Positions 1 to 64,000 of a stretch of DNA of 64,000 nucleotides are shown here, piece by piece. The stretch lies in the NCBI GenBank assembly GCA_021737185.1, contig JAIPEL010000005.1, positions 1 through 64,000 on the forward strand, in the 5' to 3' direction. The DNA is from Desulfobacterales bacterium (GTDB lineage Bacteria; Desulfobacterota; Desulfobacteria; Desulfobacterales; CAFBRK01). A program made the translations under genes and the position numbers. The first letter of the stretch is position 1. Each line of letters begins with the position of its first letter. The notes under the pieces were generated by a model. The model had not been told where the DNA came from, made no database searches, and saw only the letters and a program-made list of their open reading frames with translations.

Positions 1-2
1 TG

Positions 3-1679
3 CCCCTTCCCGAATTTTCCGATGCGATGGTCGGAGACGGCTTTATCGATCTGCCCCTGGATCGGGGGGACGTTCTTCGGCGAATTCGCTTTTTGGCGGC
101 CAAGCCGGTCGGCGACCAGGGCCTGGCCCTGATTCCCTCCTTTTCTCTCGAGCTGGTCCGGGTTTGGAAAAACCTTGAATTTTCCTTCGACTTTTCCCAT
201 CCGAACCACCTGCTCATGGGCGCAGACAGCGAAGACCAGCTCGCCCTTCCCTACCCGGAGCTCCTGATCGATTTTTCCGGGGATTACAGCGCATTTCCAC
301 AAATCTCCTTTTCAGACGCCATGGCCGGCCGCTTCGATGACAAGACCGTGGCCGGCCGCATGGTTCTGATCGGCAGCGTCCGGGCACTTGAAAAGGATTT
401 TTTGACGACTCCCTTTACTCGTTTCCGCAACGTTCTCCATGGCTATGACAAGCGCTTCGGCGCCCTTGTGGAAGACTTCGCCGCCCAAAAGGAGCCCGGC
501 GTGGCATGCCACGCCCACGCCGTGGAAACCCTGCTGCGGGGATCCTGGATTCGAAAGGTTTCTTCGCATTGGACGCTGGGCCTTTTTCTTCTGGCCGGCC
601 TGGCCGGGATTTTGTTCTTCGTTCCGGGGGTTTCGCTTCGCTGGGCGGTGATCGTTTTCATCGGCGTTGAGCTGTCGCTGCTCGCAACGGCCCATTTGAT
701 GTTCCAATCGGCAAGGCTTTGGCTGCCGATCGTTCCTGCGGGAACGGTGTTCATGGGCCAGTTCGTTGCAGGGGCCGTTCTTCAGAAGGTCTATGAGCAG
801 CGAAGAAACGCCGTGGTGACCAACCTGTTCGGCAAATATGTGTCGCCCGCCGTCGTGGCCGACATCCTGGAGCACGACCTGGATGACGCCTTGGCCGGAC
901 AGCGGCGGGAGGTGTCGATTCTCTTTTCCGACCTTCGAGGCTTCACCACCCTGTCCGAACGGCTCGGCGCGCGCCGCACCGGCCGGCTGCTCAACGCCTA
1001 TTTCGACGCCATGCTGCCCCTGGTCTTCGCGCACGAAGGCACCCTGGATAAGCTGATGGGAGATGCGGTGATGGCATTTTACGGCGCTCCGGCCGTGGTG
1101 GCCGAACACCCGGTGCGCGCCGCAGAGACCGCCCTTTCCATGCTCGACGCCCTGGAGGACCTCAAGAGAGGCGGCGAGCCGGATGCAGAAGCACTGGAAA
1201 TCGGCATCGGCCTCAATACCGGGGAGGTGACCGTCGGCAATCTGGGCAGCGCCGATTTTATGGATTACACGATCATCGGAGACGCCGTAAACCTGGCATC
1301 GCGGCTGGAGGGGCTCAACAAGACCTACAAAACGCGGGTGATCGCCAGCCAGGAGACGGCCCGGCGGCTCGACCCGCGCTTTATCGTGCGGGAGTTGGAC
1401 CGGGTTCGGGTCAAAGGAAAGACCGGGGCGGTGACCATCTTTGAACTGGCCGGCTACCGGCAGCGTGTTTCCGAAGCGAGGATTTCGGCCCTGACCACAT
1501 TTGAAGCGGGCCTGGCCGCCTTCCGGCAGCGACAGTGGGACCGGGCAGAATCCCTGTTTTCAGAGGTTCTCGACCGGATCGCCGACGACGGGCCGAGTCT
1601 TTGCTACCTCGACCGGATCGAAGCGCTTCGAAAACACCCACCGGCAAAGGACTGGGACGGGGTAGCGGTCTTTATCTAG
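3..1679 (+). CDS. CHASE2-domain adenylate cyclase, class III (5' end outside window)
   Basis: This gene makes cAMP from ATP in response to an extracytoplasmic signal sensed by a CHASE2 domain. The reading frame is open to the window edge, so the start is missing; the first Met in view is at position 27. Counting from that Met, residues 1-170 resemble CHASE2, three membrane segments lie near 181-199, 205-226 and 232-253, and the cyclase domain begins near 295. The two metal aspartates (D302 in FSDLRGFT, D346 in KLMGD), the adenine-selecting pair K342/D413 and the transition-state N422/R426 are all present, so the enzyme should be active. The last 70 residues look like one TPR-type helical repeat. 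The family is clear; the signal it senses cannot be told. Confidence 0.9.
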   Translation, partial: PLPEFSDAMVGDGFIDLPLDRGDVLRRIRFLAAKPVGDQGLALIPSFSLELVRVWKNLEFSFDFSHPNHLLMGADSEDQLALPYPELLIDFSGDYSAFPQISFSDAMAGRFDDKTVAGRMVLIGSVRALEKDFLTTPFTRFRNVLHGYDKRFGALVEDFAAQKEPGVACHAHAVETLLRGSWIRKVSSHWTLGLFLLAGLAGILFFVPGVSLRWAVIVFIGVELSLLATAHLMFQSARLWLPIVPAGTVFMGQFVAGAVLQKVYEQRRNAVVTNLFGKYVSPAVVADILEHDLDDALAGQRREVSILFSDLRGFTTLSERLGARRTGRLLNAYFDAMLPLVFAHEGTLDKLMGDAVMAFYGAPAVVAEHPVRAAETALSMLDALEDLKRGGEPDAEALEIGIGLNTGEVTVGNLGSADFMDYTIIGDAVNLASRLEGLNKTYKTRVIASQETARRLDPRFIVRELDRVRVKGKTGAVTIFELAGYRQRVSEARISALTTFEAGLAAFRQRQWDRAESLFSEVLDRIADDGPSLCYLDRIEALRKHPPAKDWDGVAVFI

Positions 1680-1973
1680 AAATAGTGTCATTCTCATCTG
1701 CAGCCACACCACCATAATTGTTATTGTTGCAGAAGTCGGCATTTGTCACGCTGAAATATTTTGAGCATCTCCTACTTGAAAAGCCAATCGAAATGAAATC
1801 AAATAGCCGTGACTTTCGGCTCGATGATCAAACCAACAGGCTCAATATGTTGTGGTTCAACCGAAAAGGCTTTGGGCAAGTAAAAGGGGAGTGTAGTCCG
1901 CGCAGACCTTTTCGCGGGAATGCTTCGGCATTGCTTGGAGATAGAAGCCAGAAAATCGTCACTCGCCGGCAAT
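1680..1973. other. Intergenic stretch without a convincing gene
   Basis: An open frame runs through this stretch on the plus strand (1718-2107), but it resembles nothing I know, has no clear ribosome binding site, and runs into the attC-like site and the 3' end of vapC on the other strand. I treat it as non-coding. Confidence 0.5.
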
Positions 1974-2037
1974 GGATAACGCTCAAGCTCAGCGGCGCGC
2001 CGCTCTTTTGCGCGTCCGCTGAAGCGATATGTTGGCC
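1974..2037 (-). other. attC-like recombination site directly after vapC
   Basis: Read on the minus strand, the site starts with GGCCAAC and ends with GTTATCC. These resemble the R'' (RYYYAAC) and R' (GTTRRRY) simple sites of integron attC, though both depart from consensus. Between them CGCTTCAGCGGACGCGC can fold imperfectly on GCGCGCCGCTGAGCTTGAGCG. The site begins 8 bases after the vapC stop, the usual place for attC in a gene cassette. No integrase and no second attC were found, so this would be an isolated cassette remnant. The alternative is an ordinary GC-rich hairpin acting as terminator. Confidence 0.5.
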
Positions 2038-2045
2038 GGATGAGC

Positions 2046-2417
2046 CTATCTTTGGAAATACTTCACACCATCAATATGCTGAAAGTCTGAGTCCTGCGTC
2101 CAAATGACACAGTTATACTCTCGGGCGGTCGCCAAAATGATGCTGTCAGCCATTGGAATATCATGTTGGAGGCTCAGCTTGGAGGCTTTCATCGCAATAC
2201 TGACCGTGAGGTCAATAATTCTTCCTTTTTGCATCGCTGCAACCGCCTGAAGCGCATGATTTTCGGAGGATTCTCTGAGAACGACCTTGAATACTTCGTA
2301 GATGGTTATGACGGGAACAATTAGAGAGGATGGATCATTCAGCGGGGGAAGATAATGCTTTGCGTTCGGTCCGTCGGAAAAATATTCCAGCCAACCCGAA
2401 GAATCAATGATATTCAT
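2046..2417 (-). CDS. vapC: VapC-family PIN-domain toxin ribonuclease
   Basis: A 123-residue PIN-domain protein, expected to be the RNase toxin of a type II toxin-antitoxin pair. The acidic residues that bind the metal are in place: D5 in MNIIDSSGW, E41 in TIYEVFK, D91 in MADSIIL and D109/D111 in TQDSDF. Its start overlaps the stop of the antitoxin gene by four bases (ATGA), which indicates translational coupling. The stop codon lies only 8 bases before the attC-like site. Length and motif order are normal for VapC. The RNA target cannot be predicted from this sequence. Confidence 0.88.
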   Translation of the reverse strand: MNIIDSSGWLEYFSDGPNAKHYLPPLNDPSSLIVPVITIYEVFKVVLRESSENHALQAVAAMQKGRIIDLTVSIAMKASKLSLQHDIPMADSIILATAREYNCVIWTQDSDFQHIDGVKYFQR

Positions 2418-2620
2418 ACCCGGTCTTTCTCACGTTCAACCCTTGTGTCAATTCCCTTGAGAAATCCTCTGAGTTCAGCGATATCCCGGTCGGGGATCAG
2501 CTCGATGCGTCCTTCATATTCAACCACCCTCATTTTCTGTCCAGGCCGCAGTTTCAGTGCATCTCTGATAGATTTGGGTATAACCACCTGATATTTTGGT
2601 GATACTGTGACGGTCTGCAT
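2414..2620 (-). CDS. vapB: VapB-type AbrB/SpoVT antitoxin
   Basis: A 68-residue protein with an N-terminal swapped-hairpin AbrB domain (TVTVSPKYQVVIPKSIRDAL, then PGQKMRVVEYEGRIELIP) and a charged C-terminal tail that would wrap the VapC active site. I start it at the Met of MQTVTV because GGAG lies seven bases upstream; a longer frame reaching 2680 has no such site. AbrB-type antitoxins usually bind their own promoter together with the toxin. Inverted repeats 85-115 bases upstream (2706-2735) could be the operator, but that is inference. Confidence 0.88.
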   Translation of the reverse strand: MQTVTVSPKYQVVIPKSIRDALKLRPGQKMRVVEYEGRIELIPDRDIAELRGFLKGIDTRVEREKDRV

Positions 2621-2705
2621 ATGATACTCCAATCGATATAGTTTAGGTATTACAATAGAGCTATCGATTGCATCTGTCAACTCTGTACGGCCAACTAGTG
2701 AGTAG

Positions 2706-2735
2706 CGTGCGATTTTGCACGTTTATGGGTAAACG
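2706..2735. promoter_or_regulatory. Paired small inverted repeats upstream of vapB, possible operator
   Basis: CGTGC-gatttt-GCACG (2706-2721) is followed with a one-base overlap by CGTTTA-tggg-TAAACG (2720-2735). A further GCATTTTTGCGCGTTTAT resembles the first half. Such symmetric sites upstream of a toxin-antitoxin operon often bind the TA complex. No clear promoter boxes were identified, so the assignment is tentative. Confidence 0.3.
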
Positions 2736-3435
2736 AGCATTTTTGCGCGTTTATTAAATAATTCGGCAAAAATGCGGGCTGATTCAGCACTGTTGATACC
2801 ATTCCGGAAAAGTCAGGTGCACAGAATTAGGTCAAAACTGCCATGAAATTTGTGCAATATCCGTCTATATTTCGAACCTTCTTTACATAACCCACTGAAT
2901 ATTTCTGTTTTAAACCCTTGGCATGAAACATGCTCATGCTTCTGACACCCGATATTTTGTACAGGGTAGTTATGACATAATATCACGCAAAAAAGCGCGG
3001 TTATCGGGGTTGATCTTCCATCTTCATATTCTAAAAGGCCCGGAAAGTGAGCGTCGGACAGATTCGGTAATCCTTGTAAAACTTGCCAGGTTCAGCGAGT
3101 AATATTACCATGTCTCGGCAGCGCGTAGGTTGGGCTGAAATTGTGAAGTCCAACATTCTGAGCGTACCCGCCGGATTCGTCCACATCGATCTTGAGACCG
3201 GTTCTCCAGTATTCCTCGGAAAATCAAAGAGCCTAAGCAAGTCCGACGGCGTGTAATGCGTCTTCTCCGGTGATGATGGTTACGGCGTCCAGCTTATTCC
3301 TCGTTGCCGCCGCACCGGCTGCAACGGTTTCGGGGGGCTATGCATCCACGATACAACTATGCTATGGACAACTCGTCCGTATCTCGCTGATGCGGAATGC
3401 TTGTTGTCGTTGACTATAAACCAGGAACCCGCAGC
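2736..3435. other. 700-base region with no recognisable gene
   Basis: The base composition is more AT-rich than the flanks up to about 3000. A 48-codon plus-strand frame (3111-3256, beginning MSRQRVGWAEIV) and a 69-codon minus-strand frame (3031-3240) cover the same DNA; neither is recognisable or has a good ribosome binding site. A GG-N10-GC pair in TTGGCATGAAACATGCTC (about 2917-2934) has sigma-54 spacing but is far from any gene. This may be eroded genomic DNA between the VapBC cassette and the RlpA-like gene. Confidence 0.5.
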
Positions 3436-3792
3436 GTGTCATTGCTCCGAATCATCCTGATCGCCGCCGGCCTTGGCCTGCTATCCTGCAGTATTATCAA
3501 AACCACCTACACGATCACCGCCGGGACTTTGAAACTGGGCTATACCGTCACCAAATTCGCCGGCAAGACCGTCTACCACGTGGGCAAATTCACCTTCACG
3601 GTGGTTGCGGCCCCCTTGAGCTGGCCCCTCATAAGGGATGACATCGAAACCATCGTGCGGGTCAACGACCGAGGCCCCTTCATCGAAGGCCGGATCATTG
3701 ACCTGAGCGCCGGAGCCTCTCAAAAACTCGGCTTTTACGATAAGGGCACCGCCAGAGTCCTGGTGGAAGCTGTCCAGCTCGAAGGCGGATGA
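3436..3792 (+). CDS. RlpA-like lipoprotein lacking the first half of its double-psi barrel
   Basis: The C-terminal half, VRVNDRGPFIEGRIIDLSAGASQKLGFYDKGTARV, is the second half of the RlpA double-psi beta-barrel, a septal peptidoglycan lytic transglycosylase fold. The first half, which normally carries the GxASWYG...TANGE...TAAH segment with the catalytic Asp, is absent; the protein jumps from APLSWPLIRDDIETI straight to IVRVND. I chose the GTG at 3436 because it is preceded by AGGA and gives a compact lipoprotein signal ending in LLSC. An upstream ATG at 3397 would give 131 residues. The gene is probably an in-frame deletion derivative with no enzymatic activity. Confidence 0.6.
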   Translation: MSLLRIILIAAGLGLLSCSIIKTTYTITAGTLKLGYTVTKFAGKTVYHVGKFTFTVVAAPLSWPLIRDDIETIVRVNDRGPFIEGRIIDLSAGASQKLGFYDKGTARVLVEAVQLEGG

Positions 3793-3870
3793 TGGGCCGC
3801 TTCGGGCCGATCCGCCATCCAGGTTGACACTCTGGACAACTGTACCTCTCTTGCTGTTGGTTTTCCTTAA

Positions 3871-3895
3871 ATAAAAAAACCCGCCGGGAGGCGGG
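3871..3895 (-). terminator. Rho-independent terminator of the ferredoxin gene
   Basis: On the minus strand a CCCGCC-TCCC-GGCGGG stem is followed directly by seven T and then ATTT. It lies about 70 bases after the ferredoxin stop and suits that gene. Confidence 0.85.
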
Positions 3896-3906
3896 AATAT
3901 GAGGCG

Positions 3907-3942
3907 TCCCGGGGCCTTTGCTCATAAGGAAAGGCCCCGGGA
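3907..3942. repeat. Perfect 13-base inverted repeat between ferredoxin and its terminator
   Basis: TCCCGGGGCCTTT and AAAGGCCCCGGGA flank a 10-base loop. There is no T tract, so it is probably a 3' mRNA stabilising hairpin ahead of the real terminator at 3871-3895. Confidence 0.7.
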
Positions 3943-3963
3943 GATATGCGGCATAAAATAGAA

Positions 3964-4152
3964 TTAAGTCTCTTCCACGGTAATGGCGCCCGCTTCACAG
4001 ACTTCGACACAGCTTTCGCAGCCAAGACATTCTTCGGCGTTGACCGGAACGGATTTTCCATCCTGCATCTCGAACACTTCCACAGGGCAGACATCGACGC
4101 ATTCTTCGCAGCCTTCGCACTTTTCCTCATCAACAATCGGATTGAACGCCAT
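3964..4152 (-). CDS. 2[4Fe-4S] ferredoxin
   Basis: A 62-residue soluble electron carrier of the clostridial type. Two cluster motifs are complete: CEGCEECVDVCP and CLGCESCVEVCE, each CxxCxxCxxxC. I start at MAFNPIVDEEKC because AGGAGG lies upstream at the right distance; the frame continues 10 codons further without support. It is transcribed alone: a possible promoter lies upstream and a strong terminator follows. The residue after the fourth Cys of the second motif is Glu rather than Pro. The redox partner is unknown. Confidence 0.95.
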   Translation of the reverse strand: MAFNPIVDEEKCEGCEECVDVCPVEVFEMQDGKSVPVNAEECLGCESCVEVCEAGAITVEET

Positions 4153-4231
4153 TTGATATAGCCTCCTTTCTACGGTAAACATTCGCTCCCGGGGATCCCT
4201 GTCCCCTGGCGACTTCCATTCCGCGCAAGTC

Positions 4232-4258
4232 CTTATACCAATTGAAAAACCGAGTCAA
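4232..4258 (-). promoter_or_regulatory. Possible sigma-70 promoter for ferredoxin
   Basis: On the minus strand TTGACT (4253-4258) and TATAAG (4232-4237) are separated by 15 bases, shorter than the ideal 17. It lies about 80 bases before the ferredoxin start. Confidence 0.35.
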
Positions 4259-4425
4259 GCCTTCTTGAGAGGATTCGGTCTTTTTCCGGAGAATAACAAC
4301 ATCCACTTTATTATCAACAAGTTATAGGGATTGTCATGTTTCCGTTCCGTTTGAGGGGGCTTGATATGCACTGGCGCTGCGCGAACTCAAGGTCATAGAT
4401 CGGATGTTGGACAATCCCTAACAGT

Positions 4426-5355
4426 TTACGGCATTTCGACCAGGGCCAACAGCGTTGCCTCTTCCGGTCGATCCGCCGCTGCTTCCCGCTCCGCCGTCTT
4501 GAGAAAGCGGGTAAACAGCCGGGCCGGATCCATGTCGGAAATGAAAAAAAGCGCCATTTTCGGGCCCTCGGACGGCGGCATCTCCGGCACTGAACGGCCG
4601 GCGGCCAGCGCTTCGGCAACGTCGTCGATGCTGCCGCCGGCCTCGACTGCGGCAGACCTTACTGTTTCCGGATCAGGGGCAGCTTCCAGCACCGCCTCGA
4701 GAACCGCCCTGCTGGGGGTGACAAACATTCTCGCCGACGTCTCGGCGGGTCCGGACGCCAAATAGAGGCGGCACCAGGCCCGGATTCGCTCCTCGGTCAT
4801 GAAGCGTCCGGAATCGAAGGCAGCTGCGGGGGCATCAAGTCCCTTGAGGCCGGGCAGGCGCCGGCCTTCATGAAGCTCGGTGAACATGGCGCTTTCCAGC
4901 CCCTGGAGCTTTTCCAGATCCTGCTCGATCTCCCGGCTCTGGCGGTCGTATTCCTGTGCCATGAGCAAAAAAAGCCGGGCACGGGTCAGCCGCTGGTCAG
5001 GACCGGCAACCTCGCCGGCACCTGAACGGCCCCGGCGAATTTCGGAACGGATCTGGGCCACATGGGAATCGTCAAAAAAGGGGATTTTTCCTTCCAGAAT
5101 TCGCGCCAGAGAAATGTCCGTTCCCCGATGAGCGTCCGCCCAGCTACGATATTCCCGCAGAAATCGCTCCAGGCGGTCATCGTCTCCTCGAAGCGGGACC
5201 ACGATCTCGATGCGGCCGGCCGTCTGCCATTTCAACAGCTCGGGTGGAATTTTCCCTTCGGAAGGCGCCAACACAACCGGTCGAACCGAAAAAGCCTCCA
5301 GCGCCGAAAGCTGCGCAGGAGAAATCCAAGAAAAGGGGAAAAGGACTGCGTTCAA
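4426..5355 (-). CDS. Unrecognised 309-residue cytoplasmic protein
   Basis: I do not recognise this protein. It begins MNAVLFPFSWISPAQLSALEAF, has no signal peptide or membrane segment, and is rich in Arg, Glu and Ala with a predicted helical character. A charged central stretch, roughly residues 105-170 (RSEIRRGRSGAG...EQDLEKLQGLESAM), could form a coiled coil. It follows the cysK-cysS fusion on the same strand, separated by a palindromic repeat element, so it is probably transcribed with it only by read-through. The frame is long and uninterrupted with housekeeping-like codon use, so it is likely real. Confidence 0.7.
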   Translation of the reverse strand: MNAVLFPFSWISPAQLSALEAFSVRPVVLAPSEGKIPPELLKWQTAGRIEIVVPLRGDDDRLERFLREYRSWADAHRGTDISLARILEGKIPFFDDSHVAQIRSEIRRGRSGAGEVAGPDQRLTRARLFLLMAQEYDRQSREIEQDLEKLQGLESAMFTELHEGRRLPGLKGLDAPAAAFDSGRFMTEERIRAWCRLYLASGPAETSARMFVTPSRAVLEAVLEAAPDPETVRSAAVEAGGSIDDVAEALAAGRSVPEMPPSEGPKMALFFISDMDPARLFTRFLKTAEREAAADRPEEATLLALVEMP

Positions 5356-5372
5356 GTGGGGCTCCTTTGGTT

Positions 5373-5510
5373 AAATGACTATAATGACTAAAATGAGCTA
5401 AAATGCCTAAAATGGTAGAAGGCTGCGGCTTTGTTTCGGGCCCTGCTATGCAATTTGCGCTATTCCTTCATTTTAGGCATTTTAGGCATTCTATGCATTT
5501 TAGCTCATTT
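5373..5510. repeat. Palindromic TAGGCATTTT repeat element, copy 1
   Basis: The left arm (TAAATGACTATAATGACTAA..., AAAATGAGCTAAAATGCC) and the right arm (TTAGGCATTTTAGGCATTC..., TAGCTCATTT) are inverted copies around a 57-base GC-richer loop. The right end supplies the TGA stop of cysK-cysS (5505-5507). A second copy sits at 14463-14600 at the end of kdnA. It can form a long hairpin and may end or stabilise transcripts. Confidence 0.85.
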
Positions 5511-7808
5511 GACTTCTTTGTTGGCTCCTGCCCTCCGGTCCCTGACCACGACCCCCATCTTCTTAAGCCGGTCCCGGATCTGGTCAGCCCGTTTCCAGTC
5601 TCCATGCTTTCTTGCCTCGTCGCGCTCGGCCATCATTTTTCGCACCGCATCGTCGTCGTACGCGCCGGTAAAGTCGCAGACGTTCCACACGGCGTCGATC
5701 TCCCGAAACGCTTCCAGGATTTTTCGCGCCCCCGCCGGATCGAGGTGTTCTTCCAGTAGAAGGCGGTTGACCTTTCGCACAATTCGAAACACCGCCGCCA
5801 TGGCCGCCGACGCGTTCAGATCGTCGTCCAGGGCGTCGGTAAACCCCTGCTTCAAATCATACAGCAGCTGGTCGATATCTTCGTAGTGCCGGCCGTCCCG
5901 CACGTTTTGCAGGGAGTGAATGCAGGCGTCGAGCCGCTGAAGAGAGCGGCGGGCGTCGTCGAGGCGATCCGTGGAAAACCGCAGCGGCTTTCGATAATGC
6001 GCGGTCAACAGCCAGAAACGAACCTCCCGACCGGAGTAGCCCTGTTCGGCCAGTTCCGTCAGGGGCGGCCCGCCGGGTTCGCCGTCGACCTCGATCCGGT
6101 CACAGTGCATCCAATATCGGGCCAGCGGCTTTCCGGTGGCGGCAAGAGAGATGGCGATTTCGTTTTCGTGGTGGGGGAAAATATGCTGGCGGCCGCCGGT
6201 ATGGATGTCGAAGCTTTCCCCCAAATACTTCATGGCCATGGCGGCGCACTGAATATGCCAGGAGGGACGGACGTTTCCCCAATCGGTTTTGGCGTAGATC
6301 CCCCGCTTCAACTCGGTCAGGGTGCAGCGTTTGAACAGGGTGAAATCCCGCGGATTGTCTTTTTCGTATTCATCCAGGTTGACGGTGGCGCCGATTTTGA
6401 TCTTCTCCAGGTCGACTCCGGAAAGCTTTCCGTATTCCGGGCTTTGGGAAATGTCAAAATACAGGGAGCGGAGCTTTTCATAGCCGGCGCCCTGCTTTTC
6501 GACCCGCTGGGCCAGGGAGATCATGTCATCTACATGGGCACTGGCCCGGGGGGTTTCATCGGCGGGCCGGATCCGCAGGTAGTTTAGATCTTCTATGATC
6601 TGGTCGACGTGCAGATTCGTGAATTCGGACAGTTCCATCCCGGCCCGCTGGGAGCCTTCGATGGTCCTGTCGTCCAGGTCGGTGATGTTCATCACGTGAA
6701 AAACCTGATGGCCGCGAAACTCAAGGTGCCGGCAGAGAAGATCGGCAAAGATGAACCGGCGGCAGTCGGCGATGCGCATCCGCTCGTAGGCCGTCGGCCC
6801 GCACGTATAGACCGAAGCCCTGCCGCTTCGAAGGGGGCGGAACGGTTCTTTCGTGCGGGTCAGCGTGTTGAAGACATGAAGCGAGATCTCCTCTGCCACG
6901 GTGAACAGCGAGGTGCTCAAATAGCGCTCCCCCCCGTCCGGGCAGATGACCACGATCACCCCTTCTTCCATCGCCTCGGCTTCCCGGCAGGCCACGGCCA
7001 TGGCCGCGCCGCTGCTCATTCCCAGGAAAAGGCCCTCGTGGCGGGCCAGTCTTCGGGTCATTTCAAACGCTTCTTCGTCTTCGACGTTCACTTTCCGGTC
7101 GAGGCGCTTTTTGTCGAAAATCTCCGGGCAGTAGGACTCTTTGAGGTTTTTGAGCCCCTGGAGTTTGTGGCCGAGATAAGGCTCGACACCGATGATCGCT
7201 ACGGCGGGGTTGTATTCCTTGAGCCGCCGGGACAGCCCCATGAGCGTGCCGGTGGTGCCCATGGTGACCACCACCGCCGTCACCCGACCGCCGGTCTGTT
7301 CCCAAATCTCCGGGGCGGTTCCGTAGTAGTGGGCCTCCCAGTTGGCCTCGGTGTTGTATTGATCCGCCATGAAATAGGCATCCGGGCTTTCCCGGACGAG
7401 CCGATAGACTTCTTCGATGGCCCCGTCGGTGCCCAGATGCCCGGGCGTCAGGAGGATCTCTGCCCCCCGGGCTTTGAGGATCTTTTTGCGCTCGATGCTG
7501 ACGGACTCGGCCATCGCCAGCAGCAGCCGGTAGCCCTTCACCGAGCAGACCAGGGCAAGACCGATTCCGGTGTTTCCGCTGGTGGCTTCGATGACGGTCT
7601 TGTCGGCGGTAAGAAGGCCGCTTCGCTCTCCTGCCTCGATCATGGCCAGTGCGGCCCGGTCCTTGATGGATCCGCCGGGGTTGCAGTATTCCAGTTTGGC
7701 CAGAATCTTCACCCGGGGATTCGGGTTGAGCCGGCGAATCTCAACAAGAGGGGTGTTGCCGATGGCTTCGAGAATCGAGGAATATGTCCGCCGTCGTTCT
7801 GAATTCAT
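5505..7808 (-). CDS. Cysteine synthase fused to a cysteinyl-tRNA-synthetase-like domain without HIGH or KMSKS
   Basis: Residues 1-310 are a PLP-dependent cysteine synthase: K49 in GGSIKD forms the Schiff base, SGNTG (77-81) and GTTGT (184-188) hold PLP, and SSGAA and ERYLST follow; GTTGT is CysM-like. Residues 311-767 align end to end with cysteinyl-tRNA synthetase (FNTLTRTKEPF, NITDLDD, CLEFR-type core, C-terminal RADQIRDRLKKMG). The zinc ligands remain (C336 in YTCGPT, C521 in WHIQCAAM, FPHHENE). But the HIGH position reads RIAD (345-348) and the KMSKS loop is replaced by a shortened GEPGGPPL. ATP activation of cysteine should therefore be impaired. It might supply or sense cysteine, but the product is unknown. 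No linker is visible, and the frame is intact. Confidence 0.92.
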   Translation of the reverse strand: MNSERRRTYSSILEAIGNTPLVEIRRLNPNPRVKILAKLEYCNPGGSIKDRAALAMIEAGERSGLLTADKTVIEATSGNTGIGLALVCSVKGYRLLLAMAESVSIERKKILKARGAEILLTPGHLGTDGAIEEVYRLVRESPDAYFMADQYNTEANWEAHYYGTAPEIWEQTGGRVTAVVVTMGTTGTLMGLSRRLKEYNPAVAIIGVEPYLGHKLQGLKNLKESYCPEIFDKKRLDRKVNVEDEEAFEMTRRLARHEGLFLGMSSGAAMAVACREAEAMEEGVIVVICPDGGERYLSTSLFTVAEEISLHVFNTLTRTKEPFRPLRSGRASVYTCGPTAYERMRIADCRRFIFADLLCRHLEFRGHQVFHVMNITDLDDRTIEGSQRAGMELSEFTNLHVDQIIEDLNYLRIRPADETPRASAHVDDMISLAQRVEKQGAGYEKLRSLYFDISQSPEYGKLSGVDLEKIKIGATVNLDEYEKDNPRDFTLFKRCTLTELKRGIYAKTDWGNVRPSWHIQCAAMAMKYLGESFDIHTGGRQHIFPHHENEIAISLAATGKPLARYWMHCDRIEVDGEPGGPPLTELAEQGYSGREVRFWLLTAHYRKPLRFSTDRLDDARRSLQRLDACIHSLQNVRDGRHYEDIDQLLYDLKQGFTDALDDDLNASAAMAAVFRIVRKVNRLLLEEHLDPAGARKILEAFREIDAVWNVCDFTGAYDDDAVRKMMAERDEARKHGDWKRADQIRDRLKKMGVVVRDRRAGANKEVK

Positions 7809-7857
7809 GGTCCCCTCAAAGTGCAGATAAAATCCCGTAGGCGATTGAATGAAAAAA

Positions 7858-8496
7858 TCACCGCTGTTTCAGTTCTTCGGAGAGAACGGAGAAAACTGCC
7901 GCCCTCACCCGTGCCTCGTCTTGGGCGGCGTCGATCAACCGATAGCGGTCCGGCTCCCGGCGGGCCAATTCCAGATAGCCGTTGCGGACCCGCTCGTGAA
8001 AATCCCGGTCTTCGGATTCGAACCGGCTCTCTGCGGCGGGCCGTCCCCCTTGATTCAGCGCCCGCCAGGCCCGGGCAAGCCCCTTGTGGGCGGGCAAGTC
8101 GAAAAGGAGCGTCAGGTCCGGCTTCAAATCATCGAGCAGGAGACGGTGCAGCGATTCGACCAGATCGCCCCCCAGGCCCCTGGCCATTCCCTGGTAAACG
8201 ATGGTGGCATCCACAAACCGATCGCACAGAACGGTCTTTCCTGCCAAAAGCGCCGGCAAAACGACCTGTTCCACATGCTGTACCCGGTCGGCAAAGTAAA
8301 GGAGCAGCTCGGCCCGCGGCGCAAGCCCGGTATTTTCCGGATCGAGCAGGATCGAACGAATTTTCCGGCCCGTCGGGGTCCCGCCCGGTTCTCTGGTGGC
8401 CACGCAGGGTCTTCCGGAGCCCTCCAGAAAATCACGGATGTGCGGAAGCTGGGTGGTCTTTCCGGAGCCCTCGATCCCCTCCAGGGTGATGAACAT
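7858..8496 (-). CDS. tmk: Thymidylate kinase
   Basis: Phosphorylates dTMP to dTDP for DNA synthesis. The P-loop EGIEGSGKTTQ is at residues 6-16, the DRF motif (LCDRFVDATIVYQG) binds dTMP, and the TREPGGTPTGRKIR segment is typical. At 212 residues it has the normal family length. I start at MFITLEGIEG because the upstream frame overlaps the 3' end of the exoribonuclease gene and a Tmk begins this way; the ATG lies three bases after that gene's stop. It forms an apparent operon with the exoribonuclease and the GlmS-like gene. Confidence 0.96.
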   Translation of the reverse strand: MFITLEGIEGSGKTTQLPHIRDFLEGSGRPCVATREPGGTPTGRKIRSILLDPENTGLAPRAELLLYFADRVQHVEQVVLPALLAGKTVLCDRFVDATIVYQGMARGLGGDLVESLHRLLLDDLKPDLTLLFDLPAHKGLARAWRALNQGGRPAAESRFESEDRDFHERVRNGYLELARREPDRYRLIDAAQDEARVRAAVFSVLSEELKQR

Positions 8497-8498
8497 CG

Positions 8499-9449
8499 CT
8501 ATTCTCCGCGCGGACTCCGGTAAAAATGCCGTCCCAGAATCCGGTGATACGGAGACCATGCCTCCTCCGGGGACTGGGCGTCGAGGAACTCCCGGATGCC
8601 GTTGATCTTTGAATCGATTTCGTCGATGTAGTGAAGGAGAACCGCCTCCATGGTCTTTGGCGGCTCCGGAGATCCGAACTCCAGGGCGCCGTGGTGGCTT
8701 ACGACCATGTGCTGGATCAAACGGCGCTCTTCTTCCGGAAAATCAGAAAGACCGCGGATCTTTTCCTCGATCATCTCCAGACCGATGGCTATGTGTCCCA
8801 GCAGACGTCCCTCGTCGGAATAGTCGATGGCATACCGGTAGTCGAACTCCCGCACCTTGCCGATGTCGTGCAAGACCACGCCGGCAATCAGCCGGTCCCG
8901 ATCGATTCCGCTGTAATGCCGGGCGATCTTGTCCGCCAGGACGGCCATCGACAGGCAATGCTCCAGCAGGCCCCCGATGTAGGCGTGGTGCATCATTTTG
9001 GCTGCCGGCGCCTGCTTCAAGCTCGCCACGAACTGGTCGTCGGTCCAAAACGCCTCCAGCAGCCGGCGCAGCGGATCGGATTGAACGGACTGGCAGATCC
9101 GCGTCAGCCTGTCGAACATCTGCTCCACGTCCTGGGCGGTGGTCGGGAGAAAATCGGCCGCGGCCACCGTCGCAGGGTCGCTGACCTGCATCTCCCGAAT
9201 GACCACCTGGGGTTCTCCGCGGTACTCGCCTACGCTGCCCACGACCCGGACAAAATCACCTGCCGCGGCCGCTGCCATGGCCGCCACGTTGTCCCACGCC
9301 ACACCCCGGATCGCACCGGTCCGGTCCGAGAGTCTGGCCGTCAGGTAGTCGGCGCCGTCTTTTTTCTGGGAAAGACGCCTTTCCGCCAACACGAAGACGT
9401 CTTCGACCCGATCTCCCGGATTCAGGGAAGTGACAAACTGTTTCTTCAA
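8499..9449 (-). CDS. YhaM-like 3'-5' exoribonuclease (OB-fold plus HD domain)
   Basis: Residues 1-100 form an OB-fold nucleic-acid-binding domain (GDRVEDVFVLAERRLSQKKDGADYL, TGAIRGVAWDN). Residues about 150-290 are an HD hydrolase: HHAYIGGLLEHCLSM, VLHDIGKVREFDY and HMVVSHHGALEFGSPEPP carry the metal-binding His/Asp set. This architecture and length match the YhaM/CBF1 family of 3'-5' exonucleases acting on RNA or single-stranded DNA. Its start overlaps the stop of the GlmS-like gene by four bases, and tmk follows within three bases, so the three are translationally linked. Confidence 0.9.
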   Translation of the reverse strand: MKKQFVTSLNPGDRVEDVFVLAERRLSQKKDGADYLTARLSDRTGAIRGVAWDNVAAMAAAAAGDFVRVVGSVGEYRGEPQVVIREMQVSDPATVAAADFLPTTAQDVEQMFDRLTRICQSVQSDPLRRLLEAFWTDDQFVASLKQAPAAKMMHHAYIGGLLEHCLSMAVLADKIARHYSGIDRDRLIAGVVLHDIGKVREFDYRYAIDYSDEGRLLGHIAIGLEMIEEKIRGLSDFPEEERRLIQHMVVSHHGALEFGSPEPPKTMEAVLLHYIDEIDSKINGIREFLDAQSPEEAWSPYHRILGRHFYRSPRGE

Positions 9450-12400
9450 TTGTCTTCTCCACCCACCGGCGGCAGGCCGCCGCCGTTGACCTTCGACACG
9501 ATGAATTCTGCGATCTTTTCAGCCGAGCGGCCGAACAGTTCTTCCATTTCCACCTGGTCGAGAAGCCGGTCATCCCAGGCGACGCTGTTTTCCTGGGCGA
9601 TATTCTTGATCCGCTCGTACTTGCCCCCCAGGGCCTTGATCCGGATCTCCAGGGAAACGTCCGCGGTAAAGCCGATGTGGAGCAGGAGCAGGTGCTCGAT
9701 CAGGTTGGGCGTCTCCGGAGAGGTGGAAATGGCCGGAATCACGACGATGCTGCGGTCGTCTTTCCGTCCCTTGCCGATGTATACGTTGCCCTCCTTGACG
9801 ATGATCCGCTTGGTCCCCTTCAGGCGGTGATCCCTTTCCACCCGGGAGGGAATCGGCTTCAGGGTGCCTCCCTTCCGGACCACTTCGATGGCGGTCTGCT
9901 CGGTGGGCTCGCCGAGCAGGTCCAGGCTGCGGACCCGGTAGAGAATCGACCCCCTGATCTCCGAGACGATGCCCTGAAGATTCTTCAACACGAGGATGTT
10001 GCGGTTGATCAACTGGGAGGGGCTGATGCCGTGCTCTTCAAGGGCGGAGAACAGGATGCCTTCCAGCTTTTCCTGGATCCGGCTCGTGCCGACGGTCACG
10101 GTCTTGGCCTGATGCTTGATGGCATCCACCGGCCGTGCCATGGCGTTGATCGCCTCCCCCAGACAGGAGAACAGCCGGTTGAGCATGTTCAACGCGGTGC
10201 CCTTGACGCCGAAATCGAGCTCGAAATCCGAAACCGGCAGTCGTCCCGACAGGTATTTGAGCAGCAGGGTCAGATCCGACGCCGCCTCGATGCCGAGAAT
10301 TCCCGGCAGCTTCCCGGAAATTTTCTGGCTTCGAAACTGCCGGTAAAAGGAGGCGATTTTTTCCCGGAACGGCCGCTCCAGGATCGACTCGTAGACATCG
10401 AGTCCCTTCTCGGCGCTGGCTTCGACGCTCTGGCGGACTTCTTCCCGGAACCGGTACAGCATCCGGGAGCCGTCGTTGATCGCCAGGGCGGCATGGTATC
10501 CCCACAAATGCCCCACAAGGGTGTTGAGGATCGGCGAGAGGTGTTCGCCCACCGCCGGCACCTGAAAGACGTCTTCTGCGTATGGGCCAAAGCGCTCCTC
10601 GCCCTCGTCGGCGATGACCACGGGTGCGGCCTTGTGGGCTTTGAATATCGCCGTATCCTTGATGATGTCTCCGATCACGCTGGGCCGGGCGCCTGCGGCG
10701 CAGACGATGATCAGCGGTTCGGAAGACAGATCGATGTGCTTTTTATCTTCTACGTAGTCCGAGGAGATGGTCTTGTAGCAGAGTTCGCTGAGCTTGATCC
10801 GGATTTCATCGGCAGCGGCCTTGTTGGGACCGCTGCCCACAGCCGCCCAATAAGTGCGCCCGGCCGCCAGCCGCTTTGCCGAGGCTTCGATCGCCGGCCC
10901 AAGGCCGAGCACGGTGCGCATGTGCACGGGAAGCGCCAGCAGCTGTTGGAGCTCTTCGCCGACGAATCCGGCCGACCGGCGGCGGCGAAGGGCGGCAATG
11001 TAAAGCCCCAGCAGGGCGCCGGCAACGATCTGTGCGTAAAAGGCCTTGGTGGATGCCACGGACATCTCCACATCCCGGCCGCTGCTGGTGTAAATCGTGC
11101 CGTCGGTCTTGAAGGTCAGGTCCGAATCGCGCCGATTGACGATGGCCAGGGTAAAGGCGCCGCGCTCCCGGACCAGATCCACCGTCCGGTTGGTGTCGGT
11201 GGTGGTTCCGGATTGGCTGATGGCAACGATCAACGCGTCGGATAGACTCCGGTGGCCGTTGTTGTCGCAGAGCCGGGAACCGCTCAGCTCCGATGCCTTC
11301 AGGGCGCTGACCTGCACCGAAGGATCGGAGAGATAATAATCCAGAATCCCGGCGCATACCGATGCCGCCACTCCTGCCGTTCCCTGCCCGATGAAATAGA
11401 TGCGTCGAATGGCTCCCTCGGCCAGGGCGTCGCGCACCTCAGGCGGCACCGCCGATCCGTCCAGGACCACCTGGGGCCGCCCCTCGCCGTCGACCTGCCA
11501 CCGGTTGAGCAGCGTCTTTTCCACCGAACGGGGAGACTCTGAAATTTCCTTGAGAAAGTAGTGGGGAAAATTCTGGCGGTCGATGTCCCGCGAGGTGATC
11601 ACCGTCTCGTGAACGTCGCCGGAGGTCAGTTCGATGGGCGTGCCGTCATAGTGCATGGCCTCGATTCCGGCAAGCTCGCCGGCTCCGGCCGAGCCGAGGA
11701 CGACGATCTGACCCTGGGTCCTTCCGTTTGGTCCCTCCACGACGCTTTCTCCGTCGAGCTTCAGGTACCGGCTGGTCTCCTCCACAAAACCGTAGACTTC
11801 CGAAGCCGGCAGAAAACAGCCGCTGCCGAGTCCGACAAAAATCGCCTGTCCGCTTCCCTTCTGGGCCAAAAACAGCTTCCCCGGCGCCAGGTCCGAATGC
11901 ATGGCTATGGCGTGGGAGCCTTCAAAATCGTTCGCCGCCCGCCGGAAGGCTTCGTAGATGCCGTCGCCTGCGGCGAGGTACCGGGCAATCTGCAGGGGGA
12001 TCAGCTTGGTATCGGTGGAAATCTCGGCCGGAATACGAACGCCCTCGTTTTCCAGTCCTTTTTTCAGCTCCATGTAGTTGTCGATGTCGCCGTTGAGGCA
12101 GACATGGATGATCGCGCCGGATTCGGACCCGTCTCCTTCGGCCAGATTGTCCATCGGATGGCAGTTGGCCTCCGTGATGGCCCCCACCGAGGCCCAGCGC
12201 GTGTGGGACAAAATGGAGCAGTCCATCCTGGGAAACGGCGCCAACAGCTGCAGGATCCGGTCATTTCGAATCTGTTCCCGCAAAAACCGGGTGTTGTCTC
12301 CCAGGCTGCCGATTTCCGCCGCGATCTTGTACGTCAATCCCACAGAAAAGATCGGCCGGCCGTTTTCGTCTTTTCCCTCCCGGATATGGATGCTCCGATT

Positions 12401-13291
12401 GGACAGCACCGCGCGAACCAGGCGGTCGCTGACCTCGTTTGCAAGCTTTTGCCGGTCGAGGGTTTCCATGAACCGGTAATAGTCTTCAGGGGCGAGGGTC
12501 ACCAGGATAGAGATTCCGGCCGAATCCCGCCCCCGGACCTCCAGCCGCTCGATGCTGTTCAAGACGGCATTGATCCGGCGAAAGAACCGTACGAGTTCCC
12601 GATCCGGCTCCTTGCCAAGTTCAGGCCGGAGCCAATGAAGCTTTTCCACATTGCCGAGAAGTTCCGTGGAAAAGATCCACGCCACGTCCCGAAGCATTTC
12701 GATCCGCTCATCCATGACGTCGATGGCCGCCTTTCCCAGGCGGCCGGCACGCGCGGCCATCTGCCGCTGCTCGGCCTCGATCACATCGGCGATCTGCCGG
12801 CCAAGGGCCGATAACCGGTTCTGCCGCACCGGATCGGTCAAGATATCGAAAAAGGGACCGTCGGCTTTCAACCCTCTTGCCGCAGTAACAAGGGAGGCGA
12901 CAAATTCTTTTCCACAAAGGTATCGATCGGTAAAATCCGCTTCGCTTCGGCACGATTCGGCGCCTTCTTCGCCCATGCGGCGGATCATCTCCTCGATGGG
13001 TGCAAGGTCTGCAGCCGGGCCCTTAGCAGCCGCTTTGACCGCCACCATTCCAGCCAGGCCGCAGCAAAGACAGGTCTGCCGAAGCGGGAAAAAAACGACG
13101 GCCCCCTCGGGGACCGCGGACAGGGGCCTGGCAAAAAACACCGGCGCTGCCCCCGTCTTGACAATCCTCATCATGATTCCGGCGAAAACAGCCGGTGGTC
13201 TGCCCCCCCAGAGTCGGCGCACCATCCCGCCTTTAGTCGTCAATCGATTGGATACCATCTCAGCCATCACCTTGGGTCCCGACCCCGGCAT
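9446..13291 (-). CDS. Giant GlmS-like protein: class II glutaminase, tandem SIS domains and an extra C-terminal region
   Basis: The order resembles glucosamine-6-phosphate synthase, but at 1281 residues it is twice as long. A glutaminase begins at C77-G78 (LCCGLAG), continues with RGRDSAG (254-260), SHTRWASVG (362-370) and NGDIDNY (400), and ends near FLKEISESPRSVEKTL (579-595). SIS1 spans about 625-775 (IGQGTAGVAAS, ISQSGTTTDT) and SIS2 about 795-960. About 170 residues are inserted between C77 and RGRDSAG, and about 300 residues follow SIS2 with no recognised fold. The catalytic Cys must be N-terminal, so either 76 residues are removed or the start lies downstream (M23, M41). Whether it makes glucosamine-6-phosphate is uncertain. 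Confidence 0.82.
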   Translation of the reverse strand: MPGSGPKVMAEMVSNRLTTKGGMVRRLWGGRPPAVFAGIMMRIVKTGAAPVFFARPLSAVPEGAVVFFPLRQTCLCCGLAGMVAVKAAAKGPAADLAPIEEMIRRMGEEGAESCRSEADFTDRYLCGKEFVASLVTAARGLKADGPFFDILTDPVRQNRLSALGRQIADVIEAEQRQMAARAGRLGKAAIDVMDERIEMLRDVAWIFSTELLGNVEKLHWLRPELGKEPDRELVRFFRRINAVLNSIERLEVRGRDSAGISILVTLAPEDYYRFMETLDRQKLANEVSDRLVRAVLSNRSIHIREGKDENGRPIFSVGLTYKIAAEIGSLGDNTRFLREQIRNDRILQLLAPFPRMDCSILSHTRWASVGAITEANCHPMDNLAEGDGSESGAIIHVCLNGDIDNYMELKKGLENEGVRIPAEISTDTKLIPLQIARYLAAGDGIYEAFRRAANDFEGSHAIAMHSDLAPGKLFLAQKGSGQAIFVGLGSGCFLPASEVYGFVEETSRYLKLDGESVVEGPNGRTQGQIVVLGSAGAGELAGIEAMHYDGTPIELTSGDVHETVITSRDIDRQNFPHYFLKEISESPRSVEKTLLNRWQVDGEGRPQVVLDGSAVPPEVRDALAEGAIRRIYFIGQGTAGVAASVCAGILDYYLSDPSVQVSALKASELSGSRLCDNNGHRSLSDALIVAISQSGTTTDTNRTVDLVRERGAFTLAIVNRRDSDLTFKTDGTIYTSSGRDVEMSVASTKAFYAQIVAGALLGLYIAALRRRRSAGFVGEELQQLLALPVHMRTVLGLGPAIEASAKRLAAGRTYWAAVGSGPNKAAADEIRIKLSELCYKTISSDYVEDKKHIDLSSEPLIIVCAAGARPSVIGDIIKDTAIFKAHKAAPVVIADEGEERFGPYAEDVFQVPAVGEHLSPILNTLVGHLWGYHAALAINDGSRMLYRFREEVRQSVEASAEKGLDVYESILERPFREKIASFYRQFRSQKISGKLPGILGIEAASDLTLLLKYLSGRLPVSDFELDFGVKGTALNMLNRLFSCLGEAINAMARPVDAIKHQAKTVTVGTSRIQEKLEGILFSALEEHGISPSQLINRNILVLKNLQGIVSEIRGSILYRVRSLDLLGEPTEQTAIEVVRKGGTLKPIPSRVERDHRLKGTKRIIVKEGNVYIGKGRKDDRSIVVIPAISTSPETPNLIEHLLLLHIGFTADVSLEIRIKALGGKYERIKNIAQENSVAWDDRLLDQVEMEELFGRSAEKIAEFIVSKVNGGGLPPVGGEDN

Positions 13292-13339
13292 CGCCGGGGA
13301 TGGATTCGATCATGTTTCGCGCAATGCGAACCACTCAGT

Positions 13340-14597
<1,258 letters not shown>

Positions 14598-14600
<3 letters not shown>

Positions 14601-15794
14601 CCCTACCAACTCCCTCAACACCCTCTCCATGGCCTCGCACCGCCGATCCAGGTCTTCCTCGGTCCATCCCAGTTTGATCTGCATCGAAATCGTTCTGGCC
14701 ATGACCGAATCGGATTGCGGCAGATCGACGGCGCTGTAGTCCGGACAGTGGTCGAATTCAGCCGCCGGAAGCCGGGCGGCGCACTGCAGCCTCTTCAGAT
14801 GCTCCCACTGGCGCAGGTAGTGCCAGTTGTTGTCGTACCAGTAAAAGCACCCGTCCACCCCGGCGTCATTGAACGCCGCCGCAGTCTTGCGGGCAGAGTC
14901 TTCGTCCGGGAGCAAAAAAGAGAGAAAGGTGGCCGAATCTCCGCTTTCGTCGGGAATCCGACGAAACCGAATTCCGGAAAATCGCGCCAGGGCCTCTTTG
15001 AGCCGGTCCCGGTGGCGCCGCTGGATCTCCAGGATCCGGTCGAGCTTCCGCAGCTGGGCCAGTCCGACTGCCGCATTGAGTTCGCTGATCCGAAAATTGG
15101 TTCCGAGAATCGGATGTCTCTCCTTGCCCCGGTCGTTTCCGATGTGGTCGTGGCCGTGGTCTGCGAAGCTGTCTGCGGCCCGATACAGCGCCGCATCGTC
15201 GGTCACCACGGCGCCGCCCTCCCCGCAGGTCACGGTCTTGACCGGATCAAAAGAAAAACAGCCCATGTGTCCGAAGGTCCCTGCCGCCTTTCCCCGGTAG
15301 GCGGCCCCTAACGACTGGCAGGCGTCTTCGATCAGGACCAGCTTCCGGCTCCGGCAGATTTCAACAATCGCATCGATGCGCGCCATGGCGCCGCACATAT
15401 GCACCGGGATCACCGCGCGGGTCCGTTCCGAAAACTTGTCTTCGATTCGATCCGGATCGAGGCAAAGCGTTTCGTCGATTTCTGCAAAAACGGGTACGGC
15501 GCCCGCGGTAAGCACCGATTCGACCGTTGCCACGAAGGTAAACGGCGGAACGATGACTTCGTCTCCGGCGCCGATGCCGCAGGCCGCCAGGGCGATGCTG
15601 AGCGCGGCGGTGCCGCTGGAGCAAAGATGGCAGTAGCCGGCGCCCAGCCGTTCGGTGAGCTCCTCTTCGAAAGACCGCGCCTTCCAGCGGCCTTTCCGGG
15701 CGCCCTCAAAGCCGTATCGAAACAAAACGCCGGTTTCGATCACGTCCATGACTTCCTTTCTCTCCTCGTCGCCGAATATCTCAAACCCCGGCAT
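14598..15794 (-). CDS. kdnA: 8-amino-3,8-dideoxy-manno-octulosonate transaminase
   Basis: A DegT/DnrJ/EryC1-fold PLP aminotransferase that installs the C8 amino group on Kdo for LPS. It begins MPGFEIFGDEER and carries CSSGTAAL, VPPFTFVAT, EDACQSLGA and the PLP lysine K186 in SFDPVKTVTCGEGG. The FADHGHDHIGNDRGKERHPI and DGCFYWYDNNWHYL segments match what I recall of Shewanella KdnA, so this is more specific than a general DegT call. Length 398 is normal. It lies upstream of kdnB with the palindromic repeat between them, so they probably share a pathway and perhaps a transcript. Confidence 0.92.
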
Positions 15795-15965
15795 GAATAC
15801 GCTCCTTTTCTTTGTGCCCCCGAGAAAAGTAAAGATCCGGGCCCAGAGGACCCGGCTTTGGGTTAAGCCCGGAGAGCATATAAACTTAAATCCGAAATTC
15901 GAATATCGAAATCCGAAACAAATTCAAAATCCGAATTTTCAAATGATCAAATTGCGCCAGCAATT
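15795..15965. repeat. Intergenic region with an ATTCGAAATCCGAA-type repeat
   Basis: At about 15887-15945 near-repeats of TCCGAAATTCGAATATCGAA and AATCCGAAACAAATTC run in tandem. This AT-rich degenerate repeat ends where the penicillin-binding protein gene ends. No gene is seen here. Confidence 0.6.
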
Positions 15966-17399
15966 TTATCCCGGAACGTTGCGCCGGTCCGAAGGCCGAC
16001 GGGCGAATGCATCCTGGAAGTACTGCCGGATGGCCTGACGGGCATAGTCTGCGGCCCGGACGCCGATGTACTCCTCGTGGGCCACGACCGCGGACAGCGC
16101 AAACTGCGCATCTCCATCTTTTTCCCTGGCAAATCCCACGAACCAGTCGTATCGGGCGTCGTTGTTCCGGCTGTTGATCGAGCCGGTCTTTGCACCGATG
16201 TTCAGCTTGGACAGGACCCAATCCCGGTCGGCATCGCGGAAAGTCTGGCGCAATGTTCCGTCGTCGACCGTTGCCTGCATCAGATCCGCAAGCTGCCGAC
16301 AGGCCGCCGGTGAAATCACCTCCTGGATTTTTTCGGGCCGGGTGCGGTAGACGATCCGTCCCGTCGGATCGGTGACCCGATCCACGATGCTCGGCTCGAC
16401 CAGTTTTCCGCCGTTGAGCACCACCGAGGCAATCAATGCGCCATGGAGCGGAGAGATCCTGGTATCCCGGTTGAATCCGCTGGCCAGCTCCGCCCAGTAG
16501 TACGGTTCGTCGGTGATTTGAAACGTGCTGGCGGGAAGCGAGACATCGAATTCGATCTGCCGGTTGAAGCCGAACGCCTCGGCATATTTGGCCAAAAGTT
16601 CCCGGCCGAGCCGATGGGTCCCGATTTTGCCGAAGACCGGGTTGATCGACTGGGCAAAAGATTTTCGGAAGGTCGTCCGGTTCGTGTAGCGGTTCTGCAC
16701 GGTTCCAAGCTGGGATTTGTAAAGGGTGTGCTTCCGGCCGTTGTAGATCAGCTGGGAATCGGGCAGCAGCCCGAGCTCCTGAATGGCGGCTGCGGCAGTG
16801 ACGATCTTGAACACGCTGGCCGCGGGAAACCGCTTCTCGATACACGGGTTGCTGCTGCCTCCGGTCTTGTCGTATCCGACCATGGCCAAAATCCGGCCGG
16901 TGCCGGGTTCCATGGCCACGATGCCGATGTATCGGGAATTTCGCTTGTCGAGTCGATCCATCAGCATCTGCTGCAAGGGCAGTTGAATACTGGTCTGTAC
17001 AAGATGGGGCCGCCGGTCGAGGGTGATTTCGAATCCCGATTCTTCGAGATTGACCAGATCCGCCGCCGATATCGCCGTTTGAAGGTCTGTCTTTTCCAGC
17101 AGACGGGCGTCCGGCTCGGTAAAAGAGTCTGTTTTTTCGGGGGCCGCGGTCATGCGGTCGGACAGGAGCCAGAACCCGGCCCCCAAGGCAAGTACCGCCG
17201 CTGCAATCATCACTCCCCTGGCCATTCGCAACTTGATCCTCTGCCGGAGCCGATGCTGCTTGAGCCGGTTCTGGTACTGCCTCCACCCGGCCTGGCAGGT
17301 GCCGAGGGTTCGATCGATTCTGTTTCGCATCCGTGGGGGCGCTTTCGTCTGCTTTCCGGAAAAAGCGTTTCTGTCTGACTTCGGCCGCTGCCGGCGCAC
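15966..17399 (-). CDS. Penicillin-binding protein, transpeptidase domain
   Basis: A membrane-anchored peptidoglycan DD-transpeptidase. A positively charged 60-residue cytoplasmic tail leads into one membrane segment (about 61-80). The catalytic motifs are all there: S195-VFK in PAASVFK, S251-IN and K404-TGS. There is no glycosyltransferase domain and no large dimerisation domain, so at 477 residues it is shorter than FtsI or MrdA and closer to PbpA/PbpB-like proteins of other phyla. The start may be further in, since several Met precede the membrane segment. It lies 26 bases after metG on the same strand, which suggests co-transcription. Confidence 0.9.
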   Translation of the reverse strand: MRRQRPKSDRNAFSGKQTKAPPRMRNRIDRTLGTCQAGWRQYQNRLKQHRLRQRIKLRMARGVMIAAAVLALGAGFWLLSDRMTAAPEKTDSFTEPDARLLEKTDLQTAISAADLVNLEESGFEITLDRRPHLVQTSIQLPLQQMLMDRLDKRNSRYIGIVAMEPGTGRILAMVGYDKTGGSSNPCIEKRFPAASVFKIVTAAAAIQELGLLPDSQLIYNGRKHTLYKSQLGTVQNRYTNRTTFRKSFAQSINPVFGKIGTHRLGRELLAKYAEAFGFNRQIEFDVSLPASTFQITDEPYYWAELASGFNRDTRISPLHGALIASVVLNGGKLVEPSIVDRVTDPTGRIVYRTRPEKIQEVISPAACRQLADLMQATVDDGTLRQTFRDADRDWVLSKLNIGAKTGSINSRNNDARYDWFVGFAREKDGDAQFALSAVVAHEEYIGVRAADYARQAIRQYFQDAFARRPSDRRNVPG

Positions 17400-17425
17400 G
17401 TATTTTGCGGACCGGGTCCGGCCGG

Positions 17426-19348
17426 TTATCGAACGGTCGTTCCGGGCTTTACTGCCCGGTCGATCGTTACCAAGCGGGGTCCGGAGTCTTCGGCAGCGGC
17501 CAGTATCATCCCGTTTGAGAGGACGCCCATGAGCTTGGCCGGTGCTAAATTGGCCACCACGACCACCTGCTTTCCGACCAGGTCTTCCGGTGCGTATGCG
17601 TCTGCAATCCCCGCGACCACTGTCCGGATCTCGCCTAGGTCGATTTCCAGTTTCAGCAGCTTTTTTGCCCGGGGGATCGCCTCGGCCCGCAGCACGGTGG
17701 CCACCCGAAGATCGACCTTGGCCAAATCGTCAATCCCGATTTGGGGCTTGAACGCTGCGGCATCGTCTCCCGGCGCCGCAGCGCCGGAGTCGTCGCTTGC
17801 ACTCTTTTTGGCATCGACCCGGGGAAAAAGGCTGACTCCTTTGGGAATCTTCGTTCCCGGGGGAAGCTGCCGCCAGGACCGCAGCCGCCGGAGAGTAAAA
17901 GACGGTGTTTCCGTCTCCAACCCCAGATGCTTTTGCATGGTGGCCGCGGTGTCGGGCATCACCGGCCAAATCAGCCCCGCGATAATCCGCAGCCCCTCGA
18001 GCAGGTTGTAGATGACCACCTCCAGGTGCTTGCGGCTTGTCTCTTTTTTGGCCAGTTCCCAGGGAGCGGTGACATCCACGTATTTGTTGAGCCGGTTGAT
18101 GAACGCCCAGACCGCGATCAGCGCCTTGTGAAATTCGAAGCCCTCCATGGCCGCTTCATAGCGATCGACGGTTTCTGCCGCGGCCTCGGCGATGCCCAAG
18201 TCAAACTCCCCGCCGACGTCCTGATCCGCCTCCGGCACCCGCCCGTCAAAGTATTTGCGGGCCATGGCAACGACCCGGGAAAACAGGTTTCCCAGATCAT
18301 TGGCCAGATCCGCGTTGATTCGGGCCACCAGCGCGGATTCGCTGAAGCTGGAATCAAGACCGAACACCATTTCTCTCAGGAGAAAGAAGCGAAACGCATC
18401 CAAACCATAGACTTTTGCCAGCTCCAGGGGCTCGACCACGTTGCCGAGACTTTTGGACATCTTGCTTTGCTGAACGTTCCAGTATCCGTGAACGTTCAGA
18501 TGCCGGTACAGGGGAATTTTCGCCGCCTTGAGCATGATCGGCCAGTAAATTCCATGAGGCTTGAGGATATCCTTGGCAACGATGTGCTGCGCCGCCGGCC
18601 AGAACCGGCGGTATCGCTCGCCGTCCGGATACCTCAGCGCCGATACGTAGTTGAGCAGGGCGTCGAACCAGACATAGGTGACATATTGATCGTCAAAAGG
18701 AAGCGTGATCCCCCATTTGAGCCGCGATTTGGGCCGGGAAATGCATAAATCCTCCAGGGGTTCTTTGAGAAAGGAGAGCACCTCGTTGCGATATCGCTCA
18801 GGCCGGATAAAGTCCGGGTTCTTTTGAATATGCTCCACCAGCCAGTCCTGATACCGGCTCATTTTGAAAAAATAATTGGCCTCCTTGATCGTTTCGGGCT
18901 CGACTTCGTGGTCCGGGCAGCGGCCGTCGACCAATTCGCGCTCGGTGTAGAACCGTTCGCAGCCGAAGCAATATAAGCCCTCATACTCGCTGAAATAGAT
19001 GTCTCCGGCATCGTAGATCTCCTGCAGTACCCGTTCTACGACGCTCATGTGTGCGGGGTCGGTGGTTCGAATGAACTGGTCGTAGCCGATGTTCAGCCGC
19101 GGCCAGAGATCCTGAAAGAGGCGGCTGATCTCATCGACGTATACCCTGGGGCTTTTGTTTTCTTTCTGGGCCGCCTGGACGACCTTGTCCCCGTGCTCGT
19201 CTGTGCCGGTGAGAAAAAAAGTCTCCTCTTCCTTCATGGCATGGAACCGGCAGGCTACATCGGCGACGATGGTCGTGTATGCATGGCCCAGGTGAGGCCG
19301 GGCATTGACGTAATAGATGGGCGTGGTGATGTAAAACCGTTCGGCCAT
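17426..19348 (-). CDS. metG: Methionyl-tRNA synthetase with C-terminal tRNA-binding domain
   Basis: Charges tRNA-Met. The ATP-binding HLGH (residues 19-22, in NARPHLGHAY) and KMSKS (in QQSKMSKSLGN) motifs are complete. The connective peptide carries CFGC...CPDH, where the last zinc ligand is His. The final 100 residues (DDLAKVDLRVATVLRAEAIPRAKKLLKLEIDLG) are an EMAP/Trbp111-type tRNA-binding domain. Length 640 is normal for this form. It follows ricT and holB on the same strand. Confidence 0.97.
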   Translation of the reverse strand: MAERFYITTPIYYVNARPHLGHAYTTIVADVACRFHAMKEEETFFLTGTDEHGDKVVQAAQKENKSPRVYVDEISRLFQDLWPRLNIGYDQFIRTTDPAHMSVVERVLQEIYDAGDIYFSEYEGLYCFGCERFYTERELVDGRCPDHEVEPETIKEANYFFKMSRYQDWLVEHIQKNPDFIRPERYRNEVLSFLKEPLEDLCISRPKSRLKWGITLPFDDQYVTYVWFDALLNYVSALRYPDGERYRRFWPAAQHIVAKDILKPHGIYWPIMLKAAKIPLYRHLNVHGYWNVQQSKMSKSLGNVVEPLELAKVYGLDAFRFFLLREMVFGLDSSFSESALVARINADLANDLGNLFSRVVAMARKYFDGRVPEADQDVGGEFDLGIAEAAAETVDRYEAAMEGFEFHKALIAVWAFINRLNKYVDVTAPWELAKKETSRKHLEVVIYNLLEGLRIIAGLIWPVMPDTAATMQKHLGLETETPSFTLRRLRSWRQLPPGTKIPKGVSLFPRVDAKKSASDDSGAAAPGDDAAAFKPQIGIDDLAKVDLRVATVLRAEAIPRAKKLLKLEIDLGEIRTVVAGIADAYAPEDLVGKQVVVVANLAPAKLMGVLSNGMILAAAEDSGPRLVTIDRAVKPGTTVR

Positions 19349-19356
19349 GGCTCCCC

Positions 19357-20160
19357 CTATTTCTTCCCTGCTGCGACGTTTGTCAGCTCGGTCTCGATGA
19401 TGCCGCCGTCTTCGAGTCTGACCGAAAGCCGATGATTGATCACGTTGTGCCGCACCACCTTTCCCCGACCCTCCGGGGTATCCACCATGGAACCAATCTT
19501 TGGATACTCCTGTTTCAGCCAGCGGTAGGTTTCGTTTTCAAAGGTCAGGCAGCACATCAGTCGGCCGCATTGACCGGAGATTTTGGTCGGATTCAGCGAA
19601 AGACTCTGTTCTTTGGCCATTTTAATGGAAACCGGCTCGAATTTTTCGATAAACGAAGAGCAGCACAGCTGCCGTCCGCAGCGTCCGAGCCCTCCGCACA
19701 TCTTGGCCTGGTTTCGGATGCCCACCTGCCGCATTTCAATCCGGATCTTGAACTCCTTGACAAGCATCTTGACCAGCTGCCGAAAATCGACCCGGCCTTC
19801 GGCCGTAAAAAAGAAGGTCAGCCGGCTGGCATCAAACGTGCTCTCCACGGCAAAGAGATTCATCTTGAGGCCGAGATCCTTGATGCACTTCAGGCAGAAC
19901 GTATGGGCGTAGCGCTCGGTTTCAGCGTTTTTCTCCACCTGACGGAAGTCGTCTTCGGAGGCCAGCCGATAGACTTTCTTCAGTTTTTTGTCCCTAGCGT
20001 CCTCTTCGACGGCCCTGGGCGCAACGGCCACCACACCGAAGCCGAGCCCCTTTTCCGTCTCGACGATCACGTGATCCCCCTGGTTGAGCACAAAGGCTCC
20101 GGAATCAAAATCGTAGACTTTTCCTGCAGGTTTGAACCGTATCCCGACGATTTTAGGCAT
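19357..20160 (-). CDS. ricT: PSP1-domain protein RicT/YaaT
   Basis: A cytoplasmic protein of the PSP1 family. In Bacillus, RicT (YaaT) joins the RicAFT complex that affects RNase Y and carries Fe-S clusters; its role in Desulfobacterota is not established. The PSP1 core spans about residues 65-150, followed by the family's cysteine motifs MCGGLGRCGRQLCCSSF and GQCGRLMCCLTFE. Its start overlaps the stop of holB by eight bases, a conserved pairing in many bacteria. Confidence 0.92.
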   Translation of the reverse strand: MPKIVGIRFKPAGKVYDFDSGAFVLNQGDHVIVETEKGLGFGVVAVAPRAVEEDARDKKLKKVYRLASEDDFRQVEKNAETERYAHTFCLKCIKDLGLKMNLFAVESTFDASRLTFFFTAEGRVDFRQLVKMLVKEFKIRIEMRQVGIRNQAKMCGGLGRCGRQLCCSSFIEKFEPVSIKMAKEQSLSLNPTKISGQCGRLMCCLTFENETYRWLKQEYPKIGSMVDTPEGRGKVVRHNVINHRLSVRLEDGGIIETELTNVAAGKK

Positions 20161-21145
20161 CGATCATTTCCAGTGTCATGGCTTCCAGCGCAAGCCTCGA
20201 ATTGGCATTGGCCCGGATCCGCTTTTGGGCCCTTTCCACGGCTTCGATCATGCGCATTGTATTTTCAAGACGGTGACGCCGGGAATCCTGTTCGATACGG
20301 GCGGCAAGATCCCGGTTCACGATGAGTTGTGGCTGAAACCGGCTGACGACCAGATCACGCATGTAAAGCTTTAGTATTTCCAGTGACTTTTCCAGCATCT
20401 CTTTGTCTGCGGCGAGAATTTCGGCAAAGGCGAGACGCCTTGCCACCGGCCCCTGGGTCAGGTCATCAAAAATGTCGATCAACGCGTTGCGTCGCTGCTC
20501 GAAATGGGCGTCCCGCATGGCCAGGGCCCGAGAAAGACTCCCCTCGGCCGCCGCGGAAAGCACCTGGGCCCGCTCCGGTGCAACACCGTGTTTTTCGACC
20601 AAGATTTCTGCCAGCCGCTCCCTGGCGATCGGATGGAACCGGATGTGCTGGCAACGGGAAACGATCGTGGGAAGAAGATCGGAGGTCTGGGGAGCGTTCA
20701 AAACGATCAGCGTTTGCTCCGGCGGTTCCTCCAGAATTTTCAGCATCGCATTGCCTGCCTCCGGATTCATGCGGTGCGCCTCGGAAACGATGGCCACCCG
20801 GCATCGCGCCTCGTAAGGCTTCAAAGAGACGGCATGAATGAGGTCCCGAATCTGGTCGATGCGAATGAACGATCGGGTAGGCTGAATCTGAAGGACATCC
20901 GGATGTATGCCCGCCCGGATCTTCCGGCAGGCGCTGCATGCCCCGCAAGGGCGGGCGCGATCGTGGTTCGGTTCCGAATCGTACCGACGGCAATTGAGGG
21001 CCATTGCCAGCATCCGAGCAGCGGAAAATTTCCCGGTCCCTTCCATCCCCGTGAACAGCAGGGCGTGGGGGAGAACTCCCTCCCGCAGCAGCGACTCGAG
21101 CCGCCGGACGGCCGGCTGGTCCTTTATTGTGTCAAGCCCAGACAC
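20153..21145 (-). CDS. holB: DNA polymerase III delta-prime subunit
   Basis: A clamp-loader AAA+ subunit. GMEGTGKFSAARML is a Walker A-type loop, the zinc module is present (NCRRYDSEPNHDRARPCGACSACRKI), and the SRC motif appears as IVSRCQHIRF. Length 330 is typical. It overlaps ricT and follows the HU-type gene by four bases, in a tight minus-strand run that ends with metG. The Walker A Lys is kept, whereas many delta-prime subunits have lost ATP binding. Confidence 0.93.
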   Translation of the reverse strand: MSGLDTIKDQPAVRRLESLLREGVLPHALLFTGMEGTGKFSAARMLAMALNCRRYDSEPNHDRARPCGACSACRKIRAGIHPDVLQIQPTRSFIRIDQIRDLIHAVSLKPYEARCRVAIVSEAHRMNPEAGNAMLKILEEPPEQTLIVLNAPQTSDLLPTIVSRCQHIRFHPIARERLAEILVEKHGVAPERAQVLSAAAEGSLSRALAMRDAHFEQRRNALIDIFDDLTQGPVARRLAFAEILAADKEMLEKSLEILKLYMRDLVVSRFQPQLIVNRDLAARIEQDSRRHRLENTMRMIEAVERAQKRIRANANSRLALEAMTLEMIDA

Positions 21146-21149
21146 AAAC

Positions 21150-21425
21150 TTACTGATCGACCCGATCCCGAAGTTCTTTGCCCGATTTGAAAAACGGCAG
21201 CTTTTTGGGTTTGATCAGCACTTTTTCGCCGGTTTTCGGATTTCTGCCGATATAGCTTTCGTATTTCTTGATAAAGAAACTGCACAATCCTCGGATTTCC
21301 ACCCGGTCTCCCTGGGCCATCGCGTCCGCCATGTTGTCGAAAAATATCTGAACCACCTTCGCCGCTTCGGCCTTGGAAAGGTTGGCCTCATTTTTTAAGG
21401 CGGAAATCAGCTCCAGTTTGTTCAT
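21150..21425 (-). CDS. HU/IHF-family nucleoid protein
   Basis: A 91-residue histone-like protein. It begins MNKLELISALKNEANLSKAEA and carries the DNA-binding beta-arm region (RVEIRGLCSFFIKKYESYIGRNPKTGEKVLIKPKKLPFFKSGKELRDRV). The GRNPKTGE motif is diagnostic. The chosen ATG is preceded by GGAGGATC; the upstream extension of the frame has no support. FFIKKY at the base of the arm resembles IHF-like members more than HU, so I do not choose between them. Confidence 0.94.
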   Translation of the reverse strand: MNKLELISALKNEANLSKAEAAKVVQIFFDNMADAMAQGDRVEIRGLCSFFIKKYESYIGRNPKTGEKVLIKPKKLPFFKSGKELRDRVDQ

Positions 21426-21516
21426 CGATCCTCCTTCCCGATGCTGCTTTTCCGGCAAAAACGAATTCGCATCAGCGCGTTTATTGTTAAACAAAAGTTT
21501 ACAGAAAGTCAACGAG

Positions 21517-22050
21517 TTATGTCAATATATCGGGCACCCTCTCGAGATCCTCCTCCGCCACTTCCACGGCAGCGTATCGCCCGAGCGCCTCGATGTGGAC
21601 CACCACCCGCCCCTGTCCCTTATAGCGGATAAACGTGCCGGCAACGCCTGAAAAGGGCCCTTCGACAACCATGACCCCTTCTCCCTTGCGCAGCCGGGCG
21701 CCGGTCTCGATCGGCAGGTCGGTGGCCACCATGATCTTGAGCGAGTCGACGGTGCCGGGCGGAACCGGAACCGGTCCGGCGTGGGTGCCGACAAGCCGAA
21801 CAACGCCGGCGGTTTTCACGATTTCCAGATGCTCCCGCGGATGCAGGTCGGTCCGCACGAACAGGTAGCCGGGAAAAAGAGGCACACGAATCATGACCTT
21901 ACGGTCCCGACGACGGCTTCGCATGCTGACCTTGGGCAAAAACACTTCCAGTTGCTTTTTTGCCAGGGCTTCGTGGGCCACGCTTTCATGCCGGCTTTTG
22001 GTATGCAGAACGTACCAGGCGCGCTTCGCCTCGCGATGGGTCATGAACAC
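21517..22050 (-). CDS. NusG-family antitermination paralogue (RfaH/UpxY-like)
   Basis: An elongation factor paralogue. Residues 8-110 are the NGN domain (AWYVLHTKSRHESVAHEALAKK, then VPLFPGYLFVRTDL), and 120-165 form a KOW domain (GEGVMVVEGPFSGVAGTFI). Housekeeping NusG is usually beside rplK; here the gene lies next to lptD and within reach of LPS genes. That suggests a specialised factor for long surface-polysaccharide operons, as for RfaH, UpxY and LoaP. No ops-like element was identified. The start may be the third codon Met. Confidence 0.85.
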   Translation of the reverse strand: MFMTHREAKRAWYVLHTKSRHESVAHEALAKKQLEVFLPKVSMRSRRRDRKVMIRVPLFPGYLFVRTDLHPREHLEIVKTAGVVRLVGTHAGPVPVPPGTVDSLKIMVATDLPIETGARLRKGEGVMVVEGPFSGVAGTFIRYKGQGRVVVHIEALGRYAAVEVAEEDLERVPDILT

Positions 22051-22085
22051 CTCTTCGAATTATGGAATTCTGACACTCCCTATAA

Positions 22086-24350
22086 TCAGTCGCCTCCGAA
22101 ACCGAAGCTGGATGCCGCGCCTCCCAGCCCCTTGAGCGCCACCATGAAATTGACGCTCTGATCATCTGCCTCTTCCAGGTACTTGACGGCTATGGACCAG
22201 CACTGCGCCCGGTAAAGAACGCCGACGCCCGTCTTCAGGTTTTTGTCGTCACGCAGGTTCTGCTCGTACTCTCCGGTCAGGGCGACGGCACCGGTCAGCT
22301 GCAGCAGGCCGTCGAAGATGACCGATTCGTTGATATCCTGCGTATAGCGGTACTCGACGTAGAGCCGGTCTCCGCGGTCATCGCTCATGGTTGCCAGCAG
22401 GTTGTGGCCGACAAACGCGGAATCGTAGGTCGAATAGAGGGCGTCGGCTTTCAAATTGACGTTGGGGATCGGTCTTATTTCCAGCTCTGCGGTGATCGGA
22501 GAAAACGGCCGTGGATCGTCGTTTCTTTCCTTTTGAATGTCGTAGCTTTGAAAAAGCTTGAGCCGAAGCATATCCCGGTATCCCGGCCCCGCATCGCCTG
22601 CCTGAGGCGTCCTGGAAATCAAGGTGTTGGTCAAGCCATAGGTGACCAGATTCTTCTGTTCGATCCGATCCGTTTCATCGAAGAAGGGAAGATCCTGCTG
22701 ATCCTGATCCGGCACATATTCGTAGACCACCTGAGGCCGGAATATATGCTGGACCCGGTCGATCCGATCCGATTCAAAGGAAAAGACGCGATACACTTCC
22801 GAGGACAGGTCGAACCGGAAATCGAACATCTCCCGGTGAAAAGAACGATCACGGCCCTGCTCGCCATCTTCGTAATGATCGACCAACCAGGCGGTTTCCC
22901 GCAACCCGACCGAAGGCTCTATATTTACAACATGCCCCAGGCGAAACGGATAGTATACCCGGGGATAGAGATCGACCCGTTGGCCCCGATCGCCGTCCAG
23001 ACGGTAGAAATGGACGTACTCGCTTTCAAAATCGAAGACGGCGGGGGCGAGCAGCAGCGGCTGCCGGGAGCCGGTAAAATTGACAAAGGGAAGCCTTTGA
23101 AGGGTCTCATCGGTTTCTTCGTATCGGCGGCGGATGACATCGTCGTACCATCGGGCTTCGGCATTGAGGCTGTAGCCGGGCCAGATCCGGTTGAAGTTGA
23201 CCCGATTGAGCCGGGTGGTTTCGGTATAGTCGTCGATCTCCCGGCCAAAGGTCTCCAGGAACTCGTCGCGGCTCTTCTCAAATCCGTTGTATCCGCTTTC
23301 GAACTCCAGCAAATAGTCCTGGTCACTGACGACGTCCAGATCGAGCTTTGCCGTAAAGCCGGCCGGCAGATCCTGGTCGTGCTTCATCCTAAACCAGTAC
23401 CGGTCCGAATTGGGCCGGAGGAGATCGTCTCCGTCATATCCCCATTTCTCGGAACCGGGGCTGCCGTCGTCTACCTTTCGGTCCGAAAACCCATCGGCCA
23501 TCATCGTGCCGCGGGACTGTTCGTCAAGAATATATCGGTATTCCACTCCCGGCCGAACCCCTCTTTCGCTCATGAAGTGGGCGTAAAAAGTGGCGTCCGA
23601 GCTTTCGTCGATGGCCCAGAAAAACGGCTGCAAAAACTCGAACCCCCTGCGGTCCGACAGGCCGAACTCAGGGGTGAGCAGGCCGCTCTGGCGCTCGATT
23701 TTCGCCGGGAACAGCATCCACGGCGTGTACAAGACGGGTACCGGACCGGCCCACAAGGCGCCGTGACGCAGCGTGCCGTACCCTTCGATGGTGATCGAAA
23801 GCTTTCTGCCGGTAATCTTCCAGTCCGGGCGGTCAATGTCGCAGGAAGTGACCGTCACCCGATCGGCGGTGTAAGAATCGGGGCCGACCTTTTCGATCCG
23901 GTCTGCTTGAATCGTAAAATGATTCTCAGCGATGAACAGGCTGCCGTCGAAGACGACCCCGGTTTCTGCCGCCAGATCCAGGTCGGCCTTTCGGGCGGTA
24001 ATCACATCCTCGCCCGACGAGATCGTCACGTGCCCCTCGGCGGATGCCTTCATCCGATTGTGGTCGAATCGGACCGTGTCGGCGGCGATTTGCAGCTTCC
24101 CCCGGCGGATCACCACATTGCCCGATGCGGCGTACACATCGGCCTGGCGGTCATGGCGGACCTCGTCGGCCTGGATATGCCAGGGGGCGTCGGGATCTTG
24201 AAAGTCGGCGACGGGCCCCTGCGGTCCTGCCGCACAGGGAAGGCAGAAACCATGCAGCCACAAGATGAAAAAAAAGGCCAGCACCCGGCAACGCCTCGAT
24301 AGAGAGGGTCGACTGCCGCTGCCGAACCGAGTCGCCGGGATCGATGCCAA
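22086..24350 (-). CDS. lptD: LPS-assembly outer-membrane protein
   Basis: Inserts LPS into the outer leaflet of the outer membrane. A signal segment (about 22-42, LAFFFILWLHGFCLPCAAG) precedes the periplasmic OstA beta-jellyroll (about 55-200: WHIQADEVRHDRQADVYAASGNVVIRRG) and a long beta-barrel rich in Tyr/Arg alternation. The PVLYTPWMLFPAKIERQSGLL segment is typical of the LptD core. Length 754 is normal. The inter-domain Cys pairs known in E. coli LptD are not evident, so its disulfide maturation may differ. Confidence 0.93.
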   Translation of the reverse strand: MASIPATRFGSGSRPSLSRRCRVLAFFFILWLHGFCLPCAAGPQGPVADFQDPDAPWHIQADEVRHDRQADVYAASGNVVIRRGKLQIAADTVRFDHNRMKASAEGHVTISSGEDVITARKADLDLAAETGVVFDGSLFIAENHFTIQADRIEKVGPDSYTADRVTVTSCDIDRPDWKITGRKLSITIEGYGTLRHGALWAGPVPVLYTPWMLFPAKIERQSGLLTPEFGLSDRRGFEFLQPFFWAIDESSDATFYAHFMSERGVRPGVEYRYILDEQSRGTMMADGFSDRKVDDGSPGSEKWGYDGDDLLRPNSDRYWFRMKHDQDLPAGFTAKLDLDVVSDQDYLLEFESGYNGFEKSRDEFLETFGREIDDYTETTRLNRVNFNRIWPGYSLNAEARWYDDVIRRRYEETDETLQRLPFVNFTGSRQPLLLAPAVFDFESEYVHFYRLDGDRGQRVDLYPRVYYPFRLGHVVNIEPSVGLRETAWLVDHYEDGEQGRDRSFHREMFDFRFDLSSEVYRVFSFESDRIDRVQHIFRPQVVYEYVPDQDQQDLPFFDETDRIEQKNLVTYGLTNTLISRTPQAGDAGPGYRDMLRLKLFQSYDIQKERNDDPRPFSPITAELEIRPIPNVNLKADALYSTYDSAFVGHNLLATMSDDRGDRLYVEYRYTQDINESVIFDGLLQLTGAVALTGEYEQNLRDDKNLKTGVGVLYRAQCWSIAVKYLEEADDQSVNFMVALKGLGGAASSFGFGGD

Positions 24351-24715
24351 GCCGTTTCGCTGAATGGGAATTCCCTCCTACCCGTAAAATCGACTGTGCC
24401 TTGATTGTCCTATAACACGTTGAAAATGATTAAAATATTTTATATACTGAAAATAATCAGATTGTGTCAACCATGATGGAAGCCCTCTGCAGGGCTCTGC
24501 CAAAGTCCGCGTGGCGGGCGAACCATTGATGGGGCGCCGGTCGTATCGACCGTTGGAGGGACGCGCTCTGTCGCGTCCGACCGCGGGCGGCCACGACAGA
24601 GCGTGGCCCTCCATTTTTGGACTTTGACGGGACCCTGAGGCCCTTTGGGCCTGAGGGTATAGGGCAGACCCAAGGGCTTTTTTATCTTAACTTTTTCGCC
24701 GAGGGTGATAGACGC
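24351..24715. other. Divergent intergenic region between lptD and surE with repeat core and hairpin
   Basis: It holds the shortest copy of a dispersed palindrome (24554-24613) and an ACCCTGAGGCCC-ttt-GGGCCTGAGGGT hairpin (24632-24658) followed by AAGGGCTTTTTTATC, which could act as a terminator or attenuator ahead of surE. An AT-rich segment at 24415-24470 could carry the lptD promoter. No gene is seen. Confidence 0.6.
24554..24613. repeat. GGAGGGACGCG/CGTGGCCCTCC palindrome, copy A (core only)
   Basis: TGGAGGGACGCGCTCTGTCG... and ...ACAGAGCGTGGCCCTCCA are inverted arms with a short centre. Related cores are at 33671-33745, 43177-43251 and 54428-54502, all intergenic. Each half also holds its own hairpin (GACGCG-ctctgt-CGCGTC; GGCCACG-acagag-CGTGGCC). 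Confidence 0.85.
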
Positions 24716-25474
24716 ATGAAGGTATTGCTGACCAACGACGACGGGATCCATGCAGAAGGGCTGCGGGCGCTGTTTCAGGCCTTTTCGCCGCGGCATGAGG
24801 CAACGGTGATCGCCCCGGAGCGGGAAAGAAGTGCGGTGGGCCACGGGATCACCCTCCACAAGCCGCTGCGCTCCACGCAGGTTTCATTCGACGGCGGACC
24901 TCCGGGCTACGCCATCAGCGGCACCCCGGTGGACTGCATCAAGCTGGGGCTCCTTGATATTCTGGCCGAGCCGCCGGAAGTGGTTCTTGCCGGCATCAAT
25001 CCCGGCGCCAACGTGGGGATCAACATCAACTACTCCGGGACGGTGTGTGCCGCCAAGGAGGCGGCTATTTACGGGGTGCCGGCCATCGCCGTTTCGATGC
25101 CGGGGCCGGCTCCAACCCACTATGCCACCGCCGCCGCCTTTGCCCTGAAGCTGGCCGAGACCGTCCGGGACCGGGGCCTTCCCCGGGGAATTTTTCTCAA
25201 TGTCAACGTCCCGGACCGGCCGCCTTCTGAAATCGCCGGAGTCCGGATCAGCCGGCAGGGGACCAAGCTCTTTACCGAATACGTGGAGAAACGGACGGAT
25301 CCAAGAAACCGCACCTACTATTGGCAGGGCTGCGATGCGCCGGCTGACACGGAAGACCCGCAGATCGACGAGGCGGTTCTTCACCGCAATTACATCTCCG
25401 TCACCCCGATCCGGTGTGATTGCACGGACTACGATCTCTTGGAACAGATGCAGGCTTGGAAGATCGGCGGGTGA
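24716..25474 (+). CDS. surE: 5'/3'-nucleotidase SurE
   Basis: A metal-dependent nucleoside 5'/3'-monophosphatase. It begins MKVLLTNDDGIHAEGLRAL with the catalytic DD pair. GINPGANVGININYSGTVCAAKEA (the Ser/Asn ligand region) and YISVTPIRCDCTDYDLL near the end are diagnostic. I start here because the frame upstream crosses the hairpin and because GAGGG precedes this ATG. Length 252 is normal. It is transcribed alone; the repeat array starts immediately after the stop. Confidence 0.96.
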   Translation: MKVLLTNDDGIHAEGLRALFQAFSPRHEATVIAPERERSAVGHGITLHKPLRSTQVSFDGGPPGYAISGTPVDCIKLGLLDILAEPPEVVLAGINPGANVGININYSGTVCAAKEAAIYGVPAIAVSMPGPAPTHYATAAAFALKLAETVRDRGLPRGIFLNVNVPDRPPSEIAGVRISRQGTKLFTEYVEKRTDPRNRTYYWQGCDAPADTEDPQIDEAVLHRNYISVTPIRCDCTDYDLLEQMQAWKIGG

Positions 25475-25640
25475 GGGTTCAGGGTTCAAGGTTCTGGGTT
25501 CTGGGTTCGGGGTTCTGGGTTCTGGGTTCGGGGTTCTGGGTTCGGGGTTCTGGGTTCGGGGTTCTGGGTTCTGGGTTCAGGGTTCGGGGTTCAAAGTTCG
25601 ATGTTCCAGGTTCAAAGTTCAAGATTCAAGGTCGATGCTT
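25475..25640 (+). repeat. GGTTC(T/A)GG tandem array, forward orientation
   Basis: About twenty imperfect units of the type GGGTTCTGGGTTCGGGGTTC start right after surE. Unit length drifts between 6 and 14 bases, so it is not a CRISPR. The complementary array lies at 25769-25968. Confidence 0.9.
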
Positions 25641-25766
25641 TGGTAAAAAATCCCATAATTGTCGCTCCCGCGAAGGCGGGAGCCCAGAACTGTTAGAAAT
25701 GACTGGATTCCCGCCTGCGCGGGAATGACAAAAAAAGAAAATGGCGACTTTTTCCGATTCCATCAA
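25632..25766. repeat. MITE-like element with TTGATG...GTAAAAAGTC ends, copy 1
   Basis: Imperfect terminal inverted repeats (TCGATGCTTTGGTAAAAAATC and the reverse of GACTTTTTCCGATTCCATC) bound a core with two CGGGAG/CCCGCC hairpins, including GATTCCCGCCTGCGCGGGAATGAC. Copies with the same ends occur at 48946-49079 and 53183-53329. No coding potential. Confidence 0.7.
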
Positions 25767-25768
25767 CC

Positions 25769-25968
25769 TTTTGACCCCTGAACCTCTGAACCCTGAACCC
25801 TGAACCTCTGAACCCTGAACCCCGAACCTCTGAACCCTGAACCCCGAACCTCTGAACCCTGAATCTCTGAACCCTGAACCTCTGAACCCTGAACCTCTGA
25901 ACCCTGAACCTCTGAACCCTGAACCCCGAACCTCTGAACCCTGAACCTCTGAACCTTTGAACCTTCGC
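25769..25968 (-). repeat. CCTGAACCTCTGAACC tandem array, reverse orientation
   Basis: Roughly twenty imperfect CCCTGAACCTCTGAA units are the reverse complement of the array before the MITE-like element. The two arrays face each other and could form a large cruciform. The array ends at the pyrG stop. Confidence 0.9.
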
Positions 25969-25971
25969 CGC

Positions 25972-27764
<1,793 letters not shown>

Positions 27765-28580
27765 TTACTGAACCGGCGAAACCATTTCAGTTTCCCCGGC
27801 AGCCGGCAGCGCCGCCGGGGGATGCTCCTCTAAAAGCTTCTGGAAGCTGAATCGTTCGTCGGAAATATCGGCCCCGGCGTCAATGCCGTCGACACGAACG
27901 TCAGCGGTTCGACGTTCGAGCCGATCGCCTTCCATGGTGTGGGGATAAAGGAGGCCGCCGACCTTCTGCCAGGTAAAATACCGGATCTCGATTCGCTGCA
28001 GAAGACCGCTGTCGTCTCTGCGAACGATGAGCCACCGGAACGGCAGCAGGGTCTCCTTGTCGAACCAGACCTGGGGTGCCAGCTCGTCCGGATACCGTGC
28101 CCCGAGGACGAAACCGAGCCGACCGTTGAACTGCCCGAGGCTGGACACGGAAAGATCGACGCCGACTTCGGCCAGCACCCGCCCCATCCTGGACGCGTCC
28201 GGGTTTGCCAAAAGGCGCAAGGCAAGGTCCATCGGGTCCGGAAACGGTTGAGAGACGCCCTGGCTGTCTGCAATCCGGTAGTCGCCGTTTCGCTCCAGGT
28301 AGATGCGCCGGCCTTGGTCGGTCTCTATCTCGGCCCGGAATACACCGGGAAACCGGAAGTAGACCGTTTCCTGGTATTCCCGAGCGCGGCTTTCCCCCTC
28401 CTGCGGCGGCAGAATCCGGGTCTGTCTGACCACTGCCGTCGAGGGGGTTTTCCTTTTCGCTGCCGCAGCCTCCAGCAGGTGTCCGGCCGCCGGCACATAG
28501 GCGTGGCTTGCTGCCGGCGGCCAGGCGCCGATCGCCCAGAAACAGATCCAAACCCATACTGCAAAAAGCCGGAACCCCAT
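27765..28580 (-). CDS. Exported LolA-like protein of unknown ligand
   Basis: It begins MGFRLFAVWVWICFWAIGAW, a clear signal peptide. The mature part looks like the half-barrel LolA/LolB fold: SRAREYQETVYFRFPGVFRAEIETDQGRRIYLERNGDYRIADSQG, then PQVWFDKETLLPFRWLIVRRDD and YFTWQKVGGLLYPHTMEGDRLERR. It may bind lipid or lipoprotein in the periplasm. A longer frame would overlap enolase; the chosen Met avoids this, lying four bases after the eno stop, so it is probably cotranscribed with eno. The family call is from fold-like pattern only. Confidence 0.65.
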   Translation of the reverse strand: MGFRLFAVWVWICFWAIGAWPPAASHAYVPAAGHLLEAAAAKRKTPSTAVVRQTRILPPQEGESRAREYQETVYFRFPGVFRAEIETDQGRRIYLERNGDYRIADSQGVSQPFPDPMDLALRLLANPDASRMGRVLAEVGVDLSVSSLGQFNGRLGFVLGARYPDELAPQVWFDKETLLPFRWLIVRRDDSGLLQRIEIRYFTWQKVGGLLYPHTMEGDRLERRTADVRVDGIDAGADISDERFSFQKLLEEHPPAALPAAGETEMVSPVQ

Positions 28581-28584
28581 GCGA

Positions 28585-30266
<1,682 letters not shown>

Positions 30267-30662
30267 ATGGCGGCAGCATCGCTCTATGATCAGGGGCACT
30301 TGGTGGTGGCTGCGATCCGAGTTTTGGAGCATCAGAAAGGGGTTCCTCCGTCTGTGGACGACATCAGCCGATGCCTTTCCCTTTCCGCTGAGCAAAGCAA
30401 CCGAATCTGCAGCCGACTCCAGGAAGCGGGCGTCATCGAAGTGGTCAAGGGCGCCTACGGTACCCGAGCGTTCGTTCGAGACTACCTGAGGCTGGAAGAC
30501 CTGCCCAAAAGCGAGGAAAGCGCCAAACTTGCCGATGAGGTGAAAAAATTTCAGGAATCGCGCAAGGGCATGGATGAAAGGATCGCCGAGTTCAAGGCCC
30601 AGCAGGAGGAAAAGAAAAAAAGCATGTTCGCCGACCTCGACAAGAAATTAAAAAAGAAATAG
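30267..30662 (+). CDS. Small winged-helix and coiled-coil protein, function unknown
   Basis: 131 residues, preceded by GGAGG. Residues 1-75 look like a winged helix (HLVVAAIRVLEHQKGVPPSVDDISRCLSLS, NRICSRLQEAGVIEVVKGAYGTRAFVRDY), and 80-131 form a highly charged helix ending in a Lys-rich tail (DKKLKKK). I recognise no family with certainty. A DNA-binding role is plausible from the first half. A longer upstream frame crosses the inverted repeat and is rejected. A strong terminator overlaps its stop. Confidence 0.75.
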   Translation: MAAASLYDQGHLVVAAIRVLEHQKGVPPSVDDISRCLSLSAEQSNRICSRLQEAGVIEVVKGAYGTRAFVRDYLRLEDLPKSEESAKLADEVKKFQESRKGMDERIAEFKAQQEEKKKSMFADLDKKLKKK

Positions 30663-30685
30663 CCGGTGGAAACGGCTATTTCTTT
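30653..30685. terminator. Bidirectional rho-independent terminator
   Basis: AAAGAAATAGCCG and CGGCTATTTCTTT form a 13-base stem with a 7-base loop. T6 follows on the plus strand and an A/T-rich tract on the other side. It ends the gene at 30267-30662. Confidence 0.85.
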
Positions 30686-31125
30686 TTTAATTTCCTTATT
30701 TATGATTGTTTTACAAAAAGCCTGAGTCTTCTTTTTTCGTCATTCCGGCTCCGGATCATCGTCCGGGGTAAACTGCAGCCGGAATCCAGCCCCGCCGCTG
30801 ACCGCAAGGTGATCAGTTTGATCAAGGATGAAACTTTCCAATTCGTAGAAGGTATAGGCCACGGGGTGTCGGATCGGATGCCGGGCAACTGTCTGAGCCA
30901 TTTAGGCCGCGTTGAAACGGCCGCCATGCTGTCGTTGAAAAGTGCCCGACCTATCGGATTTGCCGAGGGCTTATTCTACACGAGGGATCAACGGCCGTTT
31001 TTACGCGGCATTGATGGCGAGTTTTGACCGGCAGGAGAGCCGATATCCCTTGGCCGGCCACCTCCTCGCCGGCTACCTTGCTACCAAACCCATTTTGGCG
31101 ACCTTGGAAGCGAGAGATAATCGGG
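30686..31125. other. 440-base region with repeat fragments and no confirmed gene
   Basis: The left part contains a CGTCATTCCGGCTCCGG fragment (about 30738-30792) akin to the MITE cores and a CCGCCGCTG...GATCAGTTTGATCAAGG...GAAAC fragment (30798-30843) like the outer flank of the large palindromes. The right part is covered by short frames on both strands with no recognisable product. Confidence 0.5.
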
Positions 31126-31560
31126 TCAATGACCGATAATAGTGATTTCCACGGTCCTCTTCCGGGCGCGGTTGTCGTGGTTGACGGCGACCACCTGCTG
31201 CCATGTGCCCAGCGCCATCTTTCCGCTTCGAACCGCGATCGAAATGCTCGGTCCCATCAACGCCGCCTGGACATGGCTGTGGCCGTTGCCGTCGTGCCAG
31301 GCCTTTTCGTGTTCGTAATCCAATCCCCGGGGGGCCATCCGTTCGACGGCCCGCTTGAGGTCCTCCACCACCCCCGGCTCGTATTCGGTGGTCGTCAAAG
31401 AGCCGGTGGACCCGACCATGTTCGCCGCAAGCATTCCCGTGACAATGCCCGAAGCACGGACCATCTGTTTCAATTCATGGGTGATATCGACGATGTCCGG
31501 GCCAAGTTTCAAAGAAACCTGCAAAGAATCAGCGTAAATGACCGTTTCCGGCATAATCAT
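31126..31560 (-). CDS. YjbQ/UPF0047-family protein
   Basis: A small conserved protein of the YjbQ family, annotated elsewhere as secondary thiamine-phosphate synthase on genetic grounds. ITHELKQMVRASGIVTGMLAANMVGSTGSLTTTEYEPG and the metal-binding HDGNGHSHVQAALMGPSISIAVRSGKMALGTWQ motif are diagnostic. I start at MIMPETVIYA with AGGA directly upstream; a start two codons later is possible. A longer frame would overlap the U32 peptidase gene. Confidence 0.9.
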   Translation of the reverse strand: MIMPETVIYADSLQVSLKLGPDIVDITHELKQMVRASGIVTGMLAANMVGSTGSLTTTEYEPGVVEDLKRAVERMAPRGLDYEHEKAWHDGNGHSHVQAALMGPSISIAVRSGKMALGTWQQVVAVNHDNRARKRTVEITIIGH

Positions 31561-31594
31561 TTTCCTGCTTGAAATGCTTTCGTTTCTTCTATTC

Positions 31595-33574
31595 TCATTT
31601 GAGGTTCGTTGCCCAGTTCCACAGCCCGGGCCGTTGTTTGATCTTAACCGCCGGGGGTACCGGTTCTTCAAGGGATAGAAAAAGCGTGTAGCCGGCCTTT
31701 TGCAGCTGCTGCCTTTCTTTTCGCAGATCGACGGGCCAGTTGGGAAAGACCCAGTAGTCCGGCCCGTAGCGCGTCACCCAGAAGGCTTCTTTACGCGGGC
31801 TGAGCAGCGGTCGATCCGCTGCCAGATCTTCGGCGGCGGTTCGGGAGATGCAAAGGGGCCAGTAGCCGTAGATGACGGCACCCAGCGGCAGCGGGCTTTG
31901 CCGGGCAAGGGCCGTGTAGTCGCGTTTGCCAAGCTCCGGACTGACCACGGCGCCGGAAAACCCGAGGCGGGTCAACGACAGCAGGGCAGCGGTGTTTGCC
32001 AGATTGCAGAAAGGCCCGGCCCAGAGGTTCAGCCCCCCACGCCGGGGGAAAAACGCCGCCTGCCAGGGCGCATTCAAGATGAAATCGCGCGCCCCTTTTT
32101 TCAGGATGCGGGCCACCTGATCAGCGGTGTCCTTCTCGTTGTCCGGCCAGATCACCGGCGGAAGCATCCACCAGATTTTGCCCGCCGTCTTTCCAGAGGC
32201 GCCGTCGACAGAATCCACGGAAAGCCAGCAGCCGGCAACCCCTCGGCCGCGGCTGCGCTGAACACTTCTGAAAACGGTCACCTCCGTCGACGGTGCAGAA
32301 GATCTCTGCACCGGCGCCGAGGAGGGTTGAACCCGGGCGGAAAATGATTCGGACGCCTGCCGAACCGTCAGCCGCTTTTCAAGCGCTGCGATCTCCTGCT
32401 GCAGGTCTTCTTCTGTCCGATCGGTCAAAAACACCGGCGTTCCTTTGGGGGCCGGCGTTTTCCCGCCGGAACGGATCGTGTAGCGTCCTGCCTTGGGTAC
32501 GAAGCGGCCCAGACGATGAATCCCGTGCCACGGTTCGTCTTCGTATCCGACCCGAAGGACGTCTCCGGAAAGCAGATCGATCTTCGGCACCAGATCCGCC
32601 TTTTTTCCCCCGCCTTTGAGCCTTCCGATCAGGAGCCCGGAGCCGGTCTGGCCGTCTTTTGGAATCGGGTTCCAGGGCCGCTGGGACAAGAAGCGGTAGT
32701 GGGTGCCGGGCCGCCCCAGGGCATAGGAAAGAAGAGAAAGGGCCTCTTTTTTGGCTTCCGGGTCCGTTCCTTCGTCGCGAAGCGTCCGGTAGGCGCGAGC
32801 GGTGTAATACACGTAGTGCGGGCCTTTTTTACGGCCTTCGATTTTCCATGCCCGCACCTGGGGCACGGTCTTTAGCACCTTGACCAGGACGTCGAGGCTC
32901 AGATCGAGGCAGGAAAACAGGCGGCGGTCTTCGCCGTTTTGCACGTAGCGTCGTCGGCACGGCTGCACGCACCGTCCCCGCAGCCCGCTTTTCCCTCCCA
33001 GATAGCTGCTCCAGTAGCACCGGCCTGAAACACCGTAGCAAAGCGCACCGTGGACAAACACCTCGAGGCCGAACCCCGGCGGGCATGCCTGTGCCATGGC
33101 CTGAATCTCGTCGATGGAAAGCTCTCGGGGCAATACGGCCCGGGCAGCACCGAGGTTGGCCGCCACGGCAATCCCCTTTGGGAAGCTGACGTTGGCCAGG
33201 GTGGACAGGTGGATTTCGCCGGAAAACCCGGCCTGCCGCGCCAGCTCGACCATCGCCAGGTCCTGGACGATCATCCCGTCGGGAGAACCCTGCCGAACCA
33301 GGCGTTCGACGGTTTCTGCCACCGAAGCCGTCTCACCGGGCTTGATCAGAGTGTTGATCGCCGCATACACCCGGGCTCCCTGCTCATGGGCGAGAGATGT
33401 CAGCCCCGCCAGCTCTTCAATGGTGAAATTCTTGGCCGCCATGCGCGCCGAATACTGCTTGAGCCCGCAGTAGACGGCATCGGCGCCGGCGGCGAGGGCG
33501 GCCAGAAACGCGCTGCGGTTGCCGGCCGGGGCGAGGATTTCAGGAAGCGGCTGCGGGGGCTGTTTCTTTGTCAT
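31595..33574 (-). CDS. U32-family peptidase-like protein
   Basis: A radical-free Fe-S protein family whose characterised members (RlhA, TrhP, UbiU/UbiV) act in RNA or ubiquinone hydroxylation rather than as proteases. The N-terminal TIM-barrel part begins PEILAPAGNRSAFLAALAAGADAVYCGLK. The cysteine set FVHGALCYGVSGRCYWSSYLGGKSGLRGRCVQPCR should bind [4Fe-4S]. Residues 400-659 form an extra C-terminal region that is longer than in the short U32 members. The substrate is unknown. A repeat element follows its start upstream. Confidence 0.88.
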   Translation of the reverse strand: MTKKQPPQPLPEILAPAGNRSAFLAALAAGADAVYCGLKQYSARMAAKNFTIEELAGLTSLAHEQGARVYAAINTLIKPGETASVAETVERLVRQGSPDGMIVQDLAMVELARQAGFSGEIHLSTLANVSFPKGIAVAANLGAARAVLPRELSIDEIQAMAQACPPGFGLEVFVHGALCYGVSGRCYWSSYLGGKSGLRGRCVQPCRRRYVQNGEDRRLFSCLDLSLDVLVKVLKTVPQVRAWKIEGRKKGPHYVYYTARAYRTLRDEGTDPEAKKEALSLLSYALGRPGTHYRFLSQRPWNPIPKDGQTGSGLLIGRLKGGGKKADLVPKIDLLSGDVLRVGYEDEPWHGIHRLGRFVPKAGRYTIRSGGKTPAPKGTPVFLTDRTEEDLQQEIAALEKRLTVRQASESFSARVQPSSAPVQRSSAPSTEVTVFRSVQRSRGRGVAGCWLSVDSVDGASGKTAGKIWWMLPPVIWPDNEKDTADQVARILKKGARDFILNAPWQAAFFPRRGGLNLWAGPFCNLANTAALLSLTRLGFSGAVVSPELGKRDYTALARQSPLPLGAVIYGYWPLCISRTAAEDLAADRPLLSPRKEAFWVTRYGPDYWVFPNWPVDLRKERQQLQKAGYTLFLSLEEPVPPAVKIKQRPGLWNWATNLK

Positions 33575-33608
33575 TGACCTGTCATGTTTTGGGGAACACT
33601 CGGCTTAT

Positions 33609-33830
33609 GTGAAAGTTCGATCGAAGCCGGCGGCAAAAACCGACCTGTCTCCGCCTTGGGTTTTGGCGGTTGGAGGGCCACGCTCCGTCGTGGCCGGTAT
33701 TGGGTCATTGTTGGCAACACGGACGCGACAGAGCGCGTCCCTCCACCGTCGGGGGCTTCGACATAAGTTTCATCATTGATCAAACTGGTCGCCCTGCCGA
33801 CCAGCGGCGGGACTCATATGAAACTTTGAC
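33609..33830 (-). repeat. Large palindromic element, copy B (core 33671-33745)
   Basis: In reverse orientation this copy shows the GGAGGGACGCG/CGTGGCCCTCC core, flanked by TTGGGTTTTGGCGG on one side and by ACATAAGTTTC, TTGATCAAACTGG and ATGAAACT on the other. It shares sequence across about 200 bases with copies C and D. It lies between the U32 gene and the lasso operon. Confidence 0.85.
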
Positions 33831-33935
33831 AGTTGTTTGATTATGGTCTGTTTCTGTCAACGAGTCAATGCGCAGCCGTGCCAAAATGGGCCGGCAAGGC
33901 AAACGCCTCGACTCTCCGCCGCGAGGATCCAACAC

Positions 33936-33964
33936 TTTACCGAATGGTCCGGATACGCTATAAT
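33936..33964 (+). promoter_or_regulatory. Sigma-70 promoter of the lasso-peptide operon
   Basis: TTTACC (33936-33941) and a perfect TATAAT (33959-33964) are separated by 17 bases. The start of transcription should fall near 33971, about 30 bases before the first gene. A second AT-rich TATAATATAAGG lies just downstream. Confidence 0.6.
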
Positions 33965-34000
33965 TTTTATATTATATAATATAAGGTCAAGGAGGCCGAG

Positions 34001-34285
34001 TTGGCGGTCGATTTCCAAAAAAAGGCTGTCGTTCCGGAGCATGTGCTGTTCCGGGAACTGGAGGGAGAGTCGGTGCTTCTCAACATCGAAACCGAAACCT
34101 ACTTCGGGCTCGACGATGTGGGTACACGGATGTGGAATGTGCTCGCACATGCCGATTCGATTCAAACCGCCTACGAGACCCTGCTCGAAGAATACGATGT
34201 AGATGCCCAGACGCTGAAAAAAGACCTGGCCGAGATCATCGCCCGACTCCAGGAAAAGGGGTTGGTTCAGATTGCTGATCAATGA
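34001..34285 (+). CDS. PqqD-like RiPP recognition element (lasso B1 protein)
   Basis: A 94-residue PqqD-fold protein that binds the leader of the precursor peptide and delivers it to the maturation enzymes. It reads VLFRELEGESVLLNIETETYFGLDDVGTRMWNVL with helices after it, the standard RRE pattern. The start is TTG at 34001, supported by AGGAGG seven bases upstream. It is the first gene of the operon and overlaps the B2 gene by 14 bases. Its presence as a separate protein means the B function is split into B1 and B2, as in most non-proteobacterial lasso clusters. Confidence 0.9.
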   Translation: MAVDFQKKAVVPEHVLFRELEGESVLLNIETETYFGLDDVGTRMWNVLAHADSIQTAYETLLEEYDVDAQTLKKDLAEIIARLQEKGLVQIADQ

Positions 34286-34724
34286 CCATGAAAGCAGCCC
34301 AACCGGTTTACGCTTTAAACAGATCGCCTCGATGCTGCTGTTGATGTTTTCCGTGAGCGCCGCGTTGAAGCTTTTCGGTTTCAGACGCGTATATTGCTTT
34401 CAGGGCCGAGCCGTCGGGCGGCTCGAAAATCCAGATGATCGAAACCAACAGCTGATTGCGGCCCAAAAAACCTCGGCGCTGCTCCAGCGGGTCAACCGGG
34501 AGTATTCCCTCCTGGGCAATTCATGTCTTGCAGAGTCTCTGGCATTATGGTGGCTGCTGGCAAGGCGAGGAATCAAGGCGGAATTCAGAATCGGCGTGCG
34601 CACAATGACCGGCGTCTTCGAATCCCATGCATGGGTGGAATACGATGGTCATGCCTTGAACGAGGTTGACCATGCAGGAAAGATATTCACCGTTTTCGAT
34701 CTTCGTTCCTTAACCGGTATTTGA
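34272..34724 (+). CDS. Lasso-peptide leader protease B2 (transglutaminase-like)
   Basis: A cysteine protease that removes the leader peptide before ring closure. The catalytic Cys85 lies in LLGNSCLAESLALWWLLARRG and His119 in FESHAWVEYDG; D133 or D143 could complete the triad. The C85-H119 spacing resembles that of the well-studied McjB. A hydrophobic N-terminal segment (about 20-35) is present. Length 150 fits a B2 protein that works with a separate RRE. It overlaps the preceding gene and is followed closely by the cyclase. Confidence 0.9.
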   Translation: MLINDHESSPTGLRFKQIASMLLLMFSVSAALKLFGFRRVYCFQGRAVGRLENPDDRNQQLIAAQKTSALLQRVNREYSLLGNSCLAESLALWWLLARRGIKAEFRIGVRTMTGVFESHAWVEYDGHALNEVDHAGKIFTVFDLRSLTGI

Positions 34725-34731
34725 GGCTGCA

Positions 34732-36591
34732 ATGAGCGGCATCGCCGGTATCGCCAACAAAGATGAGAGTCCGGTCGATCCCCGGCTGCTCCAACAGTGG
34801 GTCGAGTTTTTACGCTTCCGGGGCCCGGACGGCGGCCAACTCTGGAGTAATGGTCCGGTCGGGCTGGCGAATACCCTGCTCGACACAACAGGCTCTGCTT
34901 TAGCGGCTCATCAGCCGTGCAGCCTGGACGGCAAAGTCTGGATTTCGGCTGACGCCCGGATCGACGGGCAACAGGAGTTGAAAGCCAAACTGCAGAAAGA
35001 TGTCGCCGATGAACTTGCGCATGCCACGGATGCGAAGCTGATTCTGTATGCCTACCATAAGTGGGACCAGCGCTGTCTGGATCACCTCATCGGGGATTTT
35101 TCCTTTGCCATCTGGGACAATGCCAAAAAAAGACTATTCTGCGCAAGAGACCATTTCGGCGTAAAGCCCTTTTTCTATGCCGACACCTTTCGCCATTTTT
35201 TGTTCAGCAACACACTGAATTGTCTGCGTCTTCATCCGGAAGTCAGCAGCGATCTCGACGACAGGGCGATCGCCGACTTTCTGATTTACGGCATGCTGGT
35301 TCACCTGGACCGCAGCGTATTTTCAGACATCAGGCGTCTGCCACCGGCACACTGTCTGATCTGGTCGGCTGAAAAAGGGCTCGACGTTCGACGCTATTGG
35401 ACCCTTCCGCTGCCGGACCTTCTTACATACAAACACCGGCAAGACTATTTCGACCACTTTAACGAATTGATGCAGCGGGCCGTCGATGACCGGCTGAGAA
35501 CCACCCGCGTGATCGTATCCATGAGCGGCGGCCTTGACTCCACTTCGGTGGCGGCCTTTGCCTGCGAATCCGAAGCGTTTCGAAAGGAGTCGACGAAAAT
35601 TCATGCAGGTACCGGATTTTATCGAAGGCTTGTTCCGGACGATGAACACCCGTACGCGCGTCTCACAGCAGAAAAGCTCGGCATGCCATTTCACGGCGTG
35701 CAAATGGACGAAGCCGTCAATGACCCGTGGATTGGAAAATGGTTCAGGACACCTGAACCAATCGATGATATGGTGCCATTGGGACCCTATCGGCGCACCT
35801 GCATGCTTGCAAAAAATTTCAGGGTGGTCCTGACGGGCCAGGGTGGTGACCCCGCCCTTTATCCGGCTCCCGCGTCCTTTCCTTTATTCATGCAAAAATT
35901 ATTCTTGGGAAGTTTGGGACTGAGGATCCTCAAGTACAAATTCACCGTTGGACGGTTTCCACGACTGGATCTCCGGAAAAGCTTCCGGCGCTATATTGGC
36001 AGGGATAAAAAATCTGACGGTTGTCCGGTTCCTCCCTGGATAAACCGGGATTTTTTTTCGCATGTTAAAAGCGACCCTCGCTGGGTCAGTCTAAGAAAAT
36101 CCACCAAACGGGTCGAGTCTTTGCGTGGAGGGGCCTATCTTCAGATGGAAGATTCCATGTGGCCGAACATCTTTGAAAATGGAGACAGCGGCGTTACCTC
36201 AATTCCGGCGCAGGAGCGCCATCCCTACTTTGACCTGCGGGTCATCAAGTTTCTTCTGGCACTGCCGCCGGTTCCCTGGTGTGTGGACAAGCACCTGATT
36301 CGACAAGCCATGAAAAACCGACTGCCCCGGGCCGTCTTGAAAAGACCGAAGACCCCCCTCAAGGGACTCTCTGATTATGAGCGGCTCAGGGAAGGTAATA
36401 CATTGTCCCTTCATGGCCGCGACCTGAATGCTCGCTTGGCAGAATACATCGATGTCTCCCGATACCGATCTATGATGGCCGCCCCTGAAAAACTGCACCC
36501 TATAGAAATTAAGCTGATCACAAGACCGATATTTTTTTCGCAATGGTTAAATCAGATAGACTCAAAACCTTTCAAACCGGGAGGCACTTAA
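34732..36591 (+). CDS. Lasso-peptide macrolactam synthetase (asparagine synthetase-like C protein)
   Basis: Activates an Asp or Glu side chain with ATP and joins it to the new N-terminus of the core. It begins MSGIAGI, where Ser2 replaces the catalytic Cys of the glutaminase, so it cannot use glutamine; this is usual for lasso cyclases. The ATP pyrophosphatase loop is SMSGGLDST (263-271) and a TGQGGD motif is at 368-373. Length 619 is normal. Its stop overlaps the precursor's start (TAATG), coupling the two. Confidence 0.93.
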   Translation: MSGIAGIANKDESPVDPRLLQQWVEFLRFRGPDGGQLWSNGPVGLANTLLDTTGSALAAHQPCSLDGKVWISADARIDGQQELKAKLQKDVADELAHATDAKLILYAYHKWDQRCLDHLIGDFSFAIWDNAKKRLFCARDHFGVKPFFYADTFRHFLFSNTLNCLRLHPEVSSDLDDRAIADFLIYGMLVHLDRSVFSDIRRLPPAHCLIWSAEKGLDVRRYWTLPLPDLLTYKHRQDYFDHFNELMQRAVDDRLRTTRVIVSMSGGLDSTSVAAFACESEAFRKESTKIHAGTGFYRRLVPDDEHPYARLTAEKLGMPFHGVQMDEAVNDPWIGKWFRTPEPIDDMVPLGPYRRTCMLAKNFRVVLTGQGGDPALYPAPASFPLFMQKLFLGSLGLRILKYKFTVGRFPRLDLRKSFRRYIGRDKKSDGCPVPPWINRDFFSHVKSDPRWVSLRKSTKRVESLRGGAYLQMEDSMWPNIFENGDSGVTSIPAQERHPYFDLRVIKFLLALPPVPWCVDKHLIRQAMKNRLPRAVLKRPKTPLKGLSDYERLREGNTLSLHGRDLNARLAEYIDVSRYRSMMAAPEKLHPIEIKLITRPIFFSQWLNQIDSKPFKPGGT

Positions 36592-36749
36592 TGGATTCAA
36601 AAAAAGAACCTAAAAAAGCCGAGAAACAACTGTATCATTCTCCGAACCTTACAACCTACGGCGACATTTCGGAATTGACGAAAACTGCCTCCGGATCCGG
36701 CAGGCAGGATGGAACCGGCAATTATGGAACGGCCAGGTACTCCACTTGA
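36591..36749 (+). CDS. Lasso-peptide precursor
   Basis: A 52-residue peptide preceded by GGGAGG. Its leader carries YHSPNLTTYGDISELT (residues 15-30), an exact YxxPxLxxxGxxxxxT recognition motif with Thr30 at the -2 position. The core should therefore be residues 32-52, starting TASGSGRQD and ending YGTARYST. D40 is the only acidic core residue and so must be the ring acceptor: a nine-membered ring if Thr32 is residue 1, or seven to eight if cleavage is at Ser34 or Ala33. Ser51 and Thr52 at the end are candidate kinase targets. It lies after, not before, the processing genes. Confidence 0.88.
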   Translation: MDSKKEPKKAEKQLYHSPNLTTYGDISELTKTASGSGRQDGTGNYGTARYST

Positions 36750-37750
36750 AAAGCTCGCTTTATTCGGCTTTCGGCCTGGTGATTCGATCTTCCGAAAGAA
36801 TATCCAACCTCCCGACTGCAGCTTGCACCGGCCAATCTCCTCCAGCCGATATCCAGGTCGAATTTACATCCGGAGGGAAAGAGTCCCGCCCTGATCCGGA
36901 TGAAATCCTGCTGCATGCTTTTGCAAACCCGGAGAATTGTTCTTCGCCGTTTCTATTGGTTTGGAAACACGCTGCAGACGGAGATTATCGTTTCAGATTC
37001 GACTCAAGCGTTGAATTCAAACTGCAGCGATCCGGACGGAAAATAACGGTCGCATGTGAATCATCCACGACGATGGACGAGGTCGCGGCCTATCTGCTTG
37101 GGCCTGTGATGGGATTGGCGCTGCGCATCAATGGGTTGGTTTGTCTCCATGCAAGCGCCGTAGTTTTTAAAAATCGGGCGATCGCCCTGATGGCGCCGCC
37201 CGGCCATGGCAAATCAACCCTTGCTGCCGCTTTTGCCAAAAGAGGCCACCCGGTGCTGACCGACGACATCCTCGTTCTGGTCAAAGATGGAAATCAGTTG
37301 AAGATCCAGCCCTCCTACCCCCAGATCCGTTTGCTTCCGGTTGCCGTGGAGACCCTTTTCGGTCATCGAGAGGCGTTGCCCCGGCTTTCGAGGAGCAATC
37401 CGAATCTGTCTAAACACGTCCTTGATTTAACCGGTCCCGATTATCGTTTCGCCGAAGAGGCCACTATACTGAACGCCGTTTATACCGGGCTCGAAAGCGA
37501 TCAGGCAAGTGCCACCAGGGTTAAGGATTTCAATTGCGTTGAGCGGTTTCTTGCAATGTGCGCAAATCTTTACCTCCCCAACATAATAGATGAAAAAATG
37601 CACCGAACTCATTTCGAAGTCCTGGAAAACGCAGCCAAAGCAGTCCCGGTTCGCTGTATCGAAACCCCCTGTCGAAATGCAATGACACCTTTTGATCTCT
37701 GTGATCTTATCCTGGATGATTACAACAGTCTTCAAAATATTTCGGGCTGA
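36746..37750 (+). CDS. HPr-kinase-like lasso-peptide kinase
   Basis: A 334-residue protein whose second half is an HPr kinase fold: LHASAVVF, P-loop APPGHGKST (150-158) and HPVLTDDIL (171-175). In the paeninodin-type clusters such kinases phosphorylate the C-terminal Ser of the precursor. The gene starts with TTG inside the precursor's TTGA stop, so the kinase is translationally tied to its likely substrate. The first 120 residues are divergent. Residues 190-240 are like other lasso kinases, but whether it phosphorylates Ser51 or Thr52 is not known. Confidence 0.85.
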   Translation: MKSSLYSAFGLVIRSSERISNLPTAACTGQSPPADIQVEFTSGGKESRPDPDEILLHAFANPENCSSPFLLVWKHAADGDYRFRFDSSVEFKLQRSGRKITVACESSTTMDEVAAYLLGPVMGLALRINGLVCLHASAVVFKNRAIALMAPPGHGKSTLAAAFAKRGHPVLTDDILVLVKDGNQLKIQPSYPQIRLLPVAVETLFGHREALPRLSRSNPNLSKHVLDLTGPDYRFAEEATILNAVYTGLESDQASATRVKDFNCVERFLAMCANLYLPNIIDEKMHRTHFEVLENAAKAVPVRCIETPCRNAMTPFDLCDLILDDYNSLQNISG

Positions 37751-37773
37751 CATATGCTTTCGGGAGACGGCCC

Positions 37774-38895
37774 ATGAGCCATTCTTTGGCCGGCGCACTG
37801 GCGTTGATGCAGCCACACCTTGATCCGGCAATCGTTTCAGAAAAAGTTTTCGCGCGCATGGTCAAACTTGCTTGCTTGCTGCCTCCGATCTATTGGGGCG
37901 GGTTTGAATGCCATTTGGGTGACGGGCCGCACAGTGTGGACTTTCACCAGGGGTACAACCAGGTTGAAGAGTTTGAAAAATTCGTTCACTTCTTTTCGGC
38001 AAGGCTGGGCTCGGGCAATCTGGATATTTTTAAACGGTTGAAACGCTTCAGATCTCAATGGGCGCTTTCCGGTTCACGCATTAACAAGGCGGTAGACAAG
38101 GTTAGTTTGGAATTCGATGTGATCCGAGCCGATGACACGACTCGGTGTCCTTGTATGTTTCTTTTTTTAAGCCCTTTCATCTCGTTGACTCCGACCGACA
38201 GCCGGTTAATGGAGCTTGTTCAATGTTTTGTGTCTCAAATGTTCGACGAGGCCACCGCAAAGCAAATATGGGGAAGCGTCAAAAACCTTTCGCTAATTAC
38301 GGATCATGCCGCGATTGGATACTTGGGAGCCATGACTTCTAGGGAAAAACGTGCGCTGCGCCTTGTCGTAGCAAAACTTCCATTGGAGAGACTCGCCAAG
38401 ATTATCAACCATCTTAGTCCGGCAATTGATTCGATCCAAATTGACCCTCTCCTGTCGAAGCTGAAAGACAGCAACTGCGCCTTCTTCCTCAATTTGGACA
38501 TTCTCTGCGATTCTATTTCTCCCCGGATCGGTATCGAGTGCTATCCGAAATCGACTACAGAAAGGCCGGACGGGTGGCCGGCATTATTGCGCCGATTTCA
38601 AGATCTTGGCTTGTGCAGCAAAGATCAGGCCGGTGCCTTGATTCAATGGCAGGGATTGACCACTCCTCAAAAGAGTAAAACTCCATGGCCTGCTGAACTG
38701 GTTTCAGCCTCACTGCTGAAACAACCTCACGAGTTCACGAGTTTCTCAAGAAGTTTAAATCATATCAAAATCGATTTTTCACCGCTCAAAAGACCAAAGG
38801 CAAAGGCTTATCTCGAATTTAAACACGGCTGGATGGACTTGAAAAACAAATCATCTGAAGGCGCCGACAAAACTCGAAACAGGGAGAGAGAGTGA
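37774..38895 (+). CDS. Unrecognised 373-residue protein in the lasso operon
   Basis: I do not recognise a family. It is cytoplasmic by sequence: no signal peptide or membrane segment. Notable parts are YWGGFECHLGDGPHSVDF (40-57), a Cys-rich TRCPCMFLF near residue 128, and a C-terminal block HIKIDFSPLKRPKAKAYLEFKHGW. The frame is long and shares its strand and spacing with the operon; its stop overlaps the next start (GTGA), so it is likely part of it. It could modify the peptide or serve immunity or transport; nothing decides this. Its codon use is more AT-rich than the housekeeping genes. Confidence 0.8.
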   Translation: MSHSLAGALALMQPHLDPAIVSEKVFARMVKLACLLPPIYWGGFECHLGDGPHSVDFHQGYNQVEEFEKFVHFFSARLGSGNLDIFKRLKRFRSQWALSGSRINKAVDKVSLEFDVIRADDTTRCPCMFLFLSPFISLTPTDSRLMELVQCFVSQMFDEATAKQIWGSVKNLSLITDHAAIGYLGAMTSREKRALRLVVAKLPLERLAKIINHLSPAIDSIQIDPLLSKLKDSNCAFFLNLDILCDSISPRIGIECYPKSTTERPDGWPALLRRFQDLGLCSKDQAGALIQWQGLTTPQKSKTPWPAELVSASLLKQPHEFTSFSRSLNHIKIDFSPLKRPKAKAYLEFKHGWMDLKNKSSEGADKTRNRERE

Positions 38896-40052
38896 GGGTC
38901 GATGTTGCCATCATCGGTGCCGGGCCTGCCGGCGGGATGGCCGCCGTCACGCTGGCGCGTTCCGGTTTGAAGGTCGTGCTGCTGGAAAAAGCGTCTTTGC
39001 CGCGGGAAAAACCCTGTGGCGGCGGCATTCCTAAAAATGCATTGAAAGAGTTAGACTGGGATTTTCAGTGTGTTGTTGAACAAAAGGTGACAAGGATCCG
39101 CTATTTGAACAACTTCCGTATGGAAAAAACGTATCCGATCTCAAAGCCGCTTTTGATGGTGAACAGAAAAAAATTCGACTATGAACTGATCTGTCACGCA
39201 GGAGCCATAGGAAAACAAGATTTCTCTGTCAGGGAAGGCTTCCCGGTCGAGAGCATCGAGGAAAGGGAGAATTCGGTTCGGATAAAGGGCTTAAACGGAG
39301 AAACGATTGCCGCCGACGTCGTGATCGCGACTGACGGCGCAAACAGTAGGGCAGGAAGGCAGATCGGGCTTGTTCAAGAGAGGGCCAAAATTCTGGCCCT
39401 GGACGCGGCTGTAGAAGTTTCCCCGAAAATTTTTGAAGAAATCAAAACGACTGCCACGTTCAACATCTCCTGTCTGCCGCAGGGCTACGGCTGGATTTTC
39501 CCAAAAGACGGGTATCTGAGCTGCGGGGTGGGGGGGAGCTTAGCAAACAAGGGGTTGTCCGCTATTTTTGATCATTTCATTCGAAAAAGCTTCCCCGATG
39601 GGGGCTTCAAAGTCATCGGAAAGAAAATACATCCGGTTCCCATTTTCACCGGCAGAAGCCGTCTTGCGACCCGGCGGCTCTGCCTGGCCGGGGATGCCGC
39701 CAGACTGGTAGACCCGGTCATGGGTGAGGGAATTCGATACGCCCTTCAAAGCGGGTCGATTGCGGCAAAATGTATAATGGATCTTTTTTGTGGGAGTGAA
39801 AAGAACGATTCAGCAGAGCCGGCGGGCGCAAGGGAGACAAACGGCCTCTTGGCCTACAGCAAAACCATCCATCGCAGGATCGGCAGAGAACTTGACCTTT
39901 TATACCGATTCGCACTGCCCTTGTTCTGGGAGCAGCCGGAATTTTTCTACCGAAAATTCTTTTATGAGGGTTTTAACTATCTGGAAACCTGCAGAGGACT
40001 TGCCCAAAAAATGGGACTTTCGGCGAGGGAAGTGCCGCATACATTGCGGTGA
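38892..40052 (+). CDS. FAD-dependent oxidoreductase (geranylgeranyl-reductase-like) in the lasso operon
   Basis: A flavoprotein of the geranylgeranyl reductase/halogenase superfamily. FAD binding is shown by IIGAGPAGGMAA (7-18), the PREKPCGGGIP motif (32-42) and GDAARLVDPVMGEGI in the second FAD segment. No halogenase WxWxIP motif is evident. It starts with GTG overlapping the previous stop. In this position it may hydroxylate, desaturate or otherwise tailor the lasso peptide, or act on a lipid. A terminator follows about 45 bases after the stop. Confidence 0.85.
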   Translation: MRVDVAIIGAGPAGGMAAVTLARSGLKVVLLEKASLPREKPCGGGIPKNALKELDWDFQCVVEQKVTRIRYLNNFRMEKTYPISKPLLMVNRKKFDYELICHAGAIGKQDFSVREGFPVESIEERENSVRIKGLNGETIAADVVIATDGANSRAGRQIGLVQERAKILALDAAVEVSPKIFEEIKTTATFNISCLPQGYGWIFPKDGYLSCGVGGSLANKGLSAIFDHFIRKSFPDGGFKVIGKKIHPVPIFTGRSRLATRRLCLAGDAARLVDPVMGEGIRYALQSGSIAAKCIMDLFCGSEKNDSAEPAGARETNGLLAYSKTIHRRIGRELDLLYRFALPLFWEQPEFFYRKFFYEGFNYLETCRGLAQKMGLSAREVPHTLR

Positions 40053-40091
40053 ATTTACATGGAAGGGACGAGTCCAAACGCTGCGGTGACC

Positions 40092-40343
40092 TTATTCTAA
40101 AGCCTCATCTTGGGAAGAAAGAGGCTTTTTTTCTGTTTTCGAGGCAAAATGGCACCAGCGCATCCCCCAATCGAAGGCAAACGCCTGGCGAAGCTCCTCT
40201 GCTGTAAAATCATGCCCGGCTTGGGTGCCAACGGCAACGATTTTCTGCAAATCTCCAGGGTCTTTCAACTTCTCCAGCTTGCTCCGCAGCAATGGATCGC
40301 GGTAAACTTGTTGAATAAACGCCAGCGCAGGGTTCAGGGACAT
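40092..40343 (-). CDS. Nif11-type small protein
   Basis: An 83-residue protein with the Nif11 leader-domain pattern: MSLNPALAFIQQVYRDPLLRSKLEKLKDPGDLQKIVAVGTQAGHDFTAEELRQAF. Nif11 domains serve as leaders for several RiPP classes. Beyond the domain come FDWGMRWCHF and a hydrophilic tail; no Gly-Gly cleavage site is evident, so it may be a stand-alone Nif11 protein rather than a precursor. The start is set by AAAGGAGG. It is read against the lasso operon, and its 3' end overlaps the operon's terminator. One Cys is present in the tail. Confidence 0.75.
   Translation of the reverse strand: MSLNPALAFIQQVYRDPLLRSKLEKLKDPGDLQKIVAVGTQAGHDFTAEELRQAFAFDWGMRWCHFASKTEKKPLSSQDEALE
40099..40132 (+). terminator. 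Rho-independent terminator of the lasso operon
   Basis: AAAGCCTC and GAGGCTTT form the stem with a 14-base loop, and seven T follow. It lies 46 bases after the FAD oxidoreductase stop and also encodes the end of the Nif11 gene on the other strand. Confidence 0.75.
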
Positions 40344-40375
40344 CGACCGCTGCCTCCTTTCCGGCATAATGTCCA

Positions 40376-41578
40376 ATGAGAAAATTGCAGGCCTCGATGC
40401 TGCCGCTATATTATAGAGCGATCGCCATTTCCGCAAGAGTGGCACCGAATCCACAAGAGAGGGAAAGATTCGCTGCGGTCTTGCGGAACATTTCCGACAT
40501 CTCTGCTTTGATCCGGCTGGCCGTCGAGGAGGAAACGGCCGGTTTGCTGTATACCTTCCTGTCAAAGGCCGACCTGCTGACAATGCTCGACGCAGACCAG
40601 AAAAATGTTCTGCACGGATGGTACGTTCAAACAGCGAGGGAAAATCTTCTCCATCTGTCTGCATTGAAACGACTTTTGGTGGAATTTCACAAGAATCGGA
40701 TTCCTGTTGCCATGATCAAGGGAATGCCGCTGCTAACGGAGGTATACCAGGACATCGGTGTGAGGAAAATGGAGGACATCGATTTATGGATTCCTGAAAA
40801 CCATCTCCTATCCGCACGCAGCTGCCTGAACGAAATCGGCTATCGCCAGGATCCGGTCTATACCCTCAAATTTCAAAAACCGGGCGTCACGATCGATCTG
40901 CATACCCATTTTTTGGGTGCGGATCGGATCCGCACCCGAAGGTACCTGTTTGACGAAAGCCCCGAAGATACGTTTCGAAACGCCCGCATCGTTTATTTAA
41001 ACCATGCGCCGGTCCGCTGCCTTCGATCCTGCGACCAGGTTCTTTTTCTGTGGCTGCATGCGGCAAAACACAACCTCGGAAAATTGATTTGGCTGGTGGA
41101 CATCTTCACCATCGTCCGAAAATGGAATGACGAGCAATGGGTGGATCTGGCTGCCCGGGCAGAAAACCTGAAACAAACGGCGTCACTGGTGCGCTTGCTT
41201 TTTTTTCTCGAACAGCTTTTTGAGGTTCGCCATCAGGTTGATGAAAAAGCCCTTCCCACGGTAGCTTGTCCCTCCGCATCTGTCCGCTATCTGTTTCGCA
41301 GAAGAATAAAAAACGGCGCCCTTCCATTCTGGGCGCCGTTGATGCTTTTTTCTCCGGACCGCGGGTTTTCAAATCAACTGCGCTACGCCATCGAAACGCT
41401 CTTTCCCCGGCCCGAAATCCTCCGGGAGACATTCACCGGGTATCGATATCGGTTGAATTGGCCGCTGTACGGTCTGAGGTGTATACAGCTCGCTTGTATC
41501 GCCTGGAAAAAAGCAGGCGATATCTTAATGGGAGAAAAATCCACTCGAGGGGAAAATCAAGTCCCACAGGGACATTGA
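40376..41578 (+). CDS. Uncharacterised nucleotidyltransferase (NTP_transf_5-like)
   Basis: A nucleotidyltransferase-fold protein of the type often seen in RiPP and surface-glycan loci. KGMPLLTEVYQDIGVRKMEDIDLWIP carries the DxD-like EDIDLW; HTHF and LWLHAAKHNLGKLIWLVDIF follow in the usual order. Substrate is unknown. It is separated from the lasso operon by a terminator and by the opposing Nif11 gene, so co-regulation is uncertain. No good ribosome binding site precedes the ATG at 40376; a start at 40397 is possible. A terminator-like hairpin lies within the coding sequence at 41312-41350. Confidence 0.75.
   Translation: MRKLQASMLPLYYRAIAISARVAPNPQERERFAAVLRNISDISALIRLAVEEETAGLLYTFLSKADLLTMLDADQKNVLHGWYVQTARENLLHLSALKRLLVEFHKNRIPVAMIKGMPLLTEVYQDIGVRKMEDIDLWIPENHLLSARSCLNEIGYRQDPVYTLKFQKPGVTIDLHTHFLGADRIRTRRYLFDESPEDTFRNARIVYLNHAPVRCLRSCDQVLFLWLHAAKHNLGKLIWLVDIFTIVRKWNDEQWVDLAARAENLKQTASLVRLLFFLEQLFEVRHQVDEKALPTVACPSASVRYLFRRRIKNGALPFWAPLMLFSPDRGFSNQLRYAIETLFPRPEILRETFTGYRYRLNWPLYGLRCIQLACIAWKKAGDILMGEKSTRGENQVPQGH
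40410..40436 (-). promoter_or_regulatory. Possible promoter of the Nif11 gene
   Basis: On the minus strand a perfect TATAAT (40410-40415) has TTGCGG (40431-40436) 15 bases upstream. It lies within the first codons of the nucleotidyltransferase as drawn. Confidence 0.4.
41312..41350 (+). terminator. Terminator-like hairpin inside a coding sequence
   Basis: AACGGCGCCC and GGGCGCCGTT pair perfectly over 10 bases with a 9-base loop; GATGC and six T follow, and AATAAA precedes it. It lies within the nucleotidyltransferase gene, encoding KNGALPFWAPLMLF. Confidence 0.5.
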
Positions 41579-41601
41579 GACCGGGAGAGGATATGGCCGT
41601 C

Positions 41602-43038
41602 TCATAAGACATCACGCAGTGGACGGCCCTTGGCCTGCCCCCAGCGGAGAAGGCGGCTGGGATCGGACTCGCTGACTTGAGGGGCGCTTTCCCTGGAAGA
41701 TTCGATGACGGGTAAAAGGGTGATGATTCCCACCAGGAGCCAGAAAGGCTCCATAATCCGCACGATAATAAAGGTGTTGGCTCCGACAGCGTGAAACAGC
41801 ATCGCCACGTAACCGGCCGCAAAACCCTTCAAGAGTCCTTTGTGCAACGGATCCGACACTTGGCGCCAGGTGGCGCGAATCAAGCCGAACAGGGCGTACA
41901 GCAGATAACCGAAAGCCGCCAGCCCCAGAATTCCGGTTTCTACGATTACCCGAATGAACTGCGCGTCGATAAAAGTGTAGCCGGTCACCCCGAAGCCGAA
42001 GATCGGGTGCCGGGTCCAATCGGAAAGCCCGTTCTTCCAGCTCATCAACCGGGCGGACAACGAAGTATCCAGCCGGATATCACCGACCTGGAGCTGCTGC
42101 TCATGGTACCGTTGAGAAAAAGTGTAGGCAATTCGCTCTTTGACTGTCGAAGGTAAAAAAAGGGGACTGGCAATCAAGCCGATGACCAAAAGGGGGAGAA
42201 TGAATCGCCGCTTTTCGGACATATAGGCCAAAATAAAAATCGCCGGCAGCGCCGCCAGGTAAGAGGATCGAGACTGGGTCGCCATCAAAGGTGGGACGAT
42301 GGCGGCGATGAGCACAAGCAGCTTCCACCGCAATTTTCGATCCCGCGTTGTCGACAGAATCCCTCCCGCCACCGCACCAATGAGAACGAGGTAGCCGCCT
42401 AAGGTGTTCGGCTCTCCTGCCTCGCCCTCGAAGGGCGCACTCACCCGTCCGCCGCCCGGGATCTGGGCCATGCCGATGACGGAAACGATGAAACAAGTCA
42501 AGAACAAACACCAGAGGATGCGCCTGAGATGCTGTTCATTTTGCACATGATTGGCCACCATGAAAAAAACGATGAAATATTCGAAATATTTCAAGACAAA
42601 CAAAAAGCCGGTCTTTGGATCGACCCGCCCGGCCAACACACCGATCCCGGTGGAAAGGAGACAGGCCACCATGTAGTAGAAAATCGGACGGTTTAGGGGG
42701 GTTTTCAGAAACAGCCCCAGCTCCTTGTACACGGCATTCTTGGCAAACCATGAAAAACCGATGATCACCAGCAAAAAATCGTCGAACCGCAGCGTTACAC
42801 CTCTTCCGGAAGTCGCCCTCTCGGCCAATTGCCCGATTCCAATCTCCGGCGAAAGGAGCATGGAAAAGATCAGAATGTAGATTCCGACCTCGGTGTTGAG
42901 AAAGGTCAAAGCAAAAACAACGACCACCATCAGCGAGCCGAGAAGCAAAAAAGGTGGGTACTCGGCAGCCGTAAACCCGACCATCACCACCACGGTCAGA
43001 AAGAAGATGATGAACACGATAAGGCGGAAAAGAGGCAT
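41602..43038 (-). CDS. O-antigen ligase/polymerase family membrane protein
   Basis: A 478-residue integral membrane protein with about a dozen hydrophobic segments and the Wzy_C-type loop. MATQSRSSYLAALPAIFILA is the conserved post-loop segment, and DTSLSARLMSWKNGLSDWTRHPIFGFGVTGY is the large periplasmic loop typical of O-antigen ligases (WaaL) and polymerases (Wzy). It would join or polymerise repeat units on the periplasmic side. Sequence alone does not separate the two roles. It is the last gene of the polysaccharide locus on the minus strand. Confidence 0.87.
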   Translation of the reverse strand: MPLFRLIVFIIFFLTVVVMVGFTAAEYPPFLLLGSLMVVVVFALTFLNTEVGIYILIFSMLLSPEIGIGQLAERATSGRGVTLRFDDFLLVIIGFSWFAKNAVYKELGLFLKTPLNRPIFYYMVACLLSTGIGVLAGRVDPKTGFLFVLKYFEYFIVFFMVANHVQNEQHLRRILWCLFLTCFIVSVIGMAQIPGGGRVSAPFEGEAGEPNTLGGYLVLIGAVAGGILSTTRDRKLRWKLLVLIAAIVPPLMATQSRSSYLAALPAIFILAYMSEKRRFILPLLVIGLIASPLFLPSTVKERIAYTFSQRYHEQQLQVGDIRLDTSLSARLMSWKNGLSDWTRHPIFGFGVTGYTFIDAQFIRVIVETGILGLAAFGYLLYALFGLIRATWRQVSDPLHKGLLKGFAAGYVAMLFHAVGANTFIIVRIMEPFWLLVGIITLLPVIESSRESAPQVSESDPSRLLRWGQAKGRPLRDVL

Positions 43039-43366
43039 GGGAGACTGGGGTCAGGGGTTTAGATTCAAAATTCCAGATTCAAGGTTCAAGATTCAGCTGA
43101 AGGAATTTTATACGAATCTTTTGGCTTTATCGGCCAGTTTGATCAATGGTGAAACTTCTGTCGGAGCCGCTGACGGTGGAGGGACGCGCTTTGTCGCGTC
43201 CGTGTTGCCAGCAATGACCCAATACCGGCCACGACGGAGCGTGGCCCTCCAACCTCCAAAACCCAAGGCGGGGGCAGGTCGGTTATTGCCGCCGGCTTCG
43301 ACCGATGTTTCATACGAAATATTCGATATTTTTTGACATCATGATCAAATCGCGTCAGCGATTTGA
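43039..43366. other. Intergenic region with GGTTC-type motif, palindrome and hairpin
   Basis: A short AGATTCAAGGTTCAAGATTC motif (43060-43095), repeat copy C (43137-43318) and the hairpin at the autokinase stop fill this region. No gene is seen. Confidence 0.6.
43137..43318 (+). repeat. Large palindromic element, copy C (core 43177-43251)
   Basis: Shares with copies B and D the outer TTGATCAATGGTGAAACTTC start, the palindromic core and the tail AACCTCCAAAACCCAAGGCG...TTTCATAC. Confidence 0.85.
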
Positions 43367-43371
43367 TCATG
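43340..43371. repeat. Perfect 14-base inverted repeat spanning the autokinase stop codon
   Basis: CATGATCAAATCGC-gtca-GCGATTTGATCATG overlaps the last codons of the gene at 43367-45601. There is no T tract on either side, so it may be an mRNA-stabilising hairpin. Confidence 0.75.
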
Positions 43372-45601
43372 GGCCGAAGATATCCTGCCAGAAAATGCCC
43401 ATGAAGATCAGGGCGGCGGCGGCCAAAATCAGGATGGTTTTCACCGTGGTCCCGAGGCCGCCGGCATCCGGTTCCTCGATCTCGCCGGGCGGGCCGTAGT
43501 AATAATGGGCATGGTACTTGAAATAGTCGGGTCCCACCTCCGGCTTGACGTTGTTTAGGATCACACCGACCACCTTGGCCTTGACATTGTCGAGGCTCAT
43601 CTTGGCCCGGTACAAGATGCCGCGGGCGATGGCGCCCACCTTGTAAACGAGAATCACCCCGTCGCAGAGGGTGCCGATCTCAGAAGCGTCTGCCACCGGC
43701 AGCACCGGCGGCGCATCGATAAAGATATAATCGTAGACTTCGTACACCTCGGCCAGAAACGCCCTGAAACGAGGGGAACGCAGGATTTCCGAGGGATTCG
43801 GCGGGCTTGTTCCTGCGGTGACGATATGCAGGTTGTCCAGGCCGGGCGTCTTGAGAATTTCTTCGATCTGAAACTCGCCGAGCATCAAATCGGTGATGGT
43901 ATTGACGATCTCCTGCCAATCGTAATTTCCCAGCACGTAGTCGGTCATACCCGGAGATCTGTCGAGCCCGAACATCTTGTGCACTAGTGGCTTTCGAAGG
44001 TCTCCTTCCACGAGAAGAACCTTGTCGCCGGCCTGGGCCATGCTCAGCGCCAGGTTTACGACGTTGGAGGTCTTTCCCTCCTGGACAAAGGAGCTGGTGA
44101 TCAGAAAGGACTTTCCCTTTTTGTCCAGAACGACGAACTGCATATTCGTCCGCAGGGAGCGAAACGCTTCGGCAGCCAGGGATTTGGGGTCGAAATGTGC
44201 CACCAGGTCGGTACGCCGACCACGGCGTGAGGTCCCTTTTGCCCCCTCGTCGCTCTCCCAGAAAGGGATGACCCCCAGCACCGGCACCTGCAGTAAGGTT
44301 TCAATGTCTTCGATGGTGCCGATGGAGGTGTCCAGCGTCTCGGCCACAAACGTGAAAACGATGCCGATGACCAGCCCCATGACCACGCCGGTGAGGATGA
44401 TCATGATCTTGGACGGAATGTTGATCGGTTCTGTCGAGGTCACCGCCGGCCGGATGAGGCTCACCTCCTCCACCCGGCCCGACGCCTTGATCAGCGTCTC
44501 CTGGTATTTGGCCTTGAGCTGGGAGTAGAGCTCGGCCTGGATCTCCTTTTCTCTTTCCAGCCGGGCAAGCTGAAGCGCCTTGTCCGGAATCTGCAGATTC
44601 TCCCACCGAAGCTTTCGAAGATCGACCAGCAGGTTCTCCTGCCGCCGGCTGAGCTTCTCAAGGAGGGCCTTGACTGCTTTTCGAATTTCGGAAACGACGG
44701 AATGGATCTGTTCTTCGACCTCGAGCACCTGGGGATGCTTTTCCGTGTAATCATAGAGCAGGGCATCCCTTTTCAGCACCAGGTCCCGGAGCTGCACTCC
44801 TAACGATGCCACAGGAGAGTCTTCCAATGCAGGATAGACGGCTTCGGAAGACTCCTTGTCGTATCCTCCTTGATCCAGGCTCTGAAGAAGGGAAGAGAAC
44901 TCTGCCTTTTTCCTCTCCAGCTCCTCGTATTCGGCTTCCAGGGTGGTGAGGCGGCCAAGCAAGTTGGCTGTCTGTGTATCCAGGGCAATCATTTCGTGGG
45001 TTTCTTTGAACAGCCGCAGTTTCTCCTCGGCCTGCTTCAACTCCCTGGACGTGATTCCGAGCTGCTTTTCGATAAACGCCTTTGTTTCGAAGATCTGGCG
45101 GTTTTTTTCCTCGATGTTGTACTGCCGAAACGCTTCGGCAAAGGCATTGGCCACCTTCTCGGCCTCTTGGGGATCCGAAGAGACCACCTTGATGTTGACG
45201 ATATTGGTCCCCTCTTGCTGCTCGGATTCAGCCATGGCTTTGAGGCGCTGAACCGCCGCCATGGCGGCTTCGGAGATTCGCAGCTCATCGAGGGTGGAAC
45301 TTTTCGAGATCCAGCCGAGTTCCTTGGCGGTTTTGACCAGAACCGGGAAGCTGGTGATCAGAAATGCCTGGGTAACCATGTTTTCGCCCTGGACCCAGTA
45401 AGCACCAGACAGGAAATCGGCAAGGTTCGTCACCTGTTCGATCTTCACCGAGGCAGACGCCTCAAAAAGCGGTTTGGGCTCTTTGAGCTTGGCAAAGCCG
45501 TAAGAAGAGATGGCGGCCAGCAGCACCATCAGGATCACGATGCTTTTCCGCTTCCTGAAAATCCGCCAGTAGTCTCTTAAATCGACGTCGTATTGTGCCA
45601 T
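43367..45601 (-). CDS. Wzc-type polysaccharide co-polymerase and tyrosine autokinase
   Basis: Controls chain length and export of a surface polysaccharide. Two membrane segments (21-37 and 399-420) bracket a long periplasmic coiled-coil region. The kinase has Walker A SSFVQEGKTS (K510), A' VLLVEGDLRKP (528-538) and Walker B YIFIDAPP (D629). In A' the usual first Asp is Glu532. A Tyr cluster (Y693, Y696, Y700-702) is present. Unusually, a third hydrophobic segment (about 722-738, TILILAAAALIFMGIF) follows it near the C-terminus. It lies downstream of the Wza-type gene. Confidence 0.9.
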   Translation of the reverse strand: MAQYDVDLRDYWRIFRKRKSIVILMVLLAAISSYGFAKLKEPKPLFEASASVKIEQVTNLADFLSGAYWVQGENMVTQAFLITSFPVLVKTAKELGWISKSSTLDELRISEAAMAAVQRLKAMAESEQQEGTNIVNIKVVSSDPQEAEKVANAFAEAFRQYNIEEKNRQIFETKAFIEKQLGITSRELKQAEEKLRLFKETHEMIALDTQTANLLGRLTTLEAEYEELERKKAEFSSLLQSLDQGGYDKESSEAVYPALEDSPVASLGVQLRDLVLKRDALLYDYTEKHPQVLEVEEQIHSVVSEIRKAVKALLEKLSRRQENLLVDLRKLRWENLQIPDKALQLARLEREKEIQAELYSQLKAKYQETLIKASGRVEEVSLIRPAVTSTEPINIPSKIMIILTGVVMGLVIGIVFTFVAETLDTSIGTIEDIETLLQVPVLGVIPFWESDEGAKGTSRRGRRTDLVAHFDPKSLAAEAFRSLRTNMQFVVLDKKGKSFLITSSFVQEGKTSNVVNLALSMAQAGDKVLLVEGDLRKPLVHKMFGLDRSPGMTDYVLGNYDWQEIVNTITDLMLGEFQIEEILKTPGLDNLHIVTAGTSPPNPSEILRSPRFRAFLAEVYEVYDYIFIDAPPVLPVADASEIGTLCDGVILVYKVGAIARGILYRAKMSLDNVKAKVVGVILNNVKPEVGPDYFKYHAHYYYGPPGEIEEPDAGGLGTTVKTILILAAAALIFMGIFWQDIFGP

Positions 45602-45720
45602 AAACCTATGGGTGTTTGGTTTTTTGTATCTAGTGCTGCATGTTTAATTTCTGGCAGACTTTCGGCATTGTCGGCGATTCACTATATTTTTTTATCCTTT
45701 TCGCGGGACGCGGAAAGCTA

Positions 45721-45744
45721 ATAAAATCGCCGCAGCGATTTTAT
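45721..45744. repeat. Hairpin directly after the Wza-type gene
   Basis: ATAAAATCGC-cgca-GCGATTTTAT, overlapping the TGA of the gene at 45744-47936 by one base. The stem loops at 43340-43371 (same ATCGC...GCGAT centre) and 47973-48027 have a similar position at gene ends. Confidence 0.75.
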
Positions 45745-47936
45745 CAATCTTCGTCAAAGGGCGATCCGAGTGTATCTGCCGCGGAACCAAATTCGTTGAC
45801 CACCTGGGCCGGGTAGATAATCAGCCGCATGATCGGTTGGACCCGCTTGAAAAACTGATTCAAGCTTCCCCATCCGCTTCTGGGGACGTAAACCAGATCT
45901 CCGTTGGTCAGGGCCACGTTCTGGGTGTAGTCTCCCTCTTCGATCAGGGCCTTTAAGTCGGTATCGATCACTTCGGGTCGGTTGATATCGCCGCGAACCA
46001 CTTTTGTCAGGGCAGGCTTTCCGAAAACGGTGTATCCGCCGGCCTGGGCGATGGCGTCGAACACCCGCATTTCGGATCCCTCGAAGGTGTACGCCCCCGG
46101 CTTTTCCACTTCGCCGAACACATATACCCGGTTCGACTCGGCCGACACCGCTGGAACGTAAACCACATCACCGCTGTCCAAGATCATGTCCTGGGAGATG
46201 TCCCCTTGGGTGATCGCCCGATAAAGGTTGACGGTGATCGACTGGTTGTCCTTCCGGCGAATCCGTACATCGCGAAGGTTGGCCTCCGGCCGGGGGCCGC
46301 CGGCTTGAGAAAGCATCTGCGATACCCGCGCCTTGCCCTTCAGCGTATATTGGCCGGGCCCGGTTCCGGCCCTTTGGCCCACCGCCCCCAGGATAGTGAC
46401 AAACTTGCTGTTATGCTCTCCGACGATGATGTCGATCCGCGGATGCCGTATATACTCTTCGAGCTTTCGCGTGAGGATCCTGTCAAGTTCGGTGGGAGTT
46501 AGGCCCCGGACATACAAGTCTTCAACGTAGCCGAAGGAAATCTTGCCGTCCGGTCTTACCGGGATCTCCACCTTTTCACTTTCCGTCCCTTTCCAGAAGG
46601 TAATTTCAATAAGGTCCCCTGAGTCCAGCCGATATTCCGGAAACCCGGATCGAGTGGTGAACACATCGTTCTCCTCGACCGCCTCTTTGGCATCTACCCC
46701 CTGGTCCTGCTGCCTCAGTTCGATGGCGCCGGCTTTGGCAGGGAAAACGGATGCTTTGCCCATCCAGAACTTTACCCCTTCGCCGAAGCTGGCCGCAAGC
46801 AGATCGTCGATACCGTCTCCGTTCAGGTCTGCAACCGCCAGGTCGTAAAACGTTCCGCGACCCGGATAGGAACTGGAAAACCGAACGTATCCTTCTTCTG
46901 CCGGCACCATTTTGAAGCCCTGAATCCCCCGACCGTCGAGCGATCCGGCAAAAAGTTCCGGCGTGCCGTCCCCATCCTGATCCAGGGCCGACGGCTTCCA
47001 GAAGCTTCCCTCCCCACCTGCCGAGACCCTGGCAAAGGATCCGTCTCCTTTCCCTTTAAAAACGGCCACACCCGCGCGAAACGAACCGGCAAGAAGATCC
47101 ACGTGGCCGTCACCGTCGATGTCCTCGGAGGTAAGCCCGTACCAGCTTCCCTCGGCCAGGGTTTGGCCAAAGGACCAGCCGCCGGCGCCGTCTCCGAACC
47201 AAATCTTCAAAACACTGTTTTTGCCCCACCCGGCAGCGGCGATATCCATATGGCCGTCTTCGTTGAAATCGGCCACTGCCACGTCGTTGTATTCGCCGGC
47301 GATTTCCGGGCCCGTCTCCACCGGCCATCCGCCCGCGCCATTTCCAAGCCAGACCTGCACGCCTCCTTGAAGCTGTGATGTCCGGTTTGCGGCAACGATG
47401 TCCATGTTTCCGTCCGCGTTGATATCGGCAAGCCGCAGTCCCTGGTAAGTTCCGATTTCAGTGGGGCCGACGCCCGGCTTCCATCCCTGCCCCTCCTTAT
47501 TGACGAGAACCGCGACACCGGAAGCTTCTTTCTGGACCGAGTAGATGATGTCCTTCCATCCGTCTCCATTGACATCGGCCGCAGCCACGGACTGAACCTC
47601 GCCTTTGACCGGTAGGTTGAATACCTCATCCAGGCCGGCGGGCCCCCGGCCTTTCCATATCGAAATCATTCCGGGCTGGGACGCACCGCCGATCACATCC
47701 GAATACCCGTCGTTGTCGAGATCGGCCACTGCCAAACCTCGGTACAGCCCGGAAGTCGGCAGCCCCCGACTTTCCGGCAAGGCAAATTGAGCAGCTTCCG
47801 TCTCGATTTTTTCTCCCGGCACCTTCTGGGTCGGCGCACAGGCAAATATCCCCGCCGTGCCCGAAAGTATCAGCAAGACAACTATGCTCTGAAAAAAGAA
47901 CCTATGGCTACACATCCGAGTTTCCGTTCTCATCAT
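45744..47936 (-). CDS. Wza-type polysaccharide export lipoprotein with an N-terminal seven-repeat FG-GAP propeller
   Basis: A 730-residue fusion. The signal ends at a lipobox with Cys33 (GIFAC). Residues 60-400 hold seven FG-GAP/VCBS repeats, each with a calcium-type DxDxDG loop: DLDNDG 72, DVNGDG 121, DINADG 171, DFNEDG 223, DIDGDG 272, DQDGDG 319 and DLNGDG 370. The ~50-residue spacing fits a seven-bladed propeller. Residues 434-700 are the Wza export protein: EYRLDSGDLIEITFWKG, then SLBB-type repeats (VTILGAVGQRAGTGPGQY; VYVFGEVEKPGAYTF). It would form the outer-membrane channel. A propeller on such a protein is unusual. Confidence 0.9.
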   Translation of the reverse strand: MMRTETRMCSHRFFFQSIVVLLILSGTAGIFACAPTQKVPGEKIETEAAQFALPESRGLPTSGLYRGLAVADLDNDGYSDVIGGASQPGMISIWKGRGPAGLDEVFNLPVKGEVQSVAAADVNGDGWKDIIYSVQKEASGVAVLVNKEGQGWKPGVGPTEIGTYQGLRLADINADGNMDIVAANRTSQLQGGVQVWLGNGAGGWPVETGPEIAGEYNDVAVADFNEDGHMDIAAAGWGKNSVLKIWFGDGAGGWSFGQTLAEGSWYGLTSEDIDGDGHVDLLAGSFRAGVAVFKGKGDGSFARVSAGGEGSFWKPSALDQDGDGTPELFAGSLDGRGIQGFKMVPAEEGYVRFSSSYPGRGTFYDLAVADLNGDGIDDLLAASFGEGVKFWMGKASVFPAKAGAIELRQQDQGVDAKEAVEENDVFTTRSGFPEYRLDSGDLIEITFWKGTESEKVEIPVRPDGKISFGYVEDLYVRGLTPTELDRILTRKLEEYIRHPRIDIIVGEHNSKFVTILGAVGQRAGTGPGQYTLKGKARVSQMLSQAGGPRPEANLRDVRIRRKDNQSITVNLYRAITQGDISQDMILDSGDVVYVPAVSAESNRVYVFGEVEKPGAYTFEGSEMRVFDAIAQAGGYTVFGKPALTKVVRGDINRPEVIDTDLKALIEEGDYTQNVALTNGDLVYVPRSGWGSLNQFFKRVQPIMRLIIYPAQVVNEFGSAADTLGSPFDED

Positions 47937-47972
47937 TGGCTTCTAAATAATTGCCGGGCAATGTTTTTATTG

Positions 47973-48027
47973 GCCATGGCAGATCTGGGGTGGTTCCTGA
48001 CAGGAATCACCCCAGATCTGCCATGGC
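47973..48027. repeat. 55-base near-perfect palindrome at the end of the ExeA-like gene
   Basis: 20-base arms (GCCATGGCAGATCTGG...) pair perfectly, and the 15-base centre is itself palindromic (TTCCTG-a-CAGGAA). The right arm is the last codons of the ATPase gene (AMADLG and stop). It has no T tract. Confidence 0.9.
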
Positions 48028-48810
48028 TTCGTTGACGATTCTCGAATCGATCGCCCCGGCCTTTCTCATCATGCCGATCAGCATGCACCGGTCGCACAAG
48101 TTGTTGATCCGCAGCGGAATCCCTTGGGAATACGAATACAAGGGGAAAATTGCTTTGCGGGTGAAAATCCCGCGCTCGGCGCCGGCGCTTTTAAGCCGGT
48201 ACAAAATGTAGCGGACTGTGTCTTTCAGATCCAGCGGTTTCAGATGGTACTTGACCGATATCCGCTCTTTCAGGGGAAGCAGCGCTTCGATCTTCAACAA
48301 CAGCGGCGTCTGCCCCATGATGATCAAGGTAACCAGAAATTGATGTTCGGACTGCATATTGAGAAGCATCCGCAGCTCCTCCAGGCTTTCCCGTTGCTGG
48401 ATCAGGTGGGCCTCGTCGACGATCAGAATCGTTCTTATTCCGTGCTGCTGTCTTTTCTGGAGCTTGTCGTGGAGCTTGGTCAGCAGAAAAAATTTCGAAT
48501 CGCTGTCCGTGGGAATCCCGATCTCATACAGTATCGATCGGAGAAGGTCCAAGGGAGTGAGGGCAGGGTTCGTGATGGTGCTCACCCGATAGCGGTCTTC
48601 GGGAAGCGAATCGCTCAGGACGCGGCTGATGGTGGTCTTGCCGGCCCCGACCTCCCCGGTGAGCATGGCCGCGCCCTTTCGGTTTTCGATAGCGTACATC
48701 AAACGGCTCAAGGCCTCCTCGTGCTGGGAGGAACGAAAAAACACCTTCTGATCCGGGACATTTTCAAATGGCGGCTCTTTCAGACTCCAGTATTTCTGGT
48801 AGATGGTCAA
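48007..48810 (-). CDS. ExeA/GspA-like AAA ATPase
   Basis: An AAA ATPase of the ExeA/GspA type, common in exopolysaccharide and exosortase loci. Walker A is TGEVGAGKTTIS and Walker B is TILIVDEAH; the sensor region follows in VTLIIMGQTPLLLK. Length 267 is typical of the cytoplasmic AAA part alone; no peptidoglycan-binding domain is attached. No exosortase was found in the window. Its end coincides with the 55-base palindrome. It is probably involved in assembly of the export machinery, but its partner is unknown. Confidence 0.87.
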   Translation of the reverse strand: MTIYQKYWSLKEPPFENVPDQKVFFRSSQHEEALSRLMYAIENRKGAAMLTGEVGAGKTTISRVLSDSLPEDRYRVSTITNPALTPLDLLRSILYEIGIPTDSDSKFFLLTKLHDKLQKRQQHGIRTILIVDEAHLIQQRESLEELRMLLNMQSEHQFLVTLIIMGQTPLLLKIEALLPLKERISVKYHLKPLDLKDTVRYILYRLKSAGAERGIFTRKAIFPLYSYSQGIPLRINNLCDRCMLIGMMRKAGAIDSRIVNEAMADLG

Positions 48811-49199
48811 TATCCCTGTCCGGTGTCCGCTGCTTGAAGGTTCAGGGTTCAGAGGTTCAGAGGTTCTGGGGTTCTGGGTTCAAAGGTTCAGAGGTTCAGA
48901 GGTTCAGGATTCAAAATTCCAGGTTCAAGGTTCAACATTCAAGAGTTGATCCCTTCGTAAAAAGTCCGAATACTCCTTCTTTCGTCATTCCCGCGAAAGC
49001 GGGAATCCAGTGTTTTCTAATACTTATGAAAACCGGATAAAGCCCGACGAAGGTTTCGGGTACTTTACGATTTCATCAAGGTTCAACATTCAAGAGTTGA
49101 TGCCTTCGTAAAAAGTTCGGATTTCCCTTTTTCCGTCATTCTGGGCTTGGCAAGCCTGCCCCCGACCCCGATCCGAAGGCGAAGACGGGTCGTCTGCCC
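48811..49199. repeat. Repeat block: GGTTCAGAGG array, MITE-like element and orphan end
   Basis: GGTTCAGAGGTTC units fill 48836-48940, then a MITE-like element (48946-49079; ends TTGATC...CGTAAAAAGTC and TACTTTACGATTTCATCAA, core CGTCATTCCCGCGAAAGCGG). A direct repeat of GGTTCAACATTCAAGAGTTG (48928 and 49080) precedes an orphan second left end at 49098. No gene is seen. Confidence 0.85.
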
Positions 49200-50744
49200 T
49201 TATCGCTCCACCACCCGGCTTTTCACCCCCTTGGCGAGCAGCTCGGCTATCTGCTCTTCGGCACCCTGCCGGGTGTAAAATGCCCCCACCCATAGGTGGA
49301 TACCGCCGTTTTCCTGTTCGATCAGGTAAGGAGAGTATCCCAGCGACTGCAGCCGGTCCAGCTCCGCTGCGGCTTTTCCGCTGTTCAGATAAGTGCCTAC
49401 AAGTGCGGCAAACGGGGTGCGCTTGACCACCGCTTCCGGTTGAATGATCCTGCGGACGCTTTCCGTCGCCCGATTCGAGGCAGATGACAGGCCGACGGAC
49501 TGCCGCCCCTTCCAGTAGGGAATCCCGCCCAAAAGGACGAGCAACAGCAACAAAAGCAGCAGCGGTCTTGCCCCGGCCCCTTTTCCCCGCAGTCCTTTTT
49601 TCTTGGCAGGCTTCGGTGCCTTTTCAGCTGGCAGCGAGGACGCCGGTTCTATTCCGGCGGAAGAAACATCGCGGTCCTGAAATTGCCTTGGCGACGACTC
49701 CTGTAGATCACGGCCTTCTGCCAGCTTCTCCAGTTCGTCTTCTTCGACGCTGTCTACGATATATAACAGTGAATTTTCCGGCAGGTTGACGATCCGCTCG
49801 GTCAGGACCTTTCGGCCCTGGGAGTCGTATTCGATCTGGAGCCTGGGCCGCATCGGCTGGTCCGGGTAGGTTTCGATCACCCGTCCGACAGCGTTGGAGT
49901 TGAGCTGGACATAGGTTGACAGCGGGAATATGGAAAACGCGTTGAGCAGCGCCTTCAGATGCTTTTTATGAAATTTGGGTTTGCAGGTCTTGATGATTTC
50001 CTTGATCGCGTAGAAGGGATTGAAGCGGTCTCGCTGAGGTCTGGAGTGACTCAGGGCTTCATAGATGTCCATGAGACCGACAATCTGCGCATACTCGTGG
50101 ATTTCATCTCCCTTCAGCCCCCGAGGATAGCCGGAGCCGTCGATTCTTTCATGGACCTGGAGCGCCACCTCGGCCAGGTACGGATAGCTGCCGCTGTATG
50201 GCTTTAAAATCTCATAGCCGGCCTCGGAATGCTTTTGAACGAGTCGAAGCTCTTGCTGGGTCAGCTGCTCTTTTTTGTACAGGATCTTTTCGGGCAGACG
50301 GCACATCCCTACTTCGTGCAGGAGGGCCGCCATTCCGATTTCCACCTGTCTTTCTTTCGAATATCCCAGCTGTTCGGCGGCCCGAATCGAATAGATGGCC
50401 ACGTTGATGCACTTGTTCACCAAAAAATTTTGCCGTTCGTCGAGCTGAATCGCCCGGATAAACAACTCATCTTGAGCAGAGGCGGATTCGACCACCTGGC
50501 GCGCGATCCGGAAGCCGGGTTCCAGGTCGAATTGCCTGCCTTCCTTTACCGCGCTGAAAACCCCGCTCAGGTAAACCACGCCGTCTTTGTAAATATCGGT
50601 GCTCGCCGAAAACGGTTCGGCAGGAGGCGGTGCATCGGCCGGTGTCGGGGAAGCAGAACGGAAGTCGGACCCGTTCGGCGTCATACCCGCTCTCTTCCTG
50701 TTGTTGTCCGGGGGAAGATTATTTAACTCACTAAATCGAACCAT
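49200..50744 (-). CDS. HD-GYP-like protein with a transmembrane segment and SPOR domain
   Basis: Residues 100-260 resemble an HD-GYP c-di-GMP phosphodiesterase: LLHEVGMCRLPEKILYK then HERIDGSGYPRG (198-209). The canonical HD pair reads H143-E144 and the following IGK reads VGM, so metal binding may be altered. A linker leads to a membrane segment (393-408) and a C-terminal SPOR domain (about 440-514), which binds denuded septal peptidoglycan. Function is probably envelope-linked signalling near the polysaccharide export machinery. The combination is not one I recall. Confidence 0.83.
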   Translation of the reverse strand: MVRFSELNNLPPDNNRKRAGMTPNGSDFRSASPTPADAPPPAEPFSASTDIYKDGVVYLSGVFSAVKEGRQFDLEPGFRIARQVVESASAQDELFIRAIQLDERQNFLVNKCINVAIYSIRAAEQLGYSKERQVEIGMAALLHEVGMCRLPEKILYKKEQLTQQELRLVQKHSEAGYEILKPYSGSYPYLAEVALQVHERIDGSGYPRGLKGDEIHEYAQIVGLMDIYEALSHSRPQRDRFNPFYAIKEIIKTCKPKFHKKHLKALLNAFSIFPLSTYVQLNSNAVGRVIETYPDQPMRPRLQIEYDSQGRKVLTERIVNLPENSLLYIVDSVEEDELEKLAEGRDLQESSPRQFQDRDVSSAGIEPASSLPAEKAPKPAKKKGLRGKGAGARPLLLLLLLLVLLGGIPYWKGRQSVGLSSASNRATESVRRIIQPEAVVKRTPFAALVGTYLNSGKAAAELDRLQSLGYSPYLIEQENGGIHLWVGAFYTRQGAEEQIAELLAKGVKSRVVER

Positions 50745-50863
50745 CTCGCGGCGTGCTCTCAGAATTCAGCTAAGAAGACAAAAGAAGGTATGGAAACTGC
50801 CGTTAATGTATAAAATCCTTTTATCTTGTGTGTCAAGGTGTTTTTAGCAACAAGATATAGAGG

Positions 50864-52057
50864 TCATGATCGTGTTTCGCGCTTGGTGTCCGGTGCTCGG
50901 GTGGAGGAAGGAGGTTCATCCCCGGCGCAGGAAATGGCGTTGTGGCGCCCCCTTCGTTCCAACACTGTGATCAACATCACGAATATGACCGCCTGACCCA
51001 GCAACAGCAGGGCATCGATCGGCCTCCTGGCATCTCGAAGCACCACCGCGCTGGTACCCAGGCAGGCGTTGATCATGAAAATAAAGAGGACGCTCCTTCG
51101 GGGTCCGCCGAGAACCACTGCCATTCTGTGGTGCAGATGGTCCTTTCCCACGTAATCGATCCACTGTTTGAAGCTTTTGACCTTTCCGGTGGAGATCCGA
51201 TCCACCGTGATGTGGATCATATCGAAAATAAGGACCCAAAAAATGAGAATCGGCGATATGAGCGACCCGACGGGGTTGTTTTCCGCCCAGTCCCCATAGA
51301 CGGCGAGGCAGGCCAGTACAAATCCGATAAAAATGCTGCCGGCATCCCCTAAAAATATGGTCGCCTTTCCTCTGGCCTGAAAGTTGTACGGCAAAAATCC
51401 CAGACAGCTTCCCATGATGCCGACAGCGACCCACCCGATAAATGGCTGATCGGTCTGAAAGGCTACGATCCCTAAAAAAAAGGCAATGATCGCACCCAGC
51501 CCGGAGGCAAGACCGTTCATACCGTCAAAAAAATTCATGGCATTGGTGATTCCCACGATCCAAAGCACGGTCAAAAAAACGTTGGCGGCTTCGGCAAAAA
51601 CGCCGTAGGTGCTCGGCGCGACCCTCAGCACAATCCCCTGGCTCATCACGATGGAAACGCAGGCAAGCTGGGCAACCAGTTTGAGCCATGCAGGAACCTC
51701 GTGGATGTCGTCGATGAGACTGACTGTAAACAAAACCAGCGATGCGATGATAATGCTTGCAAGTTTTCCGGAATAAACGCCGTTTGCGATAATGGCGACG
51801 GCAAATCCGAAGAAAACAGCACCTCCTCCCAAGAGGGGGGTGGCCTCTGGATGCACTTTGCGGCCGCTCGGAAGATCGTATACGTTGCACCGCCTCGCTG
51901 CCCAACGAAAAACCGGGGTAAGCGTAAAGCTCAGGGCAAACGAAAATGTGAGAATATACATCCACCGCCAACCGATGGAGGCAAAATGCGAACGAACCGG
52001 TGGAATGGTCAAAAGAAGGGTGGCAAGGGGCACGACAATGTAAAGGCGCCGTTCCAT
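50864..52057 (-). CDS. WecA/MraY-like polyprenyl-phosphate sugar-phosphate transferase
   Basis: Starts glycan synthesis on the cytoplasmic side by moving a sugar-1-phosphate to undecaprenyl phosphate. A multi-pass protein with the Asp-rich loops SLIDDIHEVP and the NFFDGMNGLASG and FLGDAGSIFIGF segments typical of WecA/TagO. The DHLHHR motif near 310 is a WecA-type HIHH variant. I start at MERRLYIVVPL, since a longer frame would overlap the aminotransferase gene. It lies downstream of that gene on the same strand. Confidence 0.92.
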   Translation of the reverse strand: MERRLYIVVPLATLLLTIPPVRSHFASIGWRWMYILTFSFALSFTLTPVFRWAARRCNVYDLPSGRKVHPEATPLLGGGAVFFGFAVAIIANGVYSGKLASIIIASLVLFTVSLIDDIHEVPAWLKLVAQLACVSIVMSQGIVLRVAPSTYGVFAEAANVFLTVLWIVGITNAMNFFDGMNGLASGLGAIIAFFLGIVAFQTDQPFIGWVAVGIMGSCLGFLPYNFQARGKATIFLGDAGSIFIGFVLACLAVYGDWAENNPVGSLISPILIFWVLIFDMIHITVDRISTGKVKSFKQWIDYVGKDHLHHRMAVVLGGPRRSVLFIFMINACLGTSAVVLRDARRPIDALLLLGQAVIFVMLITVLERRGRHNAISCAGDEPPSSTRAPDTKRETRS

Positions 52058-52077
52058 CCGATTGTCGAAAAATCCCC

Positions 52078-53160
52078 TCAACTTGCCGTCTCCTTGAAAA
52101 AAGAGGCCGTTTGCACGGCATGAACGATTTTTCCGATCTCCTCTTCGGAAAGGGCCGGATACAGGGGGACAGAAACCAGTCTTTTCCATGCGGATTCTGC
52201 ATGGGGGTAGCCGTCGATGTTCAGGTATCGATGAATCGGTCGGCTCACCGGGCGTTCACATAAGACCCCCCTTGCTCTCATTTCCTCTGAGAACGCTTTT
52301 CGCTTTACCCCGCTTATGTCCACAACGAACCGGTAGTAGATATGGCCGGGATTTTTCGGTGGCAATTTCACCGATAGTCCTTTGAAGCGACGGAAGAATT
52401 CCGATGCGATGGCCCTTCTTTTCCGGATCAGGGCCGGAAGCCGGTCAAGCTGGACCATTCCCATCGCGGCCTGCATATCCGTCATTTTGTAATTGTGGCA
52501 AACCTTGTAATCTTTCTGCTTGTCGTACTCCCGGAGTTCTCTTACCGCTGCGGCAATCTTCCGGCTCCCCGTTACGACCATGCCGCCTTCTCCGGTCGTG
52601 ATCACCTTGGTGGCATAAAACGAAAAAATGGAGGCAATGCCGAAAGTCCCGGTCAGCCGCCCCTCATCGGTCGAGCCGATCGACTGGGCACAGTCTTCGA
52701 TAATCGGAAGCCCCAGGTCGAGAAAAGGCGCCATTTTCACCGGAAGGCCGAACATATGCGGCACAACGACCGCCTTGGTCCTTTCGGTAATCCGTTTTTT
52801 TACGTCTTCGGGATCGATGTTGCCGGTTTCCCTGCAGACATCTGCCAGAACCGGTTCGGCCCGAACATACAAAACGGCATTCAGCAGGGCCGTGCAGACG
52901 TATGTTGGGATGATCACTTCATCCCCCGGACCGATATCCATGGCCAGCAGGGTTAGATGAAGAGCCGCGGTTCCGGAGCTGGCACCGACGGCATGGGAAA
53001 CGCCCAGATACTCGGCAAAACGCCCCTCGAACCGATTCACCTCTTTTCCCTGGGCAATGTGCCCGGAGCGGATCACCCGGGCCACGGCTTCGGCTTCCTT
53101 TTCCCCGAGAAACGGCCGGGAATGCTGGATCGGCGTCTTGTTGTCCCGGTCAGCGCCCAT
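52078..53160 (-). CDS. DegT/DnrJ/EryC1-family sugar aminotransferase
   Basis: A PLP aminotransferase that would aminate a nucleotide-linked keto-sugar for the surface glycan. It begins MGADRDNKTPIQHSRPFLG. GASSGTAALHL, PTYVCTALLNAV, EDCAQSIG and the PLP lysine K185 (SFYATKVITTGEGG) are all present. The upstream part of the frame overlaps a MITE-like element and is not used. Sugar specificity cannot be set from the motifs. The next gene (initiating transferase) starts after its stop. Confidence 0.9.
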   Translation of the reverse strand: MGADRDNKTPIQHSRPFLGEKEAEAVARVIRSGHIAQGKEVNRFEGRFAEYLGVSHAVGASSGTAALHLTLLAMDIGPGDEVIIPTYVCTALLNAVLYVRAEPVLADVCRETGNIDPEDVKKRITERTKAVVVPHMFGLPVKMAPFLDLGLPIIEDCAQSIGSTDEGRLTGTFGIASIFSFYATKVITTGEGGMVVTGSRKIAAAVRELREYDKQKDYKVCHNYKMTDMQAAMGMVQLDRLPALIRKRRAIASEFFRRFKGLSVKLPPKNPGHIYYRFVVDISGVKRKAFSEEMRARGVLCERPVSRPIHRYLNIDGYPHAESAWKRLVSVPLYPALSEEEIGKIVHAVQTASFFKETAS

Positions 53161-53182
53161 GTTCCTCCTTCCGTCTCCAACC

Positions 53183-53329
53183 TTGATGGTTTCGTAAAAA
53201 GTCTCCGAAGCGTCATGCCGGACTTGATCCGGCATCCAGATGTGCTTGAAATCACTGGATTCCGGATCTCGCTCCGCTCGTCCGGAATGACGAATAGGGG
53301 CCGATTCGGACTTTTTACGATTTCATCAA
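53183..53329. repeat. MITE-like element with TTGATG...CGTAAAAAGTC ends, copy 3
   Basis: Ends TTGATGGTTTCGTAAAAAGT and TTTTTACGATTTCATCAA match as inverted repeats at 18 of 21 positions. The core has two hairpins, CATGCCGGACTTGATCCGGC and GGATTCCGGATC...GTCCGGAATGAC. Copy 3 contains no gene. Confidence 0.85.
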
Positions 53330-53440
53330 CCTTTGCTTGTGCTCTTTCTTATATTTGACGGCCGTACGCCTGCAAAGCCATGGAGACATTTTTTACGGCT
53401 TTGCACACCGTCTTTACTTCACCCTTCACGGAGGCGGCCG
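53330..53440. other. Short gap with an inverted repeat downstream of the PIG-L gene
   Basis: TATTTGACGGCCG (about 53353) and CGGCCGTCAAATA (about 53433) are complementary across an 80-base spacer with a small GCAAAGCC hairpin. It may mark a terminator region for the deacetylase gene. Confidence 0.4.
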
Positions 53441-54064
53441 TCAAATATTGATGAACAGCCGGAGCGACGCAAACGCCTCGGCATACTTGACTCGGCCCTG
53501 GATACCCCTGAAATTGGCGGTGGACCGCGCAAGCTCGACGATGTTCATGTCTTCGATATTGGTTTTTCCGATCTGGGAGAAATGCGCCTCCAGGGCATCC
53601 ACTTTTCGGCCCAGCGTCTCGGAGATATCGACGTATACCTGGGCCGTGAAATTCTGCGTGGTGGGCCCTTCGAAAAACAGCACGTTTCGGATGTAGCGGG
53701 TCGCCGAGATCGTCGCCTGCGCCAAATGCCGGTGGTCCTGATGGGTGTCGTCCGGAAAATGGGTGAAGATAAAGTCCGGCCGGACTCGTTCGATCACCGC
53801 CTCGACATCGTTGATGAGCCGCTTGTTGGGAAACAACCTCGTATCTTGGTACTCCCCCCAAAAAATATCCTCGACGCCGATAACCGCCTTGGCGTCGTTC
53901 TGCTCCCTTGCCCGGATCTCCTGATCCCCGCCCTCTCCTCCCTTGGTCAGTATCATCATAAAAGCCCGGTGCTCTTTGGCCGCATATTTGGCAAGGGTGC
54001 CGGCACACCCGAACTCGATGTCGTCCGGATGGGCCCCGATGGCGAGGATATTCATCTTTTTCAT
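53441..54064 (-). CDS. PIG-L-family N-deacetylase
   Basis: A zinc-dependent deacetylase of the LmbE/PIG-L family, acting on N-acetylglucosamine-type sugars. The metal ligands are in AIGAHPDDIEFGCAG and in FPDDTHQDHRHLAQATI. Length about 207 is normal. I use the ATG of MKKMNIL; the frame extends two codons to a TTG. A GAGG lies just upstream. In this locus it would modify a sugar or a lipid-linked intermediate, beside the DegT aminotransferase. Confidence 0.9.
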   Translation of the reverse strand: MKKMNILAIGAHPDDIEFGCAGTLAKYAAKEHRAFMMILTKGGEGGDQEIRAREQNDAKAVIGVEDIFWGEYQDTRLFPNKRLINDVEAVIERVRPDFIFTHFPDDTHQDHRHLAQATISATRYIRNVLFFEGPTTQNFTAQVYVDISETLGRKVDALEAHFSQIGKTNIEDMNIVELARSTANFRGIQGRVKYAEAFASLRLFINI

Positions 54065-54646
54065 TTCCAACCTCTTTCGTCACAAAAGGTTTCTTTAATG
54101 AAACTTCCCTCCCCCGTCATCCCCCGCCAGGGTCAGGCCGGCTTGTCCGGCGAAGCCGAAGGTGAAAACGGAAGCGAAGCGGAGAGCCGTGGTTCGACAA
54201 GCTCACTGCAGGCAGGCTCACCACCCTGAGCAGCGTCGAAGGGGGATCCAGGTAAAGCCTGGATCCCCCGGATCGGGGTCCGGGGCAGGCTTGTCAAAAA
54301 AGCTTGCCCTGGACTCGATCCAGGGCCCAGAATGACGGACCGGTAATAACCAAGTTTCACATAAGCCCCGCCGCTGGGGCGTCCAGATTGATCAAATATG
54401 AAACTTATGTCGCGAAGCCCCTGACGGTGGAGGGACGCGCTCTGTCGCGTCCGTGTTGCCAGCAACGACCCAATACCGGCCACGACGGAGCGTGGCCCTC
54501 CAACCTCCAAAACCCAAGGCGGGGGCATGTCGGTTATTGTCGCCGGCCTCGGTCGAAGTTTCATACGAGCGCCGCCGCTGGCCGGAAGGGCCGACCAGTT
54601 TGATCAAGGGTGAAACTATGCCATTTTGGCCTAGTTTCACATAAGA
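54065..54646. other. 580-base repeat-rich intergenic region
   Basis: It holds imperfect inverted GTTCGACAAGCTCACTGCAG-type material (54180-54300), two CCTGGATCC/GGATCCAGG motifs, and copy D of the large palindrome. No gene is seen. Confidence 0.7.
54346..54618 (+). repeat. Large palindromic element, copy D (core 54428-54502)
   Basis: The most complete copy. Outer blocks AAGTTTCACATAAGCCCCG...ATATGAAACTT and AGTTTCATACGAGCGCCG...GGTGAAACTATG, with TTGATCAA inside both, enclose the core and the AACCTCCAAAACCCAAGGCG tail. Confidence 0.88.
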
Positions 54647-55333
54647 TCAATCATCTTCTCTTCGAATCACCGACAATGCCTCAGGGCCACAATTGAAAAG
54701 CAGATCGACAATGGACAGGTGCGACTCGAACTCCCCGAACAATTGCGGATACGTCGGGTGATGAAAATCCTGAAACACGACGGCGATGCCCGCCGCCTCG
54801 AATCGCGCCAGGTCCATGTAGTTTGCCCCGTCTTTTCCCGAAAGGTAGACGTCGGCACCCACCGACCGGCAGACATCGATGAGGCGGTCTGTCGGTTCTT
54901 CGCGCAGGCTCATCTCGGAGGCTTGAACCGTATCTGTTTCTGTCAGCCCGAGCGCTGCCATGAGGGCTTCGACCAGGCCGATATTCAGGTCCGAGAGCCT
55001 CCGCCAGTGTTGCGACAGAATCTTTTCAAAAAGACCGATGTAATCGTCGAAATACGAGGCCTTGGCATAATTGGTGATCAGCCCCTGTAAATGTTTTTTG
55101 GGCCATTTTTCATTGTTGTTGATCAGGATCTCGTTGATTTTCTGCCCGAACCGGTGGCTGACCGGCACGGTGAGCCACTGGGGTCCTCGGGCCGTCTTGA
55201 TCCGGTTTCGGTTCTGCCACTCGTTTTTCTTGTACTGCACGTTGTCCAGAAAGCAGAAGACATCGGCCTTGTCGATCTTGTCGAAATAGCCGAGCCACGG
55301 AAGATACTGGGGCTGATGGATGGAAACAATCAC
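54647..55333 (-). CDS. WbqC-family protein
   Basis: A WbqC-like protein, found in many surface-polysaccharide loci and proposed to act in sugar modification, though its biochemistry is not settled. MIVSIHQPQYLPWLGYFDKIDKADVF is the family hallmark, followed by DNVQYKKNEWQNRN and YFDDY. Length 228 is normal. It is preceded on the strand by the ATPase gene and by short GGTTCCGGGTTC repeats. Confidence 0.9.
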   Translation of the reverse strand: MIVSIHQPQYLPWLGYFDKIDKADVFCFLDNVQYKKNEWQNRNRIKTARGPQWLTVPVSHRFGQKINEILINNNEKWPKKHLQGLITNYAKASYFDDYIGLFEKILSQHWRRLSDLNIGLVEALMAALGLTETDTVQASEMSLREEPTDRLIDVCRSVGADVYLSGKDGANYMDLARFEAAGIAVVFQDFHHPTYPQLFGEFESHLSIVDLLFNCGPEALSVIRREDD

Positions 55334-55335
55334 GG

Positions 55336-55422
55336 AAAAAAGGTTCCGGGTTCAGGGTTCCGGGTTCAGGGTTCCGGTCTTCGCTCCTTCGGAGCTTCGC
55401 CCCGGCAAGCAGGGTTCGGAGG
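55336..55422 (+). repeat. Short GGTTCCGGGTTCAGG array
   Basis: Four to five GGTTC(C/A)GG units (about 55340-55380) belong to the same family as the arrays near 25.5 and 48.9 kb. They lie between wbqC and the ATPase gene. Confidence 0.7.
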
Positions 55423-56790
55423 TTACATCTTCGCGCTGTCGCGCTTCGTTGCACAATCGAAAGTTCTGGGTTCCAAGGTTGCTGCCAGCGCAAAAAAAGA
55501 CTGCGGGGTTGTCCAAATCACCTTTGTTGATTCAATTGCCATTTCGGTTTCCAACTCCAGGTTGATGACGTAGAGATGTTCCGGAGCATAAGCCCCTATA
55601 AAACTGCGGGCGGAGCGGGAGAGACTCGGCCGCTTCAATGCGGCCGCCTTTGCCTCGAACGCTTCGATACGATCCGCGTGCTGCAGAATAAAATCCACCT
55701 CCGCACCGGACTTGCTGCGCCAGAAATGAATGCCATCGGCAACTTTTTTATTTTTATATAGCTCTGAAAAGAGCCAGTTCTCAAAAAGAGGGCCTTTGTC
55801 CGGCCGCATTTCAAAATCGCTGTATTGATGAATCACTTCGTTGCGAATTCCGTTATCGATGAAAAACAATTTCGGCGAACTGGTGATTTCCGAACGTTTT
55901 CCACCCACGTAAGGGGGAACGAGCTTGATCACATGGCTTTCTTCCAGAATATCCGCATAGTTTTCTACGGTTTTTACATCCAAACCGCACATAGACGCCC
56001 AATTCGAAAAGTTCACCAGGTTTCCGATCTGCGTGGACATTAGGGTGAGCAATTTCCGAAATTTCGCCGGAAACCGAATGCGAAATACATCAGAGGCATC
56101 ACGTATCACAAACGATTCCACCAGTCGGTTAAGTGCAGCCTCGGGTTGTTCCGAAAAGCAAACCTCCGGGTAGCCGCCGTAAACCAGCATTCTTTTCAAC
56201 TTTTCGGAAATCGCTATTTCCCGCAAGGCAGGTGCTTGGGGCTGTTCGCCGCAACCCCATTCCGCCAATGAAAATGGGAGCAAGAGCCATCTTTCCGCCC
56301 TGCCGGCAAGAGACTCTCGGATCTTGTCGTGCAAGTGAAAAGAGGCACTGCCCGTGGCGAAAACTGCGGCGTCAATCCCCAGATCCACAAGACCCTTGAG
56401 AAATAAGGCGGCGTTTTCGACATATTGGACTTCTTCGAAAAAAAGCACACGAGGCTTCTCGGCAATCTGACGCAAATCGTTCCAGACGGCAGCCGGAGAA
56501 GAGCACCATTGACGAAGAACCGACTCGTTGCCATTTATGTAAATCAAGCCTGACGGGTTCATCGTCGAAAGCGCATGCCAAATCATGGTAGATTTGCCGC
56601 TCTGCCTTGGTCCGATAACCAGGTTGACCTTGCTTGAGTGGTGCCAGGTGGGAAGCTTTTCGACCGACCGCAGGATATAAGGAAATCCGAAAAATTTCGG
56701 GAGATGCTTGTCAACCTCCGTTTTCCAGCGCTGAGGATTTTCAAGCCAAGGATTGTATAATCTGAGAATGGCAACAACATCCGGATTCAT
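55423..56790 (-). CDS. AAA ATPase with DUF4143-type C-terminus
   Basis: A P-loop ATPase of the AAA_14/DUF4143 type. Walker A is LVIGPRQSGKSTMIW, Walker B is RVLFFEEVQY, and a FATGSASFHLHDKIRESLAGRAERWLLLPFSLAEW block follows. The C-terminal half (INFSNWASMCGLDVKTVENYADILEESHVIKLVPPYVGGKR ... AKAAALKRP) is the DUF4143 part with nuclease-like residues. Its cellular role is unknown; relatives are common and scattered. It is not obviously part of polysaccharide synthesis and may be inserted. Confidence 0.85.
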   Translation of the reverse strand: MNPDVVAILRLYNPWLENPQRWKTEVDKHLPKFFGFPYILRSVEKLPTWHHSSKVNLVIGPRQSGKSTMIWHALSTMNPSGLIYINGNESVLRQWCSSPAAVWNDLRQIAEKPRVLFFEEVQYVENAALFLKGLVDLGIDAAVFATGSASFHLHDKIRESLAGRAERWLLLPFSLAEWGCGEQPQAPALREIAISEKLKRMLVYGGYPEVCFSEQPEAALNRLVESFVIRDASDVFRIRFPAKFRKLLTLMSTQIGNLVNFSNWASMCGLDVKTVENYADILEESHVIKLVPPYVGGKRSEITSSPKLFFIDNGIRNEVIHQYSDFEMRPDKGPLFENWLFSELYKNKKVADGIHFWRSKSGAEVDFILQHADRIEAFEAKAAALKRPSLSRSARSFIGAYAPEHLYVINLELETEMAIESTKVIWTTPQSFFALAATLEPRTFDCATKRDSAKM

Positions 56791-56821
56791 AATCCCTAAT
56801 TAGTAGGGTTCATTTGGATTG

Positions 56822-58066
56822 TCAATCCAAATGAGCAGGGTTAATTTGGGAATCGCGGGAAATGTCCGGAACCATGGTAGCCTGCAGCAGCTTCGTATAT
56901 AGCTCGTCGATTTTTTTTATCATGCTCTTAGTTGAGTATTGCTGAGCCATTTCGCGGCCTCTTTCACCCATCCGCTTTCTCAGATCAGCATCCTCGGCTA
57001 AAGTCAGAATTCCTTTCGCCAGTTCGGCAGCGTTCCCGGTTCCGAACAGGTAACCGTTTTCCCCATGCCGAATCAGATCGTGGATGCCTCCGGTCCGGCT
57101 GCCGATCACCGGCTTGCCGGCAGCCATGGCTTCTACCAGCACTCGCCCCATGCCCTCGTTGCGCGAGGGCAGAACAAATATATCGAATATGTTCATCAGG
57201 GCAGGGATGTCGGAGCGCCAGCCTGTAAACACCGCCTTTTGCCCGGCCCCTGCCGCTTCTGCCTTTTTCTTCAGCGCCGCCTCCAGTTCGCCCTTTCCCA
57301 CGAAGACCACCACAGCGTTCACGATTTTTGTCCAGACCCGTGCCATGGCCTCCAGAAGCGTCGCCGGATCCTTGATCGGCAGCAGCCAGCCCACGAAACC
57401 GACGACGACGGCATCGGCAGCTATTCCCAAATCAGCCCGCAAAGAGACGGCGTCTCCGCCATTGGATGCCTGGAATCGTTCGATGTCAATCCCACTGTGA
57501 ACGATGGAGAGTTTCTCCGGTTTGGAGACACGGAAGCGGATGTAGTCGTCCCGCTCTGCCTCCGTCAAGGCGATCGTTCGGTCGGTGATCCGGTCGGTGA
57601 TCCGCTCCAACATAAGAAACAGCCAAGATGCCGCAGAGCCGAAGTGACCGTAAAAGACATGGCCATGGGGGGTATGCACGATATGAGGAGCGCCGGCCAG
57701 CCATGCCGCCCAGCGGCCGAGCAGGCCGGCCTTGGAGGAATGGGTATGAACGATGGCGGCCTTTTCCTTTTTGATCAGCCTGTAAAGCGTCCAAAAGGCC
57801 TTCAGGTCGGCCGGCGGATTGATTCTTCTGACCAGGGAGGGAACCGTGCAGACCCTGGCGCCTTTTTGGCGGGCTTCTCCGATACCCTCTTCTACAAGCC
57901 GCCTCTCCGAAAGGACCATTTCAGACTCCAGGGAAAGGCCGCTCGCCAGGAGGGTATCATATTTTCGGCAAAGCCCACGACAGGTAACAAGCGTGTTCAG
58001 CGCCGAACCGCCCCTGTCCAAACGAGTGATAATGTGCAAAACCTTGCAGGCGTTATCTTCTGTCAC
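56822..58066 (-). CDS. Glycosyltransferase family 4
   Basis: A GT-B glycosyltransferase: HIITRLDRGGSALNTL at the N-terminus and an EX7E motif in EGMGRVLVEAMAAGKPVIGSRTGGIHDLI. Length 414 is normal. It overlaps the next gene upstream by 14 bases, so the two are co-translated. The acceptor and donor are unknown. Confidence 0.92.
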   Translation of the reverse strand: MTEDNACKVLHIITRLDRGGSALNTLVTCRGLCRKYDTLLASGLSLESEMVLSERRLVEEGIGEARQKGARVCTVPSLVRRINPPADLKAFWTLYRLIKKEKAAIVHTHSSKAGLLGRWAAWLAGAPHIVHTPHGHVFYGHFGSAASWLFLMLERITDRITDRTIALTEAERDDYIRFRVSKPEKLSIVHSGIDIERFQASNGGDAVSLRADLGIAADAVVVGFVGWLLPIKDPATLLEAMARVWTKIVNAVVVFVGKGELEAALKKKAEAAGAGQKAVFTGWRSDIPALMNIFDIFVLPSRNEGMGRVLVEAMAAGKPVIGSRTGGIHDLIRHGENGYLFGTGNAAELAKGILTLAEDADLRKRMGERGREMAQQYSTKSMIKKIDELYTKLLQATMVPDISRDSQINPAHLD

Positions 58067-59300
58067 GCCCCACCACTTCCTGGATCACCGTCGCCAGTTG
58101 ATCCACATGCCGTTTCCAGGAGAAACGGCTCTCTGTGTATTTTCGGCAGCGGTTTCTCAATGCAGTATATTTCGGACTGCTTACCGGATAGGCCTCGATC
58201 GTTCTTTCAATGCCTGCCGCCATTTCCCCGGCAGCAACCCCGTCAAAAAGAAATATTGGGTCGAACCGGGAAAGAATTTCCTTCGTTCCCCCAACGGGAG
58301 TGCCCAAAACAGGTGTGCCGCAGGCCATGGACTCCGGCGTCACCAGCCCGAAGCCTTCCAGTTCGCGGGTGGGTAGAACAAAAAAATCGGCGGAGCCGTA
58401 ATAATCCCGAAGCATTGCATCCTTGAGGAAGCCGGTGAAGTCGATATGCCCGGTCATCTTCCATTTTTCAGAAAGTGCCTCAAGCCGCCTGCGCTCAGGT
58501 CCTTCTCCCCCGACGGTCAAATGGACCGGAAGACCTTTGCCAACCAGGATGGAGACCGCCTCCACGAGCCGATCCATGCCCATGCGGGGTTCCAGGTTTC
58601 TCAATGTGAAAAGATGGACTCGCCCCTCGGGAAGCCGGAGTTTTTTCTTGATGTTCAGGCGGTTTTCGCAGGGCTGAAATCTTTTCAGATCCACGCCCCC
58701 GGGGTTAATATCAACGCGAGTTTCATCGATGCCGTGCACGGCTCGAAGTTTTTGCGCCATGTACCGGCTGAGGGTCATTACCTTCCGGGCTCTTCTCACA
58801 CAAACCCGCTCCAGATGCCGGCGGAGGCCCGCAGAAAAAAACACCCCCGGCGAGGCCGTTGTCCGGCCATATTTCAGCAAAAATTCTTCATGCCCGGGAG
58901 AATGAAAAACATAGATTATTGGAATCTGCCCGAGCTTTCCCTTTAACCGCAGGGAGAGAAGACCCAAGGGTTGGTGCACGATCATCAGGTCAAAGCCGCC
59001 GCCCGGGCTTGCCTGATCAAAAAGACGGGATGGGCGCCGAAGCAAGGCGTTAAAAAATAGGGCCGGTCGATCTGTCGGAGCAAAATAGCAATATTCGGTG
59101 AAGCTTCCAATCCGTTTCACCTTTGCCTCTTTTCTGACCCCGGTCCTTGCCAGGACAACGACCTCCATACCCCTTTCCGATAGACCTGCCGCCTGGTGAT
59201 GGCAAACCATTTCAGAGCCGCTGCTGGGGTTGGCGACCGACGCATCGGTAATCAATAGCGTTTTGTACGCACCGCCCTGGATTTTTGCAAATCGCTCCAT
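58053..59300 (-). CDS. Glycosyltransferase family 4
   Basis: A second GT-B enzyme: VANPSSGSEMVCHHQAAGL early, then EGFGLVTPESMACGTPVLGTPVGGTKEI with an EX7E motif. It overlaps the following gene and lies 18 bases after the GT9 gene. It is expected to add a sugar to the lipid-linked repeat. Specificity is not visible. Confidence 0.92.
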   Translation of the reverse strand: MERFAKIQGGAYKTLLITDASVANPSSGSEMVCHHQAAGLSERGMEVVVLARTGVRKEAKVKRIGSFTEYCYFAPTDRPALFFNALLRRPSRLFDQASPGGGFDLMIVHQPLGLLSLRLKGKLGQIPIIYVFHSPGHEEFLLKYGRTTASPGVFFSAGLRRHLERVCVRRARKVMTLSRYMAQKLRAVHGIDETRVDINPGGVDLKRFQPCENRLNIKKKLRLPEGRVHLFTLRNLEPRMGMDRLVEAVSILVGKGLPVHLTVGGEGPERRRLEALSEKWKMTGHIDFTGFLKDAMLRDYYGSADFFVLPTRELEGFGLVTPESMACGTPVLGTPVGGTKEILSRFDPIFLFDGVAAGEMAAGIERTIEAYPVSSPKYTALRNRCRKYTESRFSWKRHVDQLATVIQEVVGRDRR

Positions 59301-59317
59301 TTTCTAAGGGAGGCCTT

Positions 59318-60448
59318 CTACCTTTCTATCAGTAAACGGCATGTGCGCCATGGACGCTCGGGGGTGATGCTTCGCAGGCACTCGTGGGTTCCGAGCATGC
59401 AGTATCCCCGGTTGCAGCCGATGCAGGACAAATCATCTCGCCGAAACACCGTATGATGAGCTCCCACGGGATACCAGCGAGATTTTACGGTCGGCCCCAT
59501 GAAAGAAACGGTCGGAACCCCTAAGGCAGCGGCCAGATGCAGGGGACCGGAATTGTTGCAGACGAACACCTTGCAGACAGAAGCGATCGCGGCAAAACGG
59601 CGAAGATCGTCGGCCATATACACCATCGGGGTTTTGCGGACGCCCCGGAGGATCTTTTCGATGACCGTTCGGTCCCCACGTCCGCCGAAAAGGACGATCC
59701 AGGGGGTTCCAATATCTTGAAGCCGTTTGATGAGCGCGGAATAATATTCTTCAGGCCAGCGCTGGGTCCAGTAATGCGCCCCGGGATGGATGCCGACGAC
59801 AGGTTGGCCCTTCCACCCCGCTTTTTCCAACCGTCTCCTCCCCCATGCCGACTCGGCAGGGGAAAGAAACATCCTCGGCTCCCGGGGGGCGGCGACGACG
59901 CCGATCGGTTTCAGGACATCGAGGCTTGCGTCCACAAAATGTCTTTCCCCAGGGGCGGCAGAAACCCGAAGGTTGAAAAAAACCTCCCGGCCGAATCCGG
60001 AATAGCCGAGTCGAATTTTTGACCGGCTCAAGAATGCGGTGAGCGCAGGACGAAGATCCGGCCCGGTAAACGGATCGACCGCCAGATCGAATCTTTTGCT
60101 TCGCAGGGAACAAATGACGGCTTTCTGCCGGCTCGGTTTCATGCGCCGGTCCAGAATCACGTATTCATCGGCCGGCGTTTTCCCGTTCAAAAGGGGGTGG
60201 TTGCTCCAACTGGCCAGGACGGTGATCCTGGCGCCGGGAAACCGGTCCCGAAGCGCCGCTATGGCAGGCAGGGAAAGGACCAGGTCCCCCACCCGGTCAT
60301 TGCGGATAAATAATATCCTTTGGATCTCATCGATGGATTCCAGCCGGGGCGACAATTTGTCGGCATCGGTGAATACTCGCGAAATCCGGTTCAGCACTTG
60401 TGCTCGGACAAAAAGGTAACACTGCTTGATGCGCTCTTTATGAAACAT
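59318..60448 (-). CDS. Glycosyltransferase family 9 (heptosyltransferase-like)
   Basis: A GT9 enzyme: ILFIRNDRVGDLVLSLPAIAAL, GIHPGAHYWTQRWPEEY and NNSGPLHLAAALGVPTVSFMGPT are the family signatures. It ends in a Cys-rich CIGCNRGYCMLGTHEC. Heptosyltransferases build LPS core, but GT9 enzymes with other sugars exist. I start at MFHKERIK, with the preceding gene ending just inside; a longer frame adds 14 codons without support. Confidence 0.92.
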   Translation of the reverse strand: MFHKERIKQCYLFVRAQVLNRISRVFTDADKLSPRLESIDEIQRILFIRNDRVGDLVLSLPAIAALRDRFPGARITVLASWSNHPLLNGKTPADEYVILDRRMKPSRQKAVICSLRSKRFDLAVDPFTGPDLRPALTAFLSRSKIRLGYSGFGREVFFNLRVSAAPGERHFVDASLDVLKPIGVVAAPREPRMFLSPAESAWGRRRLEKAGWKGQPVVGIHPGAHYWTQRWPEEYYSALIKRLQDIGTPWIVLFGGRGDRTVIEKILRGVRKTPMVYMADDLRRFAAIASVCKVFVCNNSGPLHLAAALGVPTVSFMGPTVKSRWYPVGAHHTVFRRDDLSCIGCNRGYCMLGTHECLRSITPERPWRTCRLLIER

Positions 60449-61361
60449 GAGTCTTGATTTTCGACGGCACTGCGACAGCCTCCAATGCATTGTAAATACT
60501 TCGACCTGTTATCTTTGAGATTGCGACGGCAAAGCCGTCCACAATCTGCTTTCTCCGGTCCACCGATCCGGTATCCGGGCCAATCCGAACGATTCGAAAT
60601 CCTGCTTTTTTCAGACAAAGGGGCACTGTTCGGGAAGAAAAATGGAAAAGGTGGAGCTCCTTTTCGTCGGGCTCATAAAGCCTGAGCGGCTTTCCCTTGA
60701 ACAGGCGGTAGACTGCCCTCATGAGAATATTGTTCAAGTTGGGGACAGCGACGACCAGAACGCCGTCTCCGGCAAGAATGCGGCGGGCTTCGGTCAGGTA
60801 GGCCAGCGGATCCCGAACATGCTCCAAGACATGCCAAAGAGTGACCAGATCGAAGGCTCCGTCGGTAAAAGGGGCATCCGGCAGCTCCCCGTGAAACACC
60901 TCGCATTCGGCCGTTTTTGCTGCATGTTCTGCCGCAAATCCGGAAATTTCCGTTCCGGTAGTCTGCCAGCCGCGACGTTTTGCGACCTCCAAAAACAACC
61001 CTTCTCCGCATCCGACATCGAGCAGACGGCCTGTCCTTTTGAATTTTTCCAGGTGTTGGATCCGCCGTTCCCACATTTTCACTCTTTTCGGACGCTGCTC
61101 GGTCAGCCAGCTTTGGTAATACTGCTCGTCATAATGATCCGGCAAGCTCCACCGACTTGGCTGGGGATCGACAAATACCAGCGAGCAGTCGCGACACTTC
61201 AAAACACGAACCGAATCCTCCGCAACCTCCAGCGCCTGAAACTGTTTGCCACCGCAAAGACGGCAGCCATTGGACCGATTCGATGCAGGACTTGCTTTCA
61301 TTCGGCTGATTTCATCCTTTCTGTAATTGCAATCGAGGCTGCTGGCCTGGACAAGCGACAT
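60438..61361 (-). CDS. SAM methyltransferase with N-terminal zinc-ribbon-like motif
   Basis: A class I SAM-dependent methyltransferase: LLDVGCGEGLFLEVAKRRG binds SAM and LVTLWHVLEHVRDP follows. Residues 33-61 hold CRLCGG...CRDC, a small zinc-binding motif typical of sugar C-methyltransferases in polysaccharide loci. Its 3' end overlaps the GT9 gene by 11 bases. The start could be MKASPASNRSNG rather than the first Met. Confidence 0.9.
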   Translation of the reverse strand: MSLVQASSLDCNYRKDEISRMKASPASNRSNGCRLCGGKQFQALEVAEDSVRVLKCRDCSLVFVDPQPSRWSLPDHYDEQYYQSWLTEQRPKRVKMWERRIQHLEKFKRTGRLLDVGCGEGLFLEVAKRRGWQTTGTEISGFAAEHAAKTAECEVFHGELPDAPFTDGAFDLVTLWHVLEHVRDPLAYLTEARRILAGDGVLVVAVPNLNNILMRAVYRLFKGKPLRLYEPDEKELHLFHFSSRTVPLCLKKAGFRIVRIGPDTGSVDRRKQIVDGFAVAISKITGRSIYNALEAVAVPSKIKTHVS

Positions 61362-61373
61362 CGACAGCCCGGT

Positions 61374-62513
61374 TCAGCGGCGAGGAAAAGCTCGCCTCCT
61401 CGGACTCTTCACCAGTTCCTGATAAATATGTTCCATTCGGCAGATATTTTTTTCCATGGTAAACTTTTTCTCGACCCGCCTCCTCGCTTCAAGCCCCATC
61501 TTTTTTCGCAGTAGATCGTCTTCGATCAATTCTTCGATCTTCTCGGCCAGCGCCGCAGCATTATTGGCTGGAACAAGCAAGCCGGATACGCCGTCGACCA
61601 CCGCCTCCGCACATCCTCCCACCTCGGTCGCGACCGCCGCTTTTCCGGCTGCCATGGCTTCAAGGAGCGCCCGGGGAAAGGCCTCGGACCGCGAGGGAAG
61701 AACAAAAATGTCCAGCCTCGAAAGAAAGGAAACCACATCCTCCTGGTGCCCCACAAAATTGACGCAATCGTTCAATCCTTGTCTTTCCATGATTTTTCGG
61801 CAATCGGCTTCAAAATCCGGCTCCGAAACGCCCCCGGCAATCAACAGCCGGGTGTCCGGATGATTGCGTTTTACGCGTCCGAACGCCTCCAGTAGCACAT
61901 CCTGGCCCTTGATCCGCTCGATTCGACCAACGGCTCCAACGACGATCTCTCTTTCTAAGGGCCCACCCTGCCCCGCAGGCTCGGAGCTGTACCGGGAAAA
62001 TTCCTCCAAAAGAATTCCGTTGTGCACTGTCACCATTTTTCCAGTCTGCCCCATCCAGTCGAACCTTCTGCGAAGATCTTCGGCTACCAGAACAATCCTG
62101 TCGGTGAAACAAGACAAAAGCCGGTCGAAGGAATCGGCGGCTTCCGCACGGATATGCCAGACAACCTTCGCATTGCAGAACAGGGAGGCCATGCCTGCAT
62201 AAAATGTATTTCGCGGGCCGTCGGTATGAAAAATGTCGATGTTCAGCCTCCGTCCGAGCTTTGCCACCTGATAAACAGCCTTGGCCAGTTCAAGGGGCCG
62301 AAGCATGAAGACCGCAGGCAGAGGGATGATAAAGACGGGAATTTGCATCTGTCTCAGCCTGGCAGCAAGAGGGCCCTTGCCCGGCAGCAAGACATATGGA
62401 GCAAAATCGTTTTTATCGAGTCCGGAAGCCAGCAACATCAAGCTAATCTGGCCACCACCGGTCAAGTGCGCGAAGCTGGAAAAATAGAGGATATTGATCG
62501 GACTCTTTTCCAT
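61374..62513 (-). CDS. Glycosyltransferase family 4
   Basis: A third GT-B enzyme with YFSSFAHLTGGGQISLMLLASGL and an EX7E motif in EAFPRALLEAMAAGKAAVATEVGG. It lies two bases before the next GT gene's stop, in a tight operon. Acceptor unknown. Confidence 0.92.
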   Translation of the reverse strand: MEKSPINILYFSSFAHLTGGGQISLMLLASGLDKNDFAPYVLLPGKGPLAARLRQMQIPVFIIPLPAVFMLRPLELAKAVYQVAKLGRRLNIDIFHTDGPRNTFYAGMASLFCNAKVVWHIRAEAADSFDRLLSCFTDRIVLVAEDLRRRFDWMGQTGKMVTVHNGILLEEFSRYSSEPAGQGGPLEREIVVGAVGRIERIKGQDVLLEAFGRVKRNHPDTRLLIAGGVSEPDFEADCRKIMERQGLNDCVNFVGHQEDVVSFLSRLDIFVLPSRSEAFPRALLEAMAAGKAAVATEVGGCAEAVVDGVSGLLVPANNAAALAEKIEELIEDDLLRKKMGLEARRRVEKKFTMEKNICRMEHIYQELVKSPRRRAFPRR

Positions 62514-62515
62514 GT

Positions 62516-63604
62516 TCAGCCGTGAAGAAACCGCTCGTAGAGTGTCTCGATTTCCCTAACCATCTGCAGGGCGGAAAACTTTTCTTCAGCCAGCCGCCGG
62601 CCGTTTTCCCCCATCTGGCTCCGGCGGTGAGGATCGGCGATCAGTGCTTCTATGGCGAGTTTCATCTGCAAAACGCTGCCGGGGGCAACCAGATACCCGT
62701 TGATCCCGTGCCGGATCACTTCCGGTATCCCCCCGGTATCGGATCCGATCAGCGGAAGCCCCTGGCACATGGCCTCCAGAAGGGAAAGTCCGAGCCCTTC
62801 CCTGTAAAGACTCGGCAACACCGCGATATCCGAGCGGGCCAAGACTGCTTGAACGTCTTGCTGCATTCCCAAAAATTCGGTGTGAGAGTCGATGTCCAAC
62901 TGGTTTGCGTACAACCGAAGCGCCTCTTTCAAGGGGCCGTCTCCGACCAGGGTCAGGACCAGGGAGGGATGCCTTTTTTGAACCATGGCCGCTGCCTCCA
63001 TCAGAATACGATGGCCCTTGTTTTCGACCAGAGAGGCCACCACGCAAATGCGGACGAATTTGCGCTCCGATTTTGTCGGCGCTGGAATTTTCCGGCATGC
63101 AACCCCGTTGTATATCCGGGTCAACTTATCCGGACGGACGCCGACTTTTTCCTGCATGAAACCTCGGGCGGCCTCCGAGCAGCAAATGACGCGGTCGGTG
63201 ATCAGGGAAAGGACTTTCTCCATCCAGCGGTTTCGTCTGTTCAGATCCCAGTGGATGGTGTGAACGTGGGAAATGACCACGGGAGTTCGGGCCAGAAGCG
63301 CCGCCCCCCGACCGAGGATTCCGGCATAATAGCCATGGGTGTGAACGACATCGAAGTGCCCTTTTGCAATGAGCCTCGCCAACCGCAAAAAACTCGACGG
63401 GTCGTGGTAGCTTTTGAAATCCAACACGCGGATGCTTTCTTTGCGCTGGAGAAGCTTTTTAGCAAGAACGCCCCCATCGGCCAGGCACCAGATGCTGGGA
63501 GAAAATTTTTCCCGGTCCAGTCCTTCGTAAAGCGTTTCGATGATTCTTTCCAGTCCGCCGATGTTTAGATCTTCGACCAGATATAGAATTTTTCTAGGTG
63601 GCAT
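62516..63604 (-). CDS. Glycosyltransferase family 4
   Basis: A fourth GT-B enzyme: KILYLVEDLNIGGLERIIETLYEGL and EGLGLSLLEAMCQGLPLIGSDTGGIPEV with the EX7E motif. I start at MPPRKILYLVEDL because the 65 upstream codons are of low quality and do not match the family. The upstream 165 bases then form a gap before the next gene. Confidence 0.9.
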   Translation of the reverse strand: MPPRKILYLVEDLNIGGLERIIETLYEGLDREKFSPSIWCLADGGVLAKKLLQRKESIRVLDFKSYHDPSSFLRLARLIAKGHFDVVHTHGYYAGILGRGAALLARTPVVISHVHTIHWDLNRRNRWMEKVLSLITDRVICCSEAARGFMQEKVGVRPDKLTRIYNGVACRKIPAPTKSERKFVRICVVASLVENKGHRILMEAAAMVQKRHPSLVLTLVGDGPLKEALRLYANQLDIDSHTEFLGMQQDVQAVLARSDIAVLPSLYREGLGLSLLEAMCQGLPLIGSDTGGIPEVIRHGINGYLVAPGSVLQMKLAIEALIADPHRRSQMGENGRRLAEEKFSALQMVREIETLYERFLHG

Positions 63605-63770
63605 CACTTGCAGCAGATGGCGATCAGGTTTTTCCCCAACTGATCGGGGACGGAAAAATCCTGGATATAATACAGAAAGCGGATGATGCGGTGCAGTGCG
63701 TTTACCATCTGACGGCGCACTCTTCTTTTTGCCGATTTTCCGAAAAATTCGTCCCTTACATTCATCTTCA
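63605..63770. other. 165-base gap between two glycosyltransferase genes
   Basis: No gene or repeat recognised. It is the likely leader region of the gene at 62516-63604. Confidence 0.4.
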
Positions 63771-64000
63771 TTATTCTTCTTCTGCAGGGCTGCTCGCACC
63801 CTGGATCATGGCCAGCATCTCGCCGACTCGATGAACATACGTGTGCTTATCGACGACCTCTCTGCGCGCAGACCGTGCGATACGCTTCCGCTCCTCCTCA
63901 TGGGTAAGATAATACCGGATCTTCATGCGCAGATCGGAGGCGTTTTCGTAGACCGCGAGATGGACGCCGTCCTCGAACAAGGCTAACACATCCCGCTGCC
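63771..64000 (-). CDS. C-terminus of a glycosyltransferase (CgeB-like), continuing beyond the window
   Basis: The visible end reads FEDGVHLAVYENASDLRMKIRYYLTHEEERKRIARSARREVVDKHTYVHRVGEML, the C-terminal pattern of CgeB/GT-B proteins of polysaccharide loci. The frame is open to the window edge. A GTG at 63989 is not the true start. Only the final 76 residues are seen. Confidence 0.7.
   Translation of the reverse strand, partial: QRDVLALFEDGVHLAVYENASDLRMKIRYYLTHEEERKRIARSARREVVDKHTYVHRVGEMLAMIQGASSPAEEE

Follow-up and report, generated by a model that had tools for sequence, protein, structure and literature searches.

GlmS (EC 2.6.1.16) opens the way to peptidoglycan, lipopolysaccharide, and amino sugars, and known forms of control over it include the glmS ribozyme, small RNA, and feedback by UDP-GlcNAc. 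Other Ntn glutaminases expose their catalytic cysteine by removing a leader, as glutamate synthase does, and as does the propeptide-type PurF of B. subtilis and plants, with a leader in B. subtilis of only 11 residues. Proteins of the GlmS/GFAT family (TIGR01135; b3729 in E. coli) are built from a class II glutaminase, two SIS domains, and a C-terminal tail, in that order, while the transferase half of PurF is a PRTase rather than an SIS unit. Removal of the B. subtilis-type PurF propeptide is outlined in one account as autocatalytic, E. coli PurF being made without a propeptide (PMC7056826). In human GFAT-1, the cysteine is said to be freed simply when the initiator methionine is taken off (PMC7000685). 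Among open-licence papers searched by title and the start of the abstract, no account of a GlmS propeptide or of a double-size GlmS was found.

The window considered here is the whole analyzed stretch of 64,000 nucleotides from a Desulfobacterales bacterium (contig JAIPEL010000005.1). An open reading frame at 9446-13291 on its minus strand probably encodes, with a likelihood that we put at about 80%, the GlmS of this organism as a double-size precursor whose propeptide is cleaved to give a mature enzyme making glucosamine-6-phosphate. Its parts are as follows.

9446..13291, minus strand: long GlmS-like precursor, 1281 amino acids in the longest reading (open reading frame call, Pfam, and NCBIfam).
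13064..13291, minus strand: N-terminal leader (putative propeptide), 76 residues from ATG 13291, with likelier starts at ATG 13267 (-68) and ATG 13225 (-54) (start codons, codon periodicity, and a motif in 85 of 95 rows).
13061..13063, minus strand: catalytic cysteine, Cys77 of the precursor and Cys1 of the mature protein (invariant, 95 of 95 rows).
12584..13030, minus strand: poorly conserved helical insert between the first strand and first helix of the glutaminase, mature residues ~12-160 (conservation, helices in the model, and a GlmS match that begins after the insert).
11603..12583, minus strand: remaining class II glutaminase, mature residues 161-487, with RGRDSAG, HTRWAS, NGDIDN, and DTK motifs (alignment and structure match).
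10472..11596, minus strand: two SIS (sugar isomerase) domains, mature residues 490-864, with Lys757, Glu760, and His776 corresponding to E. coli Lys485, Glu488, and His504 (Pfam, PDB relatives, and alignment).
10136..10471, minus strand: helical insert leading from SIS2 to the C-tail, mature residues 865-976 (structure model and alignment).
10079..10135, minus strand: embedded GlmS C-tail, RPVDAIKHQAKTVTVGTSR, with Ala986-Lys987 corresponding to E. coli Ala602-Lys603 (alignment, conservation, and motif count).
9449..10078, minus strand: C-terminal extension of ~210 residues, of which mature residues ~1001-1159 are perhaps GAF/PAS-like (weak matches).

The first-pass annotation had described a GlmS-like protein of double the usual size with its glutaminase cysteine at residue 77, and both points are borne out. 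Codon 77 of the 1281-residue frame opens the motif CGLAG, and two GlmS models, NF001484 (E 3e-73, 247 bits; cut-off 381) and TIGR01135 (E 1e-67, 229 bits, below its cut-off of 418), match residues 358-937 of the precursor. The curated TIGR01135 cut-off is an operational test of the model and not a property of the enzyme; on this score, the long form stands outside the family as curated, and it very probably has the function of GlmS as a sister group. Pfam recognizes the glutaminase as class II, along with a single SIS domain, and the closest PDB entries are those of E. coli GlmS and human GFAT.

Domain order, catalytic residues, and the C-tail motif are shared with GlmS/GFAT, as is the role suggested by distribution (see below). 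The long form differs from that family in its twofold length, the propeptide carried by most members, a helical glutaminase insert, the embedded position of the C-tail, an extra C-terminal domain, a score under the family cut-off, and the replacement of Ser303 by Ala. The glutaminase insert, earlier put at about 170 residues, is present and measures ~150 residues against E. coli GlmS, in which Arg26 is the counterpart of mature Arg177; a further ~65 residues separate the RGxDSAG and HTRWA motifs in comparison with the E. coli enzyme. An AlphaFold model of leader and glutaminase (65 sequences; mean pLDDT 88.7) has as its top match the E. coli GlmS structure 1xff (Z 26.1, rmsd 2.0, 228 aligned), with PurF at Z 19.6. 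The insert is all-helical in this model (~model residues 69-205), a region that the list of fold matches barely probes, and the leader is modelled with low confidence (pLDDT 56-73). Of the 300 extra residues that had been counted after the SIS domains, the length holds, with ~340 residues beyond the end of SIS2, but not all of it is extra: the catalytic C-tail lies inside, at mature residues 977-995, leaving as truly additional ~110 residues before it and ~210 after.

E. coli GlmS ends in DVDQPRNLAKSVTVE, for which the long form carries RPVDAIKHQAKTVTVGTSR with equal spacing, ~110 residues further from SIS2 than in E. coli and 210 residues before the end of the protein. The motif D-x5-AK[ST]VTV occurs in all rows compared (128/128 long-form, 4/4 distant, and 6/6 ordinary) and in none of 200,000 shuffled versions of the C-terminal part. 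The long form presents, then, a C-tail that seems functional from an internal position. Modelled by AlphaFold from 75 sequences (mean pLDDT 88, pTM 0.58), the C-terminal part shows a helical stretch plus an alpha/beta domain; the C-tail itself is poorly modelled (pLDDT 51-68), which is expected because its SIS partner is absent from the model. Sequence searches against Pfam and PDB with the C-terminal part gave nothing convincing, Foldseek with the C-terminal extension gave no match at E <= 0.001, and in plasmid sequences the C-terminal part had no match; matches in phage sequences were to ordinary GlmS-like proteins only, over 31-50% of the query. Within a limited list of candidate families, fold comparison of the extension gave weak matches to the GAF domain of PtsP (3ci6; Z 6.6, rmsd 4.3, 93 aligned) and to a large GDH (7jsr; Z 7.8, rmsd 4.5, 166 aligned), both in the range that the tool terms a common arrangement. 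From the model, a GAF/PAS-like fold might be guessed at, tentatively.

The active sites of both halves are largely retained. In the alignment, the protein has the same residue as E. coli GlmS at C1, R26, H71, R73, W74, H86, N98, G99, and D123 of the glutaminase, and at S347, Q348, S349, T352, K485, E488, H504, A602, and K603. Glutaminase Cys1, Arg73, Asn98, Gly99, and Asp123 are identical in this protein and in 13 long-form rows, and the isomerase residues Lys485, Glu488, His504, and Lys603 are kept as Lys757, Glu760, His776, and Lys987 in mature numbering. The sugar-phosphate pocket keeps Gln348, Ser349, and Thr352, with Thr in place of Ser347 in 5 of the 13 rows, and the phosphate-binding Ser303 is Ala in all 13. 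Other changes in the long form are His77 to Val or Met, Tyr28 to Arg, and Glu102 to Asp. Catalytic roles for Lys485, Glu488, His504, and Lys603 of GlmS (E. coli numbering) are set out in PMC7000685.

The long form is found in 55 of 58 genomes of the order, the bacterium's own included and some as fragments only; the matches in relatives are mostly full-length, at 52-64% identity. The only ordinary GlmS among the 58 is a 614-residue protein in a genome (G006) that lacks the long form, and two genomes (G021 and G042) have neither. A wider contig collection yielded 579 confirmed stretches, the best 80 of which are mostly from Desulfobacterales, Desulfobacteraceae, or Deltaproteobacteria. Across the phylum, 297 genomes were sampled; ordinary GlmS exceeds the cut-off in 234 of them, while of the 37 that carry the long form or a distant relative of it, 36 are without an ordinary GlmS that passes this cut-off. 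One genome (G238) carries both (L129 and L172), an ordinary GlmS with a 616-residue frame and a long form with a 1277-residue frame. Some genomes of the phylum have neither form, and ten that were examined show no GlmS-sized SIS protein; assembly gaps are the simplest reason. A long frame in G092, considered as a GlmS candidate, proved unrelated.

The first-pass annotation had raised the case of a genome without an ordinary glmS, and this is the case here: no protein in the bacterium's own genome exceeds the TIGR01135 cut-off, which 14 of 14 control genomes do, and the best match is the long form itself, pointing to it as the working GlmS. The assembly is 91% complete, and a gap could explain the lack of an ordinary glmS in this one genome, but not plausibly in 55 relatives. 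Glucosamine-6-phosphate is needed in these bacteria, because GlmM over its cut-off is present in 20 of 20 relatives. NagB run in reverse was considered as another source and set aside, as NagB was not found in the bacterium's own genome; the GlmS-based search of that genome likewise turned up nothing like NagB-II, the other SIS matches being KdsD and an RpiR-like protein. The long form very probably serves its clade as GlmS, because it is the sole GlmS-like protein, its distribution is complementary to that of ordinary GlmS, and the catalytic residues and C-tail are kept; it is most likely the bacterium's only glucosamine-6-phosphate enzyme. The apparent lack of glmS in these genomes would be filled by it.

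Other matches examined in the genome's GlmS search were PurF, a second PurF-like protein, AsnB, KdsD, and the regulator, whose RpiR-type reading was made by eye, no family having matched. In PurF (G000:C33:12716-13384 and L003:793-2232), the cysteine is residue 22 of the frame, so that this enzyme too looks like the propeptide type; the second PurF-like protein, at C161 (L004), is diverged and scores 199 bits. Distant long GlmS-like proteins of ~1160 residues occur in G062, G099, G134, and G158 (L155, L156, L157, and L158), genomes without ordinary GlmS. These share the glutaminase insert, SIS domains, embedded C-tail (HQAKTVTVG), and C-terminal extension, and differ in starting with Met-Cys, in having no leader, and in forming a separate branch of the tree.

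An N-terminal cysteine had been said to require either processing of the precursor or a later start. The need for such a cysteine stands, but a later start is unlikely and was rejected for this gene: ATG, GTG, and TTG are absent from the 25 codons before Cys77, the nearest being a GTG at -26 and an ATG at -36, and the leader is conserved as protein. AAAGG precedes ATG -54 and AAGG precedes ATG -68 (upstream bases read by eye), and these look like better starts than ATG -76, so that the leader probably has 53-75 residues. The sequence before the cysteine aligns without gaps to a consensus that is roughly [VI]Y[FW]G[KR]-x(4)-VP-x-[GN]-[SA]-[IVL]-[VI]-F-F-P-x(3)-N-x-L-x. Within the 85 of 95 rows of relatives that have this motif, Pro -8 is found in 84, Phe -9 in 75, and Gly -23 in 68, and many different residues (Cys, Asn, Ser, Gly, Phe, or His) occur at position -1. 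More distant members of the phylum carry the leader too. Near-identical copies, matches short of the query span, L084 (in which the contig starts at Gly2), and L163 and L194 (N-terminus unaligned or cut) were dropped before counting. Across the 117 leader-bearing rows, mean entropies at codon positions 1, 2, and 3 are 1.43, 1.14, and 1.81 bits from -30 to -1, and 1.88, 1.87, and 1.94 bits from -60 to -35. From this codon periodicity it is concluded that the leader is translated and selected as protein.

The leader is present in 117 of 128 long-form rows, and the remaining 11, scattered on the tree, start exactly with Met-Cys; in three of these (L053, from Desulfonema magnum, L025, and L068), a single codon separates the in-frame stop from the Met. 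Desulfatitalea alkaliphila (L090) is among the relatives with a leader. On a FastTree tree, which has long branches and low support in places, the two states need ~5 changes and the deepest split among the 128 rows has leader-bearing members on either side, so that repeated loss of an old leader is the simplest reading. The Met-Cys relatives are the best indirect support for the same cysteine as the mature N-terminus of the long form. PurF likewise has members with and without a leader, those of B. subtilis and E. coli, respectively, as outlined in PMC7056826. The further likeness to propeptide-type PurF is that of an Ntn glutaminase whose cysteine is freed by leader removal, a cleavage that is putative in the long GlmS.

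The best reading of these data, by analogy with PurF, is a pro-GlmS with a cleaved propeptide. Cleavage and self-cleavage of the leader, the substrate, and what the added domains do are inferences from sequence. The first product would be a precursor whose leader is ~53-75 residues long. The mature enzyme, of ~1205 residues, would then hydrolyze glutamine and pass ammonia to the SIS domains, where fructose-6-phosphate would be converted to glucosamine-6-phosphate, the C-tail with Lys987 closing the site. The helical insert and C-terminal extension would have been added to this core, perhaps with a part in assembly or regulation.

Removal of the leader by another protease, or by aminopeptidase trimming, in an otherwise identical enzyme is a possibility to be held tentatively. 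Conservation of the segment [VI]YFG[KR]...GSIVFFP far from the cleavage site is what a recognition site would show, but the variability of position -1 looks as if only Cys +1 matters, and self-cleavage has its precedent in PurF, as described in PMC7056826. Retention of the leader as an anchor to a membrane or complex, with an enzyme that is ammonia-driven or not a glutaminase, is improbable: many leaders, read by eye, are basic and hydrophobic ahead of the motif, yet the equivalents of the glutaminase cysteine, Arg73, Asn98, Gly99, and Asp123 are invariant, and 11 of 128 relatives expose the cysteine through a Met-Cys start. With a lineage-wide GlmS whose propeptide is conserved and cleaved, the preferred reading, PurF-type maturation would reach a second superfamily enzyme, and the natural pairs of relatives with and without a leader would make the purpose of such propeptides testable.

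Three genes lie upstream of the long form, each identified by model match and a survey of flanks.

13340..14419, minus strand: iron-type alcohol dehydrogenase, which we take to be kdnB.
14598..15794, minus strand: DegT/LegC-type sugar aminotransferase, presumably kdnA.
15966..17399, minus strand: penicillin-binding transpeptidase-like protein.

Among 31 loci with long flanks, the upstream genes recur in the order seen here (metG in 25, the penicillin-binding protein-like gene in 20, kdnB-like in 11, and kdnA-like in 9), while no locus has the exoribonuclease, tmk, or cysK-cysS of the downstream side again within the flanks covered. The first-pass annotation had placed the gene between an exoribonuclease and kdnB rather than with cell-wall genes; kdnB is indeed its neighbor and the exoribonuclease does not recur, but the rest is less apt, given the transpeptidase-like gene just upstream, which recurs in 20 of 31 loci. 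Another sugar phosphate as substrate, for instance in synthesis of lipopolysaccharide sugars, would fit the kdnA/kdnB-like neighbors and the change of Ser303 to Ala in the phosphate site, and is nevertheless quite unlikely, since the long form replaces GlmS across genomes, the catalytic Lys, Glu, His, and Lys are kept, and the kdnA- and kdnB-like genes adjoin it in only 9 and 11 of the 31 loci. Hardly credible is a leader that is an artefact of mechanical reading frames, with translation beginning downstream at a non-standard codon near the cysteine: Met does fall within 27 residues before the cysteine in 23 of 117 rows, but codon periodicity, ungapped conservation, and the 25 codons free of starts before Cys77 speak against it, and codon -1 is start-like in only 3 of 117 rows even counting CTG and ATA/ATC/ATT.

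More speculatively, the sulfate-reducer clade and its relatives may have replaced GlmS with a self-maturing pro-enzyme in which the propeptide and a sensor-like domain form a switch on entry to amino sugars, a proposal that is rather doubtful as it stands. If true, a switch by propeptide and C-terminal domain would be a layer of control unlike the ribozyme, small-RNA, or UDP-GlcNAc mechanisms.

Two further observations concern GlmU and a downstream gene. The best GlmU match in the bacterium's own genome (G000:C137:30667-31404) is to the uridyltransferase half only (profile positions 3-243 of 452; a 289-residue frame). GlmU exceeds its cut-off in 0 of 20 relatives, and only 2 of the 37 long-GlmS genomes (G128 and G158) are among the 148 of the phylum sample with GlmU over the cut-off. 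The half-length GlmU had suggested an acetyltransferase in the C-terminal part of the long GlmS; this idea was dropped, as the model shows two strands, a helix, three strands, and helices, an arrangement nearer to GAF than to GNAT, and as G128 and G158 pair the long GlmS with a full GlmU. At 5505..7808 on the minus strand, a 767-residue open reading frame fuses cysteine synthase to cysteinyl-tRNA synthetase, with a cysK/M match at residues 12-302 and a cysS match at residues 310-763.

Follow-up and report, generated by a model that had tools for sequence, protein, structure and literature searches.

Why would a Wza-type polysaccharide export lipoprotein carry a seven-bladed β-propeller ahead of its channel, and what might such a propeller hold? 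The question is raised by a gene in the window, the stretch of 64,000 nucleotides from a Desulfobacterales bacterium that was analysed here (GenBank assembly GCA_021737185.1, contig JAIPEL010000005.1). OPX translocons are usually treated as the domains D1–D4 plus a few GfcC variants, and the gene adds a further conserved layout, which occurs in Desulfobacterota, among them bacteria that live in symbiosis with the gutless worm Olavius, and in Planctomycetota. The finding concerns architecture; it introduces no new type of system.

The Fused Gene and Its Domains

The gene and its parts are as follows.

45744–47936, minus strand: fused gene encoding a lipoprotein of 730 amino acids (ORF and Pfam)
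47838–47936, minus strand: signal peptide, residues 1–33, with lipobox Cys33 (codon 47838–47840; sequence)
47772–47837, minus strand: disordered linker, about residues 34–55 (pLDDT < 50, low conservation)
46755–47771, minus strand: seven-bladed FG-GAP/VCBS propeller, residues 56–394 (Pfam, motifs, model, and Foldseek)
46677–46754, minus strand: disordered linker, about residues 395–420, the site of OmpA in L046, L124, and L177 (model)
46422–46640, minus strand: Poly_export domain (Wza D1), residues 433–505 (Pfam)
46152–46397, minus strand: first SLBB domain (Wza D2), about residues 514–595 (Pfam; exact limits inferred)
45885–46130, minus strand: second SLBB domain (Wza D3), residues 603–684 (Pfam)
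45768–45875, minus strand: C-terminal helix, residues 688–723, counterpart of the Wza D4 pore helix (model and profile)

A single unbroken ORF spans the gene on the minus strand, and the plus strand of the same interval has stops. Pfam matches are to FG-GAP_3 in seven stretches (1.6e-40), to Poly_export at residues 433–505 (1e-16), and to SLBB_2 in two stretches (4.5e-22). The seven Dx[DN]xDG motifs of the propeller, at residues 72, 121, 171, 223, 272, 319, and 370 with spacings of 47–52, are all near intact, and they indicate predicted calcium-binding blades. The initial annotation had described a Wza export lipoprotein with a seven-bladed FG-GAP propeller, in which seven DxDxDG repeats about 50 residues apart precede a normal SLBB export protein behind one lipobox. 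Pfam, the motifs, and the predicted fold agree with this description, the export part having its Poly_export domain, two SLBB domains, and C-terminal helix. Neither Wza_C (PF18412) nor GfcC (PF06251) had a match in the fused protein at E ≤ 1, and no tandem DNA repeats were found at the gene.

The lipoprotein signal, that is, the signal helix and Cys33, was assessed by eye. A Sec/SPII lipoprotein signal is usual in class 1 OPX proteins, occurring in about 78% of the class. Cys33 is kept in at least 90% of the family members (n = 23), and the residue that follows it in relatives is Ala, Ser, Thr, Tyr, Gln, or Val and never Asp. In E. coli, a residue other than Asp after the lipobox Cys directs a lipoprotein to the outer membrane; by this rule, the fused lipoprotein would be sorted to the outer membrane.

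The AlphaFold2 model of the full-length protein, built with 23 relatives, has the propeller at residues 56–394, disordered segments at about 28–56 and about 395–420, the OPX part, and a C-terminal helix of 36 residues. Since the full-length pTM is 0.50, the arrangement of the domains is not fixed by the model. A short N-terminal strand, residues 56–58, closes the propeller ring in the full-length model, and each Dx[DN]xDG motif is predicted to sit in the A–B loop of its blade. When the propeller is modelled by itself (pLDDT 92, pTM 0.91), the structure prediction that the initial annotation had suggested as a check gives a closed, seven-bladed propeller.

Profile searches show homology of the OPX part to Wza from D1 to D4 (2j58, E 6e-37; 9r60, matched over 81–382), and the alignment reaches the C-terminus of Wza 9r60, including the pore helix. 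The alignment to 7xfd spans residues 430–595. The helix at 688–723 is amphipathic in the fused protein itself (p 0.013) and in several, though not all, of the relatives tested. The propeller matches CRTAC1, integrin alpha, and, with the family profile, 6mlt (E 5.8e-6), which we take to be Bap1 of Vibrio cholerae. With Foldseek, Wza, CRTAC1 (TM 0.78 by query length for the propeller), and integrins come up again, joined by LGI1, KICSTOR, BBSome, and PLL lectins.

Blades that bind calcium through Dx[DN]xDG are more often structural than sensory, and in our judgement the presence of seven equivalent sites points to a role in stabilising the fold; there is also no flexible hinge apart from the disordered linkers. 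A sensor or gate in which blade calcium switches export on or off, for which one can point to the near-intact state of all seven motifs and to PilY1, whose propeller calcium regulates pili according to work cited in PMC3123361, therefore seems to us very improbable.

Distribution and Architecture Types

The search for FG-GAP plus SLBB fusions that had been suggested for this gene found many. Among 40 related genomes, a set that includes the source genome, the full fusion is present in seven others. Scanning named genomes turned up 21 fused loci from the Desulfobacterales/Deltaproteobacteria, the Olavius symbionts among them, and one from the Brocadiaceae. In the order, 45 of 292 genomes match, with 33 plain fusions spanning 19 family codes, one fusion with OmpA (G580), one partial match, and 10 proteins without the propeller; this classification was by query span, with G580 assigned by locus and OmpA Pfam analysis. 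Among 294 planctomycete genomes, three have the plain fusion, one has the fusion with OmpA, and two lack the propeller. Three of the fusion-bearing MAGs are deposited as a chromosome record (CP070652, CP070746, and CP070694).

The source genome is a draft of 201 contigs, in which an assembly or frame artefact might have fused two genes, and it was a frameshift or false join that the initial annotation had named as fatal to its reading. However, the same fused ORF occurs in the 33 genomes of the order and in planctomycetes, and the linker position and the operon are conserved with it. Since dozens of independent genomes have the same fusion, assembly error and frameshift are excluded, and we regard the chance of an artefact as negligible.

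The loci fall into several types. Type A is lipobox-propeller-OPX. Type B is lipobox-propeller-OmpA-OPX. Its OmpA match passes the Pfam cut-off in three loci, L046, L124, and L177, of which one is from a planctomycete genome and two are from Desulfobacterota; L046 is truncated N-terminally, and its lipobox lies outside the available sequence. Type C is lipobox-short linker-OPX, without a propeller. The planctomycete plain fusions L174–L176 form type P, and the divergent L178–L180 form type A2.

In the OPX tree, types A, B, C, and P form one clade (100/98), within which type C is monophyletic (96/89). The propeller forms are split into two groups of the tree, so two changes are needed; judged from sequence, the history is compatible with one gain and one loss of the propeller, or with two gains. 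A clade of A and B is not rejected in a smaller tree (p-AU 0.15). The propellers of types B and P score 266–424 bits against the type A profile, and within the fetched loci every ORF that matches the propeller profile also bears the OPX part. On these two grounds one origin is favoured, and the comparison argues for a putative single origin of the propeller family.

A Rosetta-stone pair, in which a separate FG-GAP gene lies beside an unfused OPX gene, was not found in the fetched loci. In L047–L049, L052, and L053, a protein of about 1000 residues with a cysteine cluster, radical-SAM-like by eye, is encoded directly upstream of the unfused planctomycete OPX, and its gene has no FG-GAP motifs. 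Separately, an FG-GAP protein of about 567 residues is present at G000:C12:4153-5025 and in relatives, and FG-GAP_3-matching ORFs of about 530–600 residues occur in many related genomes.

The Export Operon

The neighbours of the fused gene are the following.

41602–43038, minus strand: Wzy/O-antigen ligase family polymerase (family match, synteny)
43367–45601, minus strand: Wzc-type chain-length regulator and tyrosine autokinase, GNVR + AAA_31 (family matches; adjoins the fused gene in relatives)
48007–48810, minus strand: AAA ATPase, XrtA-associated type (family matches, synteny)
49200–50744, minus strand: HD-GYP protein (family matches, synteny)
50864–52189, minus strand: WecA-like initiating glycosyltransferase, Glycos_transf_4 (family match, synteny)
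52078–53235, minus strand: DegT/PseC-like sugar aminotransferase (family match, synteny)
53441–54070, minus strand: PIG-L family de-N-acetylase (between WbqC and DegT; position conserved)
54647–55333, minus strand: WbqC-like protein (family match, synteny)

With Poly_export and SLBB domains, a C-terminal helix, a lipoprotein signal, and Wzc and Wzy in the locus, the fused protein has the characters of a class 1 OPX. No outer-membrane β-barrel family had a match among the neighbouring genes scanned, as is expected because the OPX has its own pore helix.

Type A loci keep the order WbqC, PIG-L, DegT, WecA-like GT4, HD-GYP, ATPase, fused gene, Wzc, and Wzy. Wzc and Wzy are common to types B and C, many of which also have HD-GYP and the ATPase. 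The most constant neighbour is Wzc, which is directly downstream in nearly all loci with enough flank. WbqC is found in 15 of the 16 fetched type A loci with enough flank and in the type B locus L124, and in none of the propeller-less loci. A strict tie of the propeller to WbqC/DegT does not hold, as L174, L176, and L178 have the propeller without this module; the module has been seen only beside propeller-bearing OPX genes, though not beside all of them.

Three further observations concern the region. In a simple ORF list, the PIG-L gene is masked by longer ORFs on the opposite strand; the deacetylase that it encodes suggests that the exported polymer has free amino sugars. Past its kinase domain, the Wzc-type kinase has another hydrophobic segment, its third, which is transmembrane-like, and in several propeller-less relatives a SPOR domain, which binds peptidoglycan, comes after this segment (the relatives viewed were L127, L129, L182, L183, and L185). 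Beside the operon, at 34732–41578 on the plus strand, lies a divergent gene set for asparagine-synthase/lasso-cyclase-like, HprK-related kinase A-like, unknown, FAD monooxygenase-like, and NTP_transf_5 proteins, which resembles a tailored lasso-peptide or HPr-rel-A cluster.

The Aromatic Face of the Propeller

In six of the seven blades, the innermost strand starts with a Tyr or Phe, seven residues ahead of the calcium motif. Position −7 is aromatic in 82% of the family blades versus 8% of the other FG-GAP blades in relatives (n = 88), and position −6 in 41% versus 5% of the other FG-GAP blades of related genomes. The −7 ring is identical across types A, A2, B, and P, and the −6 shell varies. 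By alignment, this aromatic face is conserved and family-specific; taken alone, it does not separate a sugar ligand from a protein ligand.

In integrins, the cage motif grips a protein side chain. More generally, the cage motif of FG-GAP propellers includes the end of strand A at which the −7 residues stand (PMC8023676). The sugar pocket of PVL and tachylectin is marked by a GW motif in the D–A′ loop (PMC8023676), where the propeller sequence reads G-x-[YF]. At the level of sequence, an exact PVL-type sugar pocket is not recognisable.

Placement and Proposed Role of the Propeller

The initial annotation had left the propeller in the periplasm or at the outer membrane with the channel. The short disordered linkers on either side of the propeller, one reaching the lipid anchor and the other D1, together with the OmpA domain beside the propeller in three relatives, make the periplasm the most likely place. 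OmpA lies on the linker between propeller and OPX in these three, so this stretch of chain should meet peptidoglycan. We hold the anatomy and the periplasmic position to be highly probable.

We propose a Wza-type class 1 OPX translocon of a Wzy-type machine, in which each subunit would have a pendant, calcium-motif propeller hanging between the lipid anchor and the channel base (D1). If the channel is a Wza-like octamer, it would be ringed in the periplasm by a collar of eight propellers, each held by two linkers, one of 22 residues leading to the outer membrane and one of 25 residues leading to D1. Least certain are the next steps: the calcium motifs may stabilise the blades, and the aromatic face may bind carbohydrate, which could be the polymer made by this locus, met at the mouth of the channel, or strands of peptidoglycan that surround the channel. 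Carbohydrate binding would hold machine and cargo together. For the proposal as a whole, a class 1 OPX translocon with a periplasmic propeller collar that binds carbohydrate or a partner in the machine, we consider the chances about even.

Carbohydrate as the ligand is a reading to which we give slightly less than even weight. Binding of exopolysaccharide or sugars is known among relatives of the fold: the Bap1/RbmC propeller of V. cholerae binds VPS directly (PMC10102183), PLL proteins are lectins, and PVL is a propeller lectin (PMC8023676). Wzc itself has a periplasmic domain that recognises glycan (PMC12881504), and the finding of WbqC/DegT only beside propeller-bearing OPX genes also fits. 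However, the nearest Foldseek folds (CRTAC1, LGI1, KICSTOR, BBSome) are mostly protein scaffolds, the GW motif is not obvious, and the polymer travels inside the channel, outside which the propellers should sit. Moreover, the aromatic ring is kept in the three loci that have no neighbouring WbqC/DegT; thus, an invariant partner fits better than a variable exported glycan.

Such a partner could be a protein, as at the equivalent integrin face. The aromatic face would then grip the helical arms of Wzc, or a neighbouring OPX subunit or propeller, and so steady the junction of the outer-membrane channel with the inner-membrane Wzc. The ring does not change between architectures or with the neighbouring sugar genes, integrin alpha propellers are relatives in both sequence and fold, the attachment of the propeller at D1 puts it beside the docking place of Wzc, and Wzc is the gene most constantly at its side. 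Yet the propeller-less clade retains the same Wzc and Wzy, and the Wzc transmembrane segments start near residues 19 and 400 in propeller-bearing and propeller-less loci alike. As the periplasmic part of Wzc is of equal length in both, no dedicated docking site is visible, and we consider protein docking unlikely.

The periplasmic position would also suit a propeller whose sole role is to bind cell-wall glycan and fix the channel in the wall, and the OmpA domains of three relatives and the Wzc SPOR domains of several propeller-less ones show a machine repeatedly tied to the wall. But propeller and OmpA stand together in L046, L124, and L177, which weakens the case for the propeller as a mere substitute for a peptidoglycan-binding domain, and we regard such a sole role as improbable.

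Returning to the collar, it is tempting to propose a built-in lectin, in which eight propellers bind their own polymer or the cell wall and the OmpA-armed version is locked to peptidoglycan; we advance this as a tentative possibility. If true, glycan recognition would be part of the translocon in a large, old Gram-negative export clade. The family offers a ready comparison series with the same Wzc and Wzy partners, namely, propeller, propeller plus OmpA, and no propeller, which opens cargo recognition by the translocon, or its anchoring in the envelope, to test.

Comparison with Known Systems

The initial annotation did not recall this fusion, and it has proved equally unfamiliar to the sources consulted. 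A survey of OPX proteins in the whole NR database sorts them into three classes, with no mention of FG-GAP or OmpA in its main text (PMC9603273). No literature mention of FG-GAP and SLBB together, with or without polysaccharide export, was found. The combination of propeller and OPX appears not to have been described previously; the search covered the text of freely readable papers, and supplementary tables or domain databases may already list the architecture without comment.

The locus recalls XrtA/PEP-CTERM loci in that its OPX, ATPase, and chain-length proteins match TIGR03027, TIGR03015, and TIGR03007, all below cut-off (for the OPX against TIGR03027, 146.6 bits with a cut-off of 180). 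Unlike those loci, it has no exosortase (PF09721) match anywhere in the source genome, which is 91% complete, and an XrtA/PEP-CTERM system is rejected.

Class 2C and 2D OPX proteins share with the fused protein an extra domain ahead of Poly_export, but theirs is GfcC (PMC9603273), whereas here it is a β-propeller without a GfcC match.

With CRTAC1, integrin alpha, PLL, and PVL, the propeller has in common its seven blades and matching fold, and with CRTAC1, integrin, and PVL the Dx[DN]xDG motif between strands A and B. It differs from these VCBS/FG-GAP propellers in its fusion to an export channel and in its own −7 aromatic ring; we know of no description of any of them fused to such a channel.

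The fused protein shares with Wza (class 1 OPX; 2j58, 9r60) the lipoprotein anchor, Poly_export, two SLBB domains, the C-terminal pore helix, and Wzc and Wzy partners in the operon, but a propeller of about 340 residues precedes D1 where Wza has a short N-terminal segment. Bap1/RbmC, to which the profile match with 6mlt points, likewise ties a propeller to exopolysaccharide biology; unlike the fused protein, however, it is a secreted, eight-bladed matrix adhesin that acts outside the export channel (PMC10102183).
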